DNA of 64,000 nt from Bacillota bacterium (lineage in GTDB: Bacteria > Bacillota > Clostridia > Oscillospirales > Oscillospiraceae). This document shows, one piece after another, positions 1 to 64,000 of this stretch. The position numbers and the translations under genes were made by a program. Positions within the stretch are counted from its first letter, which is position 1. Every line of letters starts with the position of its first letter. Where the stretch lies: NCBI GenBank assembly GCA_030529825.1, contig JAUMWD010000001.1, positions 100,935 through 164,934 of the forward strand, in the 5' to 3' direction. The notes below the pieces were generated by a model, which did not search any database, was not told where the DNA came from, and saw nothing but the letters and a program-made list of their open reading frames with translations.

Positions 1-2092
1 GAATGCCCGAGGACTCGATTGCAATATCCGAACCGTTACCCATGGCAACGGAGCAGTCCGCACCGGCAAGGGCAGGCGTGTCGTTTATTCCGTCGCCCAC
101 CATGCAGATTGTTCTGCCCTCGGCCTTGAACTTGCGTATAATATCGGCTTTTTCAGTCGGGAGAACCCCCGACATAACATTTTCTATGCCTGCCTGTGCA
201 GCTATTGCGCGGGCAGTGCTTTCGTTGTCGCCCGTCACAAGCCATACATCTTTTCCGCTTTCCTTAAGTCTGCTTATAACCTGGCGCGCTTCGGGCTTTA
301 TAACATCCGCAACGCAAATGAGTCCCACTGCTTTTCCGTCAATGGAAACACATATTTCAGTCGCTTCTTTCTTTGGCAAAGAGGAAACATCCGCTCCGTT
401 ATTTTTCATGAATTTCCTGTTTCCGCAGAGCATCTTTTTTCCGTTTATTATACAGCTTATTCCGAGACCGTGATGGTTTTCAAAGTCACAAACCTTTTCG
501 GGCACAAACTCCGGTAAAGCCGATTTCGCATATTCAACAACCGCGTTTGCTACGGGATGGTCTGCAAGTATTTCTGCCGAGGCACATAAGCGCACTAGTT
601 CGTTTTCGCTCCTGCCGTCAAGGACAATAAGCTCCGTTACCTCGGGATTGCCTTTTGTAATTGTGCCTGTCTTATCGAAAATAACCGTGTCCGTCTTGTG
701 CGCGTTTTCGATGAATCTGCCCGAGCTGAATAGTATTCCGTTTTCGGCTGCGGTACCCGATGCGACCATAAGCGCAGTCGGAGTTGCAAGACCCAGTGCG
801 CAGGGGCAGGCAACAGACAAGACATCGCAGCAGGTTAAAAGCGCCTTTTCGAGATTGCCCGGTTTAAGCAGCTTATACCAAAGCCCGAAAACTCCTGCCG
901 CCGTGCCTATTACGGCAGGCACAAACCAGCCGGCAACACGGTCGGCAAACTTCTGAACGGGTGCCTTTTCACATTGAGCGCGCCTTACCGCAGACACTAT
1001 CTGATGCAAAACAGACTGCTTTCCCAGACCCTGCGCAAGCACATTGACAGAGCCTGCTCTGCACAGACTTCCGCCGATAACGCGGTCGCCTGTTTGCTTA
1101 TCAACGGGCATACTTTCGCCCGTCAGCATAGATTCGTCAATCGAACAATTGCCTTCCGCAATGACACCGTCAACGGGGACTCTTTCTCCTGCACGTATAA
1201 GCACCTTGTCGTTAGGTACAATGTTCTCAATCGGTTTTTCGATAAACTCATTGCCCTCAAGCACCATTGCGGTTTTTGGCTGAAGATGCAGCAGCTTTCT
1301 GATTGAGGCGTTTGCCTCTCCCGATGCCATCTGCTCGATATACTTGCCGAACAGAATCAGCGACAGCAGAACTCCGTCGGAGCCGAAATATAGCGTGAAG
1401 TTGCTTTTTCTCGTAAATGTGATGTGCGAACTGTAAAGATATATGAGCGTTGAGGACAGGGATATCAGGGTATCCATACCGAAGGTTTTGTTTCGCAAAT
1501 CTCTCAAAGCGCCCTTGTAGAAATATCTGCCCGGGCCGAATTGAATAGCCGAAGCAATGGCAAATTGTGCCTTAGGATGCAGCTCCAACATCAGAAGTGA
1601 CGTGCCGGCAGCGGACTCGATGAGCGTTTTCAAAAGGTCCATTCTCTTTGTCAGTTCCTGGTCCTCGTCACCGCCACGGTTTTCTCCCGCAGATACGGTA
1701 TAGCCGAGATTGAGACACGCCTGAACAAGCTCTCTTGACTCAACTCCCACGGGCCAGAGATATACCGTTATGATGCCGTTTTCACAGACAGATACATCCT
1801 TTACCCCGTGGACTTCGCGAAGCTTTGTAACGAGCTCTGCCGAAGACACCTCCGAGCTTTCATCGGGTATCAGATCCTGCTCTTCAACGGGAACACGAAA
1901 GCCAGCTTTTTTGATATATGCGCTTATCATGGCAATGTCGGTTTCGCTTTCATTGTATGTAATACTTGCCGAGGATGCTGTGAAGTTAACCTGCGCACTC
2001 TTGACTCCGTGCAGGCGTGAAATCACTCTGTCAAGCCTTGCAACGCAGGCGGCGCACTCCATATCAAGTATTTTCAGAGATATTTCCGTCAT
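1..2092 (-). CDS. copA: Copper-exporting P1B-type ATPase, C-terminus cut by window edge
   Basis: ATP-driven membrane pump of the heavy-metal P1B family, most likely exporting Cu(I). The first ~25 residues carry a heavy-metal-binding ferredoxin-like domain with the ligand motif MECAACV. A second, diverged N-terminal segment lacks CxxC. Further along are the ion-channel motif CPC in VACPCALGLATP, the phosphorylation site DKTGTIT and the hinge GDGIND. The frame is open to base 1, so only the last transmembrane segments are missing. The start at 2092 is set by the GGTGAT Shine-Dalgarno just upstream. It lies 67 bases downstream of the 170-residue membrane protein gene on the same strand and is probably co-transcribed. 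CPC fits copper or silver; the P1B-1 signature residues in the last helices lie outside the window. Confidence 0.93.
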   Translation of the reverse strand, partial: MTEISLKILDMECAACVARLDRVISRLHGVKSAQVNFTASSASITYNESETDIAMISAYIKKAGFRVPVEEQDLIPDESSEVSSAELVTKLREVHGVKDVSVCENGIITVYLWPVGVESRELVQACLNLGYTVSAGENRGGDEDQELTKRMDLLKTLIESAAGTSLLMLELHPKAQFAIASAIQFGPGRYFYKGALRDLRNKTFGMDTLISLSSTLIYLYSSHITFTRKSNFTLYFGSDGVLLSLILFGKYIEQMASGEANASIRKLLHLQPKTAMVLEGNEFIEKPIENIVPNDKVLIRAGERVPVDGVIAEGNCSIDESMLTGESMPVDKQTGDRVIGGSLCRAGSVNVLAQGLGKQSVLHQIVSAVRRAQCEKAPVQKFADRVAGWFVPAVIGTAAGVFGLWYKLLKPGNLEKALLTCCDVLSVACPCALGLATPTALMVASGTAAENGILFSSGRFIENAHKTDTVIFDKTGTITKGNPEVTELIVLDGRSENELVRLCASAEILADHPVANAVVEYAKSALPEFVPEKVCDFENHHGLGISCIINGKKMLCGNRKFMKNNGADVSSLPKKEATEICVSIDGKAVGLICVADVIKPEARQVISRLKESGKDVWLVTGDNESTARAIAAQAGIENVMSGVLPTEKADIIRKFKAEGRTICMVGDGINDTPALAGADCSVAMGNGSDIAIESSGI

Positions 2093-2119
2093 TTACATCA
2101 CCTTCGAAATTGTAACAAA

Positions 2120-2144
2120 CAGGAGGAGCAATATACCCCTCCTG
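2120..2144 (-). terminator. Intra-operon hairpin upstream of copA
   Basis: CAGGAGG and CCTCCTG form a 7-bp stem with an 11-base loop, followed on the minus strand by TTTGTT. It sits between the 170-residue membrane protein gene and copA. The short broken T-run suggests partial termination or mRNA processing rather than a full stop. Confidence 0.4.
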
Positions 2145-2159
2145 CTTAAAACAGCTATA

Positions 2160-2672
2160 TTATGCTTCTTCTGCCTTTTCCTTGAGTTCCTTGCGTTTCT
2201 TGTTTGCAATGATAAATGCAGGAGTTGAAGCAACGGGAAGGATGAACAGGAGCGCCCAGTCAATCCAGTTGATACCCTGATAGAATTTGCCCTCGTGCAT
2301 TACGCCCTTGTTGAGCTTGAAGTAGTTGTAGTTCCAGATACCCCAAACATCGGTGGTGGGCTTCCACATATGCACCTTTAGGAATGCTGCACTAGTGATG
2401 ATGCCTTCAGCCATAACAAGGCCGGTTGCGGAGGAACGTTTGTTCTTAATAAGGAATTCGCTGATAGTAGGCATTACATATACGGCAAGGTTAATTGCCA
2501 AAAGCTGCAGAGGAATTCTGTATTTCCATCTGAATGCCTGGTAGAAATGGTCGCCGTCATGTGCCAGGGTTGCGCCAAGCACCAGACGGTTGGCAAGTTT
2601 GACTGCTGCGGCAGTCTTGTCGTCCATGCGGACATTCAGGAATTTCGCTTCGTCTTTCATATTGATTCCCAT
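2160..2672 (-). CDS. Unknown membrane protein upstream of copA
   Basis: A 170-residue protein that I do not recognise. Two clear hydrophobic stretches, about residues 53-75 and 134-156, suggest at least two membrane helices; a weaker one lies near 80-100. The tail is strongly charged (KKRKELKEKAEE). There is no cysteine or Met-rich motif that would mark it as a copper protein. The start at 2672 is supported by GGGAG seven bases upstream. It is divergent from the TetR gene, shares with it a region full of inverted repeats, and precedes copA, so it is probably part of a TetR-controlled operon. Confidence 0.75.
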   Translation of the reverse strand: MGINMKDEAKFLNVRMDDKTAAAVKLANRLVLGATLAHDGDHFYQAFRWKYRIPLQLLAINLAVYVMPTISEFLIKNKRSSATGLVMAEGIITSAAFLKVHMWKPTTDVWGIWNYNYFKLNKGVMHEGKFYQGINWIDWALLFILPVASTPAFIIANKKRKELKEKAEEA

Positions 2673-2715
2673 ATGTATTCTCCCTTCAAAGTGTTGTTTA
2701 TCAGTGCTTTTTGGG

Positions 2716-2803
2716 TTACCATGCGGTCAACAGTTACCACTTGGTAAATTAAAAATATCACATAGTGCAAAGCTTGTCAACAGCTTTGTTGACCGAATGG
2801 TAA
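2716..2803. promoter_or_regulatory. TetR operator cluster in divergent promoter region
   Basis: Three related palindromic signals lie between the divergent genes. TTGACCGNATGGTAA occurs twice in opposite orientation: reverse complement at 2716-2731 and forward at 2788-2803, matching in 15 of 16 bases with flanks. TTACCA-CT-TGGTAA at 2734-2747 is a compact palindrome of the same half-site. GTCAACA-GCTT-TGTTGAC is a fourth palindrome at 2776-2793. The forward copy contains the -35 box of the TetR gene, so binding there would block transcription. This is the expected layout for autoregulation and control of the copA operon. Confidence 0.65.
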
Positions 2804-2817
2804 ATCTGTGTTAAAAT
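2789..2817 (+). promoter_or_regulatory. SigA promoter of the TetR gene
   Basis: TTGACC (2789-2794), a 17-bp spacer and TAAAAT (2812-2817). The predicted transcription start, six or seven bases downstream, falls on or next to the ATG at 2824, so the mRNA is probably leaderless. Confidence 0.65.
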
Positions 2818-2823
2818 ACCGCC

Positions 2824-3405
2824 ATGCCTATTATTGTTGATAAAGAAAAAGTACGCCTGGAAATCCTCATGGCTTTCCAGCGCTGCATAGAGACAAAACC
2901 CATTGACAAGGTTTCTCTTCGTGATATCGCCGCTGAGGCAGGAATGTCGCACCCTAAGCTTCTCAACTATTTTGAGAACAAGGATGAACTGATACTGACC
3001 TATGTCAAGTACACAAAGGACTATATGTCTCAGCATTGTATGACCTGGTTTATGACCCATAACAGAAAGGATTATGAATCGAACCTGGCATACATGAACG
3101 AATTCATGCGCTATGTTGCCGATGCTCCCGAGGGCGAATTGCGCCCGAATGCAACCACTCAGACATATGTTCTCGGCCACTACAGCAAGGAAATCGGCGA
3201 GATGGTAACGGCTGAGTTCCGTGAATGGCGTGAAATTATGGAAAAATGCCTTGTTACGATTTACGGCGAAGATGTGGGCAAAAAAGAAGCTGAAGCGATG
3301 ATGATTCTCATCTCAGGAACCTTCATCTGTAACTATAACCGTGCTCTGACAGGTGAGATAAACGACAACATAATCGGCTATCTCGGCAACCTGACGAAAT
3401 CATGA
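2824..3405 (+). CDS. TetR/AcrR-family transcriptional regulator
   Basis: A 193-residue one-component repressor. The N-terminus (MPIIVDKEKVR, then a helix-turn-helix around residues 28-50 with SLRDIAAEAGM and LLNYFENKDEL) is typical of TetR proteins; the rest is a helical ligand-binding domain without recognisable signature. The start at 2824 matches the usual TetR N-terminus although no Shine-Dalgarno precedes it. It is divergent from the membrane protein/copA operon and surrounded by palindromes, so it probably represses both sides. TetR control of a copper ATPase is uncommon (CsoR, CopY and CueR are the usual types), so the inducer may not be copper. Confidence 0.88.
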   Translation: MPIIVDKEKVRLEILMAFQRCIETKPIDKVSLRDIAAEAGMSHPKLLNYFENKDELILTYVKYTKDYMSQHCMTWFMTHNRKDYESNLAYMNEFMRYVADAPEGELRPNATTQTYVLGHYSKEIGEMVTAEFREWREIMEKCLVTIYGEDVGKKEAEAMMILISGTFICNYNRALTGEINDNIIGYLGNLTKS

Positions 3406-3460
3406 TAACCAAACTATACCCTTATTTTTACCCTTAAGAGGTAAAACTGCTGAAGAACGA

Positions 3461-3540
3461 TTGGACTAAAAGTTACGAAAACACATGATTCTGACAAATA
3501 ATCAATGTTTTTAGACTAAATTAGTTGTATTAGACGTAAA
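3461..3540. repeat. Short direct repeats, possible integrase arm sites
   Basis: TTGGACTAAA (3461-3470), TTAGACTAAA (3511-3520) and TTAGACGTAAA (3530-3540) are three similar direct repeats just left of the tRNA-like 3' end. Tyrosine integrases often bind such arm-type repeats beside the core site. No integrase is in the window, so this is inference from position. Confidence 0.4.
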
Positions 3541-3548
3541 TCCGTTAA

Positions 3549-3571
3549 TTCAAGTCCCGCCTCGCGCACCA
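3549..3571 (+). other. tRNA-Leu-like 3' end fragment, candidate attR site
   Basis: The 23 bases have the shape of a tRNA 3' end: TTCAAGT (T-loop), CCCGC (T-stem 3' half), CTCGCGC (acceptor 3' half), A (discriminator) and CCA. The upstream T-stem partner is absent, since the five preceding bases do not pair, so this is not a whole tRNA. T-loop and CCA context resemble bacterial tRNA-Leu. A tRNA terminator follows directly. Such orphan 3' ends arise when an element integrates into a tRNA gene, which would make the TetR/copA block the right end of an island. Confidence 0.6.
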
Positions 3572-3575
3572 TAAT

Positions 3576-3605
3576 AAAAAGACCAACCGTCAGGTTGGTC
3601 TTTTT
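3576..3605. terminator. Bidirectional Rho-independent terminator
   Basis: AAAAAGACCAACC-GTCA-GGTTGGTCTTTTT, a 13-bp stem counting the A/T flanks, works on both strands. It closes the tRNA-like remnant from the left and the kdpE operon from the right. Confidence 0.85.
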
Positions 3606-3655
3606 GTTTTGATGAGAGGGGTGTCACGGAAACTTTGAAGTCAACACGAGCTGCC

Positions 3656-4357
3656 TTACTGATGCCGCAGCATACGGTAGCCGATGCCTATGTGAGTCTG
3701 AATATACTGCGGATTTGCGGGGTCCTTCTCTAATTTCTTCCGCAGCATGGCCATATAGACTCGCAGAGACTGAACATCGGAGGCGGTGGGGCTTCCCCAT
3801 ACCTCCTTCAGAATATAGTTGTGAGTCAGCACCTTGCCCGTGTTTTTTGCCAGCAGGCAGGCGAGCTTGTATTCAATGGGCGTGAGGTGGATTTCCTCAC
3901 CGTCGAGGAAAACACAGCCTGCGGCGTAGTCGATTTTAAGACCGCCGTTTTCGTAAACACTGGCTTCCTCGCTGAGACGCTGGCTGTCATATCTCACACG
4001 GCGCAGAGCAACGCGCAGTCTTGCCAGCAGCTCGTCAACGGAAAAGGGCTTTGTCAGATAGTCGTCTGCTCCGGCATCCAGGGCCATAACCTTGTCTGAA
4101 TCCTCACTCCTTGCGGAGACAACAATGATGGGCATATTGCTCCAGGCGCGGATTTTGCTTATTATCTCAACACCGTCCATGTCGGGAAGTCCCAGGTCGA
4201 GAAGCATAACATCGGGCTTGTAGGTCAGTGCCTCCATAACGGCGGAGGCACCCGTTTTTGCGCACTTATACTGATAGTCCTGGGTTTCAAGGGTGGTGGC
4301 AATGAGGCTGGCGACGGCATTGTCGTCCTCCACTATAAGTATCTGCGGTTTATTCAT
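3656..4357 (-). CDS. kdpE: OmpR-family response regulator, KdpE-like
   Basis: A 233-residue response regulator: receiver domain (residues ~5-118) with the acidic pair E10-D11-D12, phospho-acceptor Asp54 (MLLDLGLPDMDG) and the conserved lysine in LTKPF, followed by a winged-helix DNA-binding domain (~135-230). Length and partner match KdpE. It is the second gene of a two-gene operon and overlaps the kinase gene by eight bases (ATGAATAA), so translation is coupled. With no kdpFABC nearby and trkA-trkH divergent, its target is probably the Trk promoter region. Confidence 0.88.
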   Translation of the reverse strand: MNKPQILIVEDDNAVASLIATTLETQDYQYKCAKTGASAVMEALTYKPDVMLLDLGLPDMDGVEIISKIRAWSNMPIIVVSARSEDSDKVMALDAGADDYLTKPFSVDELLARLRVALRRVRYDSQRLSEEASVYENGGLKIDYAAGCVFLDGEEIHLTPIEYKLACLLAKNTGKVLTHNYILKEVWGSPTASDVQSLRVYMAMLRKKLEKDPANPQYIQTHIGIGYRMLRHQ

Positions 4358-6296
4358 TTTCCTTCACCTCGGCTTTCGGCAGTGTAAATGTAAACACCGC
4401 ACCATGGGGCTTGTTGTCGGACACGGAGATTGTGCCGCCGTGGGCAAGCACAATGCTTTTGCAAAGGGCGAGACCGAGGCCGAGACCTCTGCGGCTGTCT
4501 CCTCCGGCATTGCTTCCCGTATAAAACATATCGAATATTTTTGCCTTTGACTCCGGGGGAATTCCCGATCCGTCATCGGCAATTCTTATTTGTACGAGGT
4601 CACCGGCGTCCTCCGCGGAAACGGTGATGCAGGAGCCCTCGGGAGTGTACTTAACTGCGTTGTTCACAAGATTGATGAGCACCTGAATTATCAGACGGAC
4701 ATCAATGTATGCCATGAGATAGTCATTATCTATTTCCACGGAAATATTATGCTTTTCGCCATTGCGGTCGATGTGAGCCAAAGCGTCGCGGATGACATCA
4801 CCCACAAGCTCGGGCTGTGTGTTGGCGAGCTTTCCGTCGGCTTCAATTCGGGTAATGGAGAGCAGGTTTTCCACAAGATTTATCAGCCACTGCGAATCAT
4901 CGTAAATATCGCTGTAAATACTCTTGCGAGTGGCCTCGTTGAGCTCGTTTTCCATAAGCAGGGCCGCATTTCCGGATATGCCCGTGAGTGGGGTGCGCAA
5001 ATCATGGGAGATGGAGCGCAGGAGATTGGCGCGAAGCTCTTCAGTACGGGCTTTTTCCTCGATTTCCCGCTTTTCTCTTGTGTTGTATTCGCTTTCGAGG
5101 ATGATTCCGCACTCATCAAGAATGGTAACCATGAGGGTTTTCTCAAAACCCTCGGGACCCCGTGCTTTGTCAAGAGCCACGCAAACCACCGCAAGCACGC
5201 TTTTCGCACCTCTGATTGCCATGTACAGACCGTGGGATTCGGGGAAGTTAGAGGTGGACTTACCGGCCTGCCTGTTGTTTTTAAGTACCCATTCGGCAAT
5301 GCTGCGCTCTTCAGGCTTCAGATAGCCCTCCAAATCCTTTCCCTCGTATTCGGGAAACAGCAGAGGCTCCTGAAGCTCGTTGTTTCTCACGGGATAGATG
5401 ACGATGTCTTTTTCAAGAAGTCTTCCCAACTGCGCGGCTGTTGCCGAGAGGATTTCCTCCTCGTTTTCCGCCTTCTGAAGCTTCTGACTTGTTTCGAGAA
5501 GAATCTCGGTGCGGTAGGCGCGCTGGGCAGTCAATATGGTTTGCTGCTTAATGCGCGTTGTCAGCGAGGAAATGAGAAACGCCGCAATGAACATTATTAT
5601 AAATGTCGCTATGTGGCTGGGGTCGGCAAACAGTGAAAAATAAGGTGCTGTAAAAAAGAAATTAAATATAAGCACCGACAGTATCGAGGTCAGCAGACTG
5701 TAGCTTCGTCCTCTGGTTGTCATGGCGATGCCCAAAACGCCTAAAATATATACGACTATGACATTGGCGGTGGAAAAGCCGAAGCGGGTGAAGGCAAAGC
5801 CGATAAGCGTACACAGTGTGAGAATGGCAATGGTTTTCACTACATCTGCAGCACTGAAATGCTCATCGGAGAAATTCCGACGTTTTGCCTTGGCCTCGGC
5901 GCTGCTTGTGTCGGGGATGACAAAAACATCAATGTCCGGGGCTAACTCATTGAGCCTGTCTATGAGGTTTTTAGAAGGAAACAGACCGCGCTTGCTGGGG
6001 CTTTTGCCCAAAACAATCTTTGTGGTGCCGCTGACTCTTGCGTATTCGGCAATCTGCGTTGCCGCGTCCTCGCCGTAGAGCGTCGTCACCTGAGCGCCGA
6101 AATGCTGTGCAAGACGGATGTTGTCCGTAAGACGCTGCTTTGACTCAAGGTCAAACTGCTCAAAATTCGAAGGCTGAACAAACAGGGCGCAAAGACTTCC
6201 GTTAAAGGCCTTTGCGATTTTCGCGCCTGCCCGTATGACCTTGGAATTTGACGGGGCTCCCGATATGCAAATCAGTATTTTTTCGCTGCGTTCCAT
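4350..6296 (-). CDS. kdpD: KdpD-like sensor histidine kinase lacking the N-terminal KdpD domain
   Basis: A membrane sensor kinase that phosphorylates the adjacent response regulator. From the start at 6296 (648 residues) it has a universal-stress-protein domain (~5-128), four close membrane helices of the DUF4118 type (~152-245), a GAF-like region (~260-400), the histidine box SISHDLRTPLTG with His431, and a HATPase domain with GLGLGLALCKS. Canonical KdpD has about 890 residues; the ~200-residue N-terminal P-loop domain is absent here. The start at 6296 is preferred because AAGGAGG lies nine bases upstream, while it abuts the alternative ATG at 6305. In other Firmicutes the USP domain of KdpD binds c-di-AMP; whether this one does is unknown. 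Confidence 0.88.
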   Translation of the reverse strand: MERSEKILICISGAPSNSKVIRAGAKIAKAFNGSLCALFVQPSNFEQFDLESKQRLTDNIRLAQHFGAQVTTLYGEDAATQIAEYARVSGTTKIVLGKSPSKRGLFPSKNLIDRLNELAPDIDVFVIPDTSSAEAKAKRRNFSDEHFSAADVVKTIAILTLCTLIGFAFTRFGFSTANVIVVYILGVLGIAMTTRGRSYSLLTSILSVLIFNFFFTAPYFSLFADPSHIATFIIMFIAAFLISSLTTRIKQQTILTAQRAYRTEILLETSQKLQKAENEEEILSATAAQLGRLLEKDIVIYPVRNNELQEPLLFPEYEGKDLEGYLKPEERSIAEWVLKNNRQAGKSTSNFPESHGLYMAIRGAKSVLAVVCVALDKARGPEGFEKTLMVTILDECGIILESEYNTREKREIEEKARTEELRANLLRSISHDLRTPLTGISGNAALLMENELNEATRKSIYSDIYDDSQWLINLVENLLSITRIEADGKLANTQPELVGDVIRDALAHIDRNGEKHNISVEIDNDYLMAYIDVRLIIQVLINLVNNAVKYTPEGSCITVSAEDAGDLVQIRIADDGSGIPPESKAKIFDMFYTGSNAGGDSRRGLGLGLALCKSIVLAHGGTISVSDNKPHGAVFTFTLPKAEVKENE

Positions 6297-6320
6297 GTCT
6301 GCCATCCTCCTTCCGGCGCA

Positions 6321-6348
6321 AGTATATCACATATGGCTGCCGGGTAAA
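6321..6348 (-). promoter_or_regulatory. Promoter of the kdpDE operon
   Basis: On the minus strand TTTACC (6348-6343), a 16-bp spacer and TATACT (6326-6321), with an extended -10 TGA just upstream. The Shine-Dalgarno starts almost at the predicted transcript end, giving a very short leader. Confidence 0.5.
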
Positions 6349-6385
6349 AGTAGTTTTGGTGTATTTTTTAATACAATTTTAATGT

Positions 6386-6418
6386 GCGCATAAATCCTCT
6401 AATCCCATTCTTATGCGC
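6386..6418. promoter_or_regulatory. Inverted repeat upstream of trkA
   Basis: GCGCATAA (6386-6393) and TTATGCGC (6411-6418) are perfect 8-bp arms 17 bases apart, 36 bases upstream of trkA and inside the divergent region. It may be an operator, for instance for the KdpE-like regulator, or an mRNA leader hairpin. No convincing -35/-10 pair for trkA was found. Confidence 0.45.
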
Positions 6419-6453
6419 TTGGTGATACATTGAGGGAAGAAAGAGGCGATAAG

Positions 6454-7815
6454 ATGAAAATTATAATCTGCGGCTGCGGCAAGATAGGAAAGAGCATACT
6501 CGAAAGTCTTGTGCGCGAGGGCCACGAAATCACGGTAATTGACACCGAGCCCTCAGTCATAAGCAGTGTTACGGAAATCTACGATGTAATGGGCATATGC
6601 GCCTCCTGTACGAGCTGCGATGCACTGTCCCGGGCGTCGGTGCAGTCTGCGGGACTTTTCGTTGCCGCAACCAGCAGCGATGAGGTGAATATGCTGGCCT
6701 GCTTCCTTGCCGGACGCATGGGTGCAGAGCATACGGTTGCCCGCATAGGCAATAAGGAAAACAACATAGATAATCTTGATTTCATAAAGCGCGAGCTGGG
6801 ACTTTCCATGATTATCAATCCGGACTTGCTCACCGCCCAGACCATATACAATATTCTTAAGTTCCCCTCTGCCGTAAAATCCGAAACCTTCACAAGACGG
6901 CGCTTTGAAATGGCAGAGCTCACGGTTAAGTCCGATTCGATACTAAACGGTGCCGTGCTGTATTATCTGCGGAGCAGACTTAATATACCATTCCTTGTGT
7001 GCTGCGTCCTGCGTGAAAACAAGGCCTACATACCCAAGGGCGATTTCACTCTGCAGGCAGGCGACAGAATCGGTCTGTTAGCGGCCCCCGATGATATGCA
7101 CAAGGTTCTGAAATACATCGGAATACTGCAAAAGCGGGCAAAGGATGTAATGGTCCTGGGCGGCAGCCGTATAGCCGTTTACCTTGCAAAGGAGCTTACA
7201 AGAAGCGGAAATAATGTGACGATAATCGAGAAAAACCAGTCCCGCTGCAATGAGCTGTGCGCGGCGCTTCCTCAGGCGGTAAACATTATCTGCGGTGACG
7301 GTACGCGCCATGCGCTGCTGTCCGAGGAGGGCCTCGACCGTACGGATGCTTTCGTATCGCTGACGGGAATGGACGAGGAGAACATATTGAGCTCCTACTG
7401 TGCTCTGGACCGAAAGGTGCCGAAAATAATCACCAAGGCAAATCAGGACGGCTTCGGCGACATCAGCGAGAAGCTGGGGCTTGACTGCATCGTGTCACCG
7501 CGCCGCATAACTGCGGATATTGTAACTCAATACGCAAGAGCTCTCCAGAATTCACAGGGCAGTAAAATCGAAACCCTGTACCGCCTTATGAACGGAGCTG
7601 TGGAGGCTCTGGAATTTGCCGTGTCGCCGGATTTCAGCCGGCTTAATACGCCCATTAAAGATCTGAATATTAAGCCCGGAATTCTGCTTGCGGGAATCAT
7701 TCGCGGCAGCAAAACCATTATCCCCGCCGGAAATGATGTAATACTTCCGGGAGATAATGTGATTGTGATAGCCGCAAATCAGAAGCTCTGCGATTTATCG
7801 GAAATAATGCTATGA
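6454..7815 (+). CDS. trkA: Trk potassium uptake regulatory subunit TrkA
   Basis: Cytoplasmic gating subunit of a Trk potassium channel. It has two tandem RCK modules, each a Rossmann domain followed by a TrkA-C domain: the first begins MKIIICGCGKIGKS (GxGxxG nucleotide site), the second near residue 225 (VMVLGGSRIAVYLAKEL). Length, about 453 residues, is normal. The start at 6454 is chosen because AGAGG lies seven bases upstream; an in-frame TTG at 6430 has no such site. It overlaps trkH by four bases (ATGA). The kdpDE-like pair is divergent, suggesting potassium- or c-di-AMP-linked control. Confidence 0.95.
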   Translation: MKIIICGCGKIGKSILESLVREGHEITVIDTEPSVISSVTEIYDVMGICASCTSCDALSRASVQSAGLFVAATSSDEVNMLACFLAGRMGAEHTVARIGNKENNIDNLDFIKRELGLSMIINPDLLTAQTIYNILKFPSAVKSETFTRRRFEMAELTVKSDSILNGAVLYYLRSRLNIPFLVCCVLRENKAYIPKGDFTLQAGDRIGLLAAPDDMHKVLKYIGILQKRAKDVMVLGGSRIAVYLAKELTRSGNNVTIIEKNQSRCNELCAALPQAVNIICGDGTRHALLSEEGLDRTDAFVSLTGMDEENILSSYCALDRKVPKIITKANQDGFGDISEKLGLDCIVSPRRITADIVTQYARALQNSQGSKIETLYRLMNGAVEALEFAVSPDFSRLNTPIKDLNIKPGILLAGIIRGSKTIIPAGNDVILPGDNVIVIAANQKLCDLSEIML

Positions 7816-9260
7816 ACTATAAGACAATTTTCAGCACACTCGGCAGAGTAATATTGCTGGAGGCAGCGCTGCTGCTTCTGCCTGCGGGAGTTTCTCTCAT
7901 ATATGGCGAAGCCTGCATTTCGGCTTTTGTCGTCACAGCTTTGATTGCGGCGGCAGTGGGCGGAGCTCTTTGCCTTTTGTGCCGCTCTGATAAAAGAAAT
8001 CTCAGCATCCGCGACAGCTTCGCAATCGTGTCCCTGTCATGGATAGGAATATCTCTTATGGGCGCTCTGCCCTTTGTAATCAGCGGAGAGATTCCCCGCT
8101 ATATAGACGCCTTCTTTGAAACCGTCAGCGGCTTTACCACAACGGGAGCGTCTATTCTCAATAATGTTGAGAGCATGAGCCACGGCCTGCTGTTCTGGCG
8201 CAGCTTTACCCATTGGCTGGGCGGCATGGGCGTTCTGGTGTTTATCATGGCCATCATGAATAAGGCGCCTGACCGTTCCATAAACATTCTCCGGGCGGAG
8301 ATGCCCGGTCACACCGTGGATAAGTTTACTCCGAAATCAAAAAACGCGGCAAAGACCTTGTATTACATATACATTGCCATGACAGCGGCGGAATTTGTTT
8401 TGCTGGTCTGCGGCGGAATGCCTCTGTTTGACAGCGTTGTGCATTCTCTGGGAACTGCGGGTACGGGCGGCTTCGGCATTAAGGGCGACAGTATTGCGTC
8501 CTACAGTCCCTATCTTCAGTGGGTTATCACCGTGTTCATGCTGCTCTTCGGCGTTAGCTTCAATATCTACTATCTGCTGCTTCTGCGCCGATGGAAAAAT
8601 GCTGTCAGCTCCAATGAGCTGTGGTGCTATCTGGGAATCTTCGCCGCAGCCCTTGTAATTGTGACCGTGAATATCTACCCCATGTACCACAGCGTTTCCG
8701 AATCGGTGAGACTCTCCGCGTTTCAGGTGTCCTCAATACTGACTACAACGGGCTTCGCAACCGCGGACTTCAATTTGTGGCCACAGCTTTCAAAGGGTGT
8801 GCTCCTTATGCTCATGTTTGTGGGCGGCTGCATGGGCTCCACGGCAGGCGGCTTTAAGATTTCCCGATTAACCGCAATGTTCCAGATTGCGAGAAACGAA
8901 ATCCGCCACAGCATCAGTCCCCGCGCCGTCAGCGCCGTGAGACTCAACGGGAGGACCTTGAGCGCCCAGGAGGAAAAGGGCCTGCTGTCCTATTTGGTGC
9001 TGTATCTTGCGGTGCTGGTGGGCACATTCCTTCTCATCAGCTTTGAGCCTCTCGGCTTTGAAACAAATTTCTCGGCGGCAGTATCCTGCGTCAATAATAT
9101 CGGCCCGGGCTTCAGCCTTGTGGGGCCTGCGGCAAATTATTCAGTGTATTCCGATTTTTCAAAAGTAGTGTTGTCAATCGCCATGCTTATGGGCAGACTT
9201 GAAATCTATCCGCTGCTTTCTCTTCTTGTCCCACAGATTTGGGCCAAGGCAAGGAGGTAA
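7812..9260 (+). CDS. trkH: Trk potassium uptake channel subunit TrkH
   Basis: Potassium-translocating membrane subunit of the Trk/Ktr/HKT superfamily, 482 residues with about ten hydrophobic helices and four pore-like repeats. Pore-loop glycines are visible in SGFTTTGASIL, GTGGFGIKG, TTTGFATAD and NNIGPGFSLVG. It partners TrkA, which is encoded immediately upstream with a four-base ATGA overlap. The 3' end holds the Shine-Dalgarno AAGGAGG for the small gene that follows, so all three are translated from one mRNA. Confidence 0.95.
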   Translation: MNYKTIFSTLGRVILLEAALLLLPAGVSLIYGEACISAFVVTALIAAAVGGALCLLCRSDKRNLSIRDSFAIVSLSWIGISLMGALPFVISGEIPRYIDAFFETVSGFTTTGASILNNVESMSHGLLFWRSFTHWLGGMGVLVFIMAIMNKAPDRSINILRAEMPGHTVDKFTPKSKNAAKTLYYIYIAMTAAEFVLLVCGGMPLFDSVVHSLGTAGTGGFGIKGDSIASYSPYLQWVITVFMLLFGVSFNIYYLLLLRRWKNAVSSNELWCYLGIFAAALVIVTVNIYPMYHSVSESVRLSAFQVSSILTTTGFATADFNLWPQLSKGVLLMLMFVGGCMGSTAGGFKISRLTAMFQIARNEIRHSISPRAVSAVRLNGRTLSAQEEKGLLSYLVLYLAVLVGTFLLISFEPLGFETNFSAAVSCVNNIGPGFSLVGPAANYSVYSDFSKVVLSIAMLMGRLEIYPLLSLLVPQIWAKARR

Positions 9261-9264
9261 CTCT

Positions 9265-9390
9265 ATGGAAAATGTAGTTCTGATTCTATGCGTGCTGTTC
9301 ATGTTTGCAATGAGCATCGTTCTGATAGAGCTCTTGAACCCGAATAAAAGCAAAAGAAAAAAGAGCAAAAAGAGCCGTAAGAAAAAGTGA
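9265..9390 (+). CDS. 41-residue single-helix basic membrane peptide
   Basis: A small protein below common annotation cut-offs. AAGGAGG at 9251-9257, overlapping the trkH stop, lies eight bases before the ATG at 9265, a near-ideal initiation site. The peptide has one hydrophobic helix (about residues 4-25), then a tail of about 15 residues that is almost all Lys, Arg and Ser. The layout suggests a membrane peptide with cytosolic basic tail. Being the last gene of trkA-trkH, it may be a small subunit of the Trk complex, by analogy with KdpF in the Kdp complex. I know of no described Trk subunit of this kind. Confidence 0.7.
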   Translation: MENVVLILCVLFMFAMSIVLIELLNPNKSKRKKSKKSRKKK

Positions 9391-9399
9391 TGGTAGTAA

Positions 9400-9424
9400 G
9401 TATGCCTGTCACGGACAGGCATAC
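9400..9424 (+). terminator. Stem-loop after the trk operon
   Basis: GTATGCCTGTC-ACG-GACAGGCATAC, a perfect 11-bp stem with a three-base loop, ten bases after the small gene. It has no T-run, so it may protect the 3' end rather than terminate. Confidence 0.5.
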
Positions 9425-9457
9425 AATACATCTATGTAAAAAGACAAATAAGGGAAG

Positions 9458-9491
9458 AGACCGGATTTTTATGACAAATCCGGTCTTTTTA
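9458..9491 (+). terminator. Rho-independent terminator of the trk operon
   Basis: AGACCGGATTT (9458-9468) pairs with AAATCCGGTCT (9476-9486), followed by a T-run. Confidence 0.85.
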
Positions 9492-9535
9492 TATGTCAGA
9501 ATTGCGTATTTCTTCAAAAAAAGTGCTGTTTACAC

Positions 9536-9564
9536 TTGCCGAAATAAAAGAATGTTTATATAAT
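9536..9564 (+). promoter_or_regulatory. SigA promoter of the SLH protein gene
   Basis: TTGCCG (9536-9541), a 17-bp spacer and a perfect TATAAT (9559-9564), 43 bases upstream of the start codon. AAAGGAG precedes the ATG. Confidence 0.75.
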
Positions 9565-9606
9565 AACAATATCATGGCAAAAAAGTAATATGAAAGGAGT
9601 CCCACC

Positions 9607-11379
9607 ATGAAAAAGAGAGCGATAAGCCTGACTCTTGTGCTTATGATGCTGCTGACACTTATACCCACGGCGGCATTTGCGGAAAATCGGGAGATTATTA
9701 CCGAGGTTCGCGTTGATGGCTATATGGACCCGATTCTCAGATACGAAAACGATGGCTACATCTACCCCGGCATCAGCGCAGATGCACCCTATAACCTTGT
9801 AAAAACTGTGTGGTACAGCGATTCAGAGAATAGCACCGTATTTACTCCCATGGCAAGGGGAGTTAAGTTTGTTGAGGGCAGAACCTATAAGTTCTACATG
9901 GAATTTGAGCCCAAGGACGGTTATGCTTTTGATCTCAAATACATGGAAAACGCCGTAATCAATGACGGCACCGTTGAACGCGGTTGGGGCAGCGGCGTAA
10001 GGGACAACGGCAACTACTATTTCTGGGGCCCCGAGACAAAGGCAAAGGAAGCAATTGATTATTGCCTTTACCGTGATGCGGCGGATGAATATTCCACCAT
10101 GGGCTGCGAGCTGCCTATGGGATATGTGCTGCGCAGCCCCGCAGCACCCGGCGAAGAGGGAAGAACCTTCGTCGGTTGGTACTATGACCGTGAATGCACG
10201 CAGGAATTCGTTCCCAACTGCGCGGTTTATGAGGATGTCACCCTCTACGGCAAGTGGATTGCCAAAGATGACCGACAGACTATCGAGAGCGTCAGTGCAG
10301 AAATGGACTTCTTCCCCCCTGCTGTAGGAGATGAGGCGGCAGACAGCAACTATGTCTATGTTGACAGCACAGCACCCTATGAACTGGTAATGGCCTACTG
10401 GTATTGCGACTACAAAAACGGCGAGGACTACAACTGCGACTATGCTGATGGCGAAGTGTTTGAGTCAGTGGATGAGTGCAGCTTCTGCATTTTTCTTGTA
10501 CCCAAGGAAGGCTATAAGTTCGACGGGGAAATAACAGAGTTCCGCATCACCGATATCCGCGGTAATGAAGTTCCCCTTTCCGACGAATGGTGCACTGTAT
10601 ACGAAGACAGTGCATGGATATGGACTCAGTCCATTGCCCCCATTGAGTATGTCAGCTTCTATAATGCCTGGGGCGAGGCCGGCTACCTTGTACCCAAGGG
10701 CTACATCCCCGGAAGCGCGGGCGATCCCGGACGCGAGGGCTTTGTCTTCGGAGGCTGGTACACCGATGAAGCACTCACCGTACCCTTTGATCCCGCAAAG
10801 CCTCTGCTTGAGGATACGACGATCTATCCCAAGTGGCTGATTCCCAACCCCTTCAAGGACATCAGCGAAGCGGCGGTATATTATGATGCCGTGCTGTGGG
10901 CAGCGGAGCATAACATCACCGGCGGCTACCCTGACGGCACCTTCCGCCCCAATGCCACCTGCACCCGAGCACAGGTCGTAACCTTCCTGTGGCGAGCCGC
11001 AGGCTGCCCCGAGCCCACGGGCGACACAAGCATGTTCAAGGATTCCGCATCCATCGCGCCAGACTATAAGAAGGCGGTTGCATGGGCGGTTGAAAAGGAA
11101 ATAACCACGGGCTTTAATGACGGCACCTTCCGCCCTAACGCCTCCGTGACCCGCGCCCAGTTTGTAACCTTCCTGTGGCGCTATGAGGGGCGGCAGCCCG
11201 CCGACGGAACTCTCCGAGTTTTCAGCGATGCAGGCTCTATTGCAAGCGGCTATCAGAAGGCGGTTCTGTGGGCAATTGAAAAGGGCATAACCACGGGCTA
11301 TGGCGACGGCACCTTCCGTCCCGATGCTACCTGCACCCGCTGGCAGGTAGTGCTCTTCATGTTCCGCGATATTACCTGA
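9607..11379 (+). CDS. Secreted SLH-domain protein with InlB-type repeats
   Basis: A 590-residue cell-surface protein. A signal peptide ends after AAFA (about residue 25). Two modules resembling the Listeria/Bacteroides InlB B-repeat lie near residues 180-220 and 372-410, each ending in a GW-x-Y...LYGKW or IYPKW pattern. Between and before them are two related beta-rich segments with the phrase YELVMAYWY or YNLVKTVWY. Three SLH domains fill about residues 415-590 and would tether it to wall-linked polysaccharide. It has its own promoter and terminator. No catalytic motif is visible, so the role is structural or adhesive. Confidence 0.88.
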   Translation: MKKRAISLTLVLMMLLTLIPTAAFAENREIITEVRVDGYMDPILRYENDGYIYPGISADAPYNLVKTVWYSDSENSTVFTPMARGVKFVEGRTYKFYMEFEPKDGYAFDLKYMENAVINDGTVERGWGSGVRDNGNYYFWGPETKAKEAIDYCLYRDAADEYSTMGCELPMGYVLRSPAAPGEEGRTFVGWYYDRECTQEFVPNCAVYEDVTLYGKWIAKDDRQTIESVSAEMDFFPPAVGDEAADSNYVYVDSTAPYELVMAYWYCDYKNGEDYNCDYADGEVFESVDECSFCIFLVPKEGYKFDGEITEFRITDIRGNEVPLSDEWCTVYEDSAWIWTQSIAPIEYVSFYNAWGEAGYLVPKGYIPGSAGDPGREGFVFGGWYTDEALTVPFDPAKPLLEDTTIYPKWLIPNPFKDISEAAVYYDAVLWAAEHNITGGYPDGTFRPNATCTRAQVVTFLWRAAGCPEPTGDTSMFKDSASIAPDYKKAVAWAVEKEITTGFNDGTFRPNASVTRAQFVTFLWRYEGRQPADGTLRVFSDAGSIASGYQKAVLWAIEKGITTGYGDGTFRPDATCTRWQVVLFMFRDIT

Positions 11380-11393
11380 AAAACCTAATAACC

Positions 11394-11428
11394 AACAAGG
11401 TCGGAGCTTGACTCCGACCTTGTTTTTT
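11394..11428 (+). terminator. Rho-independent terminator
   Basis: AACAAGGTCGGAG, loop CTTGA, CTCCGACCTTGTT, then a T-run; it closes the SLH protein gene. Confidence 0.9.
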
Positions 11429-11439
11429 GCCGCCGTTTC

Positions 11440-11468
11440 TTGACACTTTTCCCCATGTGTGGTAGCCT
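11440..11468 (+). promoter_or_regulatory. Promoter of the PfkB-family kinase gene
   Basis: TTGACA (11440-11445), a 17-bp spacer and TAGCCT (11463-11468). The -35 is perfect and the -10 weak. Confidence 0.5.
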
Positions 11469-11498
11469 TTGGACATACAGAAAATCGGAGGAAAGGCT

Positions 11499-12431
11499 AT
11501 GTCGATTGTTGTAATAGGCAATGTTTTTGTGGATGTAAAGGGTTTTCCCGACGATATCTATCTTCCCACGGGCCGCAATGCGGGCAGAGTCGTCACCGTT
11601 CACGGCGGTGTAGGCCGTAATGTGGCGGAGGATATTGCCAATCTTGAGCTTCGCCCTGTGTTTGTCAGTATGGTGGACGACACGGCATCAGGCGAGGAGG
11701 TAAAGCGCAAGCTCCATAATCACAAGGTGAATACGGACTATGTCATCGAGGCTCCGGACGGCATGGGGATGTGGCTTGCGGTGTTTGACCATAAGGGCGA
11801 TTTGGCAGGCTCTATTTCCAAGCGCCCCAACAGCGATGCCATGAAGACACTTTTGGACGAAAAGGGCGACGAGATTTTCCGCGATGCCGACAGCATCGTG
11901 CTGGAAATTGACCTTGATAAGGAAATCGTAAAGCGGGTTTTCAAATATGCGGAAAAATATGATAAGCCCGTGTATGCCGTAGTGGCAAATATGAGCATTG
12001 CCTCACAGCGCAGGGATTTTCTCCAGTCCATTGACTGCTTCATATGCAATGTTTTAGAGGCGGGAATTCTGTTCGTAGACGATTTTTCGGCAAAAAGTCC
12101 CGAGGAAATGTGCGAAATTCTTTCATGCAAGGTCATGAGTGCGAAAATACCCTCTATGATAGTGACCATGGGCTCAAAGGGTGCCGTATATGCGGATATG
12201 AAGGGCGACAAGGGCTTCTTTCCGGCGGAATCGGTTTGCGTGCGGGATACCACGGGCGCAGGCGACGCATTCTGTGCCGGTGCCGCCGTGGGACTGACCT
12301 ACGGAAAATCCATGCGTGAGGCTGTGAGAATAGGCACTCATCTTGCCGCGTCGGTAATCGGCTCCAGCGAAAATGTCTGCCCGAGATTTCTGCCCCAGGA
12401 ATTCGGTATTGATGCCGAGGTAAAAGAATAA
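11499..12431 (+). CDS. PfkB/ribokinase-family carbohydrate or nucleoside kinase
   Basis: A cytosolic ATP-dependent kinase of 310 residues. The first family motif appears as GGVGRNVAEDIANLE near residue 36; the second, with the anion hole and catalytic Asp, is DTTGAGDAFCAGAAVGL near residue 250. The substrate cannot be told from sequence; ribokinase-like sugar kinases and pseudouridine kinases share these motifs. The start at 11499 is set by GGAGG seven bases upstream. It is a single-gene transcript with its own promoter and terminator, between two SLH surface protein genes, and shows no functional link to them. Confidence 0.88.
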   Translation: MSIVVIGNVFVDVKGFPDDIYLPTGRNAGRVVTVHGGVGRNVAEDIANLELRPVFVSMVDDTASGEEVKRKLHNHKVNTDYVIEAPDGMGMWLAVFDHKGDLAGSISKRPNSDAMKTLLDEKGDEIFRDADSIVLEIDLDKEIVKRVFKYAEKYDKPVYAVVANMSIASQRRDFLQSIDCFICNVLEAGILFVDDFSAKSPEEMCEILSCKVMSAKIPSMIVTMGSKGAVYADMKGDKGFFPAESVCVRDTTGAGDAFCAGAAVGLTYGKSMREAVRIGTHLAASVIGSSENVCPRFLPQEFGIDAEVKE

Positions 12432-12435
12432 ATCA

Positions 12436-12480
12436 AAACACACTCAATTGGGCGCCGCCCCTATGTTGAGTGTGTTTTTT
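12436..12480 (+). terminator. Rho-independent terminator
   Basis: AACACACTCAA pairs with TTGAGTGTGTT, enclosing a loop with its own GGGC/GCCC mini-stem, followed by a T-run. Confidence 0.85.
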
Positions 12481-12527
12481 GTTCAAAATGCAATAAACAG
12501 GCAGCCTGTTTTCTGTATGCTGCCGCA

Positions 12528-12556
12528 TTGCGCGGAGCGTAGAAAAAATGTATAAT
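12528..12556 (+). promoter_or_regulatory. SigA promoter of the ceramidase gene
   Basis: TTGCGC (12528-12533), a 17-bp spacer and TATAAT (12551-12556). A GGCAGC/GCTGCC inverted repeat (12500-12524) lies directly upstream and could be an operator. Confidence 0.6.
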
Positions 12557-12594
12557 AAAAGTTACCATATTTTTTAGCAAACGGGGAATAGAAA

Positions 12595-15417
12595 ATGAAG
12601 AAAACTTTTAAATCACTGCTTTGCATTACCCTTGCCGTGATTTTCATGGTTTCCACCGTGAGCATTGCCTTTGCGGATAAGGACGCAAAGACCGATGCCT
12701 CCGGGGCAAGCGTGAAGGTAGGCGTTGCAAAGGTTGACATCACTGGTCCCATCACCGGCATCAGCACAGGCTATAACTCTCTGGGTGACCTCATGGAGGG
12801 CCTGCTCACAAGACTTTATGCCCGTGCCTTTGTTGTGGATGACGGAAGCGCACCCATGGTCTATGTTTCCGCGGAGCTTGTGCATATGACCGAAAGCATC
12901 AAGCCCGGTGTCATCAAGGCACTTAAGGCAGACGGCTATTCCGTTTTCTCCGAGGAGAATGTAATGCTTGCCGCAACCCATTGCCATTCCTCCACCTCCA
13001 ATACCTCATGGTACGCTCTGTACGACCTTATAAACGGTGTTCCCGGCTATGATGACGAGAGCTACAGGATGATCGTAAAGGGTATTACCGAGGCGATTGA
13101 AACCGCATACGATACCCGTGTTGAGGGCTCTGTTTCCCTGGTCTGCGGTGAAACTGACATCAGCGCCTCCAACCGTTCCGCCGACGCCTATCTCACCAAT
13201 ATAAATGTGGGCGACTACGGCTATGAGGTAAATGAAGACGGCAGCTTCTCCTATGAAACCGGTCTGAAGGCGGCGCAGAATGCCTATAACCACGAAATGG
13301 CGGGCATCGTGTTCACCGACAGCAAGGGCAACGATATAGGCTTCCTGAACTTCTTCGGCTCCCACGGCACCTCCAATCCCATTGACAATACCTATGTTGC
13401 CTCCGACCATAAGGGCTACGCGGCTCTGAAGGTGGAGGAGGAAATGGGCGACGGCTTCGTTGCCGCCTTTGCCCAGGCAGACAGCGGCGACACAAGCCCC
13501 AATGCCGTACAGGAGGCAGATTACCATGATGCCTTCCTCCGTCCTGCAGACATGGATGCAGCTTTAGATATGATTGAAAATCAGATTGTACAGGGCAGTC
13601 AGGAGGCGGAGGCCGCCATGAATCTGATTAATAACGCAGGCAGAACTCCCCTCACGGGCAAGTTTGACTTTAATTACACCGCTGTTGATTTTTCAAACAT
13701 CACCGTTGACCTTGAATATGTAGGCGACTACCATATGCCCTACGATGACCTTTCCGCAGGCTATGTGACCACGAGCGAGCCCTGCATCGGCGCAGGCATC
13801 ATTGCCGGTGATGAGGAGGGCGCACCTGTTGACAATGCCCTTGAGGGCGCTGTAAAGCATAACTTCGTGTGGAACGAGGAAACAGGAAGCTATGACAGAA
13901 TTGCCTGCGACTTCAAGATGATTGACCTCTACGGACTTCAGTATCTCTTTGAGCCGCTGTGGCCCACCGCCATGAAGATTCTCCAGTCCGACGGCTATGA
14001 CGAGGCACAGATGGAAAAGGTGGTCTGCCTTGCCGTAGGTGACCTCATGCAGGCAGTACAGCCTCTGCAGATTATGCGCTTTGGTCAGGCGGCAATTGTG
14101 GGCGTTCCCTTTGAGCTCACCTATGAGCAGGCAAACCGTACCCGTGCGGTGCTTGAAAAAACTCTTGCCGCCGACGGCGTTACAAAGGTCATAATCTCCA
14201 CCCATTCCAATGCCTACAGCCAGTATGTGACCACCCGCGAGGAGTTTGCCGCCCAGCATTATGAGGGCGCAACCTGCCTCTTCGGACCTTGGTCCGGCGC
14301 GGCAATGACACAGGAGCTTGACAAGCTGGCTCAAGGCATAGTATCCGGCGAAAAGGCTCCCAAGGGCGATGAAATGAAGCAGAGCACACCTCTTGCTCTT
14401 TTGTATACTGTCTATGCCATTGCCGATCCCGTTGCGGATTTAGGCGAATACGGCACGGTGCTCTCGGATGTTGAAAAGGATACATATACAAGAGGCGAGT
14501 GGGTACGCGCCGGCTTCACGGGCGTAAATCCCAGACATATTACCGACTTGAGCCTTGAGGACAGCGCACTTGTGGACGGCTACAGCTACATGGAGGTTCA
14601 GAAGCTCTTAAATGATGAGTGGGTAACGGTGCTCACGGACACGGACCCCTATACCACCTTCAGATGCGTCAAGGACAGCGTTCTTGACACGAGCTATAAT
14701 GCCACCGTAGGCTGGCTCCTCAAGGGCGATAACTGGACTCCCGGCACCTACCGCCTTGTGTATAACGGCGTTGCGAAGAATGAGCTTAAAGACCGCATCA
14801 GCGGCGATGACTATACCGCCTTCACCGCTGCAAGCTCCCCCTTCAATGTGGAGGATCCCGAATATAAGCCCGTACAGGATAATCCCTTTGCCGATGTGAA
14901 GGACGGCTCGGTCTACTATGATGCGGTGCTGTGGGCGTATTACCATGAGCCGCAGCAGATAACCGCAGGTGTGGATGACACTCATTTTGCCCCCGATGCC
15001 GACTGCACCCGCGGACAGGTCGTGACCTTCCTGTGGCGTGCCGAGGGTTGTCCCGAGCCTCAGGGCGAATGCCCCTTCACGGATGTTGCGGAGTCAAGTC
15101 CCTACTATAAGGCGGTAATCTGGGCCTATGAAAACGGCATCACCACCGGTGTGACGGAAACCGCCTTTGAGCCCAATACTCCCGTAACCCGCGCCCAGTT
15201 CGTAACCTTCCTCTGGCGCTACGAGAATAAGCCCGACACCACGGGCAGCATTGCAGGCTTTGCCGATGCCTCCTCCATTGCAGCACCCTATCAGCAGGCG
15301 GTTGCATGGGCGGTGGAAAAGGGCATAACCACGGGCTATAACGACGGCACCTTCCGTCCCAATGCCACCTGCACCCGCTGGGCGGTTGTGCTCTTCATGT
15401 ACCGCGATATGGCGTAA
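12595..15417 (+). CDS. SLH-anchored neutral ceramidase family protein
   Basis: A 940-residue exported protein. A signal peptide ends after SIAFA (residue 27). The N-terminal ~430 residues belong to the neutral/alkaline non-lysosomal ceramidase family, zinc amidases that cut ceramide into sphingosine and fatty acid. Key family motifs are present: ATHCHSS with His129 and His131, FFGSHGTSN with His257, SDHKGYA, and the hexapeptide GDTSPN (298-303), whose Ser301 matches the nucleophile of the family motif GDVSPN. A linker domain follows, then three SLH domains from about residue 763. The protein would sit on the cell surface. Ceramide is the family substrate; N-acyl amino lipids are possible alternatives. 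It has its own promoter and terminator. Confidence 0.85.
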   Translation: MKKTFKSLLCITLAVIFMVSTVSIAFADKDAKTDASGASVKVGVAKVDITGPITGISTGYNSLGDLMEGLLTRLYARAFVVDDGSAPMVYVSAELVHMTESIKPGVIKALKADGYSVFSEENVMLAATHCHSSTSNTSWYALYDLINGVPGYDDESYRMIVKGITEAIETAYDTRVEGSVSLVCGETDISASNRSADAYLTNINVGDYGYEVNEDGSFSYETGLKAAQNAYNHEMAGIVFTDSKGNDIGFLNFFGSHGTSNPIDNTYVASDHKGYAALKVEEEMGDGFVAAFAQADSGDTSPNAVQEADYHDAFLRPADMDAALDMIENQIVQGSQEAEAAMNLINNAGRTPLTGKFDFNYTAVDFSNITVDLEYVGDYHMPYDDLSAGYVTTSEPCIGAGIIAGDEEGAPVDNALEGAVKHNFVWNEETGSYDRIACDFKMIDLYGLQYLFEPLWPTAMKILQSDGYDEAQMEKVVCLAVGDLMQAVQPLQIMRFGQAAIVGVPFELTYEQANRTRAVLEKTLAADGVTKVIISTHSNAYSQYVTTREEFAAQHYEGATCLFGPWSGAAMTQELDKLAQGIVSGEKAPKGDEMKQSTPLALLYTVYAIADPVADLGEYGTVLSDVEKDTYTRGEWVRAGFTGVNPRHITDLSLEDSALVDGYSYMEVQKLLNDEWVTVLTDTDPYTTFRCVKDSVLDTSYNATVGWLLKGDNWTPGTYRLVYNGVAKNELKDRISGDDYTAFTAASSPFNVEDPEYKPVQDNPFADVKDGSVYYDAVLWAYYHEPQQITAGVDDTHFAPDADCTRGQVVTFLWRAEGCPEPQGECPFTDVAESSPYYKAVIWAYENGITTGVTETAFEPNTPVTRAQFVTFLWRYENKPDTTGSIAGFADASSIAAPYQQAVAWAVEKGITTGYNDGTFRPNATCTRWAVVLFMYRDMA

Positions 15418-15425
15418 ACAGAAAC

Positions 15426-15460
15426 AAAAAAACAAGCATCCGATGGATGCTTGTTTTTTT
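15426..15460. terminator. Bidirectional terminator
   Basis: AACAAGCATCC-GAT-GGATGCTTGTT with A-run before and T-run after. It ends the ceramidase gene and the convergent membrane protein gene at 15475. Confidence 0.9.
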
Positions 15461-15474
15461 GTTTTGTAATCTAA

Positions 15475-16302
15475 TTAACCCACGAGGTCGTCTGCGCCGA
15501 TGAGCTCTCCGTCTTCTTCAAGCTCTTCCTCGTCGTCGGTTGTGTCAAGAGCCTTGTCAACATCCTCTCCGTCGGTGGCGACGCCGGTGATGTTATCCCT
15601 CTTTGCGCAGAAGCTGCACAGACGGGTACGGCCCTCTGCAATAGCCTGGTCGACAGTACCTACGGTGAGGCTCTCGGACTGGCTCAAGGACTGGCAGTCG
15701 TCATGAGTGTGGTAAACATGGCCGAAGGGAGCCCAGTAAACCTGCTCGGTACCCAGAGCATCAACAGCCGCGTCAAGCTGCTCCTGGGAAACAGGGTTAA
15801 AGTCATAGCTGAACACTCCGCCGATGAGCAGAGCGATGACGGCAACCACGGTGGCAATGGTCTTGGTCTTCTTGTCAAGCTCCTTGTTTGCCAGCATGAG
15901 GATGATAATGGGAACGAAGGCAAAGACACAGACGATAACGCCCATGTTGTTCCACAGCCAGAACTTGACCTTGTTTGCCTCGGAGGCGGGGTCGATGTGG
16001 TTTGCCTTTTTCCAGAGCTGGGAGCCGGCTATTACGCAGGCGAGGTCAAGCACGATGAATACGATGAGCTGCCACATGACGGGCATGAAGGTCAGGTTAA
16101 TCTTGCCAAAGAGGACCAGAGCAGCCAGTACCTCGAATACTACGGCAGCAACCCAAAGTGCGATAGCGCCGATGCGCTTGGGCTTTGCCTCGCCCACGGG
16201 CTTTGCCTGCTTATATTCCTTGCGCTTTTCTTCGATTTCTTCCTGAGTTATTTCCTGCTTGGTATCATAGGAAATGATTTTCTTCTCTTTTTTCTGAGCC
16301 AT
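15475..16302 (-). CDS. Four-helix membrane protein with C-terminal His/Cys motif
   Basis: A 275-residue protein I cannot name. A charged N-terminus is followed by four membrane helices at about residues 44-66, 72-96, 117-138 and 147-165. The C-terminal tail carries a compact putative zinc site: YHTHDDC (His198, His200, Cys203) and, 25 residues later, LCSFC (Cys229, Cys232), a pattern seen in small Ada-like zinc modules. It ends in a very acidic stretch. The start has AAAGGAG eight bases upstream. It is a single-gene unit converging on the ceramidase gene. The function is unknown. Confidence 0.8.
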   Translation of the reverse strand: MAQKKEKKIISYDTKQEITQEEIEEKRKEYKQAKPVGEAKPKRIGAIALWVAAVVFEVLAALVLFGKINLTFMPVMWQLIVFIVLDLACVIAGSQLWKKANHIDPASEANKVKFWLWNNMGVIVCVFAFVPIIILMLANKELDKKTKTIATVVAVIALLIGGVFSYDFNPVSQEQLDAAVDALGTEQVYWAPFGHVYHTHDDCQSLSQSESLTVGTVDQAIAEGRTRLCSFCAKRDNITGVATDGEDVDKALDTTDDEEELEEDGELIGADDLVG

Positions 16303-16388
16303 AATCCACTCTCCTTTTATACAGATGTAGTTATTATATCAAATATTTTGGGATTTTCAACGAAAAATCTACAATATATAGAAATATC

Positions 16389-16417
16389 TTGACAATTCTC
16401 AACACAAAATGCAAAAT
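16389..16417 (+). promoter_or_regulatory. Promoter of the DUF937 gene
   Basis: TTGACA (16389-16394), a 17-bp spacer and CAAAAT (16412-16417), 29 bases before the ATG at 16447. Confidence 0.55.
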
Positions 16418-16446
16418 GAAACCATAAACTGAAAAGGAGAACAGCT

Positions 16447-17037
16447 ATGGATACCAATACATTGATGAAAACCCTGCTTTCCAATGAGAGCGTCAAGGGA
16501 CTTGTGAAAAAGTCCGGTGCCTCTGAAGAGCAGGTAGAGAGCATAATTAAGAACGCTCTGCCCATGCTTTTGGACGGCGCTAAGAAGCAGGCAAACGGAG
16601 AAAATACCTCCAAGGGCTTTGCAAGCGCTCTTCTGGAGCATGCCGACAGCGATACCACCGACCTTTCCGCCTTCATGGACGGCATTGACCTTGCCGACGG
16701 CGCGAAAATCATCGGTCATCTTTTGGGTGCCGAAAAGGGAAGCGCCACAAAGAGCGTTGCCAAGAAAAGCGGCGCGGATAATAATACCACCGAAACCGTT
16801 CTCTCCATGGCGGCACCTCTTCTCATGAGCCTTCTGGGCAAGGAAACCAAGAATGAGCACAAGAAGAAGGACAAGAAGAAAAAAGAGGAGACCGCAGGCG
16901 GCCTTATGGGAACTCTGCTTCAGAATGTGGATGTGGGCGAGCTTGCAGGCAATCTTCTGGGCGGCAAGGATGACAAAAAGGACGACGGCATTGACCTGGG
17001 CGATATCGCAGGTCTCTTCGGCAGCCTCCTTAAATAA
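16447..17037 (+). CDS. DUF937-family protein
   Basis: A 196-residue soluble protein with the feel of the DUF937/YidB family: amphipathic helices rich in Leu, Gly and Asp (IIGHLLGAEKGSATKSVAKK, then VLSMAAPLLMSLLGKE), followed by a lysine block around residues 139-150 and repeated GGL-MGTLLQ / AGNLLGG segments. No catalytic residues are evident and the biological role of the family is not established. AAAGGAG lies upstream of the ATG. It forms a single-gene transcript with a good promoter and terminator. Confidence 0.75.
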   Translation: MDTNTLMKTLLSNESVKGLVKKSGASEEQVESIIKNALPMLLDGAKKQANGENTSKGFASALLEHADSDTTDLSAFMDGIDLADGAKIIGHLLGAEKGSATKSVAKKSGADNNTTETVLSMAAPLLMSLLGKETKNEHKKKDKKKKEETAGGLMGTLLQNVDVGELAGNLLGGKDDKKDDGIDLGDIAGLFGSLLK

Positions 17038-17050
17038 GCTGAAAATAGAA

Positions 17051-17078
17051 AAATCCCCGACAGCCGTCGGGGATTTTT
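17051..17078 (+). terminator. Rho-independent terminator
   Basis: AAATCCCCGAC-AGCC-GTCGGGGATTT followed by Ts. Confidence 0.92.
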
Positions 17079-17170
17079 GCGTATGTTATCTAAATATTAT
17101 CGCGGTTTCCTATTGAATTAATCGGAAAAATTTGATAATCTGTTCCCATATTTTCACTCGGAGTGTAGCT

Positions 17171-17869
17171 ATGAGCAACAGAATCGGTAAGACGATAGCG
17201 GAGAAAAAGCGAAGAGCGCGGCTGAAGAATCACGAATTCAGTATTATCGCGAATAATTGCATGGGCGGAGTTGTGTCCCATTCTTTAGGGGAGCAGTTTC
17301 GTTCGCCCACGGTTAATGTGCTCATGTCGGAGTATCAGTTCATCGCCTTCTGCAAATATTTAAAGGAATATTCAAAATGCCCCGTTGATGAGCTGACGAG
17401 AGAAGAGTGGGAGCAGTTCAGAGATGTGACTCATCCCGTGGGAGTCCTGCGCGGGTATAAGATTCCCAACGGACATCTGCCCGATATAAAGCTCCCCGAT
17501 ATCATGCTGCTTTTTGTCCACTATAAGACCTTCACGGAGGCCAAGCAGAAGTGGGAGGCGCGATTTAAACGCGTGAATTACGATGACCTCTACATTGTCA
17601 TGGACTGCGCCATGAACGGCAGCGATGAGATCCTCGATGAGTTTAACGCTCTGCCCCAGGAGCACAAGGTAGCCTTTACTCATAAGCAGGATGCAGAGCG
17701 CTGGCCCTCCAATTATCAGTTCAGCTTTTATACGGAGGAAAAGTTCAGCAGCGGCTGTGTGTACAATCCCGTGAGCAAGGGCCTCGTGGAATATAAATGG
17801 ATGGATGAATTTGACTTCATCACCTGGCTCAATGAGGGCAAAATGCAGAAAAATTCCGATTTTCAGTAG
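17171..17869 (+). CDS. DUF1919 family protein, probably polysaccharide-related
   Basis: A 232-residue protein resembling the DUF1919 family, found in exopolysaccharide and capsule loci. Typical features are the N-terminal phrase FSIIANNCMGGVVSHSLG, the central VGVLRGYKIP and DIMLLFVHYKTFTEAKQKWE, then RFKRVNYDDLYIVMD. No activity has been shown that I know of; a transferase acting on glycans is the usual guess. The start at 17171 is chosen because GGAG lies eight bases upstream; an in-frame TTG at 17132 has no ribosome site. No other polysaccharide genes adjoin it. Confidence 0.75.
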   Translation: MSNRIGKTIAEKKRRARLKNHEFSIIANNCMGGVVSHSLGEQFRSPTVNVLMSEYQFIAFCKYLKEYSKCPVDELTREEWEQFRDVTHPVGVLRGYKIPNGHLPDIKLPDIMLLFVHYKTFTEAKQKWEARFKRVNYDDLYIVMDCAMNGSDEILDEFNALPQEHKVAFTHKQDAERWPSNYQFSFYTEEKFSSGCVYNPVSKGLVEYKWMDEFDFITWLNEGKMQKNSDFQ

Positions 17870-17870
17870 T

Positions 17871-17899
17871 AAAAAAGACGGTCGTTGACCGTCTTTTTT
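17871..17899. terminator. Bidirectional terminator
   Basis: AAAAAAGACGGTC-GTT-GACCGTCTTTTTT between two convergent genes. Confidence 0.92.
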
Positions 17900-17900
17900 C

Positions 17901-18980
17901 TTATCCGAGATAGATTTTGTAGAATTCCTCAAGATTTGCCGCGGGCATGGAGAATATGGCATGATTGTCCTCGTTACAGGTCTCAAGATACCAGCCCCAG
18001 ATTTTTTCGATGTTCGTCACATCGGCACCTGCCAGCTTGCCTGTGTCAAGAATAATCTTGAGACCGAAGGGGAAGTCCGCGGTGAAGTAGCGGGAGCTGA
18101 AATCGGGAATCCACACACCGGGCTCCGTTTCCTTCATGGGGGAGGTGAGTCCCTTGAAGGCGGGAATACCGCTTATCTTTGCGGTCATCTTCTCCACGGT
18201 GTCGCTTTCGTAATGCACCTTGAGGGACTTGACCATGCGAAGGTCAAGTCGGTCAAGTCTGCGGCAGATTTCCTGAAGCTCTGCGTCGCAGTCAATCATG
18301 AGCTTGCTTGCCTCGTCCGTCCATTCCTCGTAGAAAAGGATGTTGTGGTCAAAGCTGTCGCCCTTGCGGTAATCCTTGAACATGGAATAAATTCTCGTGG
18401 TATGGAGAATGGGGTTTGAGGGGGTAAGGGTGACTACGAGATAGTTGGGGAGAGCCACACAGGGCAGGTCAAGCATACCGCCCACGATTTCGGAATAGTG
18501 CTGTGTCTTGTCGGCGGGAATTGCCGCGAGCTGGAGGTCGGGCTTTCTGCCTAACATATATACGGCGTGACCGTATTCCTCAAGTCTTGCAATGCTGTGA
18601 ACTCTCTGCAGACCGCAGAGGGTGCAGCCCTTTTCAATGTGGGGAGCAAAGCAGAACTCCGCGCCGCCGCTGCCGGGAACGCACATGATCATCTGCCCCG
18701 CCTTTACAAGGGGAAGAAGCTCCTTCGCGATTTTGGGGAACATGAAGGAGGGGAGCACAACCCAAATCTGCTCCGCACCCTCAACGGCGTCGGCCAAATC
18801 GGAGGTGACACGGAAATTATCCGTCTCAAACCACACGGTGTCGTCGAGCTTAAGTACCTTCAGAGTGTTTGACCATTTTTCGGGCTTTGATGTATGAATG
18901 ACGGTTTCGTAACCCTTGTGTGCAAACTCCGCGGCCAGCAGAGTGCCGATGTTACCGCCGCCTATAACGCAAATTTTCAT
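17901..18980 (-). CDS. NAD(P)-dependent opine dehydrogenase family protein
   Basis: A 359-residue oxidoreductase of the octopine/nopaline dehydrogenase family, which joins an amino acid to an alpha-keto acid by reductive amination. The N-terminus MKICVIGGGNIGTLLAAEFA is the Rossmann dinucleotide site; the catalytic histidine is likely in NPILHTTRIYSM, the expected start of the C-terminal helical domain. Substrates cannot be inferred. No staphylopine-type partner genes (CntL or CntM neighbours, metal transporter) are nearby. AAAGGA precedes the ATG. It lies 50 bases downstream of the esterase gene and might share its transcript. Confidence 0.82.
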   Translation of the reverse strand: MKICVIGGGNIGTLLAAEFAHKGYETVIHTSKPEKWSNTLKVLKLDDTVWFETDNFRVTSDLADAVEGAEQIWVVLPSFMFPKIAKELLPLVKAGQMIMCVPGSGGAEFCFAPHIEKGCTLCGLQRVHSIARLEEYGHAVYMLGRKPDLQLAAIPADKTQHYSEIVGGMLDLPCVALPNYLVVTLTPSNPILHTTRIYSMFKDYRKGDSFDHNILFYEEWTDEASKLMIDCDAELQEICRRLDRLDLRMVKSLKVHYESDTVEKMTAKISGIPAFKGLTSPMKETEPGVWIPDFSSRYFTADFPFGLKIILDTGKLAGADVTNIEKIWGWYLETCNEDNHAIFSMPAANLEEFYKIYLG

Positions 18981-19030
18981 TTTTATCTGTCCTTTCAGCG
19001 TGAGAAATGAATATCAAAAAAGCCGAATAA

Positions 19031-20005
19031 TCAGCGCTTCTTTTCCGTTAAAACGGCAACGGAAACTACGGCGATGAGAATTATTCCGAATACCGCGAAG
19101 TATTCAATGGGAGGCAGCTTCAGATTGTCCTCCGCGGGCTTCACGGAGCTTACATCATTGGAAAGCAGGGGAGAGTCCGACTTTTCAAGTTCAGGGGAGG
19201 CCTTGCTTTGGGCAAACATCCATTTTATGAGCTCAGGGTTTGTGGTGGCCTCGCTCCACACATCGTGGGTGCCGTTTTCCACTGCGGTGAAAATTATATT
19301 CTCGCCGCCTGCCTCGGTAATTAGCTCAACCATGTGCTTGGTGCCGTCAAATTCCACTATGGGATCCGCCGTGCCGTGGTATGTCCATATGGGAATATCC
19401 GCAAGCTCCTTTGCGTAGGCCTCGTCACCGCCGCCGCAAAGGGGAACACCTGCGGCGAAAAGCTCACCGTGCCGTACAAGCGCGTCCCAGGTGCCGAAGC
19501 CGCCCATGGAAAGTCCCATGACATAGACTCTGTTTTTGTCGCAGGAGTATTCCGCGAGAATACTCTCCAGGAGCTTTATTGCGCTCTGCATGGCCTCCGT
19601 TTCGGCCATGGTGTCCGTGGAATAGTTGCCGTTAAAAAGGTCGTCAGGCACGGTGCCCACCCACTGCTGTCCCTCGGGGCATTGGGGAAGAATGAATATA
19701 CACTCCTCTAAAAGCTCCGGGCAGGTGTCAAAGAGCGTCTGAACTCCGTTTTGGAACTGACTTGAATTGTCGTTTCCGCATTCGCCGATGCCGTGCAGGA
19801 AGAGAATGACGGGGTATTCCTTTTGAGAATTGTATTTCTGGGGAACGAAAAGACGGTAGGGAAGCTCAAAGCCGTCAAGCTCCTCGTTAACAAAAACATG
19901 CTCGGTGAATTTCTCGGCTATGGGGAATTGGGATTCGTCTCCGTAGGCGGGAACAGACAGCAGCATAAGCATACATATCAGTAAGCAGAATGCTCGTTTT
20001 TTCAT
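19031..20005 (-). CDS. Secreted, membrane-tethered esterase (alpha/beta hydrolase)
   Basis: A 324-residue exported serine hydrolase of the phospholipase/carboxylesterase or feruloyl-esterase type. It has a signal peptide ending near AYG (22), oxyanion motif FLHGIGECGNDN, nucleophile elbow GLSMGG (Ser166), Asp214 in GTADPIVEFDG and His247 in NGTHDVW. A C-terminal hydrophobic helix (about 298-318) followed by TEKKR would keep it on the outer face of the membrane. Natural substrates could be plant-cell-wall esters or lipids. Its ATG overlaps the stop of the upstream nucleosidase gene (ATGA), and the Shine-Dalgarno lies inside that gene. Confidence 0.85.
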   Translation of the reverse strand: MKKRAFCLLICMLMLLSVPAYGDESQFPIAEKFTEHVFVNEELDGFELPYRLFVPQKYNSQKEYPVILFLHGIGECGNDNSSQFQNGVQTLFDTCPELLEECIFILPQCPEGQQWVGTVPDDLFNGNYSTDTMAETEAMQSAIKLLESILAEYSCDKNRVYVMGLSMGGFGTWDALVRHGELFAAGVPLCGGGDEAYAKELADIPIWTYHGTADPIVEFDGTKHMVELITEAGGENIIFTAVENGTHDVWSEATTNPELIKWMFAQSKASPELEKSDSPLLSNDVSSVKPAEDNLKLPPIEYFAVFGIILIAVVSVAVLTEKKR

Positions 20006-20715
20006 CTTTTTCCTCCTTTAGCTTCTATTGCATATATTTCCTGCAGCAGCTTGTCAACAACATCGAAGCAGACCAGGGAAACCCGCTCAAGCTCCTGTAA
20101 GAATTCCGCGCCTCCGCCTATGAGACTGTCGGAAACGGCCTTTATCAGCAGGCATGGAATATCGTTGCGCAGGCAGGTAAGCAGGATGCCTGCGGCCTCC
20201 ATCTCGCAGATGTCGGCGCCATATGCTTCACGAAGCGCGATTTTGTCCTCGGCCTTGTCAATGAACTTGTCTGCGGAGGCGCAGACGGTGGGGATTATAT
20301 CGGGCTTGAGCTCAAGTACTCTGCGCACAAGCTCCGGTGTGGCCTCGAGATAGGGCGAGCTGTTTCCGGGATACTGGCCCCGCTTGAGATTCAGCCAGCC
20401 CGTGGTGTCGAAATCATAGTGAATAACGCTTTTTACAACGCAGAGCTCGGAGGTTTTCATCTCCTCTGTGAGCGCACCTACGGCTCCGAAGTTGAGAATC
20501 ATGTCAACACCGAAGCGGTCAATGAGAAGCTGTGTGCTCATGGCGGCGGAGATTTCTCCCGCGCCCGAATCCACAACGAACATATCAAAGCTGTCGCCGC
20601 GGTATGTGCGCACCGTGTAGCCCTGCAGCTTTTGGGTTTCGCAGGGCTCACCGTATCGGGAAAGCACTGCGCCGATTTCAACGGCGACCACAATGCCGAT
20701 TTTTGCTTTATTCAT
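20002..20715 (-). CDS. MTA/SAH nucleosidase-family protein, catalytic Glu12 position changed
   Basis: A 237-residue purine-nucleoside phosphorylase/uridine phosphorylase fold protein closest to 5'-methylthioadenosine/S-adenosylhomocysteine nucleosidase. The ribose- and purine-binding motifs are clear: CEMEAAGI (equivalent of Glu174) and KAVSDS (equivalent of Asp197). The N-terminus reads VAVEIGAV where the E. coli enzyme has GAMEEEV, so the catalytic Glu12 appears replaced by Gly. Substrate may therefore differ from MTA/SAH. Translationally coupled to the surface esterase gene downstream, an odd pairing. TTGAAA-17-TAAAAT promoter upstream. Confidence 0.82.
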   Translation of the reverse strand: MNKAKIGIVVAVEIGAVLSRYGEPCETQKLQGYTVRTYRGDSFDMFVVDSGAGEISAAMSTQLLIDRFGVDMILNFGAVGALTEEMKTSELCVVKSVIHYDFDTTGWLNLKRGQYPGNSSPYLEATPELVRRVLELKPDIIPTVCASADKFIDKAEDKIALREAYGADICEMEAAGILLTCLRNDIPCLLIKAVSDSLIGGGAEFLQELERVSLVCFDVVDKLLQEIYAIEAKGGKR

Positions 20716-20751
20716 TCTTTGCGTTCCTTTTTAATGTAATACTAAATAATG

Positions 20752-20780
20752 ATTTTACCATTTGCAGAGCAATCTTTCAA
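20752..20780 (-). promoter_or_regulatory. Promoter of the nucleosidase-esterase operon
   Basis: Minus strand TTGAAA (20780-20775), a 17-bp spacer and TAAAAT (20757-20752), 37 bases before the nucleosidase start. Confidence 0.7.
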
Positions 20781-20937
20781 GTCCACAGAAAGCGAAAGTG
20801 GGAGTATATAAAATGACGCGAGGCATTCCCCGTTGTTTACCGATGTTATATCTGTTTAAGCTCGGCTTTCGCATATTTTATAAACCGCTTGACCGCAGGG
20901 GATGAATGCCTTGAGTGTACCGGCTCACCATATAAAA
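20781..20937. other. Non-coding stretch with an imperfect long-range inverted repeat
   Basis: No gene is seen between the nucleosidase promoter and the sigma-operon terminator. AGGCATTCCCC near 20822 could pair, with one bulge, with GGGGATGAATGCCT near 20899, framing about 70 bases. Whether this is an RNA structure or chance is unclear. Confidence 0.3.
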
Positions 20938-20966
20938 AATAGCTGACTGTTAATCAGTCAGCTATT
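20938..20966. terminator. Terminator after the anti-sigma gene
   Basis: AATAGCTGACTG-TTAAT-CAGTCAGCTATT, with an A-run on the left that gives a U-run on the minus-strand transcript. Its core AGCTGACTG/CAGTCAGCT recurs in the terminator at 22988-23019. Confidence 0.85.
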
Positions 20967-20989
20967 CTTGTTTTTATTATCTAAACAAT

Positions 20990-22321
20990 TCAGCTTGCGT
21001 AATTTATATTACCGTCAAAATTGTAGACGTACATCCACTGACCGCTTTCGTTATTTGCAGATATACAAATGCTGCCATCAGCCATAAAGCCCATAAGCTC
21101 TTCGCCTGCGCTGTCAATGGTGTTTTCACGGTCAAATATTCTGAGGTTGCCTTCATCGCAGTTAATAAGCCCGAGGCTTCGGAACACTCCCGCTTCTCCT
21201 CGTGTCTTTATTGCAATGAGTATGCTCTTCCCGTCGGGGCTTTCCAAGGTGTAGAGCTTTTCGTCGCTTTCCACTGAGATTCCGTAAAGCAGAAGTCTGT
21301 TACCGCTTGATAAATCCAGTAGGGTGACGCTGCCGTCTTCATCCACAAGTAACGCATGGTTACCAGCACAGCCGTTATAGCCGATGCTTAAATATACGCT
21401 TCCGTATGAGGTTTTTCCAACAAATGTAGTGTCCTTGATAATAACTGTTTCCGAGTCACTTTCTGTATCACGGCGCACAAGGTCGAAGCTCTGCCCATGG
21501 ATTACAAAGCATGCAAGACTTCCATCAGAGAGAAAATAGCTGTTATGGCAGTTTTCTAACTCTGTAACGGTTTTGCGCTCAAGGTCAACAAGCCTGTCAC
21601 ATTCAGAGGTGATAATAACAGCATATCTGTTATCAGGGGAAAACTGCCATGCATCGCAGATAATGCCGCTCAGGTCAATGCCTTTTAAAACATCCGTGAC
21701 TTCTCCTGTGACGGCATTCAGCAAAAGTGGATACTGTGTGTAGTCGCCATTGCTTTCGTACATCAGGCAGAGCCATGCTTCATCACAGCTTCCTTTTAAG
21801 GGGGTAATACTGCGGTAGTACATAAGAGGATTTTGATTCATGTCCTCTGTGTCAAGCTCCACGGTGTAAAGCTGGCCGTCATATACTGTGTAGGCGTAGC
21901 AAATACTCATGGATACTCCGTTGTGCTGAAGCTCGATGGAAGCGGTTTTTGTGTCAAGAGGCTTTAACTTGCCGTCATCAACAATACAAAAAGCTCCGCT
22001 TTTGCTGAAGGCGAGACCGTTTGAAATATAGTAGCTGTCATCGGCTTTTATATACGATACTTCGACATCGCCTACATAGCTCGTACCGCTGTGTTGTACC
22101 TCTTCTGTCTCGCTTATTCTGAAAATGCTTAGTATGCTTTCCCGGAAATCATCGCTCACAGCCATCGCCGTGGCAAATGAGGATAGAAGCACAATAATTG
22201 CGGCGGCGATGCAGATTAGCACCTTGCGGTTTCTGCGCTTGCCCTCAAGCCTTTTTCCTGCAGAAAGAATATAGCTGTCGTCTATTTCGCCTATGGCAAA
22301 AATGAGTTTCTCGTCAGTCAT
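20990..22321 (-). CDS. Putative membrane anti-sigma factor with beta-propeller-like exterior
   Basis: A 443-residue single-pass protein co-expressed with an ECF sigma factor. The first 30 residues (FAIGEIDDSYILSAGKR) resemble the short cytosolic sigma-binding segment of Clostridial anti-sigma factors. One membrane helix spans about 33-55. The remaining ~380 outside residues are beta-rich with recurring patterns such as DAWQFSPDNRYAVIIT and LESPDGKSILIAI, as in TolB/WD40-like propellers, perhaps the signal sensor. Its ATG overlaps the sigma stop (ATGA). No zinc-binding ZAS motif is present. Confidence 0.75.
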   Translation of the reverse strand: MTDEKLIFAIGEIDDSYILSAGKRLEGKRRNRKVLICIAAAIIVLLSSFATAMAVSDDFRESILSIFRISETEEVQHSGTSYVGDVEVSYIKADDSYYISNGLAFSKSGAFCIVDDGKLKPLDTKTASIELQHNGVSMSICYAYTVYDGQLYTVELDTEDMNQNPLMYYRSITPLKGSCDEAWLCLMYESNGDYTQYPLLLNAVTGEVTDVLKGIDLSGIICDAWQFSPDNRYAVIITSECDRLVDLERKTVTELENCHNSYFLSDGSLACFVIHGQSFDLVRRDTESDSETVIIKDTTFVGKTSYGSVYLSIGYNGCAGNHALLVDEDGSVTLLDLSSGNRLLLYGISVESDEKLYTLESPDGKSILIAIKTRGEAGVFRSLGLINCDEGNLRIFDRENTIDSAGEELMGFMADGSICISANNESGQWMYVYNFDGNINYAS

Positions 22322-22875
22322 ATGTAGCCCTCCTCCTGTAAATATGCCCGAAGCTTATTACGGGTGCGGAAAAGCATGGACTTTGTCTTGCTCTCGGAAA
22401 AGCCAAAGCCTTTGCTTATGCCCGCAATGGGAGCAAAGTACCAATATCGGCATATGAAAACATCTCGCTCGGTTTCTCCAAGGGAGCTTAGAAATGCATT
22501 TATTGCCGCAGTCAGCTCTTTTTCCTCAAAATCAGCTTCAACACTATCGGCAGAGCCAACGCAGTCACCCAATTCCTCCAGCGCAATTTCAACATTGCCA
22601 CTACCGCGTTTAAGCCGGTTTTGGCTTCGTAGCTTCATGAGAGAAAGCCTGCGGGTGATTTTGCCGAGAAAGGTTTTAAGGGTTTGCGGCCTGTGGGGTG
22701 GAATGGAGTTCCATGCACCCAGCCATGTGTCGTTGACACACTCCTCAGAATCCTGCAGATTTGAAAGAATGTTATAGGCAATGCGGCTGCAATATGCACC
22801 GTATTTCTTTTCTGTTTCGCTTATGGCTTTATCGGAACGGTTAAAATACAGCTCCACAATTTCACTGTCGTCCAT
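22318..22875 (-). CDS. ECF-type RNA polymerase sigma factor
   Basis: A 185-residue sigma-70 family extracytoplasmic-function sigma factor with only regions 2 and 4. Region 2 includes AYNILSNLQDSEECVNDTWLGAWN; region 4 includes LGETERDVFICRYW and the helix-turn-helix GISKGFGFSESKTKSMLFRTRNKL split over the -35 recognition helix. The start has GGAGGTG upstream. It is the first gene of a two-gene unit with its likely anti-sigma factor. A TGCAACC motif (minus strand, about 22940-22934) may be the -35 of an autoregulated ECF promoter. Confidence 0.88.
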   Translation of the reverse strand: MDDSEIVELYFNRSDKAISETEKKYGAYCSRIAYNILSNLQDSEECVNDTWLGAWNSIPPHRPQTLKTFLGKITRRLSLMKLRSQNRLKRGSGNVEIALEELGDCVGSADSVEADFEEKELTAAINAFLSSLGETERDVFICRYWYFAPIAGISKGFGFSESKTKSMLFRTRNKLRAYLQEEGYI

Positions 22876-22987
22876 GTTTCACCTCCTGGTTTTATTTGAG
22901 GCCTCATATATCATCTTGCTGTTTAAGTAATTCGGTTGCATTTTATGAGAAAATCATATCATAAAAACAACTTCATGAACAACAGAA

Positions 22988-23019
22988 AAAGAGCTGACTG
23001 ATTGATCAGTCAGCTCTTT
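22988..23019. terminator. Terminator of the guaBA operon
   Basis: AAAGAGCTGACTGAT-TG-ATCAGTCAGCTCTTT, a perfect 15-bp stem; on the minus strand it is followed by Us. It shares its core with the terminator at 20938-20966. Confidence 0.88.
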
Positions 23020-23071
23020 CATAATTCAATAATATACCCGCCTTGCGGCGCCCGAAATTTTCAGCTCGCTA

Positions 23072-24052
23072 TTATTCCCACTCGATGGTGGAGATGGGCT
23101 TGGGACTCAGCTCATAGAGGACGCGGCAAACGCCGGGCACCTCGGCAAGAATGCGGTCGGTAATCTTCTTCAGAAGTGCCCAATCCAGCTCGGGAACGGT
23201 GGCGGAGGTAGCGTCGACGCTGTTGACGGCACGGATGATAACGGGCCAGTCATATGCGCGCTTGCCGTCACGGATGCCGGTTGCGCGGTAGTCGGGAACG
23301 GAGGTGAAGTACTGCCAGATCTGACCCTGCAGACCTGCATTTGCAAATTCCTCACGAAGAATTGCGTCGGACTCGCGGACAGCCTCAAGGCGGTCACGGG
23401 TGATGGCACCGGTGCATCTTACGCCGAGACCGGGGCCGGGGAAGGGCTGACGGTAAACCATGCCGTCGGGGAGGCCGAGAGCCTTGCCTACAACGCGGAC
23501 TTCGTCCTTGTAGAGGAGCTTTACGGGCTCAACCAGCTCAAACTGCAGGTCCTCGGGAAGACCGCCAACATTGTGGTGTGCCTTAACGCCGTCGCTCTCG
23601 AGAATGTCGGGATAAATGGTGCCCTGACCGAGGAATTCGATGCCGTCGAGCTTGCGTGCCTCTTCTTCGAATACGCGGATGAACTCGGCGCCGATAATCT
23701 TGCGCTTGGCTTCGGGGTCTGCCACACCTGCCAGCTTATCAAGGAAGCGGTCGACCGCATCCACATAAATGAGGTTTGCGTCCATCTGATTTCTGAATAC
23801 ATCAATAACCTGCTCGGGCTCACCCTTGCGGAGGAGACCGTGGTTGACGTGAACACAGACGAGCTGCTTGCCTACTGCCTTGATGAGAAGCGCGGCAACA
23901 ACGGAGGAGTCGACACCGCCGGAGAGGGCGAGAAGAACCTTCTTGTCACCGATCTGCTTACGCAGAAGCTCAATCTGCTCTGCGATAAAGGCCTCTGCCA
24001 GCTCGGGAGTGGTAATACGAATCATGCTTTCGGGACGAACATTGCAATCCAT
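23072..24052 (-). CDS. guaA: GMP synthetase ATP-pyrophosphatase subunit, lacking the glutaminase domain
   Basis: Converts XMP to GMP using ATP and ammonia. This 326-residue protein has only the C-terminal half of normal bacterial GuaA (about 510-525 residues): PP-loop SGGVDSS, the XMP-binding and dimerisation domain with QPFPGPGLGVR, and the C-terminal PKPISTIEWE. The ~190-residue glutamine amidotransferase domain is absent, and there is no room for it upstream because guaB ends 15 bases away. Such split enzymes are the rule in archaea, with a separate GuaAa subunit. A glutaminase subunit must be encoded elsewhere, or ammonia is used. The start at 24052 is set by GGAGG eight bases upstream; an in-frame TTG at 24067 overlaps that site. 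Confidence 0.92.
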   Translation of the reverse strand: MDCNVRPESMIRITTPELAEAFIAEQIELLRKQIGDKKVLLALSGGVDSSVVAALLIKAVGKQLVCVHVNHGLLRKGEPEQVIDVFRNQMDANLIYVDAVDRFLDKLAGVADPEAKRKIIGAEFIRVFEEEARKLDGIEFLGQGTIYPDILESDGVKAHHNVGGLPEDLQFELVEPVKLLYKDEVRVVGKALGLPDGMVYRQPFPGPGLGVRCTGAITRDRLEAVRESDAILREEFANAGLQGQIWQYFTSVPDYRATGIRDGKRAYDWPVIIRAVNSVDATSATVPELDWALLKKITDRILAEVPGVCRVLYELSPKPISTIEWE

Positions 24053-24067
24053 TATGAGTACCTCCAA

Positions 24068-25561
24068 TTATTTGTTTTTAAGAATAACATCGTGGCTGCC
24101 GCCTTCAACAATGCTGACGGAGGACACGAGGGTGAGTCTTGCGTTTTTCTTCAGATCTGCAAGATTTGTGACACCGCAGTTGCACATGGTGGACTTGATC
24201 TTGTAAACGCTCATTTCCACATTGTCATGGAGAGGACCTGCGTAGGTGACATAGGAGTCAACACCTTCCTCAAAGGAGAGCTTGCCGCCGCGGCCGCCCA
24301 TGTCGTAGCGCTGCCAGTTGCGGGCGCGGTTTGAGCCTTCGCCCCAGTATTCCTTGACAAAAACGCCGTTAATCATGAGCTTCTGGGTGGGGCTTTCGTC
24401 AAAGCGGGCGAAGTAGCGGCCCATCATGAGGAAGTCAGCGCCCATTGCCAATGCGAGAGTCATATGGTAGTCGTAAACAAGACCGCCGTCGGAGCAGACG
24501 GGAACATAGATGCCGGTCTTTTCGAAATATTCGTCACGGGCGGCAACGACCTCGATAAGGGCGGATGCCTGTCCGCGGCCGATGCCTTTTGTTTCGCGGG
24601 TGATGCAGATACTGCCGCCGCCGATGCCCACCTTGACAAAGTCTGCGCCTGCCTCTGCGAGGAAGAGGAAGCCGTCGCGGTCAACAACGTTGCCTGCGCC
24701 CACCTTTACGGAGTCGCCGTACTTTTCGCGGATGAAGTCGATGGCCTTTTTCTGCCTGTGGGAGTAGCCGTCGGAGGAGTCGAGACACAGAACATCGACG
24801 CCTGCGTCAACAAGTGCGGGAACGCGCTGCTCATAGTCACGGGTGTTGATACCCGCGCCAACCATGTAACGCTTGTGCTCGTCGAGGATTTCGTTGGGAT
24901 TGAGCTTATGCTCGGAGTAGTCCTTGCGGAATACGAAGTACATGAGCTTGCCGTCCTTGTCGATGATAGGCAGGGAGTTAAGCTTGTGGTCCCAGATGAT
25001 GTCGTTTGCTTCCTTGAGAGAAGTGCCCTCGGGGGCGGTTACGAGCTTTTCAAGGGGAGTCATGAACTGATGTACGGGGGTGTCAACGCTCATGCGGCTT
25101 ACGCGGTAGTCACGGCTGGACACAATACCCATGAGCTTGCCGTTGGCTGTGCCGTCCTCGGTGACGGCAACGGTGGAGTAACCGTTCTTTTCCTTGAGAG
25201 CAAGGATGTCTGCCAGAGTCTGGTCGGGCTTCACATTGGAGGCACTGGTGACAAAGCCTGCCTTGTAGCTCTTTACGCGGGCTACCATTGCGGCTTCGCT
25301 TTCGATGCTCTGTGCGCCGTAGATGAAGGACATTCCGCCCTCCTTTGCCAGGGCAATGGCCATGGTGTCGTTGGAAACGGACTGCATGATAGCGGAGACA
25401 AAGGGGGTGTTGAGGTAGATGGGGGATTCCTCACCTTTTTTGAACTTTACGAGAGGAGTGCGGAGACTGACATTTGCAGGAGTGCATTCCTCGCTGGTGT
25501 AGCCGGGAATGAGAAGGTATTCACTGAAAGTCCTTGAGGGTTCGTTATAATAAAATGCCAT
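24068..25561 (-). CDS. guaB: IMP dehydrogenase, divergent Tritrichomonas-like type
   Basis: Oxidises IMP to XMP with NAD+, the committed step of guanine nucleotide synthesis. The 497-residue TIM barrel is interrupted by a CBS-pair domain (about residues 95-215). The active-site loop reads [20 protein letters not shown] with nucleophile Cys319; the flap has RARNWQRYD. These differ from the usual bacterial GPGSICTTR loop and match, including the Cys319 numbering, the IMP dehydrogenase of the protozoan Tritrichomonas foetus as I remember it. First gene of a guaB-guaA operon with a strong promoter. Confidence 0.95.
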
Positions 25562-25592
25562 TTACGGTACCTCCGAAAAATGTTATTGAGTT

Positions 25593-25621
25593 ATTTTCTC
25601 ACAAATTTCGACAGCCGTCAA
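25593..25621 (-). promoter_or_regulatory. Promoter of the guaB-guaA operon
   Basis: Minus strand TTGACG (25621-25616), a 17-bp spacer and GAAAAT (25598-25593), 31 bases before the guaB start. The ~25-base leader leaves no room for a purine riboswitch. Confidence 0.7.
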
Positions 25622-25842
25622 TTTGTAAATGCCAAAAGGAAGTAGAAATTTTGAACACTCTGCGACCATATTTTGTATAACTTATATATTTGCCGTAAAA
25701 CAGAAAAAGCGGGCCGAATTTTCGGCCCACAACAATACCATTATAAGGCAAATTGAGGGCGGTGTCAATGGATTCCGCCACCAAAACCGGAGAATCTGCG
25801 TTTTGAATAATTTAGCGATTTAAAGTTTGTAAGTATTTGCTC

Positions 25843-25871
25843 TTGAAAGGGGAGCAGCCCTTTGCTATATT
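25843..25871 (+). promoter_or_regulatory. Promoter inside the 770-base non-coding region
   Basis: TTGAAA (25843-25848), a 17-bp spacer and TATATT (25866-25871). It would drive a transcript of about 150 bases ending at the hairpin at 25959-26027. Confidence 0.55.
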
Positions 25872-25933
25872 ATAACCAGAAGGGGTGATACCCGATGAAA
25901 ATATAAATGAAATCTGCAGAAAGAGAGGTTAAA

Positions 25934-25966
25934 ATGATGTTAGATACCAAGAATACAGAGAAGTAA
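25934..25966 (+). CDS. Possible ten-residue leader peptide
   Basis: MMLDTKNTEK with AGAGAGG seven bases before the first ATG. Its stop codon is the sixth to eighth base of the terminator stem, so a terminating ribosome would melt the hairpin. No run of a single regulatory amino acid is present. Confidence 0.3.
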   Translation: MMLDTKNTEK

Positions 25967-26027
25967 CCCTTGACTGTGTTGAGAGTCGTGTGAAAAAGAC
26001 CTGCAGTCAAGGGTTACTTCTTTTTTT
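25959..26027 (+). terminator. Long-stem terminator
   Basis: AGAAGTAACCCTTGACTG (25959-25976) is perfectly complementary to 26004-26021, an 18-bp stem with a 27-base loop, followed by six Ts. Confidence 0.8.
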
Positions 26028-26035
26028 GGACAAAT

Positions 26036-26215
26036 CTTTTTCCGTGATGCGCCGTTTCGCGCCTTGAACATACACAAAGTATGTCCTGCGGCACTCACCG
26101 CCGCCTGACGAAAAAATCTTTTGCCCAAAGCATTGCCTCCTCGAAATTGCCTTGCAAAAAAATCTCTCGCTCAAAGCTGCAAATCATTTTCCGTGATGCG
26201 GCTTCTCACCGAATT
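26036..26215. repeat. Non-coding repeat-bearing segment
   Basis: TTTTTCCGTGATGCGCC near 26040 recurs as TTTTCCGTGATGCGGC near 26188. Between them an AAAAATCTTTTGCCCAAAGC unit recurs as AAAATCTCTCGCTCAAAGC. A small hairpin ACATAC-ACAAA-GTATGT lies near 26070. The pattern suggests a decayed interspersed repeat. The minus-strand reading frame across it has no start or composition typical of a gene. Confidence 0.45.
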
Positions 26216-26223
26216 ACAATTTC

Positions 26224-26248
26224 GTGTCCCGTAAGGGGCGCTTTTTTT
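26224..26248 (+). terminator. Terminator-like hairpin
   Basis: GTGTCCC-GTAA-GGGGCGC (7-bp stem with two G-U pairs) followed by seven Ts. Confidence 0.6.
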
Positions 26249-26259
26249 ATGCCGGATTA

Positions 26260-26288
26260 TTGTAATCTCCTTAACAAAGTGCTAATAT
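26260..26288 (+). promoter_or_regulatory. Promoter of the cytidylate-kinase-like gene
   Basis: TTGTAA (26260-26265), a 17-bp spacer and TAATAT (26283-26288), 43 bases before the ATG. Confidence 0.5.
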
Positions 26289-26331
26289 TAATTCAATAAA
26301 GCAACTCAAAAAAACACCACGGAGGTGCCTT

Positions 26332-26931
26332 ATGAGCAAGATTATCACAGTGGGCCGTGAATTCGGCAGCGGCGGCAGAGAACTGGGCCGCAGACTTGCC
26401 GAGGAATTGGGCATTCAGTATTACGACAAGGAAATAATCAGCGAAATTGCGAAAAACACCTCTCTGTCTGAAAGCTATGTTCAGCAGGTGGTGGAGGGCA
26501 AGCCCCACAGACTTTTTCCCATAAGCATCGGTCAAAGCTTCGCCGTTGCGCCGGACTATCAGATGCTGCAGATGCAGAGCATCTATACGGCACAGACGGA
26601 GATAATCACAAGGCTTGCGGAAAAGGGCGACTGCATAATCATAGGCCGCTGCGCCGACTATATTTTAAGGGACTATAAGCCACTTAAGATTTTCGTCTAT
26701 GCCGACCTTGAAAGCCGTGTGCGCCGCTGTCTTGAGCGCCGCCCCGAGGGAGAAAGCCTTACCGAGGAGCAGATACGCAGGCAGATTATCGCCATCGACA
26801 AGGACAGAGCGAGGTATTATAACGACTTTACCGGTCAGAAGTGGGGCGACAAGCGCTTTTACGATGTGTGCATCAACACGACGGACCTTGTCATCAAGGA
26901 CATGGTACCCCACATTGCAAAGCTGTTTTAA
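26332..26931 (+). CDS. Cytidylate kinase-like family protein
   Basis: A 199-residue P-loop nucleotide kinase relative. The N-terminus IITVGREFGSGGRELGRRLA is the modified Walker A of the cytidylate-kinase-like family; a middle IIGRCADYIL and an arginine-rich lid (RRCLERRPEGESLTEEQIRR) follow. These proteins are common in Clostridia as extra copies next to true Cmk and their substrate is unproven. The start has GGAGGTG upstream. It is a single gene between its own promoter and terminator. Confidence 0.88.
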   Translation: MSKIITVGREFGSGGRELGRRLAEELGIQYYDKEIISEIAKNTSLSESYVQQVVEGKPHRLFPISIGQSFAVAPDYQMLQMQSIYTAQTEIITRLAEKGDCIIIGRCADYILRDYKPLKIFVYADLESRVRRCLERRPEGESLTEEQIRRQIIAIDKDRARYYNDFTGQKWGDKRFYDVCINTTDLVIKDMVPHIAKLF

Positions 26932-26936
26932 TAAAA

Positions 26937-26967
26937 AGAAAAAGCCGCCCAAGTGCGGCTTTTTTCT
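26937..26967 (+). terminator. Rho-independent terminator
   Basis: AAAAAGCCGC-CCAAGT-GCGGCTTTTT followed by further Ts. Confidence 0.88.
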
Positions 26968-26977
26968 TTTTAAGCCA

Positions 26978-27006
26978 TTTACAAAACGGGAATAATTTAG
27001 TAAGAT
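26978..27006 (+). promoter_or_regulatory. Promoter of the rRNA methyltransferase gene
   Basis: TTTACA (26978-26983), a 17-bp spacer and TAAGAT (27001-27006). A leader hairpin CCTTTGAA-AGAA-TTCAAAGG (27015-27034) starts right after the expected transcript start. Confidence 0.55.
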
Positions 27007-27061
27007 AGCATGACCCTTTGAAAGAATTCAAAGGCTTAAAAATAACAGTTGAGGTGAAAAT

Positions 27062-28174
27062 ATGAACAAGTATGATTTATGCGTTCCCTGCCTGTTGGGC
27101 CTCGAGGGCCCCATTGCGGATGAACTCAAGCGCATGAAGCTTGAGGGTGTCCGCTCTGAAAACGGCAGGGTTTATTTTTCCGGTGACGATTTTGCCATAG
27201 CCAAGGCAAATACCTGCCTGAGAATCGGCGAGCGTGTACTTATTGAGCTGGGAAGATTTGAGGCCCGCACCTTTGACGAGCTTTTTGAAAAAACAAAGGC
27301 CCTGCCCTGGGAAAAGCTCATTCCCGCGGATGCGGCATTCCCCGTCAAGGGCTACAGCCTTAATTCCAAGCTTTTCTCCGTTTCCGACTGCCAGAAGATA
27401 ATCAAAAAGGCAATCGTGGAGCATCTCAAGGGCGTATACCGCCTTGAGTGGTTCCCCGAAAACAGAGAAACCTATCAGATTCAGTTTTCCATTATGAAGG
27501 ACATGGTGTCCCTGTGCATTGACACCTCGGGTGAGGGACTGCATAAGCGCGGCTACCGCCCCGCCCATAATGCCGCACCCCTGAAGGAAACCATGGCGGC
27601 GGCAATGGTGACGCTTTCCCGCTATCGCGGCAGAGAGGATTTCTGCGATCCCTTCTGCGGCAGCGGCACAATCCCCATTGAGGCTGCGCTCATTGCGAAA
27701 AACCGCGCCCCCGGTCTTAATCGCAGCTTTTCCGCCATGAATTGGCGCAGCTTTGACCAAAGCGTGTGGAACGAGGTGCGCGAGGAGGCACGCTCAAGGG
27801 AGTTCAGCGGCGATTACCGCATCGTGGGCTCCGATATTGATCCCAATGCCCTTGCAATTGCAAGGGAAAACGCGGAGCGCGCAGGCGTTGCGGATATTGT
27901 TCGCTTTGAGAAGGCGGATGCCACAAAATTTGAGCGCAAAACCGAAAACGGCATAATTGTGACTAATCCGCCCTACGGTGAGCGTATAATGGAAAAGCAG
28001 GAGGCGGAAATGCTTTACCGCGGCTTCGGTGAGGCATGGCGCGCCACGGAAAACTGGAAGCTCTATCTGCTGTCCAGCCATACGGAGTTTGAACGCACCT
28101 TCGGCAAAACCGCCGACAAAAAGCGCAAGCTTTATAACGGCATGATTAAGTGCGACCTGTTTATGTATTTCTAA
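27062..28174 (+). CDS. THUMP-domain class I rRNA methyltransferase (RlmL/YpsC type)
   Basis: A 370-residue SAM-dependent RNA methyltransferase, probably forming N2-methylguanine in 23S rRNA. An N-terminal THUMP RNA-binding domain (about residues 45-155) is followed by the Rossmann methyltransferase domain with FCDPFCGSGTIPIEAALIA (SAM motif I) and the catalytic IIVTNPPYGERI. The length matches the Firmicute YpsC form, without the second RlmK domain seen in E. coli RlmKL. Monocistronic; GAGGTG precedes the ATG. Confidence 0.93.
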   Translation: MNKYDLCVPCLLGLEGPIADELKRMKLEGVRSENGRVYFSGDDFAIAKANTCLRIGERVLIELGRFEARTFDELFEKTKALPWEKLIPADAAFPVKGYSLNSKLFSVSDCQKIIKKAIVEHLKGVYRLEWFPENRETYQIQFSIMKDMVSLCIDTSGEGLHKRGYRPAHNAAPLKETMAAAMVTLSRYRGREDFCDPFCGSGTIPIEAALIAKNRAPGLNRSFSAMNWRSFDQSVWNEVREEARSREFSGDYRIVGSDIDPNALAIARENAERAGVADIVRFEKADATKFERKTENGIIVTNPPYGERIMEKQEAEMLYRGFGEAWRATENWKLYLLSSHTEFERTFGKTADKKRKLYNGMIKCDLFMYF

Positions 28175-28227
28175 AACTTGTGTCAAAAAATATATAAATT
28201 ATTTACAAAATTTATTGCACAGAGTAC

Positions 28228-28258
28228 TTGCAAAATTCGGAAAGTGTGCTATTATAAT
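28228..28258 (+). promoter_or_regulatory. Promoter of groESL
   Basis: TATAAT (28253-28258) with TTGCAA (28228-28233) 19 bp upstream; the long spacer makes the -35 uncertain. The CIRCE operator begins eight bases after the -10. Confidence 0.6.
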
Positions 28259-28265
28259 ACTTAAG

Positions 28266-28292
28266 TTAGCACTCGAGGCGAACGAGTGCTAA
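28266..28292. promoter_or_regulatory. CIRCE operator for HrcA
   Basis: Perfect TTAGCACTC, a nine-base spacer and GAGTGCTAA. This is the classical CIRCE heat-shock operator bound by HrcA, placed in the transcribed leader of groESL. Confidence 0.98.
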
Positions 28293-28332
28293 CCCCCTGT
28301 GAAAATTGTACTAATTATTGGAGGTCAAATAT

Positions 28333-30262
<1,930 letters not shown>

Positions 30263-30292
30263 TTGAGCAAAATCAAATAGAATAAATTTAAG

Positions 30293-30324
30293 AGCTCCCG
30301 CATCGAAAGATGCGGGAGCTTTTT
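30293..30324 (+). terminator. Terminator of groESL
   Basis: AGCTCCCGCATC-GAAA-GATGCGGGAGCT with a stable GAAA tetraloop, then Ts. Confidence 0.95.
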
Positions 30325-30389
30325 GCATTTTTTTGCCAATGAAAAAGCTGACAGAATCCCCTGATTTCCGACATTTGCCATGTGTCATA

Positions 30390-30418
30390 TTGACAAATTC
30401 GACAACACAATGTATAGT
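30390..30418 (+). promoter_or_regulatory. SigA promoter of the lipid gene cluster
   Basis: TTGACA (30390-30395), a 17-bp spacer and TATAGT (30413-30418). A second TATAAT at 30438-30443 has no good -35. The first gene begins at 30511, leaving a leader of about 85 bases. Confidence 0.7.
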
Positions 30419-30510
30419 GGAAACTGATATTTTGTATTATAATGTAGGCACAAAATAATGTGTTTTGCGAAAGACAGTTTTTTCTTACATATGTCAAAAG
30501 GAGTCGGACA

Positions 30511-30807
30511 ATGGAGTACCCGAAAGCTGCATTAAATGCTTCATATAAGGAAAAGTATATCTCGGTTCTTACGGAGTATCTTTCATCGCTGCGGGCAAAG
30601 GTCGGGGTAACACAGGAGGAGCTTTCTAAAATCATCGGCGTGTCCCGGCAGACTTATTATGCCATCGAGAACAGGAGCAGGGAAATGTCCTGGAGCATGT
30701 ATATGACGCTCATAATGTTTTTTGACACCAACGAGAAGACCCATGACATGCTGAGGACCATCGGCGCCTACCCTGATGAGCTCATGGCGCTTATAAAGCA
30801 GAAATAA
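30511..30807 (+). CDS. XRE-family helix-turn-helix regulator heading the lipid cluster
   Basis: A 98-residue DNA-binding protein with a Cro/C1-type helix-turn-helix at about residues 25-65 (LRAKVGVTQEELSKIIGVSRQTYYAIENR). A short helical tail follows (LIMFFDTNEKTHDMLRTIGAYPDELM). The start at 30511 is supported by AAAAGGAG seven bases upstream; an upstream in-frame ATG at 30460 has none. It is only 22 bases from the acyl-AMP ligase gene and under the cluster promoter, so it probably controls the cluster. Confidence 0.85.
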   Translation: MEYPKAALNASYKEKYISVLTEYLSSLRAKVGVTQEELSKIIGVSRQTYYAIENRSREMSWSMYMTLIMFFDTNEKTHDMLRTIGAYPDELMALIKQK

Positions 30808-30829
30808 ACAAGATAGGATTTCCGTAAGA

Positions 30830-32779
30830 ATGAAGAATAACACTCTGGGCGGTTACAAGACGGTTGACGCCTATGTAAGCGCAAAGCTGAAGCATTTCAA
30901 CTCACTGGAGCATAGCTTTGCCTCCATGTTTGAGGTGATGTTTTCGGAAAGAGAAAATATTATTTACGAAAAAAGCTGCGGCTATAAAATCGAATATGCA
31001 ACCTATGGTGAGGCCTGTGACCGGGCTGTCTCCTGCTCAAACCGTATCCGCAAGCTGGCAGGCGGACTCCATCACGATTCCGTAATCGGCCTGTACATGG
31101 AAAATGACATCAACTGGATTGTGGCCTTCTGGGCAATTCTCCGAAGCGGCTTCAGACCGCTCCTGCTGAATGCGAGACTGGGCGACGAAATCCTCTCCGC
31201 GGCCATGAAAAGCTGTGACACAAGGCTTGTAATCTCCGACGGCAAGGTGTTTGAGGGTGTCAGCACAGTGGTCTTTGACAAGTTAATGGGCGGTGTGGAG
31301 CCTGAAGAGTGCTGTGAGGACTTCGGCACAGAGGTGCTTATTATGTCCTCGGGAACAACCTCGAGTCCCAAAATATGCGCCTATACTCCGGAGGAATTCT
31401 ACTGCCTGATTAATGACAGCTATGATATTATCGCAAAGTGCGACCGCATACAAAAGTTCTATGAGGGCCAGATAAAGCTGCTGACCTTCCTGCCCTTTTA
31501 CCATATTTTCGGCCTTGTGGCCGTATATGTATGGTTTGCGTTTTTCGCAAGGACCTTTGTGCATCTCGGCGACTATTCCGCCCAGACGATTCTGAACACC
31601 ATTCGCAGGCATAAGGTAACTCATATCTTTGCCGTGCCGATGTTCTGGAACGAGGTATATAAGCAGGCCATAAAGACAATCAGGGACCGGGGCGAGGAAA
31701 CCTACGAGCGCTTCTGCAAGGGCATGGATATTGCGCGGCGCATCGGCGATGTACCCTTGATCGGCCAGCGCTTCATTCGCTCCGCCTTCAGTGAGGTGCG
31801 TGAAAACCTTTTCGGGGAAAGCATCAGCTTCATGATTACCGGCGGAAGCGAAATAAAGCCCGAGGTGCTGTCTTTCTTTAATCTCATCGGCTACCACCTT
31901 GCAAACGGCTACGGCATGACGGAAATCGGCATAACCTCCGTGGAGCTGAGCCCTAAACGGGAAATCCTCAATAAGGGGTTCGTGGGCAAGCCCCTGACCT
32001 CCGTTGAGTATTCAATCTCGGAAGAGGGAAGCCTGCTTGTCCGCGGCGGCTCCGTTGCGAAATATATTTTGGAGGACGGCAAAAGGCTTGAGCTCTCCGA
32101 TTGGTACGATACCCGCGACCTTGCCGAATGTGTTGACGGGCATTACAGAATTCTCGGACGCATGGACGATCTGGTAATCGCGGAAAACGGCGAAAACCTC
32201 AATCCCTGCTTGGTGGAGCCCTTGCTGACAGAGAATGACTCCTATCAACTCTGCCTTGTGGGTACCGTGAAAGACGGGGAAATCCTGCCCACGCTCCTTG
32301 TCTATGCCGGAAGCTATGTGACGGCTGAAAGGTACGAGACGGTGAGAGGAGAAATCCTTCGTCGCCTGCAGAAAAACTCCCTGTCGTCAATGATAAGAAA
32401 AATCCTGTTTGTGAAGAAACCGCTTGTTGACGCGGGAGATATAAAAATCAACAGAACTCGTCTCACGGAGCAGTATGCCTCGGGCAGCCTTGAAATTCTT
32501 GACCCGGAGAAAATCGCCGCCGCCGAGTGCGCTGAAAACGAGCTTGCGGATTATGTCAGAGCGCTGTTTGCCGCCGCGCTTGAGAAGCCTGCGGAGGAAA
32601 TCGGCATGGATGCGGATTTCTTCCTGGACGAGGGCGGCACGAGCCTCGACTATTTCGCCATGATTTCAAAAATTCAGGAAGACTATGCCGTGAGCTTTCC
32701 TGCAACACAGGAAAAAACCATGACAACAGTACGGGAGCTTTACAGCTTCATCGAGGAAACCCTAAAAAATGTGGATTAA
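30830..32779 (+). CDS. Acyl-AMP ligase fused to a C-terminal acyl carrier protein
   Basis: A 649-residue member of the ANL adenylating superfamily. The N-terminal ~550 residues have the phosphate loop MSSGTTSSPK, the GYGMTEIGITS motif, DTRDLAECVDGHYRILGRMDD and the catalytic Lys region DIKINRTRL. Residues about 570-645 are an acyl-carrier domain, with the phosphopantetheine-attachment Ser605 in DEGGTSLD. The likely reaction is ATP-dependent activation of a fatty acid and loading onto its own carrier domain. It overlaps the next gene by 11 bases. The ribosome site is weak (AGGA at 12 bases). The chain-length preference is unknown. Confidence 0.88.
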   Translation: MKNNTLGGYKTVDAYVSAKLKHFNSLEHSFASMFEVMFSERENIIYEKSCGYKIEYATYGEACDRAVSCSNRIRKLAGGLHHDSVIGLYMENDINWIVAFWAILRSGFRPLLLNARLGDEILSAAMKSCDTRLVISDGKVFEGVSTVVFDKLMGGVEPEECCEDFGTEVLIMSSGTTSSPKICAYTPEEFYCLINDSYDIIAKCDRIQKFYEGQIKLLTFLPFYHIFGLVAVYVWFAFFARTFVHLGDYSAQTILNTIRRHKVTHIFAVPMFWNEVYKQAIKTIRDRGEETYERFCKGMDIARRIGDVPLIGQRFIRSAFSEVRENLFGESISFMITGGSEIKPEVLSFFNLIGYHLANGYGMTEIGITSVELSPKREILNKGFVGKPLTSVEYSISEEGSLLVRGGSVAKYILEDGKRLELSDWYDTRDLAECVDGHYRILGRMDDLVIAENGENLNPCLVEPLLTENDSYQLCLVGTVKDGEILPTLLVYAGSYVTAERYETVRGEILRRLQKNSLSSMIRKILFVKKPLVDAGDIKINRTRLTEQYASGSLEILDPEKIAAAECAENELADYVRALFAAALEKPAEEIGMDADFFLDEGGTSLDYFAMISKIQEDYAVSFPATQEKTMTTVRELYSFIEETLKNVD

Positions 32780-33410
32780 GTTCTTTAACCTCTTTGCCAA
32801 AATCACCGGATGGCTTCTGCAGTGGTTTTGCTTTCGCACAAAAGTGTATTACGAAGATAAATCGGTGCAGGGACGGCATATTAAGGGCCGCGCCATTATA
32901 GTTTCAAACCACACCTCGGTGTATGACTACGCGGTGATGATGTTTGTGTTCATAACGCGAACGCTGCGTTACCAGATGGCGGAAATCCTGTTTGAGAAAA
33001 AGGGACTGAGAACTCTGCTGCGCTGGCTTGGCGGCATCTATGTGAACAGGAATAATCACGATTTGAGCTTTGTGAGAAAGTCCGTGGATATTCTTGATGC
33101 CGGCGGCGTTGTGGGCGTATTCCCCGAGGGAAGACTGCCACGCAAGGGAGAGGAAAGTCCGCTGCCCTTTGCCTCCAGCGTGACATATATTGCCCTGCAG
33201 TCAGGTGCGCCGATAATACCCGTTTACACAAACGGCTCCTATTTCTGCAAAAAGCGGGCAAGAGTCATTATCGGCAAGCCCATAGCTGCGGACGAGTTAG
33301 CTGACTCAAGCTTAACGGAAAAGGAAAATCTCCAACAGATAACCGAAAAGATACGGGAACGGATCAAGGAATTGGGGAAGGAATTAGATGAAAAAACCAA
33401 AAAGAGCTAA
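32769..33410 (+). CDS. PlsC-type 1-acyl-glycerol-3-phosphate acyltransferase, copy 1
   Basis: A 213-residue membrane-associated acyltransferase. The catalytic HX4D is His48-Asp53 (VSNHTSVYDYAVM), and the phosphate-binding motif is VFPEGRLPRKGE. It transfers an acyl chain from acyl-ACP, acyl-CoA or acyl-phosphate to a lysophospholipid or a related acceptor. A hydrophobic N-terminus (residues 1-22) anchors it. It overlaps both neighbours (11 and 23 bases). A second, divergent copy follows at once, so this pair probably has distinct acceptors rather than housekeeping roles. Confidence 0.9.
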   Translation: MWIKFFNLFAKITGWLLQWFCFRTKVYYEDKSVQGRHIKGRAIIVSNHTSVYDYAVMMFVFITRTLRYQMAEILFEKKGLRTLLRWLGGIYVNRNNHDLSFVRKSVDILDAGGVVGVFPEGRLPRKGEESPLPFASSVTYIALQSGAPIIPVYTNGSYFCKKRARVIIGKPIAADELADSSLTEKENLQQITEKIRERIKELGKELDEKTKKS

Positions 33411-34035
33411 ACTGTTTTCCCTGTCGTATCTCTTTTATGATATTACCAAGCTGATTGCGGCGCTGCCGGGATTGCTTGCCTTCAGACCGAAATATATATA
33501 CCAGAATAAAGCGGCGAGAAAACGCATACGCGGCGGAGCCGTACTCATAGGGAATCACACGGGCTTTTTCGACCCGGTGTATATGCAGTTCGGTGTTTGG
33601 TACAGGCGTCACCACTTCCTTTGCGCCAAGGAATTCTTTGATTCAAAGGCCAGATTTTTCTTTAAGAACTTCATGTGCATTCCCATAGACAGAGATAACT
33701 TCGGAATGGATACCTTTAGAGAAATCACAGAGCATCTGAAGCAGGGTGAGCTTGTGAGTATGTTCCCCGAGGGCAAAATAGAAAAGGAGCTGAACTCCTT
33801 TAAGTCGGGAATGGTTCTCATGGCGCTGCAGAGCGGTGCTCCCATAGTACCGATATATATAAAACCCAGAAAAACCGTATGGCACCGACTGGTGATGGCT
33901 ATCGGCGAGCCTGTGGATGTTGTTGAAATATGCGGAGGCAGCAGACCCTCATTTTCCAAGATAGAGAATGTAGCCGAGCTTCTGCATAATATTGAGGTGC
34001 AGTTAAAGGAAATGTGTGAGAAAGGGGATAAATAA
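33388..34035 (+). CDS. PlsC-type acyltransferase, copy 2
   Basis: A 215-residue acyltransferase of the same family as the preceding gene but clearly diverged. HX4D is His57-Asp62 (IGNHTGFFDPVY); the second motif is MFPEGKIEKELNSFKSG. It lacks the long N-terminal hydrophobic stretch of copy 1 and instead begins with a lysine-rich segment. The stop overlaps the next start by one base (TAATG). Its place between two acyl-AMP ligases suggests it uses acyl-ACP made by the cluster. Confidence 0.9.
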   Translation: MKKPKRAKLFSLSYLFYDITKLIAALPGLLAFRPKYIYQNKAARKRIRGGAVLIGNHTGFFDPVYMQFGVWYRRHHFLCAKEFFDSKARFFFKNFMCIPIDRDNFGMDTFREITEHLKQGELVSMFPEGKIEKELNSFKSGMVLMALQSGAPIVPIYIKPRKTVWHRLVMAIGEPVDVVEICGGSRPSFSKIENVAELLHNIEVQLKEMCEKGDK

Positions 34036-35549
34036 TGAAAACAATGCCCAGAGAAGTTTTTTCCAAGTACACAGAGCCGGAGACCTTTGAAAGAATCAAG
34101 GAGTATCCCTCCGTAAGCGCCATGTGGGAAAACTGCCTGCGTGAATTCGCTGATGTAACGGCAATCTGCGACAACGGCAGGGAATATACCTTTGCCGAGA
34201 CGGAAAAGGCCGCCGCGGCCTTCCGAACCGTGCTGTGCGAGGCTCATAAGGATGAATCCAAGCGTATCGGCATTTATTCCGCAAATTCCATTGACTTTGT
34301 AAAGGCCTTTCTTGCCATAACGACTTTAGGCTATACCGCAGTAATCCTTCCCGCCCAGCTTGATGCGGGAACGGTGTTTGGCTGCTGCATGAAATATAAT
34401 ATCGGAACTCTGGTGTATCAGCCCGAGCTTAAGCAGAATACCGCTGTTGCGGAGGAACGCTGTCCGGGCCTTGCCCTTGTGCCGGCGGATGCCCTTGCGG
34501 AGGAGCTTACGCCGCTTCGCCCCTGCGAAGCGGATACCCCCTGCGTGGTAATGTTTACCGGGGGAACCACGGGCAGAAGCAAGGGTGCACTGCTCTCCAA
34601 CGGCGCGGTGATGCAGGGCGTTGTGAATGGCTGCTACGGCTATCACGATGTGTTCAACCAGCGCTATATGCTGGTGCTGCCTCTTTCCCATGTCTTCGGC
34701 CTCATAAGAAATCTGCTGACATCCCTCTATACGGGCAGCACGATTTTCATCTGCCGCAATAATAAGGATGTTTTCCGTGACATTGCCGTTTTCCGCCCCA
34801 CCATATGGGTAGTGGTGCCTGCACTGGCGGAGATGGCACTGACGCTGTCTAAAAAATTCGGAAGAAATATGCTGGGCGCGGATATGAAGGTCATTATCTG
34901 CGGCGCCGCTGCCGTGTCCCCCTATCTTATTGAGGAATACCGCGAGCTCGGCATTACTCTGCTCCCGGGCTACGGCCTTACGGAGAGCGCAAATCTTGTC
35001 TCCGGCAACCCCGAAAGCCTTGAGAAGCCCGACTCCGTGGGTATCATGTACCCCAATCAGGAATATCGCGTTGAAAACGGCGAGCTGTGGCTTCGGGGCA
35101 GCAATATGCTGGAGTGCTACATCGGCGAGGACGAGGAGGCCTATACCGACGGATGGTTCCGCACCGGTGACCTTGTGCGCTTTGACGAGGAGGGCTTCAT
35201 GTATATCACGGGCCGCATTAAGGAGATAATTGTACTCTCCAACGGCGAAAATGTGTCTCCCGCAGAGGTGGAGGCGCAGTTTAACGCTCTGCCCTTTGTG
35301 CAGGACTCCCAGGTGTTTGAGGATGTAAATGAAAGCGGTGCTCATATCCTCGCCCTTGAGGTCGTGCCGCGCATGACGGAGCTGGGAAAGCTTCAGCTTC
35401 CCGACGCCAATGCCTATATGATGCAGGAGCTTGAGAGGGTAAATGCACAGCTTCCGGGCTTTGAGCGTGTGAACAGAATAGTCATCAGGGATACTGACTT
35501 TGCCAGAACTCCCAGCATGAAGATTGTGAGATATAAAAAATGCAACTGA
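34035..35549 (+). CDS. Acyl-AMP ligase / acyl-ACP synthetase, stand-alone
   Basis: A 504-residue ANL-family adenylating enzyme. Motifs: phosphate loop MFTGGTTGRSKGALLSN, GYGLTESANLVSG, FRTGDLVRFDEEGFMYITGR, and the C-terminal catalytic lysine in RTPSMKIVRYKK. Unlike the other ligase of the cluster it has no carrier domain, but a free ACP gene follows immediately with a ten-base overlap, so it probably loads that ACP with a fatty or other carboxylic acid. The substrate is not predictable by eye. Confidence 0.88.
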   Translation: MKTMPREVFSKYTEPETFERIKEYPSVSAMWENCLREFADVTAICDNGREYTFAETEKAAAAFRTVLCEAHKDESKRIGIYSANSIDFVKAFLAITTLGYTAVILPAQLDAGTVFGCCMKYNIGTLVYQPELKQNTAVAEERCPGLALVPADALAEELTPLRPCEADTPCVVMFTGGTTGRSKGALLSNGAVMQGVVNGCYGYHDVFNQRYMLVLPLSHVFGLIRNLLTSLYTGSTIFICRNNKDVFRDIAVFRPTIWVVVPALAEMALTLSKKFGRNMLGADMKVIICGAAAVSPYLIEEYRELGITLLPGYGLTESANLVSGNPESLEKPDSVGIMYPNQEYRVENGELWLRGSNMLECYIGEDEEAYTDGWFRTGDLVRFDEEGFMYITGRIKEIIVLSNGENVSPAEVEAQFNALPFVQDSQVFEDVNESGAHILALEVVPRMTELGKLQLPDANAYMMQELERVNAQLPGFERVNRIVIRDTDFARTPSMKIVRYKKCN

Positions 35550-35794
35550 ACAGAACAGAAATAATGGAGCGCCTCAGGGATATACTCCTCATGGCCGATG
35601 ACAGAAACACGGAGCTCATTGAGAGCTGCACAGAGGATTTTAAGCTGGTAACCGATTTGGGCCTGTCCTCCGTAGCTCTGCTTTATGTGGTAATCGCCAT
35701 TGAAGAGACCTTCGGCATAAGATTTGACAATGTGGGCATCGCGGATTTTGAAACCGTAAAGGATGTCGTGGACTTCATAGAGGAAAAGCTCTGA
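35540..35794 (+). CDS. Acyl carrier protein
   Basis: An 84-residue acidic carrier protein. The phosphopantetheine site is in DLGLSSVALL, with Ser44 at the position of the DSL serine; Ser replaces the usual Asp before it. Helix III and IV patterns (IEETFGIRF and TVKDVVDFIEEKL) are standard. It is separate from the fatty-acid synthase ACP, which would be elsewhere, and is sandwiched between an acyl-ACP synthetase and a phosphopantetheinyl transferase that likely activates it. TGATG overlap with the next gene. Confidence 0.9.
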   Translation: MQLNRTEIMERLRDILLMADDRNTELIESCTEDFKLVTDLGLSSVALLYVVIAIEETFGIRFDNVGIADFETVKDVVDFIEEKL

Positions 35795-36837
35795 TGAAAT
35801 GGTGGCCGGAAATCTGTGCTCCCGGGGACATGGTGCGTGTAAGCATCGGCTCGGTGAAGCATTACGGCATATTTGTAAGTGAAAATGAAATAATCCAGTT
35901 CGGACCGCCGCCCGTTTCTCTGAAGATAATGGAGAGCAGGGACATATGCGTCTGCACTGCCACGGCAGAGGAGTTTTCCTGCGGCAACATCATTGAGAGA
36001 GCCGTGCTGGACAAGAGCGAAAGCCGCAAGCGGATTCCCCCCGAAAAAACGGTGGAAATCGCAAGGTCGCGTCTGGGCGAAAAGGGCTACAGCCTTCTGC
36101 ACAACAACTGTGAGCATTTTGCCTATGAGTGCGTGTTCGGTGAAAAGCGAAGCTCTCAGGAGGAAGAGGCTCTTGCCCGATGGAAAAACAGACCGATTTT
36201 AGATGTGTATATTGCGCCTGTGCCGGAGGAGATAAATATTACTCCCGTGGCCTGCGCGGCGCGGGAGGCGGAGATACGCGGTACGAATAACGAAGAGCTC
36301 CGCGCTGCGAGATTCTTCGACTGGCAGGTGCTGCTGTATGCAGCCAACCGTTCCTTCGGCCTTCGGGAGGAGGAAATCAGCTTCAAAAAAGCCTCAAACG
36401 GAAAATGGAGCTGTGATAAATTCTTCTTCTCCCTTTCTCATACAAAGGGTGCGGTTGCCGTTGCCGTGTCAAACAGCAAGGTGGGCGTGGATATAGAGAA
36501 TGTGACGGAGTTTGAGAGAAAACCCGCATCCCGGGGAAAGCTCCGGAGAAATATGTTCAGAAGAATATGCACCGAGAGGGAAGCCCGAAGCATGGAGGAT
36601 AAGGATTTTCTCAAGCTTTGGCTCAAAAAAGAGAGCATATTCAAGTGCTTCGGGGACAGTGCGTCTCCGCTGAAGGTGGAAACAGGAGACCGTCCAGCGG
36701 AGGTCTTCGTATTGAAAAAATGTCCTGATTATATGTTTTGCGTTTGCGGCGAAAAATTACGCAGCGCAAGGTTCTACCTGTATGAAAACAATGCCGCCTG
36801 CGCGGTGAACTCCGAAATTGTGAAAAGCGAGTCGTAG
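35794..36837 (+). CDS. LRAT-like acyltransferase fused to a 4'-phosphopantetheinyl transferase
   Basis: A 347-residue two-domain protein. Residues 1-~125 match the lecithin:retinol acyltransferase (LRAT) family of permuted papain-like enzymes: GDMVRVSIGSVKHYGIFV with His23, then HNNCEHFAYECV with catalytic Cys106. Residues ~170-345 are a Sfp/AcpT-type 4'-phosphopantetheinyl transferase: FFSLSHTKGAVAVAVS, VGVDIENV (Asp233, Glu235) and FLKLWLKKESIFKCFG (Trp276, Lys279, Glu280). The second half would activate the two ACP domains of the cluster. The first half probably moves an acyl chain through a Cys thioester. I do not know this fusion from other systems. Confidence 0.88.
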   Translation: MKWWPEICAPGDMVRVSIGSVKHYGIFVSENEIIQFGPPPVSLKIMESRDICVCTATAEEFSCGNIIERAVLDKSESRKRIPPEKTVEIARSRLGEKGYSLLHNNCEHFAYECVFGEKRSSQEEEALARWKNRPILDVYIAPVPEEINITPVACAAREAEIRGTNNEELRAARFFDWQVLLYAANRSFGLREEEISFKKASNGKWSCDKFFFSLSHTKGAVAVAVSNSKVGVDIENVTEFERKPASRGKLRRNMFRRICTEREARSMEDKDFLKLWLKKESIFKCFGDSASPLKVETGDRPAEVFVLKKCPDYMFCVCGEKLRSARFYLYENNAACAVNSEIVKSES

Positions 36838-36839
36838 TG

Positions 36840-37784
36840 ATGACATTTGTGAATTGTCTGCTTGCAGCAGCGGGCATATATGTGCTGCTTGTTCTGGCGC
36901 CCAGTGCGGTGCTGTACAAAGTGGTATTTCGACGAAAAAACGGAATAATGTTTACCGACAGGGATTTGAGCAAGACCTATCTCAGCGGCTGCGCCGATAA
37001 AATGTGTGAGGATATAGAGCACTTTCGGAAGCTGGAATATGAGCCTGTGTCCGTGACGGTGCCTGACGGCACGGAGCTGAAGGGCCATTATTACTCCCTG
37101 GGCGGAGACAAGCTGGCGATTTGTTTTCACGGCTACGGCTCAACAACCCTGAATTGCTTTGCCACCATGGGACGGTTTCTCCGGAGCCGTGGCTACGACC
37201 TGCTCATGCCTGTTGAACGCGGCCACGGTGAAAGCGGCGGTAAATGCTCGACTCTGGGTGTGCTGGAGCAATACGATGTGAAAAAATGGGTGGAATGGGC
37301 CTGCGAAAGAGACGGAATCGAAAAAATCGTCGTTGCGGGCGTGTCCATGGGTTGCGTAGCTGCAGCCTACGCCTCCGATGCCATCTGCGGCGGGAAAGTA
37401 AAAGCCCTGATTCTTGACTGCGGCTATACATCACCCTATAATCAGGTGATTCAGGACTGCAAAAAGAGACATCTTCCGTACAGACTTATGATGCCTGTTA
37501 TAAGTACCTGTGCAAAAATATTTGACGGTCTTGAGCTTAAGGAGCCCGTTTGGACGCACCTTGAGCGCACCACAATTCCCGCCCTGTTCATCCACGGCGG
37601 AGGCGATGAGACCGTTCCCCTGAAGGAAACGAAAATTAACTATGAGCATTGCGCCTCACCGAAACGGCTGTATATTGCCCCGGAGGCAAATCATGCAAAC
37701 GCCTTCCTCACCGGAGGAAAGGAAGCAGAGAACGCAATGAAAGAGTTTCTTGATTGTTATGTAGAAAGAAGGTATGAAGTATGA
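36840..37784 (+). CDS. Membrane-anchored alpha/beta hydrolase, serine type
   Basis: About 314 residues. One N-terminal membrane helix (~3-28) is followed by an alpha/beta hydrolase domain: oxyanion region CFHGYGSTTLN, nucleophile elbow VSMGC, acid region HGGGDETVPL and the catalytic His in EANHANAF. The family includes lysophospholipases and esterases. An ATG at 36840 is preferred over the GTG at 36837, which overlaps the preceding stop; neither has a strong ribosome site, so coupling to the upstream gene is likely. The stop overlaps the DegV start (ATGA). Confidence 0.85.
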   Translation: MTFVNCLLAAAGIYVLLVLAPSAVLYKVVFRRKNGIMFTDRDLSKTYLSGCADKMCEDIEHFRKLEYEPVSVTVPDGTELKGHYYSLGGDKLAICFHGYGSTTLNCFATMGRFLRSRGYDLLMPVERGHGESGGKCSTLGVLEQYDVKKWVEWACERDGIEKIVVAGVSMGCVAAAYASDAICGGKVKALILDCGYTSPYNQVIQDCKKRHLPYRLMMPVISTCAKIFDGLELKEPVWTHLERTTIPALFIHGGGDETVPLKETKINYEHCASPKRLYIAPEANHANAFLTGGKEAENAMKEFLDCYVERRYEV

Positions 37785-38722
37785 GCAAATTCGCGATTAT
37801 GGCCGATGCCGCCTGTGACCTGTCGGAGGAATTGCGTAAACAGTATGATGTAGAGGTCATAGCTGCTCACCTAACTCTCCCTGATGGCAGAGAGATTTCG
37901 GCAATGCCGGAGTGGGAGCATTTTACCCGTGAGGAGTTTTACTCGGCTCTCAAAAGAAATCCCGAAGGCTTTACCACAGCACCTCCCAACATTTCCGAAT
38001 TTGCCGATGCCTTTGAGCGCCATGTGTCCCAAGGGCATGAGCTTCTGTGCATAACACTCTCCGAGGGTATAAGCGGAACCTACAATTTCGCTCTTGCGGC
38101 GAAAAAGAATGTGCTTGAAAAATATCCCCATGCAAGGATTGAGGTAGTGGATTCCAGACGCTTCGGTCCTGCCATCGGACTTATGGTTGTCCGTGCCGCC
38201 CTGATGAGAGACCAGGGGAAGAGCATTGACGAGGTAACGGCATATCTTGAGGAGAATAAAAACTGCTTCCGCCAGGCAGGCTGGCTGGACGACCTTTCCT
38301 TTGTGGCAAAGAAGGGAAGGATTACCCATTCAAAGGCATTCCTCGGCGCTCTTGCTGGAGTCAAGCCCATCGGCGAGTTTGACTATAACGGCCTTACCAC
38401 GGTAATCGGCAAGGTCAAGGGCGCAAAGACGGCCTATTCCGTACTTCTTAAGTATATTGAAAAGACCATTGTTGATCCCTCCGAGCAGATAATCTTCATC
38501 GCCCAGACAAACCGTCTTGAGCAGGCCAAGGCCTATAAGGCCATGATTGAGGAAAAATTCAAGCCAAAGGCGGTGCTGATAAATGATGTATACTGCGTCT
38601 GCGGCGTAAATGTGGGCCCGGGCCTGATGGCTGCATATTATGTGGGAAAGCCCATATCCTCCGATCTTGAGGAAGAAAGAAGAATAATTGACACAGCTTT
38701 GAGCGAGGGAACAGAAAGATGA
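37781..38722 (+). CDS. fakB: DegV-family fatty-acid-binding protein, FakB-like
   Basis: A 313-residue DegV protein. In Firmicutes, DegV proteins of this size (FakB) hold a free fatty acid while FakA phosphorylates it to acyl-phosphate. The fold pattern is complete: MADAACDLSEEL at the N-terminus, LSEGISGTYNFA, VVDSRRFGPAIGL and the C-terminal pocket. The fatty-acid carboxylate loop reads FTTAPPN (63-70) where most FakB proteins have TSQPS, so the usual Ser is Thr or Ala and the ligand may differ. The FakA gene is in the same cluster. ATGA overlaps on both sides. Confidence 0.85.
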   Translation: MSKFAIMADAACDLSEELRKQYDVEVIAAHLTLPDGREISAMPEWEHFTREEFYSALKRNPEGFTTAPPNISEFADAFERHVSQGHELLCITLSEGISGTYNFALAAKKNVLEKYPHARIEVVDSRRFGPAIGLMVVRAALMRDQGKSIDEVTAYLEENKNCFRQAGWLDDLSFVAKKGRITHSKAFLGALAGVKPIGEFDYNGLTTVIGKVKGAKTAYSVLLKYIEKTIVDPSEQIIFIAQTNRLEQAKAYKAMIEEKFKPKAVLINDVYCVCGVNVGPGLMAAYYVGKPISSDLEEERRIIDTALSEGTER

Positions 38723-40053
38723 AAAAGATAAAGGGAAAAGGCAAGGTAATGCTGTATGCCGTCTCCGGCATGGGCGTTAATATGCTCAACCTCATGGTGG
38801 GCTCATATTTGTGCAGCGCACTGCTCATTGGCGGCTTCGGCAAGGATGTAATTCCCTTCCAGACCTACGCCCAGAGAGATTTGATAATTCCCGCTGTGTG
38901 GGCAATCTTCGCCCTTGCGGCAAAGATACTGGACGGCATTATAGATATTCCCATGGCGTCGCTGACGGACAGACTTAAAACACGCTGGGGCAGAAGACGC
39001 CCCTCCATACTCATCGGTCTTGTGATGACCGTGGCGGCATATTTGCTGTTCCTCGTCATTCCCGATGCCGGAGGCGCAAGCATGCTCAATACCGTTTACT
39101 ACGGAATTGTACTCTGCGTTTTCTATTGCTCTTATACGCTGACAATGGTAACCTACTATGCTACATATACCGAAATCGTGGAAACAACAGAGGAGAGAAA
39201 CCTTCTTTCCAATGTAAAATCCGTGTGTGACATAGTGTACTTTATCCTGGGCTATGTAGTGGTCAGAATGCTGCTCAACGGCATTAATGTCCGCACTGTG
39301 GCACTCATGGTTCTGCCCATGTCTCTCACAATGCTGATTCCCATCTTTATGATTAAGGAAAAATCCAGCCTTGCAGATGCTGATGAGGCTGTGGAAACCG
39401 TGAATCTTGTCAAGTCGCTGAGACTGACCTTTAAGAATAAGCCCTTTATCATTTGGATGCTTGTTTACTCCTTCATGACCTTTGGCGTTCAGCTCTTCCT
39501 GGGCGGCATCAACGAGTATTTCTCCTATGTGGGAATGAATATGATTTTTGTCATGATGTCGGCCTTTGCCCCCGTGCCCTTTACGCTGATTATCTATAAC
39601 AGGATCATCAAAAAGCACGGCTTCGGAGCCGCCTTCCGTTATGTTTTGGTGGTGTATTCCGTGTCCATGGCTCTCATGGGCCTTGTGGGCTTCATGGAAC
39701 AGGGAATCGCAAAAACGATTTTGTCCATTGTGTCCGGTCTCGTGGGCTCCTTCGCAATCGGCGCTCTGTTCGCGGTGGCCTATGCCGTACCCTCCCAGCT
39801 TGCCGCCGATGAGGAAAAGAAAACCGGAATTTCCAACTCCGCAATGTATTTTGCGGTGCAGGGCCTGTTCGCCGGTATAGCAACCGGCATCGGCACGGGC
39901 ATCGTGCTGACGGCCCTCAAGGGCAGCGAATCAAATCCCACCGGCGCGATTAGATATATGACTCTTATCTGCGCCGCGGCCTGCGTTGCTGCTCTTGTCT
40001 TTACAAAACTGCTTCCCGAATCTATAATTGATATGGGTAAAAAAGAAAGCTGA
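38719..40053 (+). CDS. MelB/MFSD2-type MFS transporter, candidate lysolipid or fatty-acid carrier
   Basis: A 444-residue, twelve-helix transporter of the GPH:cation symporter (MFS_2) family, with the loop motif TDRLKTRWGRRRPSILIG after helix 2. Members carry sugars (MelB), but the same family contains vertebrate MFSD2A, which moves lysophosphatidylcholine. Here it is translationally coupled to FakB (ATGA overlap) and 14 bases from FakA, with no sugar gene near. An acylated or lipid substrate is the simplest reading of the context, comparable to LplT beside Aas in E. coli. Confidence 0.85.
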   Translation: MKKIKGKGKVMLYAVSGMGVNMLNLMVGSYLCSALLIGGFGKDVIPFQTYAQRDLIIPAVWAIFALAAKILDGIIDIPMASLTDRLKTRWGRRRPSILIGLVMTVAAYLLFLVIPDAGGASMLNTVYYGIVLCVFYCSYTLTMVTYYATYTEIVETTEERNLLSNVKSVCDIVYFILGYVVVRMLLNGINVRTVALMVLPMSLTMLIPIFMIKEKSSLADADEAVETVNLVKSLRLTFKNKPFIIWMLVYSFMTFGVQLFLGGINEYFSYVGMNMIFVMMSAFAPVPFTLIIYNRIIKKHGFGAAFRYVLVVYSVSMALMGLVGFMEQGIAKTILSIVSGLVGSFAIGALFAVAYAVPSQLAADEEKKTGISNSAMYFAVQGLFAGIATGIGTGIVLTALKGSESNPTGAIRYMTLICAAACVAALVFTKLLPESIIDMGKKES

Positions 40054-40067
40054 CTCCGGAGAAATAG

Positions 40068-41720
40068 ATGAACACAAGGAAAATCAACGGGCTTCATATG
40101 GAGAAAATGCTCCGTAACGGCCTGGCAAATCTGTGTCTGTATGAAAAAGAACTGAATAGCCTGAATGTGTTTCCGGTTGCTGACGGAGATACGGGCACCA
40201 ATATGCGAATCACCCTTGAAAGCAGCCTGCGTGCGGCAAAGAGCACGGCCTCCATGGGTGCCTATCTGCGTTCCCTCACCGATGCCATGCTTTATGGCGC
40301 CCGGGGGAATTCCGGCGTTATTCTGTCCCAGATTTTCAGAGGAATATTTGCGGCACTGTCACGGTGCGGCGGCGTGAATGTCATTGAGATGAGAAATGCG
40401 CTCATCAGCGGCTATAAAACCGCATACTCTGCGGTGGTGCGCCCTGTGGAGGGAACAATTCTCACCGTATCAAGAGAGGGCATCGAGTATATAAAGAGTC
40501 AGATTGACCGCAATACGACCTTTGAAGAGCTGCTGAATCTGTATATCGTTGAAATGCGCCGAAGCCTTGCCCGTACTCCGGAAATACTACCCCAGCTGAA
40601 GGAAGCCGATGTGGTCGACAGCGGAGCCATGGGCTATATTGTCATTGTTGAGGGTATGCTCCGATATCTCAACGGCGATGTGCTTACTGATTCCGTTCCC
40701 GAGGAAGCCCATCGGACCAATACGCAGTTTACCGCCGATGTATCTCTTTTCAATGAAAATACCGTGTTTGCCAGCGGCTATTGCGTGGAGTTCATTCTCC
40801 AGCTCATGTGCGGCAAGCAGTATTCCCGTAACTTCAATATTAACCGCTTTATTAATGACCTTCAGGACTACGGCGGCTCAATAGTTGCCGTGCAGAACGG
40901 AAAGCGAGTTAAGGTGCATATCCATACCTTCAAGCCTGCAAGAGTTCTGTCTCTGGCACAGGAATTCGGCGAATTTGTTACCTGCAAGGTGGAGAATATG
41001 CAGCTTCAGCATAATTCTCTCATTAAGGAAAAGCCTGCACCGGCCCGTAAGCGCACGGAATTCGCCGTTATTTCCGTGGCGGACAGCGAGAGAATGCGCA
41101 TAGTGCTCCACGATCTGGGCAGCGCATATGTAATAATGGGCGGAGCAAAAATGAGCGTCTCCGTTCAGGACTTTGTGGAAGCCATAAAAACCGTTAATGC
41201 GGATAATGTGGTGATTTTGCCCAATAACGGAAATCTCGTAGGCGCGGCCCGGCAGGCAAAGGAGCTGTATAAGGACAGCAGTGTAACGGTTCTGGATACC
41301 CATACAATACCCCAGGGCTACAGCGCTCTTGCCATGGATATTGTGGACGAAAAGGATTGCAATGTCCGCATAAGACAGATGAAAATGGGCATGAACGGAG
41401 TTGAAACCCTTTCCGTTACGACTGCCGGCAAGGATTATCACAGCGAGGATGTGAGCTGCTCTGCGGGAATGCAGATCGCGGTAAGCGACGGAAAGCTCCT
41501 GTGCGCGGGAGATGAAGCGGAAACCGTATTTTGTGACGGACTGAAGCTGATTCCCGATGTTGACGAAATGGAAACCTGCATAGTTTTCCGGGGTGAAGGC
41601 AAGGGCGAGGAGCTGGAGGAAAAGCTTGAAAAGCGCATAGCCGGGCTGTTCCCCATGCTTGAGGTCAGCTTTGTTGACGGCGGCTCGACGCTTTATAAAT
41701 GGACAGCGGCCATATCCTGA
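40068..41720 (+). CDS. fakA: Fatty-acid kinase catalytic subunit FakA (DAK2/DegV-type)
   Basis: A 550-residue kinase matching FakA in length and order. The N-terminal DAK2 ATP-binding domain has NVFPVADGDTGTNM (Asp39, Asp41 for Mg2+) and GARGNSGVILSQIFRG. The middle domain has GYCVEFILQL and VKVHIHT, matching the Cys and His-x-His of FakA. The C-terminal domain binds FakB. It phosphorylates FakB-bound fatty acid to acyl-phosphate for PlsX/PlsY or direct use. Fourteen bases after the transporter gene, so it is in the same operon. A housekeeping FakA is often elsewhere; whether this is the only copy is unknown. Confidence 0.92.
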   Translation: MNTRKINGLHMEKMLRNGLANLCLYEKELNSLNVFPVADGDTGTNMRITLESSLRAAKSTASMGAYLRSLTDAMLYGARGNSGVILSQIFRGIFAALSRCGGVNVIEMRNALISGYKTAYSAVVRPVEGTILTVSREGIEYIKSQIDRNTTFEELLNLYIVEMRRSLARTPEILPQLKEADVVDSGAMGYIVIVEGMLRYLNGDVLTDSVPEEAHRTNTQFTADVSLFNENTVFASGYCVEFILQLMCGKQYSRNFNINRFINDLQDYGGSIVAVQNGKRVKVHIHTFKPARVLSLAQEFGEFVTCKVENMQLQHNSLIKEKPAPARKRTEFAVISVADSERMRIVLHDLGSAYVIMGGAKMSVSVQDFVEAIKTVNADNVVILPNNGNLVGAARQAKELYKDSSVTVLDTHTIPQGYSALAMDIVDEKDCNVRIRQMKMGMNGVETLSVTTAGKDYHSEDVSCSAGMQIAVSDGKLLCAGDEAETVFCDGLKLIPDVDEMETCIVFRGEGKGEELEEKLEKRIAGLFPMLEVSFVDGGSTLYKWTAAIS

Positions 41721-41735
41721 CAGCGAGGTGATTTT

Positions 41736-42686
41736 ATGAGTACGGAAATGCTTGTGATCCTTATTGTGCTGGCGGCGGTTCTGCTTTTGTTTGTCGGCCC
41801 TGTGGCTGTGCTGTCATATATTCTTTACAGAATCCTGCTGGTGCGTACGGGACCCGAAAAATGGGGCCGCGAGTGCAGCCTGCCCGAGGATGAAGAATAT
41901 AAACGGATGTTTGATATAGGCATCCGGTGGTTTGAAAATAACAAAGACACAAAGCATGATGTGTCAATTGTCAGTGACGGATATAGGCTGGCGGGCGAAT
42001 ACTTTGATTTCGGCTATGACAAGGCGGTAATAGTAATACCGGGACGAATGGAATCCTGTATTTACTCCTACTATTTTGCCGAGCCCTATGTAAAAGCAGG
42101 CTATAATGTCCTTGCCATTGATAACAGAGCCCATGGCCTGTCGGAGGGACGCCGCTGCAGCCTGGGATATAAGGAATACCGGGATATAATCAACTGGAGC
42201 AAGTACCTGCATGACGGGGAGAATGTTAACACCGTTGTGCTCCACGGAATTTGCATCGGCGCATCCACCGCGCTGTTTGCGCTTACGGCGGATGACTGTC
42301 CGGATTACATCAAGGGCATGGTGGCAGAGGGAATGTATACCACCTTTGCCGAATCCTTCAAAAACCATATGATTGTGGATAAGCACCCGCTGTTCCCCAT
42401 ATTTTATGCTGCGATGCTGCAGGTACGCCTGCTGTCGGGGGCAAATGTGGTGTCTGACGGCCCCATAAAGCGTATAGACCGGCTGACAAAGCCCATCCTT
42501 TTCCTGCACAGTAAGGAGGACTGCTTCTCCCTGCCGGATAAGGCGCAGCTGCTTTACGAAAAATGCACCGCCCCAAAGACCATGGAGTGGTTCGAGGTGG
42601 GCTCCCATTCAAGAATCCGTATAAACAATACGGAAAAATATGATAAGGCGATTTTGAAATTTGTCGAAGAAACCAAAAATTTATAA
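41736..42686 (+). CDS. Membrane-anchored alpha/beta hydrolase with Cys at the nucleophile position
   Basis: 316 residues: an N-terminal membrane helix (~5-28), then an alpha/beta hydrolase fold related to the hydrolase at 36840. The nucleophile elbow is HGICIGAS, with Cys in place of Ser, as in dienelactone hydrolases. Acid and histidine regions are HSKEDCFSLPD and GSHSRIR. A Cys nucleophile could favour acyl transfer over hydrolysis. GAGGTG precedes the ATG at eight bases. Last gene of the continuous run; only 15 bases from fakA. Confidence 0.85.
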   Translation: MSTEMLVILIVLAAVLLLFVGPVAVLSYILYRILLVRTGPEKWGRECSLPEDEEYKRMFDIGIRWFENNKDTKHDVSIVSDGYRLAGEYFDFGYDKAVIVIPGRMESCIYSYYFAEPYVKAGYNVLAIDNRAHGLSEGRRCSLGYKEYRDIINWSKYLHDGENVNTVVLHGICIGASTALFALTADDCPDYIKGMVAEGMYTTFAESFKNHMIVDKHPLFPIFYAAMLQVRLLSGANVVSDGPIKRIDRLTKPILFLHSKEDCFSLPDKAQLLYEKCTAPKTMEWFEVGSHSRIRINNTEKYDKAILKFVEETKNL

Positions 42687-42689
42687 TAT
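42661..42689 (+). promoter_or_regulatory. Possible promoter of the zinc-ribbon gene pair
   Basis: TTGTCG (42661-42666), 17 bp, TAATAT (42684-42689), followed by further TATAAT-like repeats to 42703. The -35 lies inside the end of the hydrolase gene. Confidence 0.4.
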
Positions 42690-42723
42690 AATATATAATA
42701 TAAAGTTTTAAGGAGGTAACACT

Positions 42724-43134
42724 ATGAACTGCAAGAATTGCGGAGCACCTCTTGCCGAAGGAACAAAGTTCTGCCATAGCTGCGGAGCCGAAGTCGCGGA
42801 AGAGGTAGTACAGCCTCGATACGAGGCACAGCCCCAGTGCCAGCCGTCTATCGTCGTACAGCCCCAGTATCAGCGGCCCTTCACCGAGCAGGATTTGCCC
42901 GAGCAGTACCGTCCCTTGAGCGCATGGGCCTATTGGGGACTGTCTATTCTCTACATGGTACCCATTGTGGGATTCGTTTTCATGATTGTTTTTTCCTTCA
43001 ATAGCGGAAATATCCATCGGAGAAACTTCACCAGATCCTTCTGGTGCTGGTACATTATTATTGCCGTTGTATGCATAATCTCTATTGCCGTAGGCGGCGG
43101 ATTTTTGGCAGCGGTGGCTTATGACTTATATTAA
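42724..43134 (+). CDS. Zinc-ribbon membrane protein, copy 1
   Basis: A 136-residue protein. The N-terminus is a zinc ribbon (CKNCGAPLAEGTKFCHSCG), followed by a Gln/Pro-rich linker and two membrane helices (~75-100 and ~108-130). The gene at 43181 has the same layout and the same AGGAGGTAAC ribosome site, so the pair arose by tandem duplication. The ribbon probably faces the cytosol. Proteins of this type are abundant in Clostridia with unknown roles. Confidence 0.82.
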   Translation: MNCKNCGAPLAEGTKFCHSCGAEVAEEVVQPRYEAQPQCQPSIVVQPQYQRPFTEQDLPEQYRPLSAWAYWGLSILYMVPIVGFVFMIVFSFNSGNIHRRNFTRSFWCWYIIIAVVCIISIAVGGGFLAAVAYDLY

Positions 43135-43180
43135 TCTGTAATCAAATCAATAATTAATCAAAAATTCAGGAGGTAACATT

Positions 43181-43636
43181 ATGAATTGTAAACATTGCGG
43201 AGCGTTCCTTCCCGAAGGAACAAAGTTCTGCCCCAGCTGCGGGACTGAAGTAGTGGAAGAGGTAGTACAGCCCCAGTATAATGCTGTGCCACAGTACGAT
43301 GTACAGCCCCAGTATCAGCAGTATGTAGGCTATGAAGCACCTGCATATGACCAGACTGAACGGGCAGCAAGCGCCAAATCTGCTTTGACCTGGGGTATCC
43401 TCGGTCTGGCATTTGCCGTCAGCTTCTATCTCAGCTTCCTGGGAATCATCTTCTCAGCCATTGCGAAGAACAAGGTAAAAGCATACGTTGCGGCCTTCGG
43501 CGAGCCTACAGCGAAGGTTAAGACCGGCAACGGTCTCGCCACCGGCGGCCTTATTGCAGGCATTGTTCTTACCGTGCTGCTGGTTATATTTATCATCGCA
43601 GTTGCAGGCGCTGCATCTATCGACTACTATTATTAA
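43181..43636 (+). CDS. Zinc-ribbon membrane protein, copy 2
   Basis: A 151-residue relative of the preceding gene: zinc ribbon CKHCGAFLPEGTKFCPSCG, a Gln/Tyr-rich linker, then two membrane helices with the DUF4190-like order GILGLAFAVSFYLSFLGIIF ... GLATGGLIAGIVLTVLL. AGGAGG lies nine bases upstream. A terminator follows at 43665. Its function is not known; the link to the lipid genes is only positional. Confidence 0.82.
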   Translation: MNCKHCGAFLPEGTKFCPSCGTEVVEEVVQPQYNAVPQYDVQPQYQQYVGYEAPAYDQTERAASAKSALTWGILGLAFAVSFYLSFLGIIFSAIAKNKVKAYVAAFGEPTAKVKTGNGLATGGLIAGIVLTVLLVIFIIAVAGAASIDYYY

Positions 43637-43664
43637 TCAGCTGAGCATCAAGAAAACAAAAATA

Positions 43665-43692
43665 AGGGAAGCGTTTCCGCTTCCCTGTTTTT
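43665..43692 (+). terminator. Rho-independent terminator
   Basis: AGGGAAGCG-TTTC-CGCTTCCCT, then a T-run. It ends the gene run that begins at 30511, apart from the last hydrolase. Confidence 0.9.
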
Positions 43693-43762
43693 GTATGAGA
43701 AATTCCGCAGTCATGTGATAATAACCTGATAATTTGGAAATAATAGCAAGGAGAGTATTTAT

Positions 43763-44845
43763 ATGCTTTCAAATAAATGTTGTTTGAAGAAGAGCAGCAT
43801 AACAAAAAAGGTGCTGACTATGGGAACTGTCACCGTGGTATCCCTGGTTGTGCTTTCCGTGGTCTCCTCGGCTGTTATTTTCAATGCGGTATTCCAGCGC
43901 AGAACGGTGAGCCCCTATGAGCTCATCATGAGCTATTCCGACAGTGAGGCGGAGAATTATCCCCGGAGGCAGCTCTCCTTTATGTCGGGAGAAAAGCTGC
44001 TGAAGGGATATGTCTACGGAGAGCAGAATCAAAAAGGAATTATCATAATTGCAAACGGCTTCAATGCAGGAGCGTCGGGCCATCTCGGGGAGGTTTTTTA
44101 CTTCGCCGACAAGGGCTGGACAGTGCTCGCCTTTGACGGAACGGGAGTCGGCGACAGCCAGGGCGACAGCGTCGTGGGACTTGAGCAGATGCGCCTTGAT
44201 GTGCTGGCGGCCATGGATTATATTAAGACGGACGAAGCCTTGTGCGAGCTGCCTGTTTTCCTTTACGGACACAGTGCGGGAGGATATGCGGCGGCAACGC
44301 TGTGCAATGACGAGCGAGTCAGCGCAGTTGTCAGCATATCCGGCTTTGATTCGCCTTTAGATACCATGCGCTTTTACGCGGCAAAATATGTGGGCGTTTT
44401 TGCGGATGTGGAATATCCCTTTATTCAGCTGTATGACCGTTACCGCTTCGGAGAAAACGGAGGCATAAGGGCGACGGAGCAGCTGTCGGAGTCAAAGCAT
44501 CCCGTGATGATCGTTCAGGGCTCGGAGGATGAAACCATACCCTATGAGCTGAGTATATATGCCGCCTGCGAGGATGAAAACTATGATAATGTGCGCTGTG
44601 TTCTCGTTGATGAAGAATACAGAAACCACCATTCCACGATCTGGCTTAAGGCTGCCTCGGCGGAGAAGCTTCTGGAAATCAAGAGCTACAAGGACGAGAT
44701 GTTGGATACCTATGGCCATGAGCTTCCCGATGAGGTTGAGGAAGCTCTCATAGCCAATGCGGCAGCAGCCGATGGGCTTCTCAAGGATGTAAACGAGGAT
44801 TTTCTCGGAGAGGTGTCCCGCTTCTTCGAAGAAACAATAAAATAA
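43763..44845 (+). CDS. Membrane-anchored alpha/beta hydrolase, third in the region
   Basis: A 360-residue single-helix (~18-42) alpha/beta hydrolase. Motifs: IANGFNAGASGHLGE, DGTGVGDSQGD, nucleophile elbow GHSAGG, GSEDETIPYEL and a late His pair in YRNHHSTIW. A charged helical tail of ~60 residues follows. It lies just after the terminator at 43665 and so is probably transcribed on its own. Like the hydrolases at 36840 and 41736 it could be a lipase, lysophospholipase or thioesterase. Confidence 0.83.
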   Translation: MLSNKCCLKKSSITKKVLTMGTVTVVSLVVLSVVSSAVIFNAVFQRRTVSPYELIMSYSDSEAENYPRRQLSFMSGEKLLKGYVYGEQNQKGIIIIANGFNAGASGHLGEVFYFADKGWTVLAFDGTGVGDSQGDSVVGLEQMRLDVLAAMDYIKTDEALCELPVFLYGHSAGGYAAATLCNDERVSAVVSISGFDSPLDTMRFYAAKYVGVFADVEYPFIQLYDRYRFGENGGIRATEQLSESKHPVMIVQGSEDETIPYELSIYAACEDENYDNVRCVLVDEEYRNHHSTIWLKAASAEKLLEIKSYKDEMLDTYGHELPDEVEEALIANAAAADGLLKDVNEDFLGEVSRFFEETIK

Positions 44846-44872
44846 AAAACCGCAGGAAATCCTGCGGTTTTT
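44845..44872. terminator. Bidirectional terminator
   Basis: AAAAACCGCAGGA-AA-TCCTGCGGTTTTT between convergent genes. Confidence 0.92.
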
Positions 44873-44883
44873 GCTGTTATTGC

Positions 44884-46080
44884 TTACCACTCGGTGGTGT
44901 AGTTGTCGAAATAGCCCTGAATATAGACGATGGGAGTACCCTTGTCACCGCTGCCGGAGGTGAGGTCGCAGAGGGAACCGATGAGGTCGGTAAGACGGCG
45001 GGGAGTTGTACCCTCGGAAACCATCTTGCCCACAAGGTTTTCGTCCTTCTTTACGATTTCAGCCTTGATTGCGTCGCGGAGAGCTTCGCCGGAGAGCTCG
45101 GCAAAATCGTTGTCTGCCAGATACTTGAGCTTCAGCTCGTTGGGAGTACCCTCGAGACCGGCGGTGTAGGCGGGGGAAACGATGGGGTCGGCAAGCTCCC
45201 AGATTTTGCCCACGGGGTCCTTGAAGGCACCGTCGCCGTAAACCATGACCTCCACCAGCTTACCGGTTGCCTTGAGAATGTTGTTCTGGATTTCCTCAAC
45301 GATGTCCTGACAGTCGCGGGGGAAGAGCTTTACCTTGTCCTCGGTGGCCTTGTTGGTGCCGAGAAGACCGAACTTTTCATTGTAGCCGCTGCCGTTTACG
45401 GGGGCAGTCATGATCTCGTCAAGACCGAATACGCGCTCTGCGCCGGCAGCCTTGAGAATGCGCTTTGTGCGTGCGCGGGTGTGAATGTCGCAGTTGATGA
45501 TATTCTTGGTGTAGTCGAGAATTGCTTTGGGGTTGTTGGCGAAGACGATTTCAACTTCGGCGCCGCTTTCGCGGATGAGCTGGGAGTAGTATTCGACATA
45601 GTCAACGCCGGTGAAGCGGTGCTTGCCGTAGCCAAAAAGCTCACGGTACTTTTCAAGAGTGAGAACATCGCGATAGGGATCGACACCCTTTTCGTCCATA
45701 ATGTCCACATCGATGAGATGATTGCCAACCTCGTCAGAGGGATAGGAAAGCATGAGGACTACCTTCTTTGCACCCTTTGCAATGCCGCGGAGGCAGATTG
45801 CGAAGCGGTTGCGGCTGAGGATGGGGAAGATAACACCGATAGTCTCTCCACCGAGCTTTGCCTTAACATCGGCGGCGATGTCGTCAACGGTGGCGTAGTT
45901 GCCCTGTGCGCGGGCAACAATGGCCTCGGTCATGCAGACGATGTCGCGGTTGCGGATGGGGAAGCCCTCCTGCTTGGAGGCTTCAAGAACGGTTTCAGTT
46001 ACGATTTTTACAAGGTCGTCACCCTCACGGATAATGGGAGCGCGAAGACCTCTGGATGCGGTACCTACCATACGGCTCAT
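44884..46080 (-). CDS. Coenzyme F420-0:L-glutamate ligase-like protein
   Basis: A 398-residue protein of the CofE family, which adds glutamate to coenzyme F420-0 in actinobacteria and methanogens. The N-terminal region (GLRAPIIREGDDLV, DIVCMTEAIVARAQG) and the middle (GRHRF-like stretch GYGKHRFTGVDYVEYY, then YGDGAFKDPVG) fit the long Clostridial form. No other F420 gene is present and these bacteria are not known to make F420, so the real acceptor is probably another molecule. The start at 46080 has GAGGTG six bases upstream; a GTG at 46089 overlaps that site. Confidence 0.82.
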   Translation of the reverse strand: MSRMVGTASRGLRAPIIREGDDLVKIVTETVLEASKQEGFPIRNRDIVCMTEAIVARAQGNYATVDDIAADVKAKLGGETIGVIFPILSRNRFAICLRGIAKGAKKVVLMLSYPSDEVGNHLIDVDIMDEKGVDPYRDVLTLEKYRELFGYGKHRFTGVDYVEYYSQLIRESGAEVEIVFANNPKAILDYTKNIINCDIHTRARTKRILKAAGAERVFGLDEIMTAPVNGSGYNEKFGLLGTNKATEDKVKLFPRDCQDIVEEIQNNILKATGKLVEVMVYGDGAFKDPVGKIWELADPIVSPAYTAGLEGTPNELKLKYLADNDFAELSGEALRDAIKAEIVKKDENLVGKMVSEGTTPRRLTDLIGSLCDLTSGSGDKGTPIVYIQGYFDNYTTEW

Positions 46081-46217
46081 AATAAACACCTCAACAAAAT
46101 TTTTTTGATGAATGCGAGTGAATTTTTAACGCATGGATTATACAGCAGGAGCCGCATGATTGCAAGAGAAAATGAGAATATTCGGCACATTTCCCATAGT
46201 CTTTGCAAATTTTGTGG

Positions 46218-46266
46218 TATAATTTGAAAAAGCTGTTGACTCTCCCCTTGGGGGATGGTGCATAGT
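46218..46266 (+). promoter_or_regulatory. MerR-type promoter and operator
   Basis: TTGACT (46236-46241), a 19-bp spacer CTCCCCTTGGGGGATGGTG and CATAGT (46261-46266). The 19-bp spacer with a central CCCC-TT-GGGG palindrome is the hallmark of promoters untwisted by MerR-family activators. An extended -10 (TGGTATAAT, 46215-46223) upstream may supply basal expression. Confidence 0.75.
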
Positions 46267-46284
46267 AACTTCGAGGTGATAAGC

Positions 46285-47073
46285 ATGTACAAAATCGGCG
46301 AGTTTTCACGACTTGCAAAAACCACGGTAAAGACATTGAGATACTATGAAAGAGAAGGCCTTCTCAAGCCTGCCTTTGTGGACGAAAGCCTGTACCGTTA
46401 TTATACGGCAAAGCAGCTTTTGGAGCTTGGCAGGATAGTAAATCTCCGTCAGATGGGCTTTTCCATTGAGGAGATAAAGCAGGTTTTTGCGGGGGCGGAT
46501 TTTCGGGATATGTTGAGCGCGCGAAAAACAGAAATCGAAAATCAGCTTGCGGAGTACGGCTATCAGCTCTCAAAAGTAAACTATGCATTGGAGGAATTAT
46601 CAATGAAGTATGAGCCTGTAGTAAAGCAGCTGCCCGAGTGCATCATGTATTATAAAGAGGGCGTTATCGACAGCATAGCGGATGCCTCCGCCTTCATCAC
46701 GGGCAGCGGTGAGGAATGCCTTGCTCTCAACCCGGGAATAAAGTGTGTTGAGCCCGACTACTGCTTTGTGAATTATTTGGACAAGGAATACCGTGAGAGT
46801 AATGTTAAGCTCCGTTACTGCCAGGCGGTTACGGAAGCGGGAGTTGAAAGCAAGACCATCAAATTCAAGAAGCTGGAATCTGTAAAGGCAGTATGTATTT
46901 ATCATAAAGGAAGCTATGAAACTCTCGGTGAGGCCTACGGCTTTATTATGAACTACCTTGAGGAAAACGGATATGAGGCTGCGGAGTATCCCCGTGAATG
47001 CTACATAGACGGCATTTGGAATAAGGAGGACCCCGCAGACTGGCTGACTGAAATTCAGGTGCCGATAAAATAA
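46285..47073 (+). CDS. MerR-family regulator with GyrI-like effector domain
   Basis: A 262-residue BmrR/TipA-type activator: N-terminal winged helix (MYKIGEFSRLAKTTVKTLRYYEREGLLKP), a dimerisation coiled coil (~75-115) and a C-terminal GyrI-like ligand-binding domain (~115-260) that in relatives binds lipophilic cations or drugs. The start at 46285 has GAGGTG six bases upstream. Its own promoter has the 19-bp MerR spacer, so autoregulation is likely. No efflux pump lies beside it; the divergent CofE-like gene is another possible target. Confidence 0.9.
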   Translation: MYKIGEFSRLAKTTVKTLRYYEREGLLKPAFVDESLYRYYTAKQLLELGRIVNLRQMGFSIEEIKQVFAGADFRDMLSARKTEIENQLAEYGYQLSKVNYALEELSMKYEPVVKQLPECIMYYKEGVIDSIADASAFITGSGEECLALNPGIKCVEPDYCFVNYLDKEYRESNVKLRYCQAVTEAGVESKTIKFKKLESVKAVCIYHKGSYETLGEAYGFIMNYLEENGYEAAEYPRECYIDGIWNKEDPADWLTEIQVPIK

Positions 47074-47107
47074 AAGAATCAGCAGTGCTTGCACTGCTGA
47101 TTCTTTT
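47072..47107. terminator. Bidirectional terminator
   Basis: AAAAGAATCAGCAGTGC-TT-GCACTGCTGATTCTTTT, a 17-bp perfect stem. It ends the MerR gene and the small gene converging on it. Confidence 0.9.
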
Positions 47108-47288
47108 ATATTTCGGGAATAAAGCGCACGGCGCGGCTCTTTTCACAGCGGGGGAGAATGCAGATTTTTTCCTCCTGCTGTGCTTCTTTTTCGGGTATTT
47201 CCGGGGAAATATGAGAAAAACCCTCCGAGGCCTCCGTCACCCGCGCCCATACTGCGTCAAAATTCTGAAAATCAGGTCTTTTATCCAT
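47106..47288 (-). CDS. Small hypothetical protein (60 residues)
   Basis: A short soluble protein starting MDKRPDFQNFDAVWARVT, followed by an acidic, Glu/Gln-rich linker and a basic tail. GGGTGAG lies six bases upstream of the ATG. It ends at the bidirectional terminator shared with the MerR gene, as a real gene would. The opposite strand also has an open frame here, but its composition is poor and it starts inside the terminator. I do not recognise a function. Confidence 0.55.
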   Translation of the reverse strand: MDKRPDFQNFDAVWARVTEASEGFSHISPEIPEKEAQQEEKICILPRCEKSRAVRFIPEI

Positions 47289-47319
47289 GTTGCTCACCCG
47301 AAACATTCTATGCTCCGTC

Positions 47320-47348
47320 TTGCATTAAGGTGCGGATTATGAGATAAT
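47320..47348 (+). promoter_or_regulatory. Promoter of rsmE
   Basis: TTGCAT (47320-47325), a 17-bp spacer and GATAAT (47343-47348). Confidence 0.55.
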
Positions 47349-47383
47349 AATTTCAAATCATACTAATGCGTGAGGTGTTGGCC

Positions 47384-48115
47384 ATGCCCAGATTTTTCAT
47401 GGCGGAAGTAAAGGATTATAACGGAAAAGTGCTCATAACAGGCCGTGATGCGGAGCATATCCGCGTTCTTCGCCTGCGCGCCGGTGAGAAAATCACCATA
47501 TGCGACGGAAAAGGCACGGACTATAACTGCAGCCTTGTGCGCTCTGATAAGGATGAGGCCGAGGCGGAGATAGTGGAGGTCGTAGCCTGCAGAGCAGAGC
47601 CCACGGTATTCACCTCCGTGCTCTGCGGTCTGCCAAAGGGAGATAAAACCGATTTTATTATCCAGAAATCCGTGGAGGCGGGTGCCTCCGAAATAGTGTT
47701 TTTCTATTCCGAGCGCTGCGTTGCAAAGCCGGAAACGGCGGATAAGAAGTTAGAGCGCTGGCAGCGCATTGCCGAGGAGGCTGCGAAGCAGTCCGGCAGG
47801 GGAATGATTCCGCAGGTGAAGTGGATCAAGAAGTTTTCCGAGGTGTTGAGCTATGCTGCGGAGAGCGAGCTGCCTTTGCTTATGTATGAAACAGGCGAGC
47901 GTGAGAAATTCCGCAGCGCCCTTGAAAATTCAAGGAATGTGAAAACCGCCGCCATAATAACAGGCCCCGAGGGCGGCTTTGAAAAGAGCGAAGCGGAGGC
48001 GGCAAAGGCCTGCGGAATTCACATCTGCTCCATGGGCGAGCGAATTTTGAGATGCGAAACCGCGCCCATCGTTGCGCTGACGGCCCTCATGTACGAAAGC
48101 GGAAATTTAGATTGA
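47384..48115 (+). CDS. rsmE: 16S rRNA (uracil1498-N3)-methyltransferase RsmE
   Basis: A 243-residue SPOUT-class enzyme that methylates U1498 in the ribosomal decoding centre. It has an N-terminal PUA-like domain (MPRFFMAEVKDY, ITGRDAEHIRVLRLRAGEKI) and the C-terminal knot with ITGPEGGFEKSEAEAA and MGERILRCETAPIVALTAL. The start at 47384 has GAGGTG six bases upstream; an in-frame ATG at 47366 overlaps nothing useful. Here prmA, its usual neighbour, is missing. Confidence 0.95.
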   Translation: MPRFFMAEVKDYNGKVLITGRDAEHIRVLRLRAGEKITICDGKGTDYNCSLVRSDKDEAEAEIVEVVACRAEPTVFTSVLCGLPKGDKTDFIIQKSVEAGASEIVFFYSERCVAKPETADKKLERWQRIAEEAAKQSGRGMIPQVKWIKKFSEVLSYAAESELPLLMYETGEREKFRSALENSRNVKTAAIITGPEGGFEKSEAEAAKACGIHICSMGERILRCETAPIVALTALMYESGNLD

Positions 48116-48155
48116 TTATCAAAAATATGAATTTGTAAAGGATGTGCATCTGGAA

Positions 48156-49337
48156 ATGAAACCCGCAAATAACGGAAACCCCGTTCCCGAAAATGCATTC
48201 AGACCTGCCGAAGACTATGACGCAACAGTGGATGTGTTTTCCGGTGTACCTCAACAGTCGGCTCAATACTATCAGCAGTATCAGAACGAACGAGCATGGG
48301 TGATGCCGAATGATGCAGCCATGATGCCGCCGAATGCTGAACCGACAGAATATGTGCCGAATACGGAAGCCTACGGGGAGTATGCACCAAATGACGGCAC
48401 CTATAATGGATATGCACCTAATAATGCAATGTGTTATAGCGAGCCTGCTATGCCTTACCGAAATTCCGCAATGTCCAATGAACTGCCATACGGCAAGCCT
48501 CCGAAGAAAAACAGAAAAAAGCTGATTATCGTGCTTGCTTCCGCAGCAGTGCTCATACTTGCGGCAATACTGGCATTATACCTCGGCCTGTTCGAAAAAC
48601 CCTTGGTTGCGGAGGGCGAAATAGCAAGCAGCAAATATCTTAACGGCGATTGGCAGGGAGACGGACCGACGCTGGAGATTGACTCCAAAGGAAGACTTGC
48701 GTCGACATTTGCTTCATACGAAAATTATGACAGCACCGCAACCTATGAATATAATGAAGACGGGCTTGTCACATACATTCGCGAAAAGAATGTCATGGAA
48801 GGCAAAACATCCTATGTCGGCACAGTGGAAAACACCTACGACGGAGATTTGCTTGTAGAAAAGTGCATCACGAACCAGTGGGACAGCGACGTCTTTGTTG
48901 AAACAGTGTATTACACCTACGACAGCGAGGGCCTCCTGATACGAGAGACTCATGATGACGACGGAACAATATATGTTTGCTACTTAACATACGATGAAAG
49001 CGGAAAACTCATAAGGGAAGATACTCGCGAAAAATCCAATTATTCTCTCTACTATTACGATTCCGAAGGCAGACTCACAAAGGAGGAATATTACTACGAA
49101 GGTCAGTTCGGGGGTATGTATGAGTATTCCTATGATTCCCAGGGCAGACTCGTGGAAAAGCTTCAAAGCAGTGTGGATACCTGCAACTCCTGCTATGTGA
49201 GATATGAGTATAATGACAAGGGACTGCTCGTTGCGGTGAGATATACCGATATGTGGAGCGACGATGAGTATAGCATGGAATTCGACAGGGGAATATCCAT
49301 GGAAGTGTACGAGCTGATAAAATACGATATCGAGTAA
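48156..49337 (+). CDS. Membrane-anchored protein with YD-type repeats
   Basis: A 393-residue protein. The first ~120 residues are a low-complexity, Asn/Pro/Tyr/Met-rich cytosolic region with repeats of the type EYAPNDGTYNGYAPN. One helix (~123-145) crosses the membrane. The outer part has five or more ~20-25-residue units of the form YDSEGxLIxExxxxxG, as in Rhs/YD repeat proteins, without the Rhs core. The start is uncertain: GTG at 48144 sits on AAAGGA, ATG at 48156 is 13 bases away. Function unknown; ligand or carbohydrate binding is possible. Confidence 0.72.
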   Translation: MKPANNGNPVPENAFRPAEDYDATVDVFSGVPQQSAQYYQQYQNERAWVMPNDAAMMPPNAEPTEYVPNTEAYGEYAPNDGTYNGYAPNNAMCYSEPAMPYRNSAMSNELPYGKPPKKNRKKLIIVLASAAVLILAAILALYLGLFEKPLVAEGEIASSKYLNGDWQGDGPTLEIDSKGRLASTFASYENYDSTATYEYNEDGLVTYIREKNVMEGKTSYVGTVENTYDGDLLVEKCITNQWDSDVFVETVYYTYDSEGLLIRETHDDDGTIYVCYLTYDESGKLIREDTREKSNYSLYYYDSEGRLTKEEYYYEGQFGGMYEYSYDSQGRLVEKLQSSVDTCNSCYVRYEYNDKGLLVAVRYTDMWSDDEYSMEFDRGISMEVYELIKYDIE

Positions 49338-49387
49338 AAGAAAAATCCGGCAGCACAAATGCGTCTGTATCACAGACGGCAGAAAAT

Positions 49388-49416
49388 AAAAAAGACACCC
49401 ATATGGGTGTCTTTTT
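49388..49416. terminator. Bidirectional terminator
   Basis: AAAAAGACACCC-ATAT-GGGTGTCTTTTT between the YD-repeat gene and the convergent DUF2804 gene. Confidence 0.9.
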
Positions 49417-49419
49417 ATT

Positions 49420-50451
49420 TTACCACTTGTTTTCAACCTTTTCGGCGAAGCCGGGGAAGTCCTTGATCTCAATGACCTTGCCGTCGTCGAGAATTGCCTT
49501 GCCGGTGAACTTGCCGAATACCTGATGCTGGTCGCTCTTAATAAGTACAACATCGGTGCAGCTTGCGCGGTCAAGAACGGGAACGAAGTCCATTTCAAAG
49601 CGCCCGTCGTCGGAGGTGAAGGTCCAAGGGGACATGAAGTCCTTCTCGTCGCCGGGGATGTTGAACTTGACCTGACTTATCTTGTGAGCCTTGCCGTTGT
49701 AGAACAGCATATTTTCGCTGGCGGCGGAGGTGTCGCCGAAGCCGTAGCCGATGTTCCAGCCGAAGGGAACGCCGTCAACGGCGCCGGAGGCGGAGCCCCA
49801 GTACCAGGTGTTGTGATAGGTCCAAACGCCGCGGCCCCAGTCAAGAACTGCGAAGCTCTCCTCGGGGTTGAAGACATAGGTCTTACCGTCGTAGGTGCAT
49901 TCGCCCTTGGCGCGGAGGCAGTTTATCTTCTGGTTGTAGTAGAAGCGGCCCTTGTCGTTGAAGGGAGTGCAGATGACCATGCTCTCCTCGGGAGTGTCAA
50001 AAAGCTCAACCTTTGCGGTGAGCTTGCCCGCAGGGCCGAATTTCTCCATCTCGGCGGAGAGAATACGCTTGCCGCTTCCGTCGTTGAGGAAGCTCATCTT
50101 GTAGCCCTTTCCCTCAACGGCGATGTCGCCAACAGCACTGGTTTCGGGAAGCTTGCGGCTGCCCAGAGGCATGAAGCACATGGGACTGGTGGTGATTTCC
50201 CAGTTCTCTTCAAAATTCAGAAGGCTGATGGAGTCAAGCCCCATATAGCCGTTGTCGTCAATGGTGAGGGCAAGAGCAAATTTGCCGTTGTTGATGAGGT
50301 AGTAGTCCCATTCCTTAATGCGCAGCGCGCTTGCCTTAATGTCGGCGCGGTGATAGACGGGGAGGAGCTTCTTGGCAAAGCCGGGCTCCGTAAGATTGCC
50401 CTTTTCGTCAAGCAGAGGAATTTCCTTTGTAATCTCGTGCTGATTGCTCAT
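49420..50451 (-). CDS. DUF2804 domain-containing protein
   Basis: A 343-residue protein with the DUF2804 signature: DYYLINNGKFALALTIDDNG, the long VLDWGRGVWTYHNTWYWGSA segment and FGWNIGYGFGDTSAASEN. The predicted fold is all-beta, related to lipocalin/CrtC-like hydroxysteroid or carotenoid-binding domains; a catalytic role has not been shown. It is the third gene of a minus-strand unit, three bases after the DnaC-like gene, with AGGAG upstream. Confidence 0.85.
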   Translation of the reverse strand: MSNQHEITKEIPLLDEKGNLTEPGFAKKLLPVYHRADIKASALRIKEWDYYLINNGKFALALTIDDNGYMGLDSISLLNFEENWEITTSPMCFMPLGSRKLPETSAVGDIAVEGKGYKMSFLNDGSGKRILSAEMEKFGPAGKLTAKVELFDTPEESMVICTPFNDKGRFYYNQKINCLRAKGECTYDGKTYVFNPEESFAVLDWGRGVWTYHNTWYWGSASGAVDGVPFGWNIGYGFGDTSAASENMLFYNGKAHKISQVKFNIPGDEKDFMSPWTFTSDDGRFEMDFVPVLDRASCTDVVLIKSDQHQVFGKFTGKAILDDGKVIEIKDFPGFAEKVENKW

Positions 50452-50454
50452 GAC

Positions 50455-51426
50455 TTAAATCTCCTTTTTGATTTTTCTTATGTCCTGCCCCACAAAGGGG
50501 AGCTTGGTGAACTCGCCGTCAATGCGAGAGCAAATCTGGGGAGTGTAGCGCTTTTTAAGCTCCTCGTCGGAGAGATTTGTGCTGATAATGGTGGTCTTTC
50601 CGTTGACGAGGCGGGTGTTGATGAGTGTGTACAGAGCGCTGACGGAAACGGAGGTGGTCATCTCCGTGCCCAGGTCGTCAAGAATCATAAGGTCGCAGTC
50701 CAGCATACGGCTGACCTTGATGCTTGCCGCCTCTGCGGCCTCTGCATCCCGGGCAAATTTACGCATTTCAAAGGCCTCCAATGCGGACACGGCGGTGTCA
50801 TAGCAGACGGAAAAGCCTTTTTCCGCAACGACTCTCGCGATGCAGGCGGAGAGGAAGGTCTTTCCCAGACCTGTACCGCCCTGAAACAGCATATTCATGC
50901 TGTTTTTTGAAAATTCGTTTGCGTAGGTGCGGCAGGTGTTAAAGACAAACTCCATGGCAAAGCGCGTTTCGCCGTAGAGGGACAGGTCAAAGTTGTCAAA
51001 GCATTCGTCACCGCTGCGAAGAAGCACGCCTAATTCCTCCGTGAGCTCCTTGTTGTAGAGCCTGCGAAGACAGGAGCAGACCTTGCCCTCAATATAACCC
51101 GTGTCACGGCATTCGGGGCAGGAGTAAATGGGCTCAAGCCAGTCCTCCGCATAGCCGTTTCCCACAATAAGCTCTGCTCTCCGCGCCTGAAGCTCCAGGT
51201 TTTCCTTTTCCAGCTCCTCAAGACGGAGCTTGAGATTATCGTCACGGCTGATGGTGATACGGACAAGCTCTGTCATGTGCAAACGAAGCTGTGCGTCAAT
51301 GCTTTCGATTTCGGGAATACGGAGATATATTCTGCGGAGCCTGTTTTCCTGCTCCTGAAGATTGGCCTCGTGAATGTCCGCGAGCTTTGCCCGGGCCCGG
51401 GCCAGAAGTTTTCCGTCCAGTGCCAT
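50455..51426 (-). CDS. DnaC/DnaI-type ATP-binding protein (helicase loader-like)
   Basis: A 323-residue AAA+ ATPase. An N-terminal helical region is followed by a zinc-finger-like CPECRDTGYIEGKVCSC (about 105-121), then the Walker A FQGGTGLGKT, Walker B DLMILDDLG and sensor TTIISTNLSD. The order matches Firmicute DnaI/IstB-like primosomal loaders. With the DnaD-like gene immediately upstream it probably helps load the replicative helicase. The start at 51426 is set by AAAGGGTG six bases upstream. Confidence 0.88.
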   Translation of the reverse strand: MALDGKLLARARAKLADIHEANLQEQENRLRRIYLRIPEIESIDAQLRLHMTELVRITISRDDNLKLRLEELEKENLELQARRAELIVGNGYAEDWLEPIYSCPECRDTGYIEGKVCSCLRRLYNKELTEELGVLLRSGDECFDNFDLSLYGETRFAMEFVFNTCRTYANEFSKNSMNMLFQGGTGLGKTFLSACIARVVAEKGFSVCYDTAVSALEAFEMRKFARDAEAAEAASIKVSRMLDCDLMILDDLGTEMTTSVSVSALYTLINTRLVNGKTTIISTNLSDEELKKRYTPQICSRIDGEFTKLPFVGQDIRKIKKEI

Positions 51427-51438
51427 AATTAACACCCT

Positions 51439-52347
51439 TTATTTGTTGGTATTTTTGACTTTTTCATATACGGCCTTGAGGTAGTCAAGGTCAACATCGG
51501 ATTCCGCGGTGCCGGAGGCCGATGCGGGCCTGCGGCTGTCCTTTTCCGAGATTTCCTCGGGAGTGTGTATGCCCTTTTCGTGCCATGAGAGCACGATTTT
51601 GTTCATGTAGCCCCATTTGAGAGAGCCTGTGTTTGTAACAGTGCGGTCATAGGCGATTGCCAGTGCCTCGGTGTCAAAGCCCATGTCGATCCATGAGCTT
51701 ATGTACTTGCTTTCCGTTGCGGAAAGTGCGCGGCCGCGGATGTTCAGAGCCTCCTGAATTTTTCCCATGTCGCTGCGCCGTGCGGCGGCGTTGGCTATAT
51801 ATTCCTCCGCCTGCTCAAGGGTGAGGATTTCGCGGTTTGCCCATGCGTAGGCTTCCTTTTCGATACTGCGCATGGTGGGAAGCCGTCCGGAGCCGTACTT
51901 TTCGGCAAAAAGCTCCGCGCAGTAGTTCATCATGAGGCATAAAAGCTCCGGAGAAAAGCCCAAATGGTCATAGATTCCGAAAAGCGTTTTCATGTCGGAG
52001 GAGGAGAGCATCCTGCCGTAGATGCGCTGGGCCTCCTCAAGGACAGCCTTGAAGCCGTCATCGCAGGAGGAGCGCCGCACTATGTCCTTGGCGGTGTACT
52101 CCGGGAGCTTTTCCTCGGGCTCTATGAGCTTTTTTTCTTTGACGGGCGCGGCGGAGCCCAAATCAAGCCTTGAGAGCTTTTCGTAGGCAACCTCGATTTC
52201 CCGTGCGGTTTTGCACAGGTCCCGGGCGGCCTTATCCCCGTCAAAGCTGCCGTTGCGGCAGAGCCAGATGTAGAGAAGTGCCACATCACCGTCATGGGCG
52301 GCAATGAGCTTGTCGGCTATGTAATTGTCGGGGCTTATGTTCAGCAT
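51439..52347 (-). CDS. DnaD/DnaB_2-domain replication protein
   Basis: A 302-residue primosome-type protein. An N-terminal winged-helix region (~1-75) is joined by a linker to two DnaB_2 domains: FGIYDHLGFSPELLCLMMNYC (~130-205) and ISSWIDMGFDTEALAIAYDRTV (~210-275), each with the YxxxxG-like motif. DnaD-type proteins remodel origin DNA and recruit the helicase loader, encoded next with a 12-base gap. First gene of a three-gene minus-strand unit, divergent from the U32 peptidase gene. Confidence 0.85.
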   Translation of the reverse strand: MLNISPDNYIADKLIAAHDGDVALLYIWLCRNGSFDGDKAARDLCKTAREIEVAYEKLSRLDLGSAAPVKEKKLIEPEEKLPEYTAKDIVRRSSCDDGFKAVLEEAQRIYGRMLSSSDMKTLFGIYDHLGFSPELLCLMMNYCAELFAEKYGSGRLPTMRSIEKEAYAWANREILTLEQAEEYIANAAARRSDMGKIQEALNIRGRALSATESKYISSWIDMGFDTEALAIAYDRTVTNTGSLKWGYMNKIVLSWHEKGIHTPEEISEKDSRRPASASGTAESDVDLDYLKAVYEKVKNTNK

Positions 52348-52422
52348 GGGGCGTCTTACCTCGACTTAACAGAAAATTCAAAATATATTTACAGGGAAAC
52401 CAATTATAACATTAATTTTGAC

Positions 52423-52452
52423 TTGTAGCAATAGCTTTATATGTGCTATAAT
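52423..52452 (+). promoter_or_regulatory. Promoter of the U32-maf-mre operon
   Basis: TTGTAG (52423-52428), an 18-bp spacer and TATAAT (52447-52452) with extended -10 TGC. Confidence 0.65.
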
Positions 52453-52494
52453 ACATTGAATTATTATTACAAGCTATATGGTAGAGGTGGAAGT

Positions 52495-54582
52495 ATGCTC
52501 GAATTGCTTTCCCCTGCAGGCTCACCGGAATCGGTAATAGCCGCAGTTCAGAACGGCGCTGACGCCGTATATATGGGCCTCGGAGATTTCAATGCACGCC
52601 GCAGTGCAAAAAACTTTGATGACGAGGAATTTGAAAAGGCAGTGCGTTACTGCCGAGTCCGCGGCTGCAAGGTCTATGTCACCATGAATACTCTGGTGGG
52701 TGACAGGGAGATGAAAAATGCCGCAGAGCTTGCCCGCAGGATTTCCGATGTGGGCGCTGACGCGATTCTCGTGCAGGATTTAGGCCTGCTGTCTGTTTTG
52801 AAAAGAACTGTGCCGGATATCCCTCTCCATGCCAGCACACAGATGAGCGTTCATAATCTGGCAGGCGTGGAGGCAGCGGCTAAAATGGGACTTACCCGTG
52901 CCGTGCTTGCCCGTGAGCTTTCCCTTGAGCAGATTAAGTATATCAGCAAAAACGCTCCCATCGAAACGGAGATTTTCGTTCACGGCGCTCTGTGCTTCTG
53001 TCATTCCGGCCAGTGCTATATGTCCTCTCTCATCGGACGCCGCAGCGGCAACCGCGGCATGTGCGCCCAGCCCTGCCGCATGGAATACACCATGGGCGGC
53101 AGAATGGAGGACAACCATCCTCTGTCCCTCAAGGATAACTGCCTTGTGGAGCGACTGCAGGAGATTGAGGATGCAGGTGTTGCCTGTGCTAAAATCGAGG
53201 GCCGCATGAAACGCCCCGAATATACGGGAATTGTCACGGGAGTCTATTCCAAGGTCATCAAGGAGCATCGCGCTCCCACTCCCGACGAGATTGCCATTCT
53301 TGAAAATGTTTTCTCCCGTCAGGGCTTCACCCAGGGCTATTTTGACGGAGATAAGAAGGATATGTTCGGTGTCCGCGCCGAAGCGGATAAGAACACCGAA
53401 AAGCTCTATGCTGAGGCTCGCAAGGCCTATGCCGACAGCGAGATTAACCGTGTGCCCATCCGCATCTACAGCGTTGCCGAGGCCGGCAATGCAGTGAAGG
53501 CCGTTGCCGCCGATGAGGACGGACATAAAGTCATGGCCATTTCGAAGGAGCCCCAGAAGGCAATCCGTCAGGCGGTGAGCGAGGAGACCGTGAATGCCCA
53601 ACTGAGCAAGACCGGCGGCACGCCTTATTTCTGCACCGATGTCCGCAGCAAGGTGGACGACAATCTGTATATGCCCGTTTCCGAGATGAACTCTCTTCGC
53701 CGCAAGCTGCTGGAGGCCATGAGTGCAGAGCGCGCAAAGCCTCTTAACCGCAGAAGCCTGCCCATGCCCGAAAAGCCAGAGCAGGTGGCGGCAATTGCGG
53801 ACCCCGTGAGTATTTATCAGGTGCGCACCGCCGAGCAGCTTTCACCGGAGCTTGCGGAGCTGAAGCCGGAATATCTCTATATGCCCCTTGTGGAAATGTA
53901 TGAGCATTTCGATGCCCTGAGGCCCTTTACGGATAAGGGTACCGTGCCGGTTGTAATTCTGCCGAGAGTAATCACGGATAATCAGACAAAGGATGTAAGC
54001 CGTATGCTTTCCGAGCTTTTCCTCCGTGGAATTAACGAAGCGCTGGTTGGCAACATCGGTCATGTCCTCCTCGCCTGCAGGGCGGGCATGAAAATCCGCG
54101 CAGACTTCGGAATGAATGTCTTTAATTCCTACACAATGGAAATGATAGAGAAGATGGGCTTCCTTTCCGCAACGGCGTCCTTTGAGCTGCGCATGGCACA
54201 GATCAAGGACCTTTCAAAGCGTGTAAATACGGAGCTTATCGTCTACGGCCGCCTGCCTCTTATGGTTACGGAGCAGTGCATCATAAGCCGCAGCTCCGGC
54301 CGCTGCAACTGCAATAATCCCAATCAGCTTTCCGACCGCATGGGCTCTGTGTTCCCCGTGGTGCGTGAGTATGACCACCGCAACGTCATATACAATGCCC
54401 ATAAGCTCTTCATGGCAGACAAGAAGGACGATATCTACGCCGCAGGACTCTGGGGCCAGCGTCTGCTGTTCTCCACGGAGAGTGCCAGGGAATGTGTTGA
54501 GGTGGCAAAATGCTATAAGGGACTGGGCGATTTCCGCCCCAATGTTCTGACAAGAGGACTTTATTACCGAGGCGTTGACTGA
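52495..54582 (+). CDS. U32 family peptidase (RlhA/YrrO-like)
   Basis: A 695-residue protein. The N-terminal U32 barrel has LELLSPAGSPESVIAAVQNGADAVYMG, ASTQMSVHN and the Cys-rich signature ALCFCHSGQCYMSS ... GMCAQPCR, ligands for an iron-sulfur cluster in tRNA/rRNA hydroxylating relatives such as RlhA and TrhP. The C-terminal half is the DUF3656 extension. RNA hydroxylation is a better guess than proteolysis. The start at 52495 has GAGGTGG four bases upstream; an ATG at 52441 lies within the promoter. First gene of the operon. Confidence 0.92.
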   Translation: MLELLSPAGSPESVIAAVQNGADAVYMGLGDFNARRSAKNFDDEEFEKAVRYCRVRGCKVYVTMNTLVGDREMKNAAELARRISDVGADAILVQDLGLLSVLKRTVPDIPLHASTQMSVHNLAGVEAAAKMGLTRAVLARELSLEQIKYISKNAPIETEIFVHGALCFCHSGQCYMSSLIGRRSGNRGMCAQPCRMEYTMGGRMEDNHPLSLKDNCLVERLQEIEDAGVACAKIEGRMKRPEYTGIVTGVYSKVIKEHRAPTPDEIAILENVFSRQGFTQGYFDGDKKDMFGVRAEADKNTEKLYAEARKAYADSEINRVPIRIYSVAEAGNAVKAVAADEDGHKVMAISKEPQKAIRQAVSEETVNAQLSKTGGTPYFCTDVRSKVDDNLYMPVSEMNSLRRKLLEAMSAERAKPLNRRSLPMPEKPEQVAAIADPVSIYQVRTAEQLSPELAELKPEYLYMPLVEMYEHFDALRPFTDKGTVPVVILPRVITDNQTKDVSRMLSELFLRGINEALVGNIGHVLLACRAGMKIRADFGMNVFNSYTMEMIEKMGFLSATASFELRMAQIKDLSKRVNTELIVYGRLPLMVTEQCIISRSSGRCNCNNPNQLSDRMGSVFPVVREYDHRNVIYNAHKLFMADKKDDIYAAGLWGQRLLFSTESARECVEVAKCYKGLGDFRPNVLTRGLYYRGVD

Positions 54583-54583
54583 T

Positions 54584-55153
54584 ATGAAGGTTGTGCTTGC
54601 CTCCGGCTCCCCCAGAAGAAAAGAGCTTCTGGAGATGCTGGGACTTGAATTTGATATATGCCCCGCAAGGGGAGAGGAAAAGGCGGAGCCGGGACTCGCT
54701 CCCGGTGAGCTGGTGAAAGCTCTTTCTTTGGCAAAGGCAAAAGAGGTGGCGTCTGCTTACCCCGGGGATACCGTGGTCATTGCGGCGGACACCATTGTCT
54801 GGGCCGAGGGTGAGGTCTTGGGAAAACCCTCCGATAAAGCCGATGCCCTGCGAATGCTGAATATGCTTTCCGGAAAAGCTCATTCCGTGTTCACGGGAAT
54901 CTGTGTCATCCGCGGCGATACCGTGCTGGCGGAGGCAGAGGAAACCGAGGTGCATTTCCGCAAGCTTGATGAGGCGGAAATCGAGGCCTATGTGGAAACC
55001 GGCGAGCCCATGGATAAGGCCGGCGCTTACGGCATCCAGGGCAAGGCCTCGGTGCTTATAGAGGGAATAAAGGGCGATTACTTTAATGTCATGGGTCTGC
55101 CCCTGTGCAGACTCGGTGAGATTCTGAAAACTATTGGAGTGCAGCTGCTGTGA
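54584..55153 (+). CDS. maf: Maf-family nucleotide pyrophosphatase
   Basis: A 189-residue house-cleaning enzyme that hydrolyses dTTP/UTP and modified nucleotides and in Bacillus affects septum formation. The signature LASGSPRRKELLEMLG opens the protein; AADTIVWAEGEVLGKP contains the catalytic Asp and AYGIQGKASVLIEGIKGDYFNVMG closes it. The start at 54584 follows the U32 stop by one base. Maf heads the mreCD cluster in many Firmicutes, as here. Confidence 0.93.
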   Translation: MKVVLASGSPRRKELLEMLGLEFDICPARGEEKAEPGLAPGELVKALSLAKAKEVASAYPGDTVVIAADTIVWAEGEVLGKPSDKADALRMLNMLSGKAHSVFTGICVIRGDTVLAEAEETEVHFRKLDEAEIEAYVETGEPMDKAGAYGIQGKASVLIEGIKGDYFNVMGLPLCRLGEILKTIGVQLL

Positions 55154-55998
55154 ATATAAAGCAATATCTTAAGAAAAACGGAATAAAGCTGGGCGCCATC
55201 GTGCTTGTGCTGGCACTCATAATGGGCGTAGGCTCATTCTTCCTCAAGGGCAATGCGGGCCTTCTGAAGAATACCACAGGTGCCGCCAAGGAGCCTGTGC
55301 AGAGAATTGTCAGCTCCGTTGCCGAGTGGCTGGAGGGTGTCTACGGATATATGTATGAGTACGATGCTCTCGTTGCCGAAAACGAACGTCTGCGTGCGGA
55401 GCTTACCGAGGCGCAGGAGGAGGCGCGAAACGGCTATGAGGCCATTGAGGAGAATAACCGTCTGCGCTCACTGCTGGAGTTCAAGGAAAAGCACAGCGAT
55501 ATGACACTGGAATCCGCAAAGGTCGTGTCCTGGACAACCTCAAACTGGGCTCATTCCTTCACCATCAGTAAGGGCAGCGCCGCAGGCATTGAGGTAGGCG
55601 ATGCGGTCATCACCGAGTACGGCGTACTGGTGGGACAGGTTACGGAGTTAGGCAAAAACTGGGCCATCGTAAGCACCGTAATTGACATCAATACCAATAT
55701 CGGCGCCCTTGTTGCCCAGTCCGGCTCTGCGGGTATGCTCATCGGCGACTTTGCCCTCATGCAGGACGGCTACGCCAAGCTCACATATCTTGCCGACGGC
55801 GCACAGATATATACGGGCGATGAGATTCTCACCTCCGGCTCCGGCGGCGCCTTCCCACAGGGACTTGTTATCGGCACCGTTGCCACCGTTCAGGCGGAGG
55901 CAGGCGGGCAGATCGAATACGGTCTTGTAAAGCCCAATGTTGACCTCACAAGCCTTGTACAGGTTTTCGTGGTCAAGGATTTTGAAGTTATTGAATAA
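55150..55998 (+). CDS. mreC: Rod shape-determining protein MreC
   Basis: A 282-residue bitopic wall-synthesis scaffold. One N-terminal helix (~13-36) is followed by a coiled coil (EYDALVAENERLRAELTEAQ, ~60-115) and the two beta barrels (VVSWTTSNWAHSFTISKGS ... GLVIGTVATVQ). It starts with GTG at 55150, overlapping the maf stop by four bases (GTGA). It links PBP2 and MreD. The mreB gene that normally precedes it is not here. Confidence 0.94.
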   Translation: MNIKQYLKKNGIKLGAIVLVLALIMGVGSFFLKGNAGLLKNTTGAAKEPVQRIVSSVAEWLEGVYGYMYEYDALVAENERLRAELTEAQEEARNGYEAIEENNRLRSLLEFKEKHSDMTLESAKVVSWTTSNWAHSFTISKGSAAGIEVGDAVITEYGVLVGQVTELGKNWAIVSTVIDINTNIGALVAQSGSAGMLIGDFALMQDGYAKLTYLADGAQIYTGDEILTSGSGGAFPQGLVIGTVATVQAEAGGQIEYGLVKPNVDLTSLVQVFVVKDFEVIE

Positions 55999-56012
55999 GA
56001 GGCGAAACACCT

Positions 56013-56519
56013 TTGCTCAACGATATTTTTGAATGGAAAAAAGTCCGCAATTTCTTGCAATATGCGGTCTATCTCATACTGACAATGCTGCTGCAGGGCG
56101 TTCTGTTTTCCAGAATAAGCATTTTCGGCGTTAAGGGAATGCTGATGCCTGCTGCGGTTGTGTGCGCAGGTATGTACCTGGGCGGAGTGAAGGGCGCGGT
56201 GTTCGGAATATTCATGGGTGTTTTCACCGACATGGGCTTTTCCGAAAACACGATTCTGTTTACACTCATTTTTCCGGCGATAGGCTTCTTAAGCGGCTTC
56301 CTTTCGGAGTTTTATATCAACAAGAACTTTTTCACATATATGGTGCTGGGAACACTTGCCTGTGCCGTAACGGCGCTTGCGCAGCTGCTGGTGGCAATCG
56401 TCTCCGCAGGTGCGGAGCTTTTACCCGGCCTGCTGACGGTGCTGCTCCAGACACTGATTACCTTGCTGCCCATGGCGCTTTTGTACCTGCCCTTCAGAAA
56501 GAGAAAAGCAAATGAATAA
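56013..56519 (+). CDS. mreD: Rod shape-determining protein MreD
   Basis: A 168-residue integral membrane protein with about five helices, typical of MreD (LTMLLQGVLFSRISIFGVKG at the N-terminus, YLGGVKGAVFGIFMGVFTDMGF in the middle). TTG start at 56013 behind AAGAGG; no ATG fits. It overlaps the PBP2 gene by eight bases. Works with MreC in the elongasome. Confidence 0.9.
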   Translation: MLNDIFEWKKVRNFLQYAVYLILTMLLQGVLFSRISIFGVKGMLMPAAVVCAGMYLGGVKGAVFGIFMGVFTDMGFSENTILFTLIFPAIGFLSGFLSEFYINKNFFTYMVLGTLACAVTALAQLLVAIVSAGAELLPGLLTVLLQTLITLLPMALLYLPFRKRKANE

Positions 56520-58614
56520 TAACATCATCAAAAAAAGCCGGCTCATATCTCTTGCAGCGGTGCTGCTGATTTTGCTGGTAGTATATTTTGTCTCGCTGTA
56601 CAAGCTCCAGATCGTGGAAGGCAAGAAGTATTACGAGGAATCGAAAAACAGCGTGATTACAACGGAAACGGTCATTGCCGCCCGAGGCAATATACTTGAC
56701 CGCTACGGACGCGTGCTTATTACCAATACGCCCTGCCATAATCTTGTCATCAATACGGGTGAGCTGTTCCCCAGCGATAACAGCGTTGATTCCAATGCCG
56801 TAATTCTGCAGCTTGTCAATATGGTGCATGAGTACGGCAATGAGTACACCGACTGGCTGCCCATATCGGAGTCACCGCCCTTTGAGTATAAGGATATGAG
56901 CGCCACGGATGAAGCCCGTCTCGATGCCTATAAAACGGCGCGAGGCCTCGATGCCAACGCCAGTGCCGTTGAAGTCCTTTCGGATATGCGAAACCGCTAT
57001 GAAATAGACAGCAACTATTCGGCGGAGGAGGCGCGAATCATCGCCGCCGTGCGCTATGCCGTAAATGTCCGCTATCTTATTAATACATCGGATTATATTT
57101 TTGTAGAAAATGCGGACATGAACCTTATTACGGCCATTAAGGAAAACAATGTTGTAGGTGTGGCAATTAAGGACTCCTTTGTCCGCGAATATCAGACGGA
57201 GTATGCCGCCCATATTCTGGGCTATACCAACTGGATGAATGAGGCCCAGTATGAAAAGTACTCCGAGCTGGGCTATACCGGTGACACAAAGGTCGGCCAG
57301 GAGGGCGCAGAACGCGCCTTTGAGGACTATCTCCACGGCGTAAACGGAACGGTACAGTATACCTCGGCCGAGGACGGCACTGTTATCAGCACCGAGTATA
57401 CGAAGGAACCCGTGCCCGGTAATAATGTGTATCTAACCATTGATATCCAGCTCCAGGAGGCGGCGGAACGCGCTCTGAAAAACGGTATCGCCTCTATTTC
57501 CGCCGAGCTTGCGAATACAGACCAGGTGGTATATATCGATGGCGAGTGGGTGGATAAGAAAACCGAGGTCACCGGCGGTGCCGCGGTCGTGGTGGATGTC
57601 AAGACAGGTGAGCCTCTTGCAATAGCCAGCTATCCCACCTATGATCTGACAGCTCTGCTGGATAACTATACCCAGATTGCAAACGCGGAGAATTCACCGC
57701 TGTATAACCGAGCTCTTCAGGGCGAGTATGCTCCGGGCTCGACCTTTAAGCCCTGCACCTCCATCGCCGGTCTGACGGAGAGCATCATCAATACCGAAAC
57801 CCGGCTTGCCTGCGGAGGCATTTATACAAAGTACGAGGAATACGGCTATGCGCCTCGATGCTGGATTTACGGCAGCGGCTCCCACGGCCCGGACAATGTT
57901 ACCGAGGCACTGCGCGATTCCTGCAACTGCTTTTTCTATGAGGTGGGCCGTCAGTTAGGTATTGACCGAATGGAGAAGTATGCACATCTCCTGGGCCTTG
58001 GCGTGGAAACCGGCATAGAGCTTCCGGAGAATACGGGTAATATGTCCAACAGCGCCACCCACTATGACTGGGTAGGTGAGGACTGGACCATAGGCGATAC
58101 CCTGCAGGCGGCAATCGGCCAGTCCGACAGTATGTTTACTCCGCTTCAGCTTGCGGAGTACTGTGCGGCTGTTGCCAATAACGGCCAGCGCCATTCTGCC
58201 TCTATTCTAAAGTATGTCCGCAGCTATGACTACAGCGAGAAGCTTTACGAGCGTGAGGCGGAGGTAATCAGCGAGGTCAAGAGCGAGCAGTATAACTGGG
58301 ATGCAATCCATTACGGTATGTATATGGTCGCAAACAACTGGGCAGGCTCCGGTTATCATGTTTTCGAGGGCTACACCGCATCCAGCGTTGCCTGTAAAAC
58401 CGGTACCGCACAGAAGGGCCAGACTGTTTCCAATGACGGTATTTTCATCTGCTATGCCCCCTATGACGATCCCGAAATCGCCATTGCGGTTGTAGTTGAA
58501 CGCGGCGGCGCAGGTGCAAACTGCGGACGCATCGCCCGCGAAATTCTTGAGGTTTATTTCGGACTCAAGAGCGCCAGCGATATTACTGAAACCGAGGGCA
58601 GTCTGCTTCGATAA
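56512..58614 (+). CDS. mrdA: Penicillin-binding protein 2 (elongasome transpeptidase)
   Basis: A 700-residue class B PBP. One N-terminal helix (~10-30), the pedestal with AARGNILDRYGRVLI, a long Clostridial insertion (~75-190), and the transpeptidase domain with Ser410 in APGSTFKP (SxxK), SCN in RDSCNCFF (SxN) and KTGT. It cross-links side-wall peptidoglycan with RodA and MreCD. The order mreC-mreD-mrdA is standard. Followed by a promoter for the next gene. Confidence 0.94.
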   Translation: MNNNIIKKSRLISLAAVLLILLVVYFVSLYKLQIVEGKKYYEESKNSVITTETVIAARGNILDRYGRVLITNTPCHNLVINTGELFPSDNSVDSNAVILQLVNMVHEYGNEYTDWLPISESPPFEYKDMSATDEARLDAYKTARGLDANASAVEVLSDMRNRYEIDSNYSAEEARIIAAVRYAVNVRYLINTSDYIFVENADMNLITAIKENNVVGVAIKDSFVREYQTEYAAHILGYTNWMNEAQYEKYSELGYTGDTKVGQEGAERAFEDYLHGVNGTVQYTSAEDGTVISTEYTKEPVPGNNVYLTIDIQLQEAAERALKNGIASISAELANTDQVVYIDGEWVDKKTEVTGGAAVVVDVKTGEPLAIASYPTYDLTALLDNYTQIANAENSPLYNRALQGEYAPGSTFKPCTSIAGLTESIINTETRLACGGIYTKYEEYGYAPRCWIYGSGSHGPDNVTEALRDSCNCFFYEVGRQLGIDRMEKYAHLLGLGVETGIELPENTGNMSNSATHYDWVGEDWTIGDTLQAAIGQSDSMFTPLQLAEYCAAVANNGQRHSASILKYVRSYDYSEKLYEREAEVISEVKSEQYNWDAIHYGMYMVANNWAGSGYHVFEGYTASSVACKTGTAQKGQTVSNDGIFICYAPYDDPEIAIAVVVERGGAGANCGRIAREILEVYFGLKSASDITETEGSLLR

Positions 58615-58641
58615 AAAAATGGACAAATTGTTAAAAAGCCG

Positions 58642-58670
58642 TTGAAAGACGACGGAAATTTGTTTATAAT
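58642..58670 (+). promoter_or_regulatory. SigA promoter of the mgsA-like gene
   Basis: TTGAAA (58642-58647), a 17-bp spacer and TATAAT (58665-58670). Confidence 0.75.
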
Positions 58671-58706
58671 AGATACAATGACGATGTTTATGAACGGAGG
58701 AGTTAT

Positions 58707-59111
58707 ATGAATATTGCACTTATGGCACACGATAGAAAAAAAGAGCTGATGGTTCAGTTCTGTATAGCCTATTGCGGTATCCTTGCCGAACACTCCGTAT
58801 GTGCCACCAATACCACCGGCAAGCTGGTGCAGGAGGCAACGGGCCTGCCCGTAACCCTGTATATGCATGCCGACCAGGGCGGTGCCCAGCAGATAGGTGC
58901 GAGAATTTCCTTTAACGAAATTGACCTTGTGCTCTTCTTCTGTGACCCCCAGAATCCAAACGGCTTTGAGGATATAAATAAGATTGAGCGTCTCTGCGAC
59001 CAGTATCAGATTCCCTTTGCCACCAATGCGGCAACGGCAGAGGTCCTTGTTCAGGGGCTGCGCCGCGGTGACCTTGACTGGCGCAATATCGTAAATCCCA
59101 AGAAGAGATGA
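58707..59111 (+). CDS. mgsA: Methylglyoxal synthase-like protein with altered active site
   Basis: A 134-residue MGS-domain protein, colinear with methylglyoxal synthase (dihydroxyacetone phosphate to methylglyoxal and phosphate). The fold motifs are there: MAHDRKKELM (His8 equivalent to E. coli His19), ARISFNEIDLVLFF and ATNAATAEVLV. The active site is not: GGDQQ reads GGAQQ, so the catalytic Asp71 position is Ala60; the PHDPD loop reads NGFEDI, losing His98; and TGTTG reads TNTTG in the phosphate loop. It is probably not a functional MGS and may be a binding or regulatory protein. GGAGG precedes the ATG. Confidence 0.82.
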   Translation: MNIALMAHDRKKELMVQFCIAYCGILAEHSVCATNTTGKLVQEATGLPVTLYMHADQGGAQQIGARISFNEIDLVLFFCDPQNPNGFEDINKIERLCDQYQIPFATNAATAEVLVQGLRRGDLDWRNIVNPKKR

Positions 59112-59132
59112 CCGCGCATTAAATTGAATTTG

Positions 59133-59164
59133 AATGCAGTTATTGCGGAAGCAATAACTGCATT
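59133..59164 (+). promoter_or_regulatory. GNRA-capped hairpin in the hisS leader
   Basis: AATGCAGTTATTGC-GGAA-GCAATAACTGCATT, a perfect 14-bp stem with a GGAA tetraloop and no T-run. It lies between the mgsA-like gene and hisS, 26 bases before the hisS ATG. It may stabilise an mRNA end. The leader is too short for a T-box. Confidence 0.45.
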
Positions 59165-59190
59165 TACCCGTTGAAAGGAAATAAATTTTT

Positions 59191-60549
59191 ATGGCAAAAG
59201 TTGAACCGCGCACTCTGTCAGGCTTCATGGAGCTGCTTCCCGCGCCCCAGGTGAAGATGGAAAAAATGATGGAAACACTGCGCCGCTGCTATTCAGTATA
59301 TGGCTTCACACCCCTTGACACTCCTGTAATCGAATCCTCCGAGGTGCTTCTGGCCAAGGGCGGCGGTGAAACCGAAAAGCAGATTTACCGCTTCAATAAG
59401 GGCGACAGCGATATAGCCCTGCGCTTTGACCTCACCGTACCTCTGGCAAAGTATGTTGCCCAGAACTACGGCCAGCTTGTTTTTCCCTTCCGCCGCTATC
59501 AGATAGGCAAGGTCTATCGCGGTGAACGCGCACAGAGAGGCCGCTTCCGCGAGTTTTATCAGGCGGATATAGATATCATCGGCGACGGAAAGCTGGATAT
59601 CATCAATGAGGCGGAGATTCCCGCAATCATTTACCGCAGTTTCTCCGAGCTGGGCCTGAAGCGTTTCAGAATCAAGGTCAATAACCGCAAGATTTTAAAT
59701 GGCTTTTTCTCTCTTGCCGGTATGACCGATAAGGCAACGGAGATTATGCACACCATCGACAAGATGGATAAGATCGGTGCCAATAAGGTGCGCCAGATCC
59801 TCATGGACGAAATCCATATGTTCTCCCACAAGGCGGATGACATCATGGACTTCATGGCCATCAACGGAAGTGTTGCCGAGGTGCTTGAGGCTCTCGAACG
59901 CTACAAGGGCATGGACGAGACCTTTGACATGGGCCTTGAGGAGCTCAAAACCGTCACAAAGTATCTTGCGGATTTCGGCGTACCCGAGGAAAACTTCGCC
60001 ATTGACCTTTCAATCGCAAGAGGTCTTGATTACTATACCGGCACCGTCTATGAAACCGAGATGCTGGACCACCCGGAAATCGGCTCTGTCTGCTCCGGCG
60101 GCAGATATGATAACCTTGCCGAGTACTACACGGATAAGCAGCTTCCCGGTGTAGGCATTTCCATCGGTCTGACTCGTCTGTTCTATGTTCTCAATGAGCA
60201 GGGAATGCTGTCTGATGAGATCGTTTCCGCCCCTGCGGATGCTTTGGTAATCCCCATGGGCGAGGAGCTGGGATATGCGATTGCCGCGGCAACAGCAATG
60301 CGAGACGCAGGTGTCCGCACCCAGCTTTATTGCGAGAAGAAGAAATTCAAGGCAAAGATGAGCTATGCGGACAAGCTGCAGATTCCTTACTGCGTGCTCA
60401 TAGGTGAGGATGAGATGGCTGCCGGCGTGGTTGCCGTGAAGAATATGGCAAGCGGTGAGCAGCAGCTTCTGACTCCCGCAGAGGCCGCAAAGCTTATTAA
60501 GGAAGATATGGACTGCAGAAACAAGATTGCAGTCATAAAGGAGATATAA
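59191..60549 (+). CDS. hisS: Histidyl-tRNA synthetase
   Basis: A 452-residue class II aminoacyl-tRNA synthetase that charges tRNA-His. Motif 2 is YQIGKVYRGERAQRGRFREFYQADIDIIG, the His-A motif is ARGLDYYTGTVYE, and motif 3 GVGISIGLTRL. The C-terminal anticodon-binding domain starts near residue 345. Upstream motif-1 region DTPVIESSEVLLAKGG is standard. It is followed four bases later by aspS, the common Firmicute hisS-aspS pair. Confidence 0.96.
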   Translation: MAKVEPRTLSGFMELLPAPQVKMEKMMETLRRCYSVYGFTPLDTPVIESSEVLLAKGGGETEKQIYRFNKGDSDIALRFDLTVPLAKYVAQNYGQLVFPFRRYQIGKVYRGERAQRGRFREFYQADIDIIGDGKLDIINEAEIPAIIYRSFSELGLKRFRIKVNNRKILNGFFSLAGMTDKATEIMHTIDKMDKIGANKVRQILMDEIHMFSHKADDIMDFMAINGSVAEVLEALERYKGMDETFDMGLEELKTVTKYLADFGVPEENFAIDLSIARGLDYYTGTVYETEMLDHPEIGSVCSGGRYDNLAEYYTDKQLPGVGISIGLTRLFYVLNEQGMLSDEIVSAPADALVIPMGEELGYAIAAATAMRDAGVRTQLYCEKKKFKAKMSYADKLQIPYCVLIGEDEMAAGVVAVKNMASGEQQLLTPAEAAKLIKEDMDCRNKIAVIKEI

Positions 60550-60553
60550 GATT

Positions 60554-62338
60554 ATGACACAGATGCGTACACATAACTGCGGAGCGCTCCGCATTGAAAA
60601 TGTCGGCGAAAAAGTCAAAATCGTCGGTTGGATGGAAAACTTCCGCGAGGTGGGCAATAACTTCGGCTTCGTCGTTGTCCGCGATTTCTACGGCACAACT
60701 CAGGTCGTCGTTGAAAACGAGGAAATGATGAAAACCTTCAAGGCCATCAATAAGGAAAGCACCGTTTCCGTTGAGGGAACTGTGCGTGAGCGTGACAGCA
60801 AGAACGCAAAGCAGGCAACCGGTGATGTGGAAATCGTTCCCGAAAAGGTTGAGGTTCTGGGCCGCTGCCGCTATAACGAGCTGCCCTTTGAAATCAACCG
60901 CAGCCTTGATGCTGACGAAACCGCAAGACTGAAGCACCGCTACCTTGACCTGCGCAATCCCGAGGTCAAGAAGAATATCGTGCTGCGCTGTAATGTGGTT
61001 GCCGCCCTGCGTCAGGCAATGATGGCTCATGATTTCCTTGAAATCACAACCCCCATCCTCACCGCCTCCTCTCCCGAGGGCGCCCGCGACTATCTTGTTC
61101 CCGCAAGAAAGCACCCCGGCAAGTTCTATGCTCTGCCCCAGGCACCCCAGCAGTTCAAGCAGCTGCTCATGACCAGCGGCTTTGACCGTTATTTCCAGAT
61201 TGCACCCTGCTTCCGTGATGAGGATGCCCGCGGCGACCGCAGCCCCGGTGAGTTCTATCAGCTGGATATGGAGATGGCCTTTGCCACCCAGGAGGATGTG
61301 TTCGATGTAATCGAGGATGTTTTGCCTCCCATTTTCGCAAAGTACGGTACTTACGACATTGCCTCCGCCGCACCCTTCAAGCGCATCGGCTTCAATGAAG
61401 CCATGGAGAAGTACGGCTCCGATAAGCCCGACCTGCGCATTGACCTCACAGTTCAGGATATCACCGACCTCTGTCAGGGAACTGAATTTCCTCCCTTCGC
61501 CGAGGGCAATACCGTCAAGGCAATCGTGGTTTCCGGCTGCGATATGACAAGAAAGAATATTGACAAGCTCTGCTCCGCTGTTGAGGTGCAGGCAGGCATG
61601 AAGCCCTATTGGTTCAAGCTGGACGAAAACGGCGAAATCGTGGGCGGCATCGCGAAGTTCCTGCAGGACCGCAAGGATGCAGTCATTGAGAAGCTGGGCC
61701 TCACCGAGGGCTGCCTTGTGGGTGTAACCGCAGGCAAGAAGCTGGCGGCACAGAAGACCGCAGGCGTAATGCTCAAGCAGCTTGGCGCCGCAGTCCCCGG
61801 TCATATGGACAAGGAACGCTACGAGTTCTGCTGGATCGTTGACTTCCCCATGTACGAAATCGGCGAAGAAAGCGGCGAGCTTGAATTCTGCCACAATCCC
61901 TTCTCCATGCCCAATGGCGGTCTTGAAATTCTTGAAAAGGCCGAAAAGGGCGAGGTCGATCCTCTGGAAATCACCGCATTCCAGTATGACCTGGTCTGCA
62001 ATGGTGTTGAGCTTTCCAGCGGCGCCGTTCGTAACCATGATCCCGAAATCATGATCAAGGCCTTCGAAATGGTCCGTCTCGGCGAGGATGATGTTAAGGC
62101 AAAGTTCCCCGCAATGTACAATGCCTTCTGCTACGGCGCACCTCCCCATGCAGGCATCGCCCCGGGTGTTGACCGCATGGTAATGCTCCTTTCCGGCGCA
62201 CAGACGATTCGTGAGGTAATTCCTTTCCCCATGAACAAGAACGCACAGGACATTATGATGGGTGCTCCCGGTGTTGTGGAGCAGAAGCAGCTTGACGAAC
62301 TGCATATCGCGGTTACAGTAGAAGCAGAAGAAGAGTAA
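60554..62338 (+). CDS. aspS: Aspartyl-tRNA synthetase
   Basis: A 594-residue bacterial-type class II synthetase for tRNA-Asp (or Asp/Asn if GatCAB is present). N-terminal OB-fold (VKIVGWMENFREVGNNFGFVV), motif 1 and FLEITTPILTASSPEGARDYLVPAR, motif 2 FRDEDARGDRSPGEFYQLDMEM, the ~130-residue GAD insertion and motif 3 GIAPGVDRMVMLL. The ribosome site AAAGGAG lies at the end of hisS. Terminator directly after the stop. Confidence 0.97.
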   Translation: MTQMRTHNCGALRIENVGEKVKIVGWMENFREVGNNFGFVVVRDFYGTTQVVVENEEMMKTFKAINKESTVSVEGTVRERDSKNAKQATGDVEIVPEKVEVLGRCRYNELPFEINRSLDADETARLKHRYLDLRNPEVKKNIVLRCNVVAALRQAMMAHDFLEITTPILTASSPEGARDYLVPARKHPGKFYALPQAPQQFKQLLMTSGFDRYFQIAPCFRDEDARGDRSPGEFYQLDMEMAFATQEDVFDVIEDVLPPIFAKYGTYDIASAAPFKRIGFNEAMEKYGSDKPDLRIDLTVQDITDLCQGTEFPPFAEGNTVKAIVVSGCDMTRKNIDKLCSAVEVQAGMKPYWFKLDENGEIVGGIAKFLQDRKDAVIEKLGLTEGCLVGVTAGKKLAAQKTAGVMLKQLGAAVPGHMDKERYEFCWIVDFPMYEIGEESGELEFCHNPFSMPNGGLEILEKAEKGEVDPLEITAFQYDLVCNGVELSSGAVRNHDPEIMIKAFEMVRLGEDDVKAKFPAMYNAFCYGAPPHAGIAPGVDRMVMLLSGAQTIREVIPFPMNKNAQDIMMGAPGVVEQKQLDELHIAVTVEAEEE

Positions 62339-62341
62339 AAA

Positions 62342-62371
62342 AATAGGGACTGCAAATGCAGTCCCTATTCT
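62342..62371 (+). terminator. Rho-independent terminator
   Basis: AATAGGGACTGCA-AA-TGCAGTCCCTATT followed by CTTAA; the T-run is short. Confidence 0.75.
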
Positions 62372-62386
62372 TAAAGGTGTGGTAAC

Positions 62387-63907
62387 ATGTTATCAACAAT
62401 TCGTTCACTGGGTGTAAAGGGCGTAGGCGGCTATGAGGTGACGGTGGAATGCTATGTCACCAACGGTCTGCCGGGCTTTGATGTGGTAGGTCTTCCCGAT
62501 GCCGCCGTTAAGGAAGCGCGGGAGCGTGTCCGCGCCGCGGTAAAATCCAATGGCTTCAAATTCCCCACCTCGAGAGTGACGGTAAATCTTGCTCCTGCGG
62601 ATACCAAGAAGATGGGAACGGTTTATGACCTGCCCATTTTGCTGGGACTTCTTGCCGCCGGCGGAGCAATAAAACAGCCGAGCTCCCACTGCGCGTTTAT
62701 CGGCGAGCTTTCTCTTAACGGTGAGGTGCGCCCCGTAAGCGGTGCCTTGCCCATGGCAATTGCCGCCGCGAAGGCAGGCATCGATGTGCTATTCGTGCCT
62801 GCGGATAACGCCCAGGAGGCGGCCTTCGCAGAGGGCGTTGAGGTATATCCCGTTGCCAATGTGACCGAGCTCATAAAGCATCTTCGGGGCGAAGCGGAGA
62901 TAAGTCCGGCCATTCCCCGGGAAATAGGGGAGGACGGCAGAGCATATCCCGACTTTGCGGATGTCAAGGGACAGGAGAATGTAAAGCGCGCCATGGAGAT
63001 TGCCGCCGCAGGCGGCCATAATATCCTCATGGTAGGCCCTCCGGGCAGCGGCAAAAGCATGATGAGCAAGCGTCTGCCGGGAATTCTGCCCGATATGAGC
63101 AAGGAGGAAATGCTCCGCTGTACGGAAATTTATTCCGTGGCAGGACTCACGGGAAAGAATAATCCCGTAATCTCCACCCGCCCCTTCCGTTCACCCCACC
63201 ATACCGTGTCGCCTGCGGCAATGTCCGGCGGCGGCGCCACGCCCCACCCGGGAGAAATAAGCCTTTCCCATAACGGCGTGCTGTTTCTCGATGAGCTTCC
63301 GGAGTTCCGCAAGGATGTGCTGGAGGTTCTGCGCCAGCCTCTTGAGGACGGCGAGGTCACCGTTTCCCGTGTGGCAGGAAGCGTAACCTATCCCGCAAAC
63401 TTCATGCTCGTGTGCGCCATGAATCCCTGCAAATGCGGATGGTACGGCCATCCCTCGGGACGCTGCCGCTGCTCGGTGAACGAGGTGCGCAATTACCACA
63501 GCCGCATTTCGGGACCGATGCTTGACCGCATTGACATCATTGTGGAGGCACCGGCGCTGGAGTATGAGGAGCTTAAAAACCGCGCCCCTGCGGAAAGCTC
63601 CGCTGAAATTAAAAAGAGAGTGAATAAGGCAAGGGCAGCCCAGCAGAAGCGCTTTGGGGAAAGCGATATTTCCAAAAACGCGGATATGGATACCAAGGCC
63701 CTTAATAAATATTGTATGCTGACTCCCGAGTGCGAGGAGCTCATGCGCCAGGCCTTCGATAAAATGGGGCTCACTGCCCGAAGCTATGACCGCATCCTCC
63801 GTGTTGCCCGCACCATTGCGGATATTGAGGGGGAGGAGAACATAAGCCCCATGCACATTGCCGAGGCCATACAGTACAGAACCTACGATTTTCGGGAGGA
63901 TACATGA
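62387..63907 (+). CDS. YifB/ComM-family Mg-chelatase-like AAA+ ATPase
   Basis: A 506-residue protein of the ComM/YifB family. The N-terminal ChlI-like domain (GFDVVGLPDAAVKEARERVRAA) precedes an AAA+ core with Walker A GPPGSGKSMM, Walker B GVLFLDELPEF and sensor VCAMNPCKCGWYG with a Cys cluster. The C-terminal Mg_chelatase_C helical domain closes it. ComM is a hexameric helicase that promotes branch migration in natural transformation. GGTGTGGTAAC precedes the ATG. It overlaps thiI by four bases (ATGA). Confidence 0.93.
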   Translation: MLSTIRSLGVKGVGGYEVTVECYVTNGLPGFDVVGLPDAAVKEARERVRAAVKSNGFKFPTSRVTVNLAPADTKKMGTVYDLPILLGLLAAGGAIKQPSSHCAFIGELSLNGEVRPVSGALPMAIAAAKAGIDVLFVPADNAQEAAFAEGVEVYPVANVTELIKHLRGEAEISPAIPREIGEDGRAYPDFADVKGQENVKRAMEIAAAGGHNILMVGPPGSGKSMMSKRLPGILPDMSKEEMLRCTEIYSVAGLTGKNNPVISTRPFRSPHHTVSPAAMSGGGATPHPGEISLSHNGVLFLDELPEFRKDVLEVLRQPLEDGEVTVSRVAGSVTYPANFMLVCAMNPCKCGWYGHPSGRCRCSVNEVRNYHSRISGPMLDRIDIIVEAPALEYEELKNRAPAESSAEIKKRVNKARAAQQKRFGESDISKNADMDTKALNKYCMLTPECEELMRQAFDKMGLTARSYDRILRVARTIADIEGEENISPMHIAEAIQYRTYDFREDT

Positions 63908-64000
63908 ACGATATTATACTTCTTAAATTAGGCGAAATAGTCCTGAAGGGACTTAACCGCCGCAGCTTTGAGCAGAAGCTCATGAACAACATAAAATACC
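63904..64000 (+). CDS. thiI: tRNA 4-thiouridine sulfurtransferase ThiI, N-terminal fragment at window edge
   Basis: Only the first 32 residues are in the window. They read MNDIILLKLGEIVLKGLNRR followed by SFEQKLMNNIKY, the usual start of ThiI, before its THUMP domain. ThiI transfers sulfur to U8 of tRNA and takes part in thiamine thiazole synthesis. Coupled to the ComM-like gene by an ATGA overlap. The pair is common in Clostridia, which supports the call, but the catalytic PP-loop lies outside. Confidence 0.8.
   Translation, partial: MNDIILLKLGEIVLKGLNRRSFEQKLMNNIKY

Follow-up and report, generated by a model that had tools for sequence, protein, structure and literature searches.

The gene described here, which lies in a 64,000-nucleotide stretch of DNA (hereafter called the window) from an Oscillospiraceae-type bacterium, probably encodes a zinc amidase of the neutral ceramidase family that would be exported by the Sec pathway, anchored to the cell wall and able to split ceramide at the cell surface. 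The components of this explanation that can be read from the sequence, namely the family, the active-site residues, the architecture, the single-gene layout and the presence of CsaB, are established by the present analysis. The ceramidase family and the SLH anchor are both already well known; the new elements are their combination, its rarity and the apparently repeated changes of anchor.

The coordinates of the gene and of its features are collected in Table 1. According to the open reading frame and to Pfam, the 940-residue protein comprises, in this order, a probable signal peptide, the N-terminal and C-terminal ceramidase domains and three SLH domains. Its N-terminus, judged by eye from the hydropathy, exhibits a basic start, then a hydrophobic core at about residues 5-25 and then AFA-D, and is probably a Sec signal peptide. 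Both ceramidase domains score above their Pfam cut-offs (292.7 versus 32.1 bits for PF04734 and 79.2 versus 30.5 bits for PF17048). On the same protein, SLH (PF00395) reaches 100.9 bits in the Pfam search, with two SLH stretches being significant individually, and in the genome search all three SLH domains exceed the Pfam cut-off, in the same frame as the ceramidase. An earlier, sequence-only reading of this DNA had placed a signal peptide, the ceramidase motifs and three SLH domains in one protein. The ceramidase and SLH parts are confirmed here by the Pfam and genome-wide SLH searches, and a signal peptide is probable from the hydropathy as judged by eye.

Table 1. Features of the ceramidase gene and its flanks. 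Positions refer to the window; residues are numbered along the encoded protein. PaCD, Pseudomonas aeruginosa ceramidase.
Feature	Position	Strand	Evidence
Whole gene, 940 aa, ATG start	12595..15417	+	ORF, Pfam, genome-wide SLH search
Probable Sec signal peptide, residues 1-27, with a guessed cleavage site following AFA	12595..12675	+	Hydropathy, by eye
Catalytic domain Ceramidase_alk PF04734, residues 41-572	12715..14310	+	Pfam, 292.7 bits, E 6.6e-87
Ceramidse_alk_C PF17048, residues 577-752	14323..14850	+	Pfam, 79.2 bits
His129-Cys-His131: predicted zinc ligand (PaCD His97) and catalytic His (PaCD His99, human His196)	12979..12987	+	Alignment
Arg194 (PaCD Arg160, human Arg257)	13174..13176	+	Alignment
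His257, predicted zinc ligand (PaCD His204)	13363..13365	+	Alignment
Asp299-Thr-Ser301-Pro-Asn303 of the GDxSPN motif (human Ser354)	13489..13503	+	Alignment
Glu507, predicted zinc ligand (PaCD Glu411)	14113..14115	+	Alignment
Tyr544, predicted zinc ligand (PaCD Tyr448, human Tyr579)	14224..14226	+	Alignment
Tyr556 (PaCD Tyr460, human Tyr591)	14260..14262	+	Alignment
SLH domain 1 (weakest of the three)	14884..15021	+	Genome SLH search, E 2.5e-4
SLH domain 2	15073..15201	+	Pfam and genome SLH search, E 9.6e-14
SLH domain 3	15259..15378	+	Pfam and genome SLH search, E 5.9e-12
Terminator-like hairpin with U tract, separating the ceramidase gene from the PfkB-family gene	12435..12478	+	-22.6 kcal/mol, z -5.5
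Terminator-like hairpin directly after the ceramidase stop	15426..15460	+	-19.8 kcal/mol, z -7.0

With regard to the active site, phmmer matches only two PDB structures at E <= 0.001, namely 2zws (E 1.7e-55), the P. aeruginosa ceramidase CerN/PaCD, and 4wgk (E 4.8e-47), human ASAH2, and chance is excluded as the source of these sequence matches. The zinc ligands of PaCD, which we take to be His97, His204, Glu411 and Tyr448, agree with the letters found at those positions of the chain. When the alignment to 2zws is followed residue by residue, all eight catalytic and zinc positions of PaCD are identical in the window protein, and the same eight positions are invariant in all six aligned clade members (the window protein and five relatives). 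The serine corresponding to Ser301 belongs to a GNLSPN motif in PaCD, which is equivalent to GDTSPN in the window protein. In PMC6952831, His196, Arg257, Tyr579, Tyr591 and Ser354 are given as critical residues of human neutral ceramidase, and these were taken as the equivalents of the window positions through the phmmer alignments. The HCH motif (His129 and His131), His257 and the GDTSPN motif (Ser301) are all located where the sequence-only reading had placed them. That reading had named the absence of the zinc-binding Glu and Tyr of the family as a finding that would refute its ceramidase claim; both are there, as Glu507 and Tyr544, and the claim is not refuted on this point.

Judged by these similarities, the protein is a divergent member of the neutral/alkaline ceramidase family with a complete predicted active site. 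It scores 223.9 bits against the neutral ceramidase equivalog NF041649 of NCBIfam, the cut-off of which is 1200 bits, and it is therefore filed as a divergent family member and not as an NF041649 equivalog. Its identity is about 30% to the P. aeruginosa CerN record, over 64% of the window protein, and 28% to a Kitasatospora ceramidase, over 75%, and its PF04734 score is about half that of the latter (292.7 versus 591.4 bits). The proposal that ceramide is cleaved at the surface consequently stands in part: the family, the complete set of zinc and catalytic residues and the anchoring module in a CsaB-positive genome argue for it, whereas ceramide is a predicted substrate rather than an assigned one because the protein diverges from the characterised enzymes to this extent. 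A ceramidase-type amidase on the wall is the best reading of the protein. The AlphaFold model, built from six sequences, has a mean pLDDT of 56.5, so the shape of the substrate pocket is not argued from it. Ceramidases take the first four places among the PDB structure matches of the model, and the following ten include SLH domain structures. The model superposes badly on the ceramidases (rmsd about 23; TM by target 0.45-0.47), and these model-based matches back the family more through sequence than through the predicted fold.

With regard to the source of the substrate, the genome exhibits no match to the sphingomyelinase model TIGR03395, in a search that is weak as it had no positive control, nor to the GH30 glucosylceramidase-type family PF02055, which was searched with positive controls; ceramide would thus have to come from other organisms. 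It may be of host or dietary origin, as previously suggested. No sphingolipid gene was recognised beside the ceramidase gene in the Pfam annotation of the window.

The genome from which the window is taken (G000; 1.93 Mb in 34 contigs, 96.6% complete) encodes a CsaB-type pyruvyl transferase, with a score of 239 bits versus a cut-off of 213.1. It contains 84 SLH matches, which, by impression and without comparison, is a large surface repertoire for a genome of this size. The SLH module of the window protein is 72%, 62%, 59%, 54%, and 54% identical to those of five other proteins of the same genome, and about 50% identical to the SLH modules of two related ceramidases, L022 and L005. The SLH triplet, presumed to be an anchor, would hold the ceramidase on the cell wall.

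The ceramidase gene looks like a single-gene unit. Terminator-like hairpins on both sides of the gene led us to reject an operon with its neighbours, which are, according to Pfam, a PfkB-family kinase, an SLH/Flg_new protein and an unknown membrane protein. By eye, no gene is common to the flanks of the five related loci L021-L025, except for a PfkB-like stretch in the congener L021. The consensus scan returned no plus-strand promoter before the ceramidase start; a TATAAT noticed by eye upstream has a poor -35 partner, and no promoter is claimed on this basis. Elsewhere in the window, an octopine/nopaline-type dehydrogenase (PF02317) is found at 17901-18980, beside a DUF1919 protein at 17132-17869.

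The sequence-only reading had also suggested that a nearby acyl cluster could use the fatty acid released by the ceramidase. Its description of the cluster was fair, since the domain content at 30830-44845 agrees with it: this region encodes AMP-binding proteins (one with a carrier domain), a PP-binding protein, two acyltransferases, an LRAT-ACPS protein, a DegV protein, an MFS transporter, a FakA-like protein and three alpha/beta hydrolases. The region has the appearance of a separate lipid or acyl-carrier system. The LRAT-ACPS protein (35794-36837) consists of an LRAT acyltransferase domain joined to a 4'-phosphopantetheinyl transferase domain. We searched for the LRAT-ACPS protein and for FakA-like proteins in 11 genomes, comprising the window's own, five congeners (one with a ceramidase) and five further ceramidase carriers. 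A full-length match to the LRAT-ACPS protein is present in the window's own genome only (1 of 11), and thus in none of the six other ceramidase carriers; weak partial matches of 22-25 bits, covering the second half alone, are observed in G001, G003, G352, and G1145, and six of the 11 genomes give no match at all. FakA-like proteins are found in all 11 genomes, with or without a ceramidase, although in G1143 by a 19-bit fragment only, and the window's own genome encodes a second one on contig C28. A specific association between the ceramidase and the acyl cluster was rejected on these grounds, and the suggested link was not borne out. A generic use of the released fatty acid is possible.

Close relatives of the protein are rare. 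Within the genus, two of six genomes exhibit a PF04734 match. In the family sample (400 genomes), 15 genomes match, 11 of them above the cut-off, and long proteins scoring more than 200 bits are restricted to four (G000, G003, G134, and G352), the remaining matches being mostly weakly scoring frames of about 400-480 aa. In the phylum sample (398 genomes), 30 match and 27 pass the cut-off, and only two exceed 200 bits, namely the window's own genome and G558, the protein of which has neither the C-terminal domain nor SLH. In the order sample (394 genomes), for which the protein was used as the query, 31 genomes match, with a close match in the window's own genome only. The contig scan yielded six loci, one of which (L026) matches through SLH alone; the contig of L026, which bears an SLH protein, is titled Pseudomonas sp. 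ISL-84 and looks like a mislabelled or contaminated assembly. By sequence, there are seven distinct close members: the window protein, L021 (the G003 protein), L022, L023 (the G134 protein), L005 (from G352), L024, and L025. Over the full length, the aligned clade members (n = 6) share 48-78% identity with the window protein. The relatives with which the window protein groups are titled Oscillospiraceae or Clostridia, L023 being from rumen and L025 from roe-deer duodenum according to the record titles. This rare clade of clostridial ceramidases is new here.

The anchors of these proteins differ. Five of the seven distinct members exhibit SLH domains in Pfam. L024 (5905-8805) has no SLH and carries a long acidic linker, followed by a hydrophobic C-terminal tail ending in KKK, which is possibly a different kind of anchor, and L025 stops after the catalytic part, with no anchor. 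The SLH tree was built from the SLH modules of the five ceramidases and from 18 others, all of the latter taken from the window's genome. Of the 21 segments of that genome, those with a BLAST hit spanning 150 columns or more were kept, and L093, L094, and L101 were left out. A single clade for the five ceramidase modules was rejected (AU p 2.3e-5), and a single clade for the four modules other than that of L023 was rejected more weakly (p 0.026); this tree contains several long branches. In the catalytic tree, which has no starred branch, the SLH-bearing catalytic domains do not form one clade (AU p 0.028), and L025, which has no anchor, is the partner of L023 (support 84/95). A comparison of the window protein with L022 over aligned positions gives an identity of 74% for the catalytic part and 50% for the C-terminal part. 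Repeated swapping or gain of anchors is the probable explanation. Alternatively, the SLH domains could have been homogenised within genomes, as gene conversion could mimic exchange; between the two, we favour swapping, with moderate confidence.

Based on these observations, the mechanism that we consider probable is as follows. The protein would leave the cell through its Sec signal peptide, and its SLH triplet would anchor it to the wall, presumably through a CsaB-dependent pyruvylated wall polysaccharide. A zinc ion would be held by His129, His257, Glu507, and Tyr544, in a site likely surrounded by His131, Arg194, Ser301, and Tyr556. The enzyme would then cleave the amide bond of ceramide reaching the surface, releasing a sphingoid base and a free fatty acid; the latter may enter the cell by the ordinary route for exogenous fatty acids and serve as a nutrient. 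The same fold and chemistry could serve another natural substrate, with host or dietary ceramide being secondary. Such a substrate could be another N-acyl lipid, for example a bacterial dihydroceramide or a different sphingolipid made by neighbouring Bacteroidota, or a lipid of the N-acyl amino-acid or N-acyl-ethanolamine type. The divergence from characterised ceramidases is consistent with this, as is a genome with no sphingomyelinase or GH30 match for making ceramide from host or plant lipids, and Bacteroides species are described in PMC10865984 as major producers of sphingolipids in the gut. Nevertheless, the catalytic set is complete in the protein, the C-terminal domain found in true ceramidases is retained as well, and ceramide made by other organisms would suffice, so that we regard a different N-acyl substrate as rather unlikely.

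A role as a weapon or a shield, in which sphingosine is freed or ceramide removed in order to affect neighbours or the host surface, appears highly improbable. It would fit a lone gene with no recognised uptake or breakdown genes adjoining it, and free sphingosine is harmful to many Gram-positive bacteria. However, sphingosine would harm the producer too; wall anchoring keeps the product near its maker, and no immunity gene was recognised among the Pfam-annotated neighbours.

It is conceivable, and we propose it tentatively, that a rare lineage of gut Clostridia possesses its own surface ceramidase, which was placed on the surface several times by anchor exchange under selection, with at least two types of SLH module, perhaps a tail in the membrane, and one form that lacks an anchor. 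In the gut, ceramide and sphingosine act both as nutrients and as signals, and, to our knowledge, the enzyme known to cleave ceramide there is that of the host. If the proposal is true, the clostridial protein would parallel, in bacteria, the ceramidase of the intestinal brush border, competing with the host for ceramide and releasing sphingoid bases in the lumen. With a wall-held ceramidase in a commensal, sphingosine would have a microbial source that can be named, and single genes would suffice to test who cleaves ceramide in the lumen. Anchor exchange would also offer, on a small scale, a natural experiment on the reasons for keeping an exoenzyme at the surface.

The surface-anchored form of ceramidase appears undescribed. 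No ceramidase was found together with "S-layer homology" or "SLH domain" in the literature searched, from which subscription journals are mostly absent and which leaves absence from print unproved. A broader literature search returned no wall-anchored ceramidase in titles and the beginnings of abstracts, and in the accessible portion of a review of bacterial sphingolipids (PMC10626005) the word ceramidase occurs in the reference list only.

Among known systems, the ceramidase that P. aeruginosa secretes produces fatty acid and sphingosine, according to PMC5150637. This enzyme, CerN/PaCD (2zws, 2zxc), is secreted, as the window protein would be, and it has the catalytic and C-terminal regions in the same order and the eight identical residues; in contrast, the overall identity is about 30%, and its PDB chain of 646 residues has no anchor, unlike the window protein with its SLH triplet. 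Human ASAH2 (4wgk) belongs to the same family by sequence and shares the active-site residues. It is held at the membrane through an N-terminal segment, whereas the anchor of the window protein would be its C-terminal wall-binding domains. The host neutral ceramidase works in the intestine, as stated in PMC8417471. The actinobacterial ceramidase of Kitasatospora indigofera (L090, WP_331722580.1) has both Pfam domains, at 28% identity, but no SLH, and its gene adjoins a sphingomyelin phosphodiesterase gene, unlike that of the window. With the SLH-anchored enzymes and S-layer proteins of Bacillota, the window protein shares its SLH triplet, which is of the same type as that of at least five other proteins of its own genome (54-72% identity).

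Follow-up and report, generated by a model that had tools for sequence, protein, structure and literature searches.

An operon of 11 lipid-handling genes appears to be linked, in the uncultured gut Clostridia that carry it, with a mostly lost fatty acid synthesis, an association that is new here. The operon is probably, if not with high confidence, a module by which Clostridia auxotrophic for fatty acids scavenge acyl chains and re-assemble lipids, a role for which we infer substrates, direction of transport and product alike from sequence. Many uncultured Clostridia of gut and rumen appear to be devoid of fatty acid synthesis, and the way in which they make their membranes is an open matter, as noted for the RF39 gut bacteria (PMC6784871). 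A conserved operon predicting the lipids that they need would give a direct handle on the fatty acid or lysolipid dependence of its carriers. The operon further provides, as objects of study, a naturally occurring fusion of LRAT and PPTase and a transporter from bacteria that resembles MFSD2A, and it may bear on what becomes of dietary lipids in ruminants.

Organization of the locus

In the window, that is, the whole 64,000-nucleotide stretch of DNA that was analyzed, the lipid unit comprises 14 same-strand (+) genes lying between the groEL terminator, followed by a promoter (30390), and a second terminator at 43665-43686. Domains were assigned with Pfam and NCBIfam profiles, which confirmed the place, strand and family of the genes named in the initial annotation. 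Eleven of the 14 genes form the lipid-handling core, in the order ligase-ACP, PlsC1, PlsC2, Lig2, ACP, LRAT-PPTase, ABH1, FakB/DegV, MFS_2, FakA and ABH2. The other three are an XRE-type regulator upstream (30508..30807; PF01381, 3.7e-8; ATG start, with an alternative GTG at 30460) and two accessory zinc-ribbon membrane proteins downstream, ZR1 (42724..43134; PF13240, 4.2e-7) and the DUF4190-containing ZR2 (43181..43636; PF13240, 4e-6), relatives of which are found 3' of the core in some loci.

The upstream border is set by a strong terminator-like stem-loop with a T-rich tail 3' of groEL (30290..30323, + strand; 15 pairs, loop of 4) and the downstream border by another strong terminator-like stem-loop 3' of ZR2 (43665..43686, + strand; 9 pairs), with only weak terminator candidates between the two stems. 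The promoter-like site TTGACA-17-TATAGT (30390..30418, + strand), identified by an 11/12 consensus match only, is one of three joint-best sites in the region, the other two of which (37414 and 40000) are intragenic. Distances between consecutive genes from XRE to ZR2 range from about -23 to +46 nt. Judged by these sequence signals, the earlier proposal of one unit read from the promoter at 30390 is supported, and the 30390-43686 region would form a single transcription unit. A comparison of its leader with Rfam matched no known RNA regulator. A third alpha/beta hydrolase gene (43763-44842), lying beyond the 43665-43686 terminator, probably forms a unit of its own. A neutral ceramidase encoded 15 kb upstream of the lipid unit is secreted and anchored to the S-layer, and could liberate fatty acids on the surface of the cell.

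Conservation of the core across genomes

A genome scan returned 335 relatives of the ligase-ACP protein, and the carriers are uncultured gut Clostridia, mostly from herbivores. Gene order could be assessed in the 57 loci with sufficient contig. The 11-gene order is identical in 24 of these loci, and the ligase-ACP, PlsC1 and PlsC2 genes are kept in all 57. Across 19 complete loci, mean pairwise protein identity per gene is 38-67%; the core genes are co-inherited (all Mantel p <= 0.002) and the flanking genes differ between loci. The genes are thus not scattered in related genomes, and the cluster that had been proposed from a single sequence is real. The ligase-ACP is a good marker for it. The LRAT-PPTase proved a poor one, its search for relatives returning only stand-alone PPTases without the cluster. 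No published description of the cluster was found in open-licence full texts, which is weak evidence of absence.

The initial annotation had also listed the XRE and zinc-ribbon genes with the unit, and these fall outside the conserved core, since a single-sequence search, which very distant HTH genes could escape, found no XRE relative upstream of 80 related loci, and zinc-ribbon proteins accompany the core in 19 loci only. An ancestral XRE regulator was hence rejected as a member of the unit. Clustering of open reading frames revealed no further recurrent genes beyond the core except the zinc-ribbon proteins.

Catalytic features of the core proteins

Acyl activation and transfer, the general function first suggested for these genes, is consistent with their content. 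LigACP (30830..32779; 649 aa) is an acyl-adenylating ligase with a C-terminally fused ACP (PF00501, 2.1e-38; PF00550, 1.9e-9) in which K539, R542 and the ACP serine S605 are kept in 77/77 sequences. The second ligase, Lig2 (34035..35549; PF00501, 8.8e-53), retains its catalytic Lys and Arg in 53/53, and the stand-alone ACP (35540..35794; PF00550, 1.4e-5) its prosthetic-group Ser in 64/64.

The next gene (35794..36837) fuses an LRAT/PLAAT domain (PF04970, 4.5e-16) to an Sfp-type phosphopantetheinyl transferase (PF01648, 4.8e-8), with predicted folds of PLAAT and Sfp/AASDHPPT type for the respective halves. The LRAT domain has an NlpC/P60-like fold with the first active-site His and the cysteine of the NCEHF motif (H23 and C106, 58/58). 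The third residue of the LRAT/PLAAT triad is His, or Asn in HRASLS1 (PMC4624172). At the position of PLAAT His35 the operon domains carry Gln (40), Ala (16), Ser (1) or Glu (1) among 58 sequences, and in no case His. The PPTase half has an ACPS fold (profile match to 1QR0, 2.9e-12) and keeps the catalytic residues of the D...E/WxxKE..K pattern (D233, 32/33; E280, 33/33; K284, 32/33). Private ACPs activated by a private PPTase had been envisaged, and both are present in the unit. For the PPTase, "private" may be the wrong word, because this protein is the sole ACPS-family (PF01648) match in the host genome, by a search of incomplete sensitivity, and a housekeeping ACP encoded outside the unit would need to be served. 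The claim that it is the only PPTase of the genome is withheld, since the PF01648 search demonstrably overlooks a PPTase in G020, whose genome encodes ketoacyl synthase and FabZ, as well as the PPTase part of the G241 fusion; TIGR00516 gave almost no matches in the genomes examined.

PlsC1 (32769..33410; PF01553, 9e-21) and PlsC2 (33388..34035; PF01553, 1.4e-21) belong to the LPA-acyltransferase family and keep the HX4D motif in 67/67 and 65/65 sequences; the best NCBIfam match of both is PRK08633 (Aas type), and the only PDB match of the family is T. maritima PlsC (5KYM). ABH1 (36837..37784; PF12146, 3.8e-15) is an alpha/beta hydrolase with a Ser nucleophile, its GxSxG-Asp-His residues being retained across loci. 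ABH2 (41736..42686; PF12146, 4.7e-13) is membrane-anchored, is modeled with a hydrolase fold (pLDDT 91) and bears a Cys nucleophile (GxCxG), so that it may transfer rather than hydrolyze. Its C173, D262 and H291 are invariant in A4 and occur in 42/45, 45/45 and 44/45 sequences across all loci.

The kinase arm consists of a DegV-family, FakB-like, putative fatty-acid binding protein (37781..38722; PF02645, 1.3e-59), above cut-off for DegV and at 122 bits (2.2e-35) against a cut-off of 350 for the FakB1 equivalog model, and of a FakA-like fatty acid kinase (40068..41720) above cut-off for YloV (TIGR03599, 4.5e-143), with Dak2, FakA_M and FakA_C domains and the DGD and HIH motifs in 44/44. The host genome encodes a second FakA (at G000:C28), 32% identical to that of the operon, and one PlsX, outside the operon. 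Class D variants have PlsX inside the unit, in a FakB-FakB-FakA-PlsX run, and five carriers of the L060/L064 type have a second PlsX copy. The adjacency of PlsX and FakB-FakB-FakA in variant loci L060 and L064 ties the kinase arm to acyl-ACP.

MFS_2 proteins are mostly sugar carriers. The solved structure closest to the operon transporter (38719..40053; PF13347, 4.2e-32) is MFSD2A (7MJS, 5.4e-7, versus 0.098 for melibiose permease), in a weak match of 32 bits that lies mainly in residues 62-185 and has an alignment spanning both halves. D72, D76 and K401 are conserved in 35/35, and class B proteins carry an additional C-terminal membrane extension of ~200 aa. Of the initial suggestion that the unit takes up or releases fatty acids or lysolipids, this likeness to a lysolipid symporter supports the putative lysolipid option.

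Loss of fatty acid synthesis in carriers

The host genome yielded no ketoacyl synthase at E<=1e-3 and no FabZ, and its plsX-rnc-smc-ftsY run is devoid of fabD, fabG and acpA; PlsX, ACP and the second FakA are still present. Ketoacyl synthase is absent from 14/14 close carriers of the host's order and present in 204/394 genomes of the order overall (Fisher p=2.8e-5, in a test that ignores kinship). In a second carrier set, of unstated genome completeness, 44/50 genomes have no ketoacyl synthase (44/46 without class C) and 6/50 have one. These absences are read from MAGs, which can miss genes, and suggest that fatty acid synthesis has been lost in most carriers. Ketoacyl synthase is likewise absent from the same-genus non-carriers G001 and G005, which shows that life without fatty acid synthesis does not depend on the operon.

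Proposed role and alternatives

In the scavenging and re-assembly module that we favor, the MFSD2A-like MFS_2 would import lysolipids or comparable amphiphiles with a single chain, and fatty acids in free form would enter across the membrane. ABH1, through its serine, and perhaps the LRAT/PLAAT domain, through its cysteine, would release acyl chains from imported lipids or accept them. By a kinase route, FakB and FakA would yield acyl-phosphate for housekeeping PlsX/PlsY or, in one variant, for a cluster-borne PlsX; by a ligase route, LigACP and Lig2 would form acyl-ACP on the fused and separate ACPs, which the PPTase domain fused to LRAT would turn into their holo form. PlsC1 and PlsC2 would then transfer chains to lysophosphatidic acid, to lysolipids or to an acceptor related to these, possibly joined by ABH2 and LRAT as cysteine acyltransferases. 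More tentatively, the operon may embody an undescribed lipid-assembly route that would allow Clostridia to do without fatty acid synthesis, with lysolipid import, dedicated ACPs loaded with scavenged chains, Cys-type ABH2 and LRAT as new bacterial acyltransferases, and a distinctive membrane lipid as product.

Two ligases plus FakAB look redundant for simple scavenging. Rather than supply the bulk membrane, the unit might make one special lipid from scavenged chains, such as a glycolipid or phospholipid with additional acylation or an LRAT-made N-acylated lipid. Its two ligases and two ACPs, together with as many as four enzymes of acyl transfer (two PlsC, LRAT and the Cys-type ABH2), exceed the needs of phosphatidic acid, the host already has housekeeping FakA, PlsX and ACP, and same-genus genomes without synthesis survive without the operon. 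Class D variants moreover contain a polysaccharide deacetylase with DUF3473, and one variant locus adjoins LicD and other surface-polysaccharide-type genes. The core, however, lacks tailoring genes, be it for a head-group enzyme, a glycosyltransferase or another function, and the strong association of the operon with loss of fatty acid synthesis also counts against this reading; we regard the special lipid as rather unlikely.

A lipid-like natural product, the other outcome first envisaged, would come from a two-substrate pathway with the MFS protein as exporter. A stand-alone adenylating enzyme, an ACP and a dedicated Sfp-type PPTase are a typical start for such pathways, and the ligase-ACP fusion resembles loading modules, its PDB matches including McyG and gramicidin synthetase. 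Yet ketosynthase, condensation and tailoring genes are absent from the unit and from every variant, FakA/FakB and two PlsC proteins indicate glycerolipids, and the wide, stable conservation over many lineages is unlike that of most such clusters. Since carriers mostly lack fatty acid synthesis, scavenging and lipid assembly are favored, and a natural product is very improbable. Least probable of all is a catabolic or detoxification unit that would activate and sequester, and so remove, bile-type amphiphiles or toxic fatty acids in free form: inhibitory fatty acids abound in rumen and gut and the unit has hydrolases and a transporter, but the core lacks beta-oxidation, a reductase and an export pump, and this function fails to predict the loss of fatty acid synthesis.

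Comparison with known systems

The exosortase-A-associated set (TIGR03098, TIGR03100, TIGR03101) shares a ligase and alpha/beta hydrolases of similar families with the operon, and the DUF3473 deacetylase with class D, although all operon scores fall far below the curated cut-offs. MFSD2A, a sodium-dependent lysophosphatidylcholine symporter, is the best solved-structure profile match of the operon MFS_2, a distant relative for which lysolipid transport is putative. The operon's LRAT domain resembles the PLAAT/HRASLS and LRAT phospholipase A/acyltransferases in fold (TM 0.70-0.79 against most PLAAT entries, normalised by the target), active-site His and NCEHF motif; it differs from PLAAT3 by Gln (40/58) or Ala (16/58) at His35, and from the family in being bacterial, without a membrane anchor and fused to an Sfp-type PPTase.

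FakAB-PlsX-PlsY-PlsC is the pathway through which Gram-positive bacteria use exogenous fatty acids (reviewed in PMC10146087). The operon likewise encodes FakA, a FakB-like DegV protein, ACP and PlsC family members, but gathers them with two ligases, LRAT-PPTase, MFS_2 and two hydrolases, whereas the known pathway has neither a ligase nor a dedicated lysolipid-type transporter. To our knowledge, no known fak genes lie in such a cluster. Finally, LplT-Aas of E. coli, which re-acylates lysophospholipids, with its fused form PRK08633, combines a transporter, a PlsC-type acyltransferase and an acyl-ACP synthetase, and its part list of transporter, PlsC, ligase and ACP is present in the operon. Unlike that system, the operon has PlsC and ligase as separate genes, two of each, with Aas models far below cut-off, its transporter is of the MFS_2/GPH (MFSD2A-like) rather than the LplT type, and it brings its own ACPs and PPTase together with an extra kinase arm and hydrolases.

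Organization and conservation of the lipid-handling operon

The 14 genes downstream of groEL (30508-43636, + strand) encode, in order, an XRE regulator, a ligase fused to an acyl carrier protein (LigACP), two LPA-acyltransferase-family proteins (PlsC1, PlsC2), a second ligase (Lig2), an ACP, an LRAT domain fused to a phosphopantetheinyl transferase (LRAT-PPTase), an alpha/beta hydrolase (ABH1), DegV/FakB, MFS_2, FakA, a second hydrolase (ABH2) and two zinc-ribbon proteins (ZR1, ZR2), with overlaps or gaps of at most 46 nt between most neighbors. The initial annotation had described this same-strand content after a promoter at 30390 (an 11/12 consensus match only), and it was borne out, with the unit framed by a 15-pair terminator 3' of groEL (30290-30323) and another at 43665-43686. 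Two intragenic promoter-like sites (37414 and 40000, both 11/12) are consensus matches only and may mark internal starts; an Rfam search returned no family match. Beyond the operon terminator lies a third alpha/beta hydrolase (43763-44845, +; own terminator 44845-44872), relatives of which sit immediately 5' of LigACP in several related loci (e.g. L121, L139, L145, L158). Elsewhere in the window, a 443-aa open frame (20993-22321, -) gave no hit at E<=1e-5 in Pfam or at E<=1e-3 in NCBIfam.

LigACP relatives, surrounded by the same genes, occur in 24 of the 394 genomes sampled from the host's order. Scanning the LigACP alignment (A1) against 84,980 species genomes yielded 335 relatives. The 80 best were retrieved and are nearly all Clostridia MAGs, mainly from gut collections of ruminants and other herbivores, with catalogue bias uncontrolled. 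Loci with at least 10.5 kb of contig beyond the LigACP start (n=57) were considered testable. In this co-occurrence search, of the kind proposed in the initial annotation, the genes stay together, and the exact order LigACP-PlsC1-PlsC2-Lig2-ACP-LRAT-ABH1-DegV-MFS-FakA-ABH2 recurs in 24 of the 57; LigACP, PlsC1 and PlsC2 are present in all 57, ACP in 54, LRAT in 51, MFS in 45, and FakA and DegV in 44 each. Across the 19 loci in which ten genes are full-length, mean identity per gene is 38-67%, and every gene's distance matrix correlates with that of LigACP (Mantel p <= 0.002). The flanks of the related loci have nothing in common but zinc-ribbon proteins, which occur in 19 loci. The 11-gene core is a conserved unit.

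Besides the arrangement seen in the window (class A), in part of which the LRAT protein has no PPTase half, several variants were identified. In the carrier G345 (L057), LRAT stands alone in the locus and a separate PPTase is encoded elsewhere in the genome. Class B (LigACP-MFS-PlsC1-PlsC2-Lig2-ACP-LRAT-PPTase; e.g. L058, L059, L134, L144, L147) has no Fak genes nearby, and its MFS bears a C-terminal membrane extension of ~200 aa; in L058, LicD and other surface-polysaccharide-type genes (2728-3606) directly precede the cluster. Class C (L140, L150, L153-L155, L157, L161) lacks Lig2 and MFS; the genomes of L140, L150 and L153 encode two ketoacyl synthase domains in a single frame (a 796-801 aa protein). 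Class D (L060-L064) comprises LigACP, PlsC1, PlsC2, ACP, ABH2, two DegV and FakA, with LRAT in most; in L060 and L064 a DUF3473-containing polysaccharide deacetylase adjoins ABH2 and PlsX adjoins FakA, a position where five genomes of this type have their second PlsX copy. A further type (L065-L068) contains DegV, FakA, MFS, LigACP, PlsC1 and ABH2.

Predicted activities of the operon proteins

The operon enzymes look active, since catalytic residues are retained in essentially all loci: ligase Lys/Arg, ACP Ser, HX4D of PlsC1 and PlsC2, FakA DGD/HIH, PPTase D/E/K, ABH1 Ser-Asp-His and ABH2 Cys-Asp-His. We read the few Ser/Cys exceptions in ABH1/ABH2 (L100, L110, L112, L141) as the other hydrolase being picked where one is missing. 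Cys nucleophiles occur in the alpha/beta hydrolase fold in dienelactone hydrolase and PHA synthase, and that of ABH2 is compatible with acyl transfer; the structural matches of its predicted model (pLDDT 91) are esterases and monoacylglycerol lipases. The AlphaFold model of LRAT-PPTase (pLDDT 90) matches PLAAT and Sfp/AASDHPPT structures. Its LRAT domain retains PLAAT His23 and the NCEHF Cys, with Gln or Ala at the His35 position, where HRASLS1 likewise lacks His and has Asn (PMC4624172). Against solved structures, the MFS profile matched MFSD2A (5.4e-7) much better than melibiose permease (0.098), and the sole match of the joint PlsC profile was T. maritima PlsC.

Fatty acid synthesis in operon carriers

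Neither a ketoacyl synthase nor FabA/FabZ was found in the host genome (1.93 Mb, 96.6% complete), the latter in a search that was positive in three ketoacyl-synthase-bearing relatives. In B. subtilis, fabD-fabG-acpA lie between plsX and rnc; in the host, rnc is directly 3' of plsX, followed further along by smc and ftsY. Still present in the host are PlsX, a second FakA (next to asp23) and, near yidC/jag/rnpA, a housekeeping ACP. Across the order, 204 of the 394 genomes have a ketoacyl synthase (E<=1e-10), but not one of the 14 close carriers does (Fisher p=2.8e-5, not phylogeny-corrected). It is also missing in 44 of 50 further carriers; the six exceptions are L090, L149 and four loci of class C. 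It is present in G145, G152, G233 and G316, genomes with distant LigACP relatives and no Fak genes close by. Because two genomes of the host's genus (G001, G005) lack both the synthase and the operon, the latter is one option for bacteria without fatty acid synthesis, not a necessity. With no ketoacyl synthase at E<=1e-10 in 190 of the order's 394 genomes, fatty acid synthesis seems to have been lost widely, not just in operon carriers. RF39 are uncultured gut bacteria that have lost fatty acid synthesis, and Fak-type incorporation has been proposed for them (PMC6784871).

Proposed function and comparison with known systems

The best-supported reading of these sequences is that exogenous acyl chains would be brought in, activated and then re-esterified; its main rival is that the operon makes a dedicated special lipid. 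Outside the operon, the window encodes a neutral ceramidase (12595-15417, +) with a signal peptide for secretion and C-terminal S-layer (SLH) domains, a predicted surface enzyme by which fatty acids could be freed from ceramides outside the cell; this would fit acyl-chain scavenging.

The initial annotation knew of no described cluster with this content, and a full-text search of open-licence papers likewise found no description. The FakAB-PlsX-PlsC logic is established in Gram-positive bacteria (PMC10146087), and LplT-Aas shares with the operon the logic of a transporter, PlsC and an acyl-ACP synthetase. New in the operon are the joining of these two logics, a fused LRAT-PPTase, the presence of ligase/ACP and PlsC each in duplicate, and an ABH2 with a Cys nucleophile.
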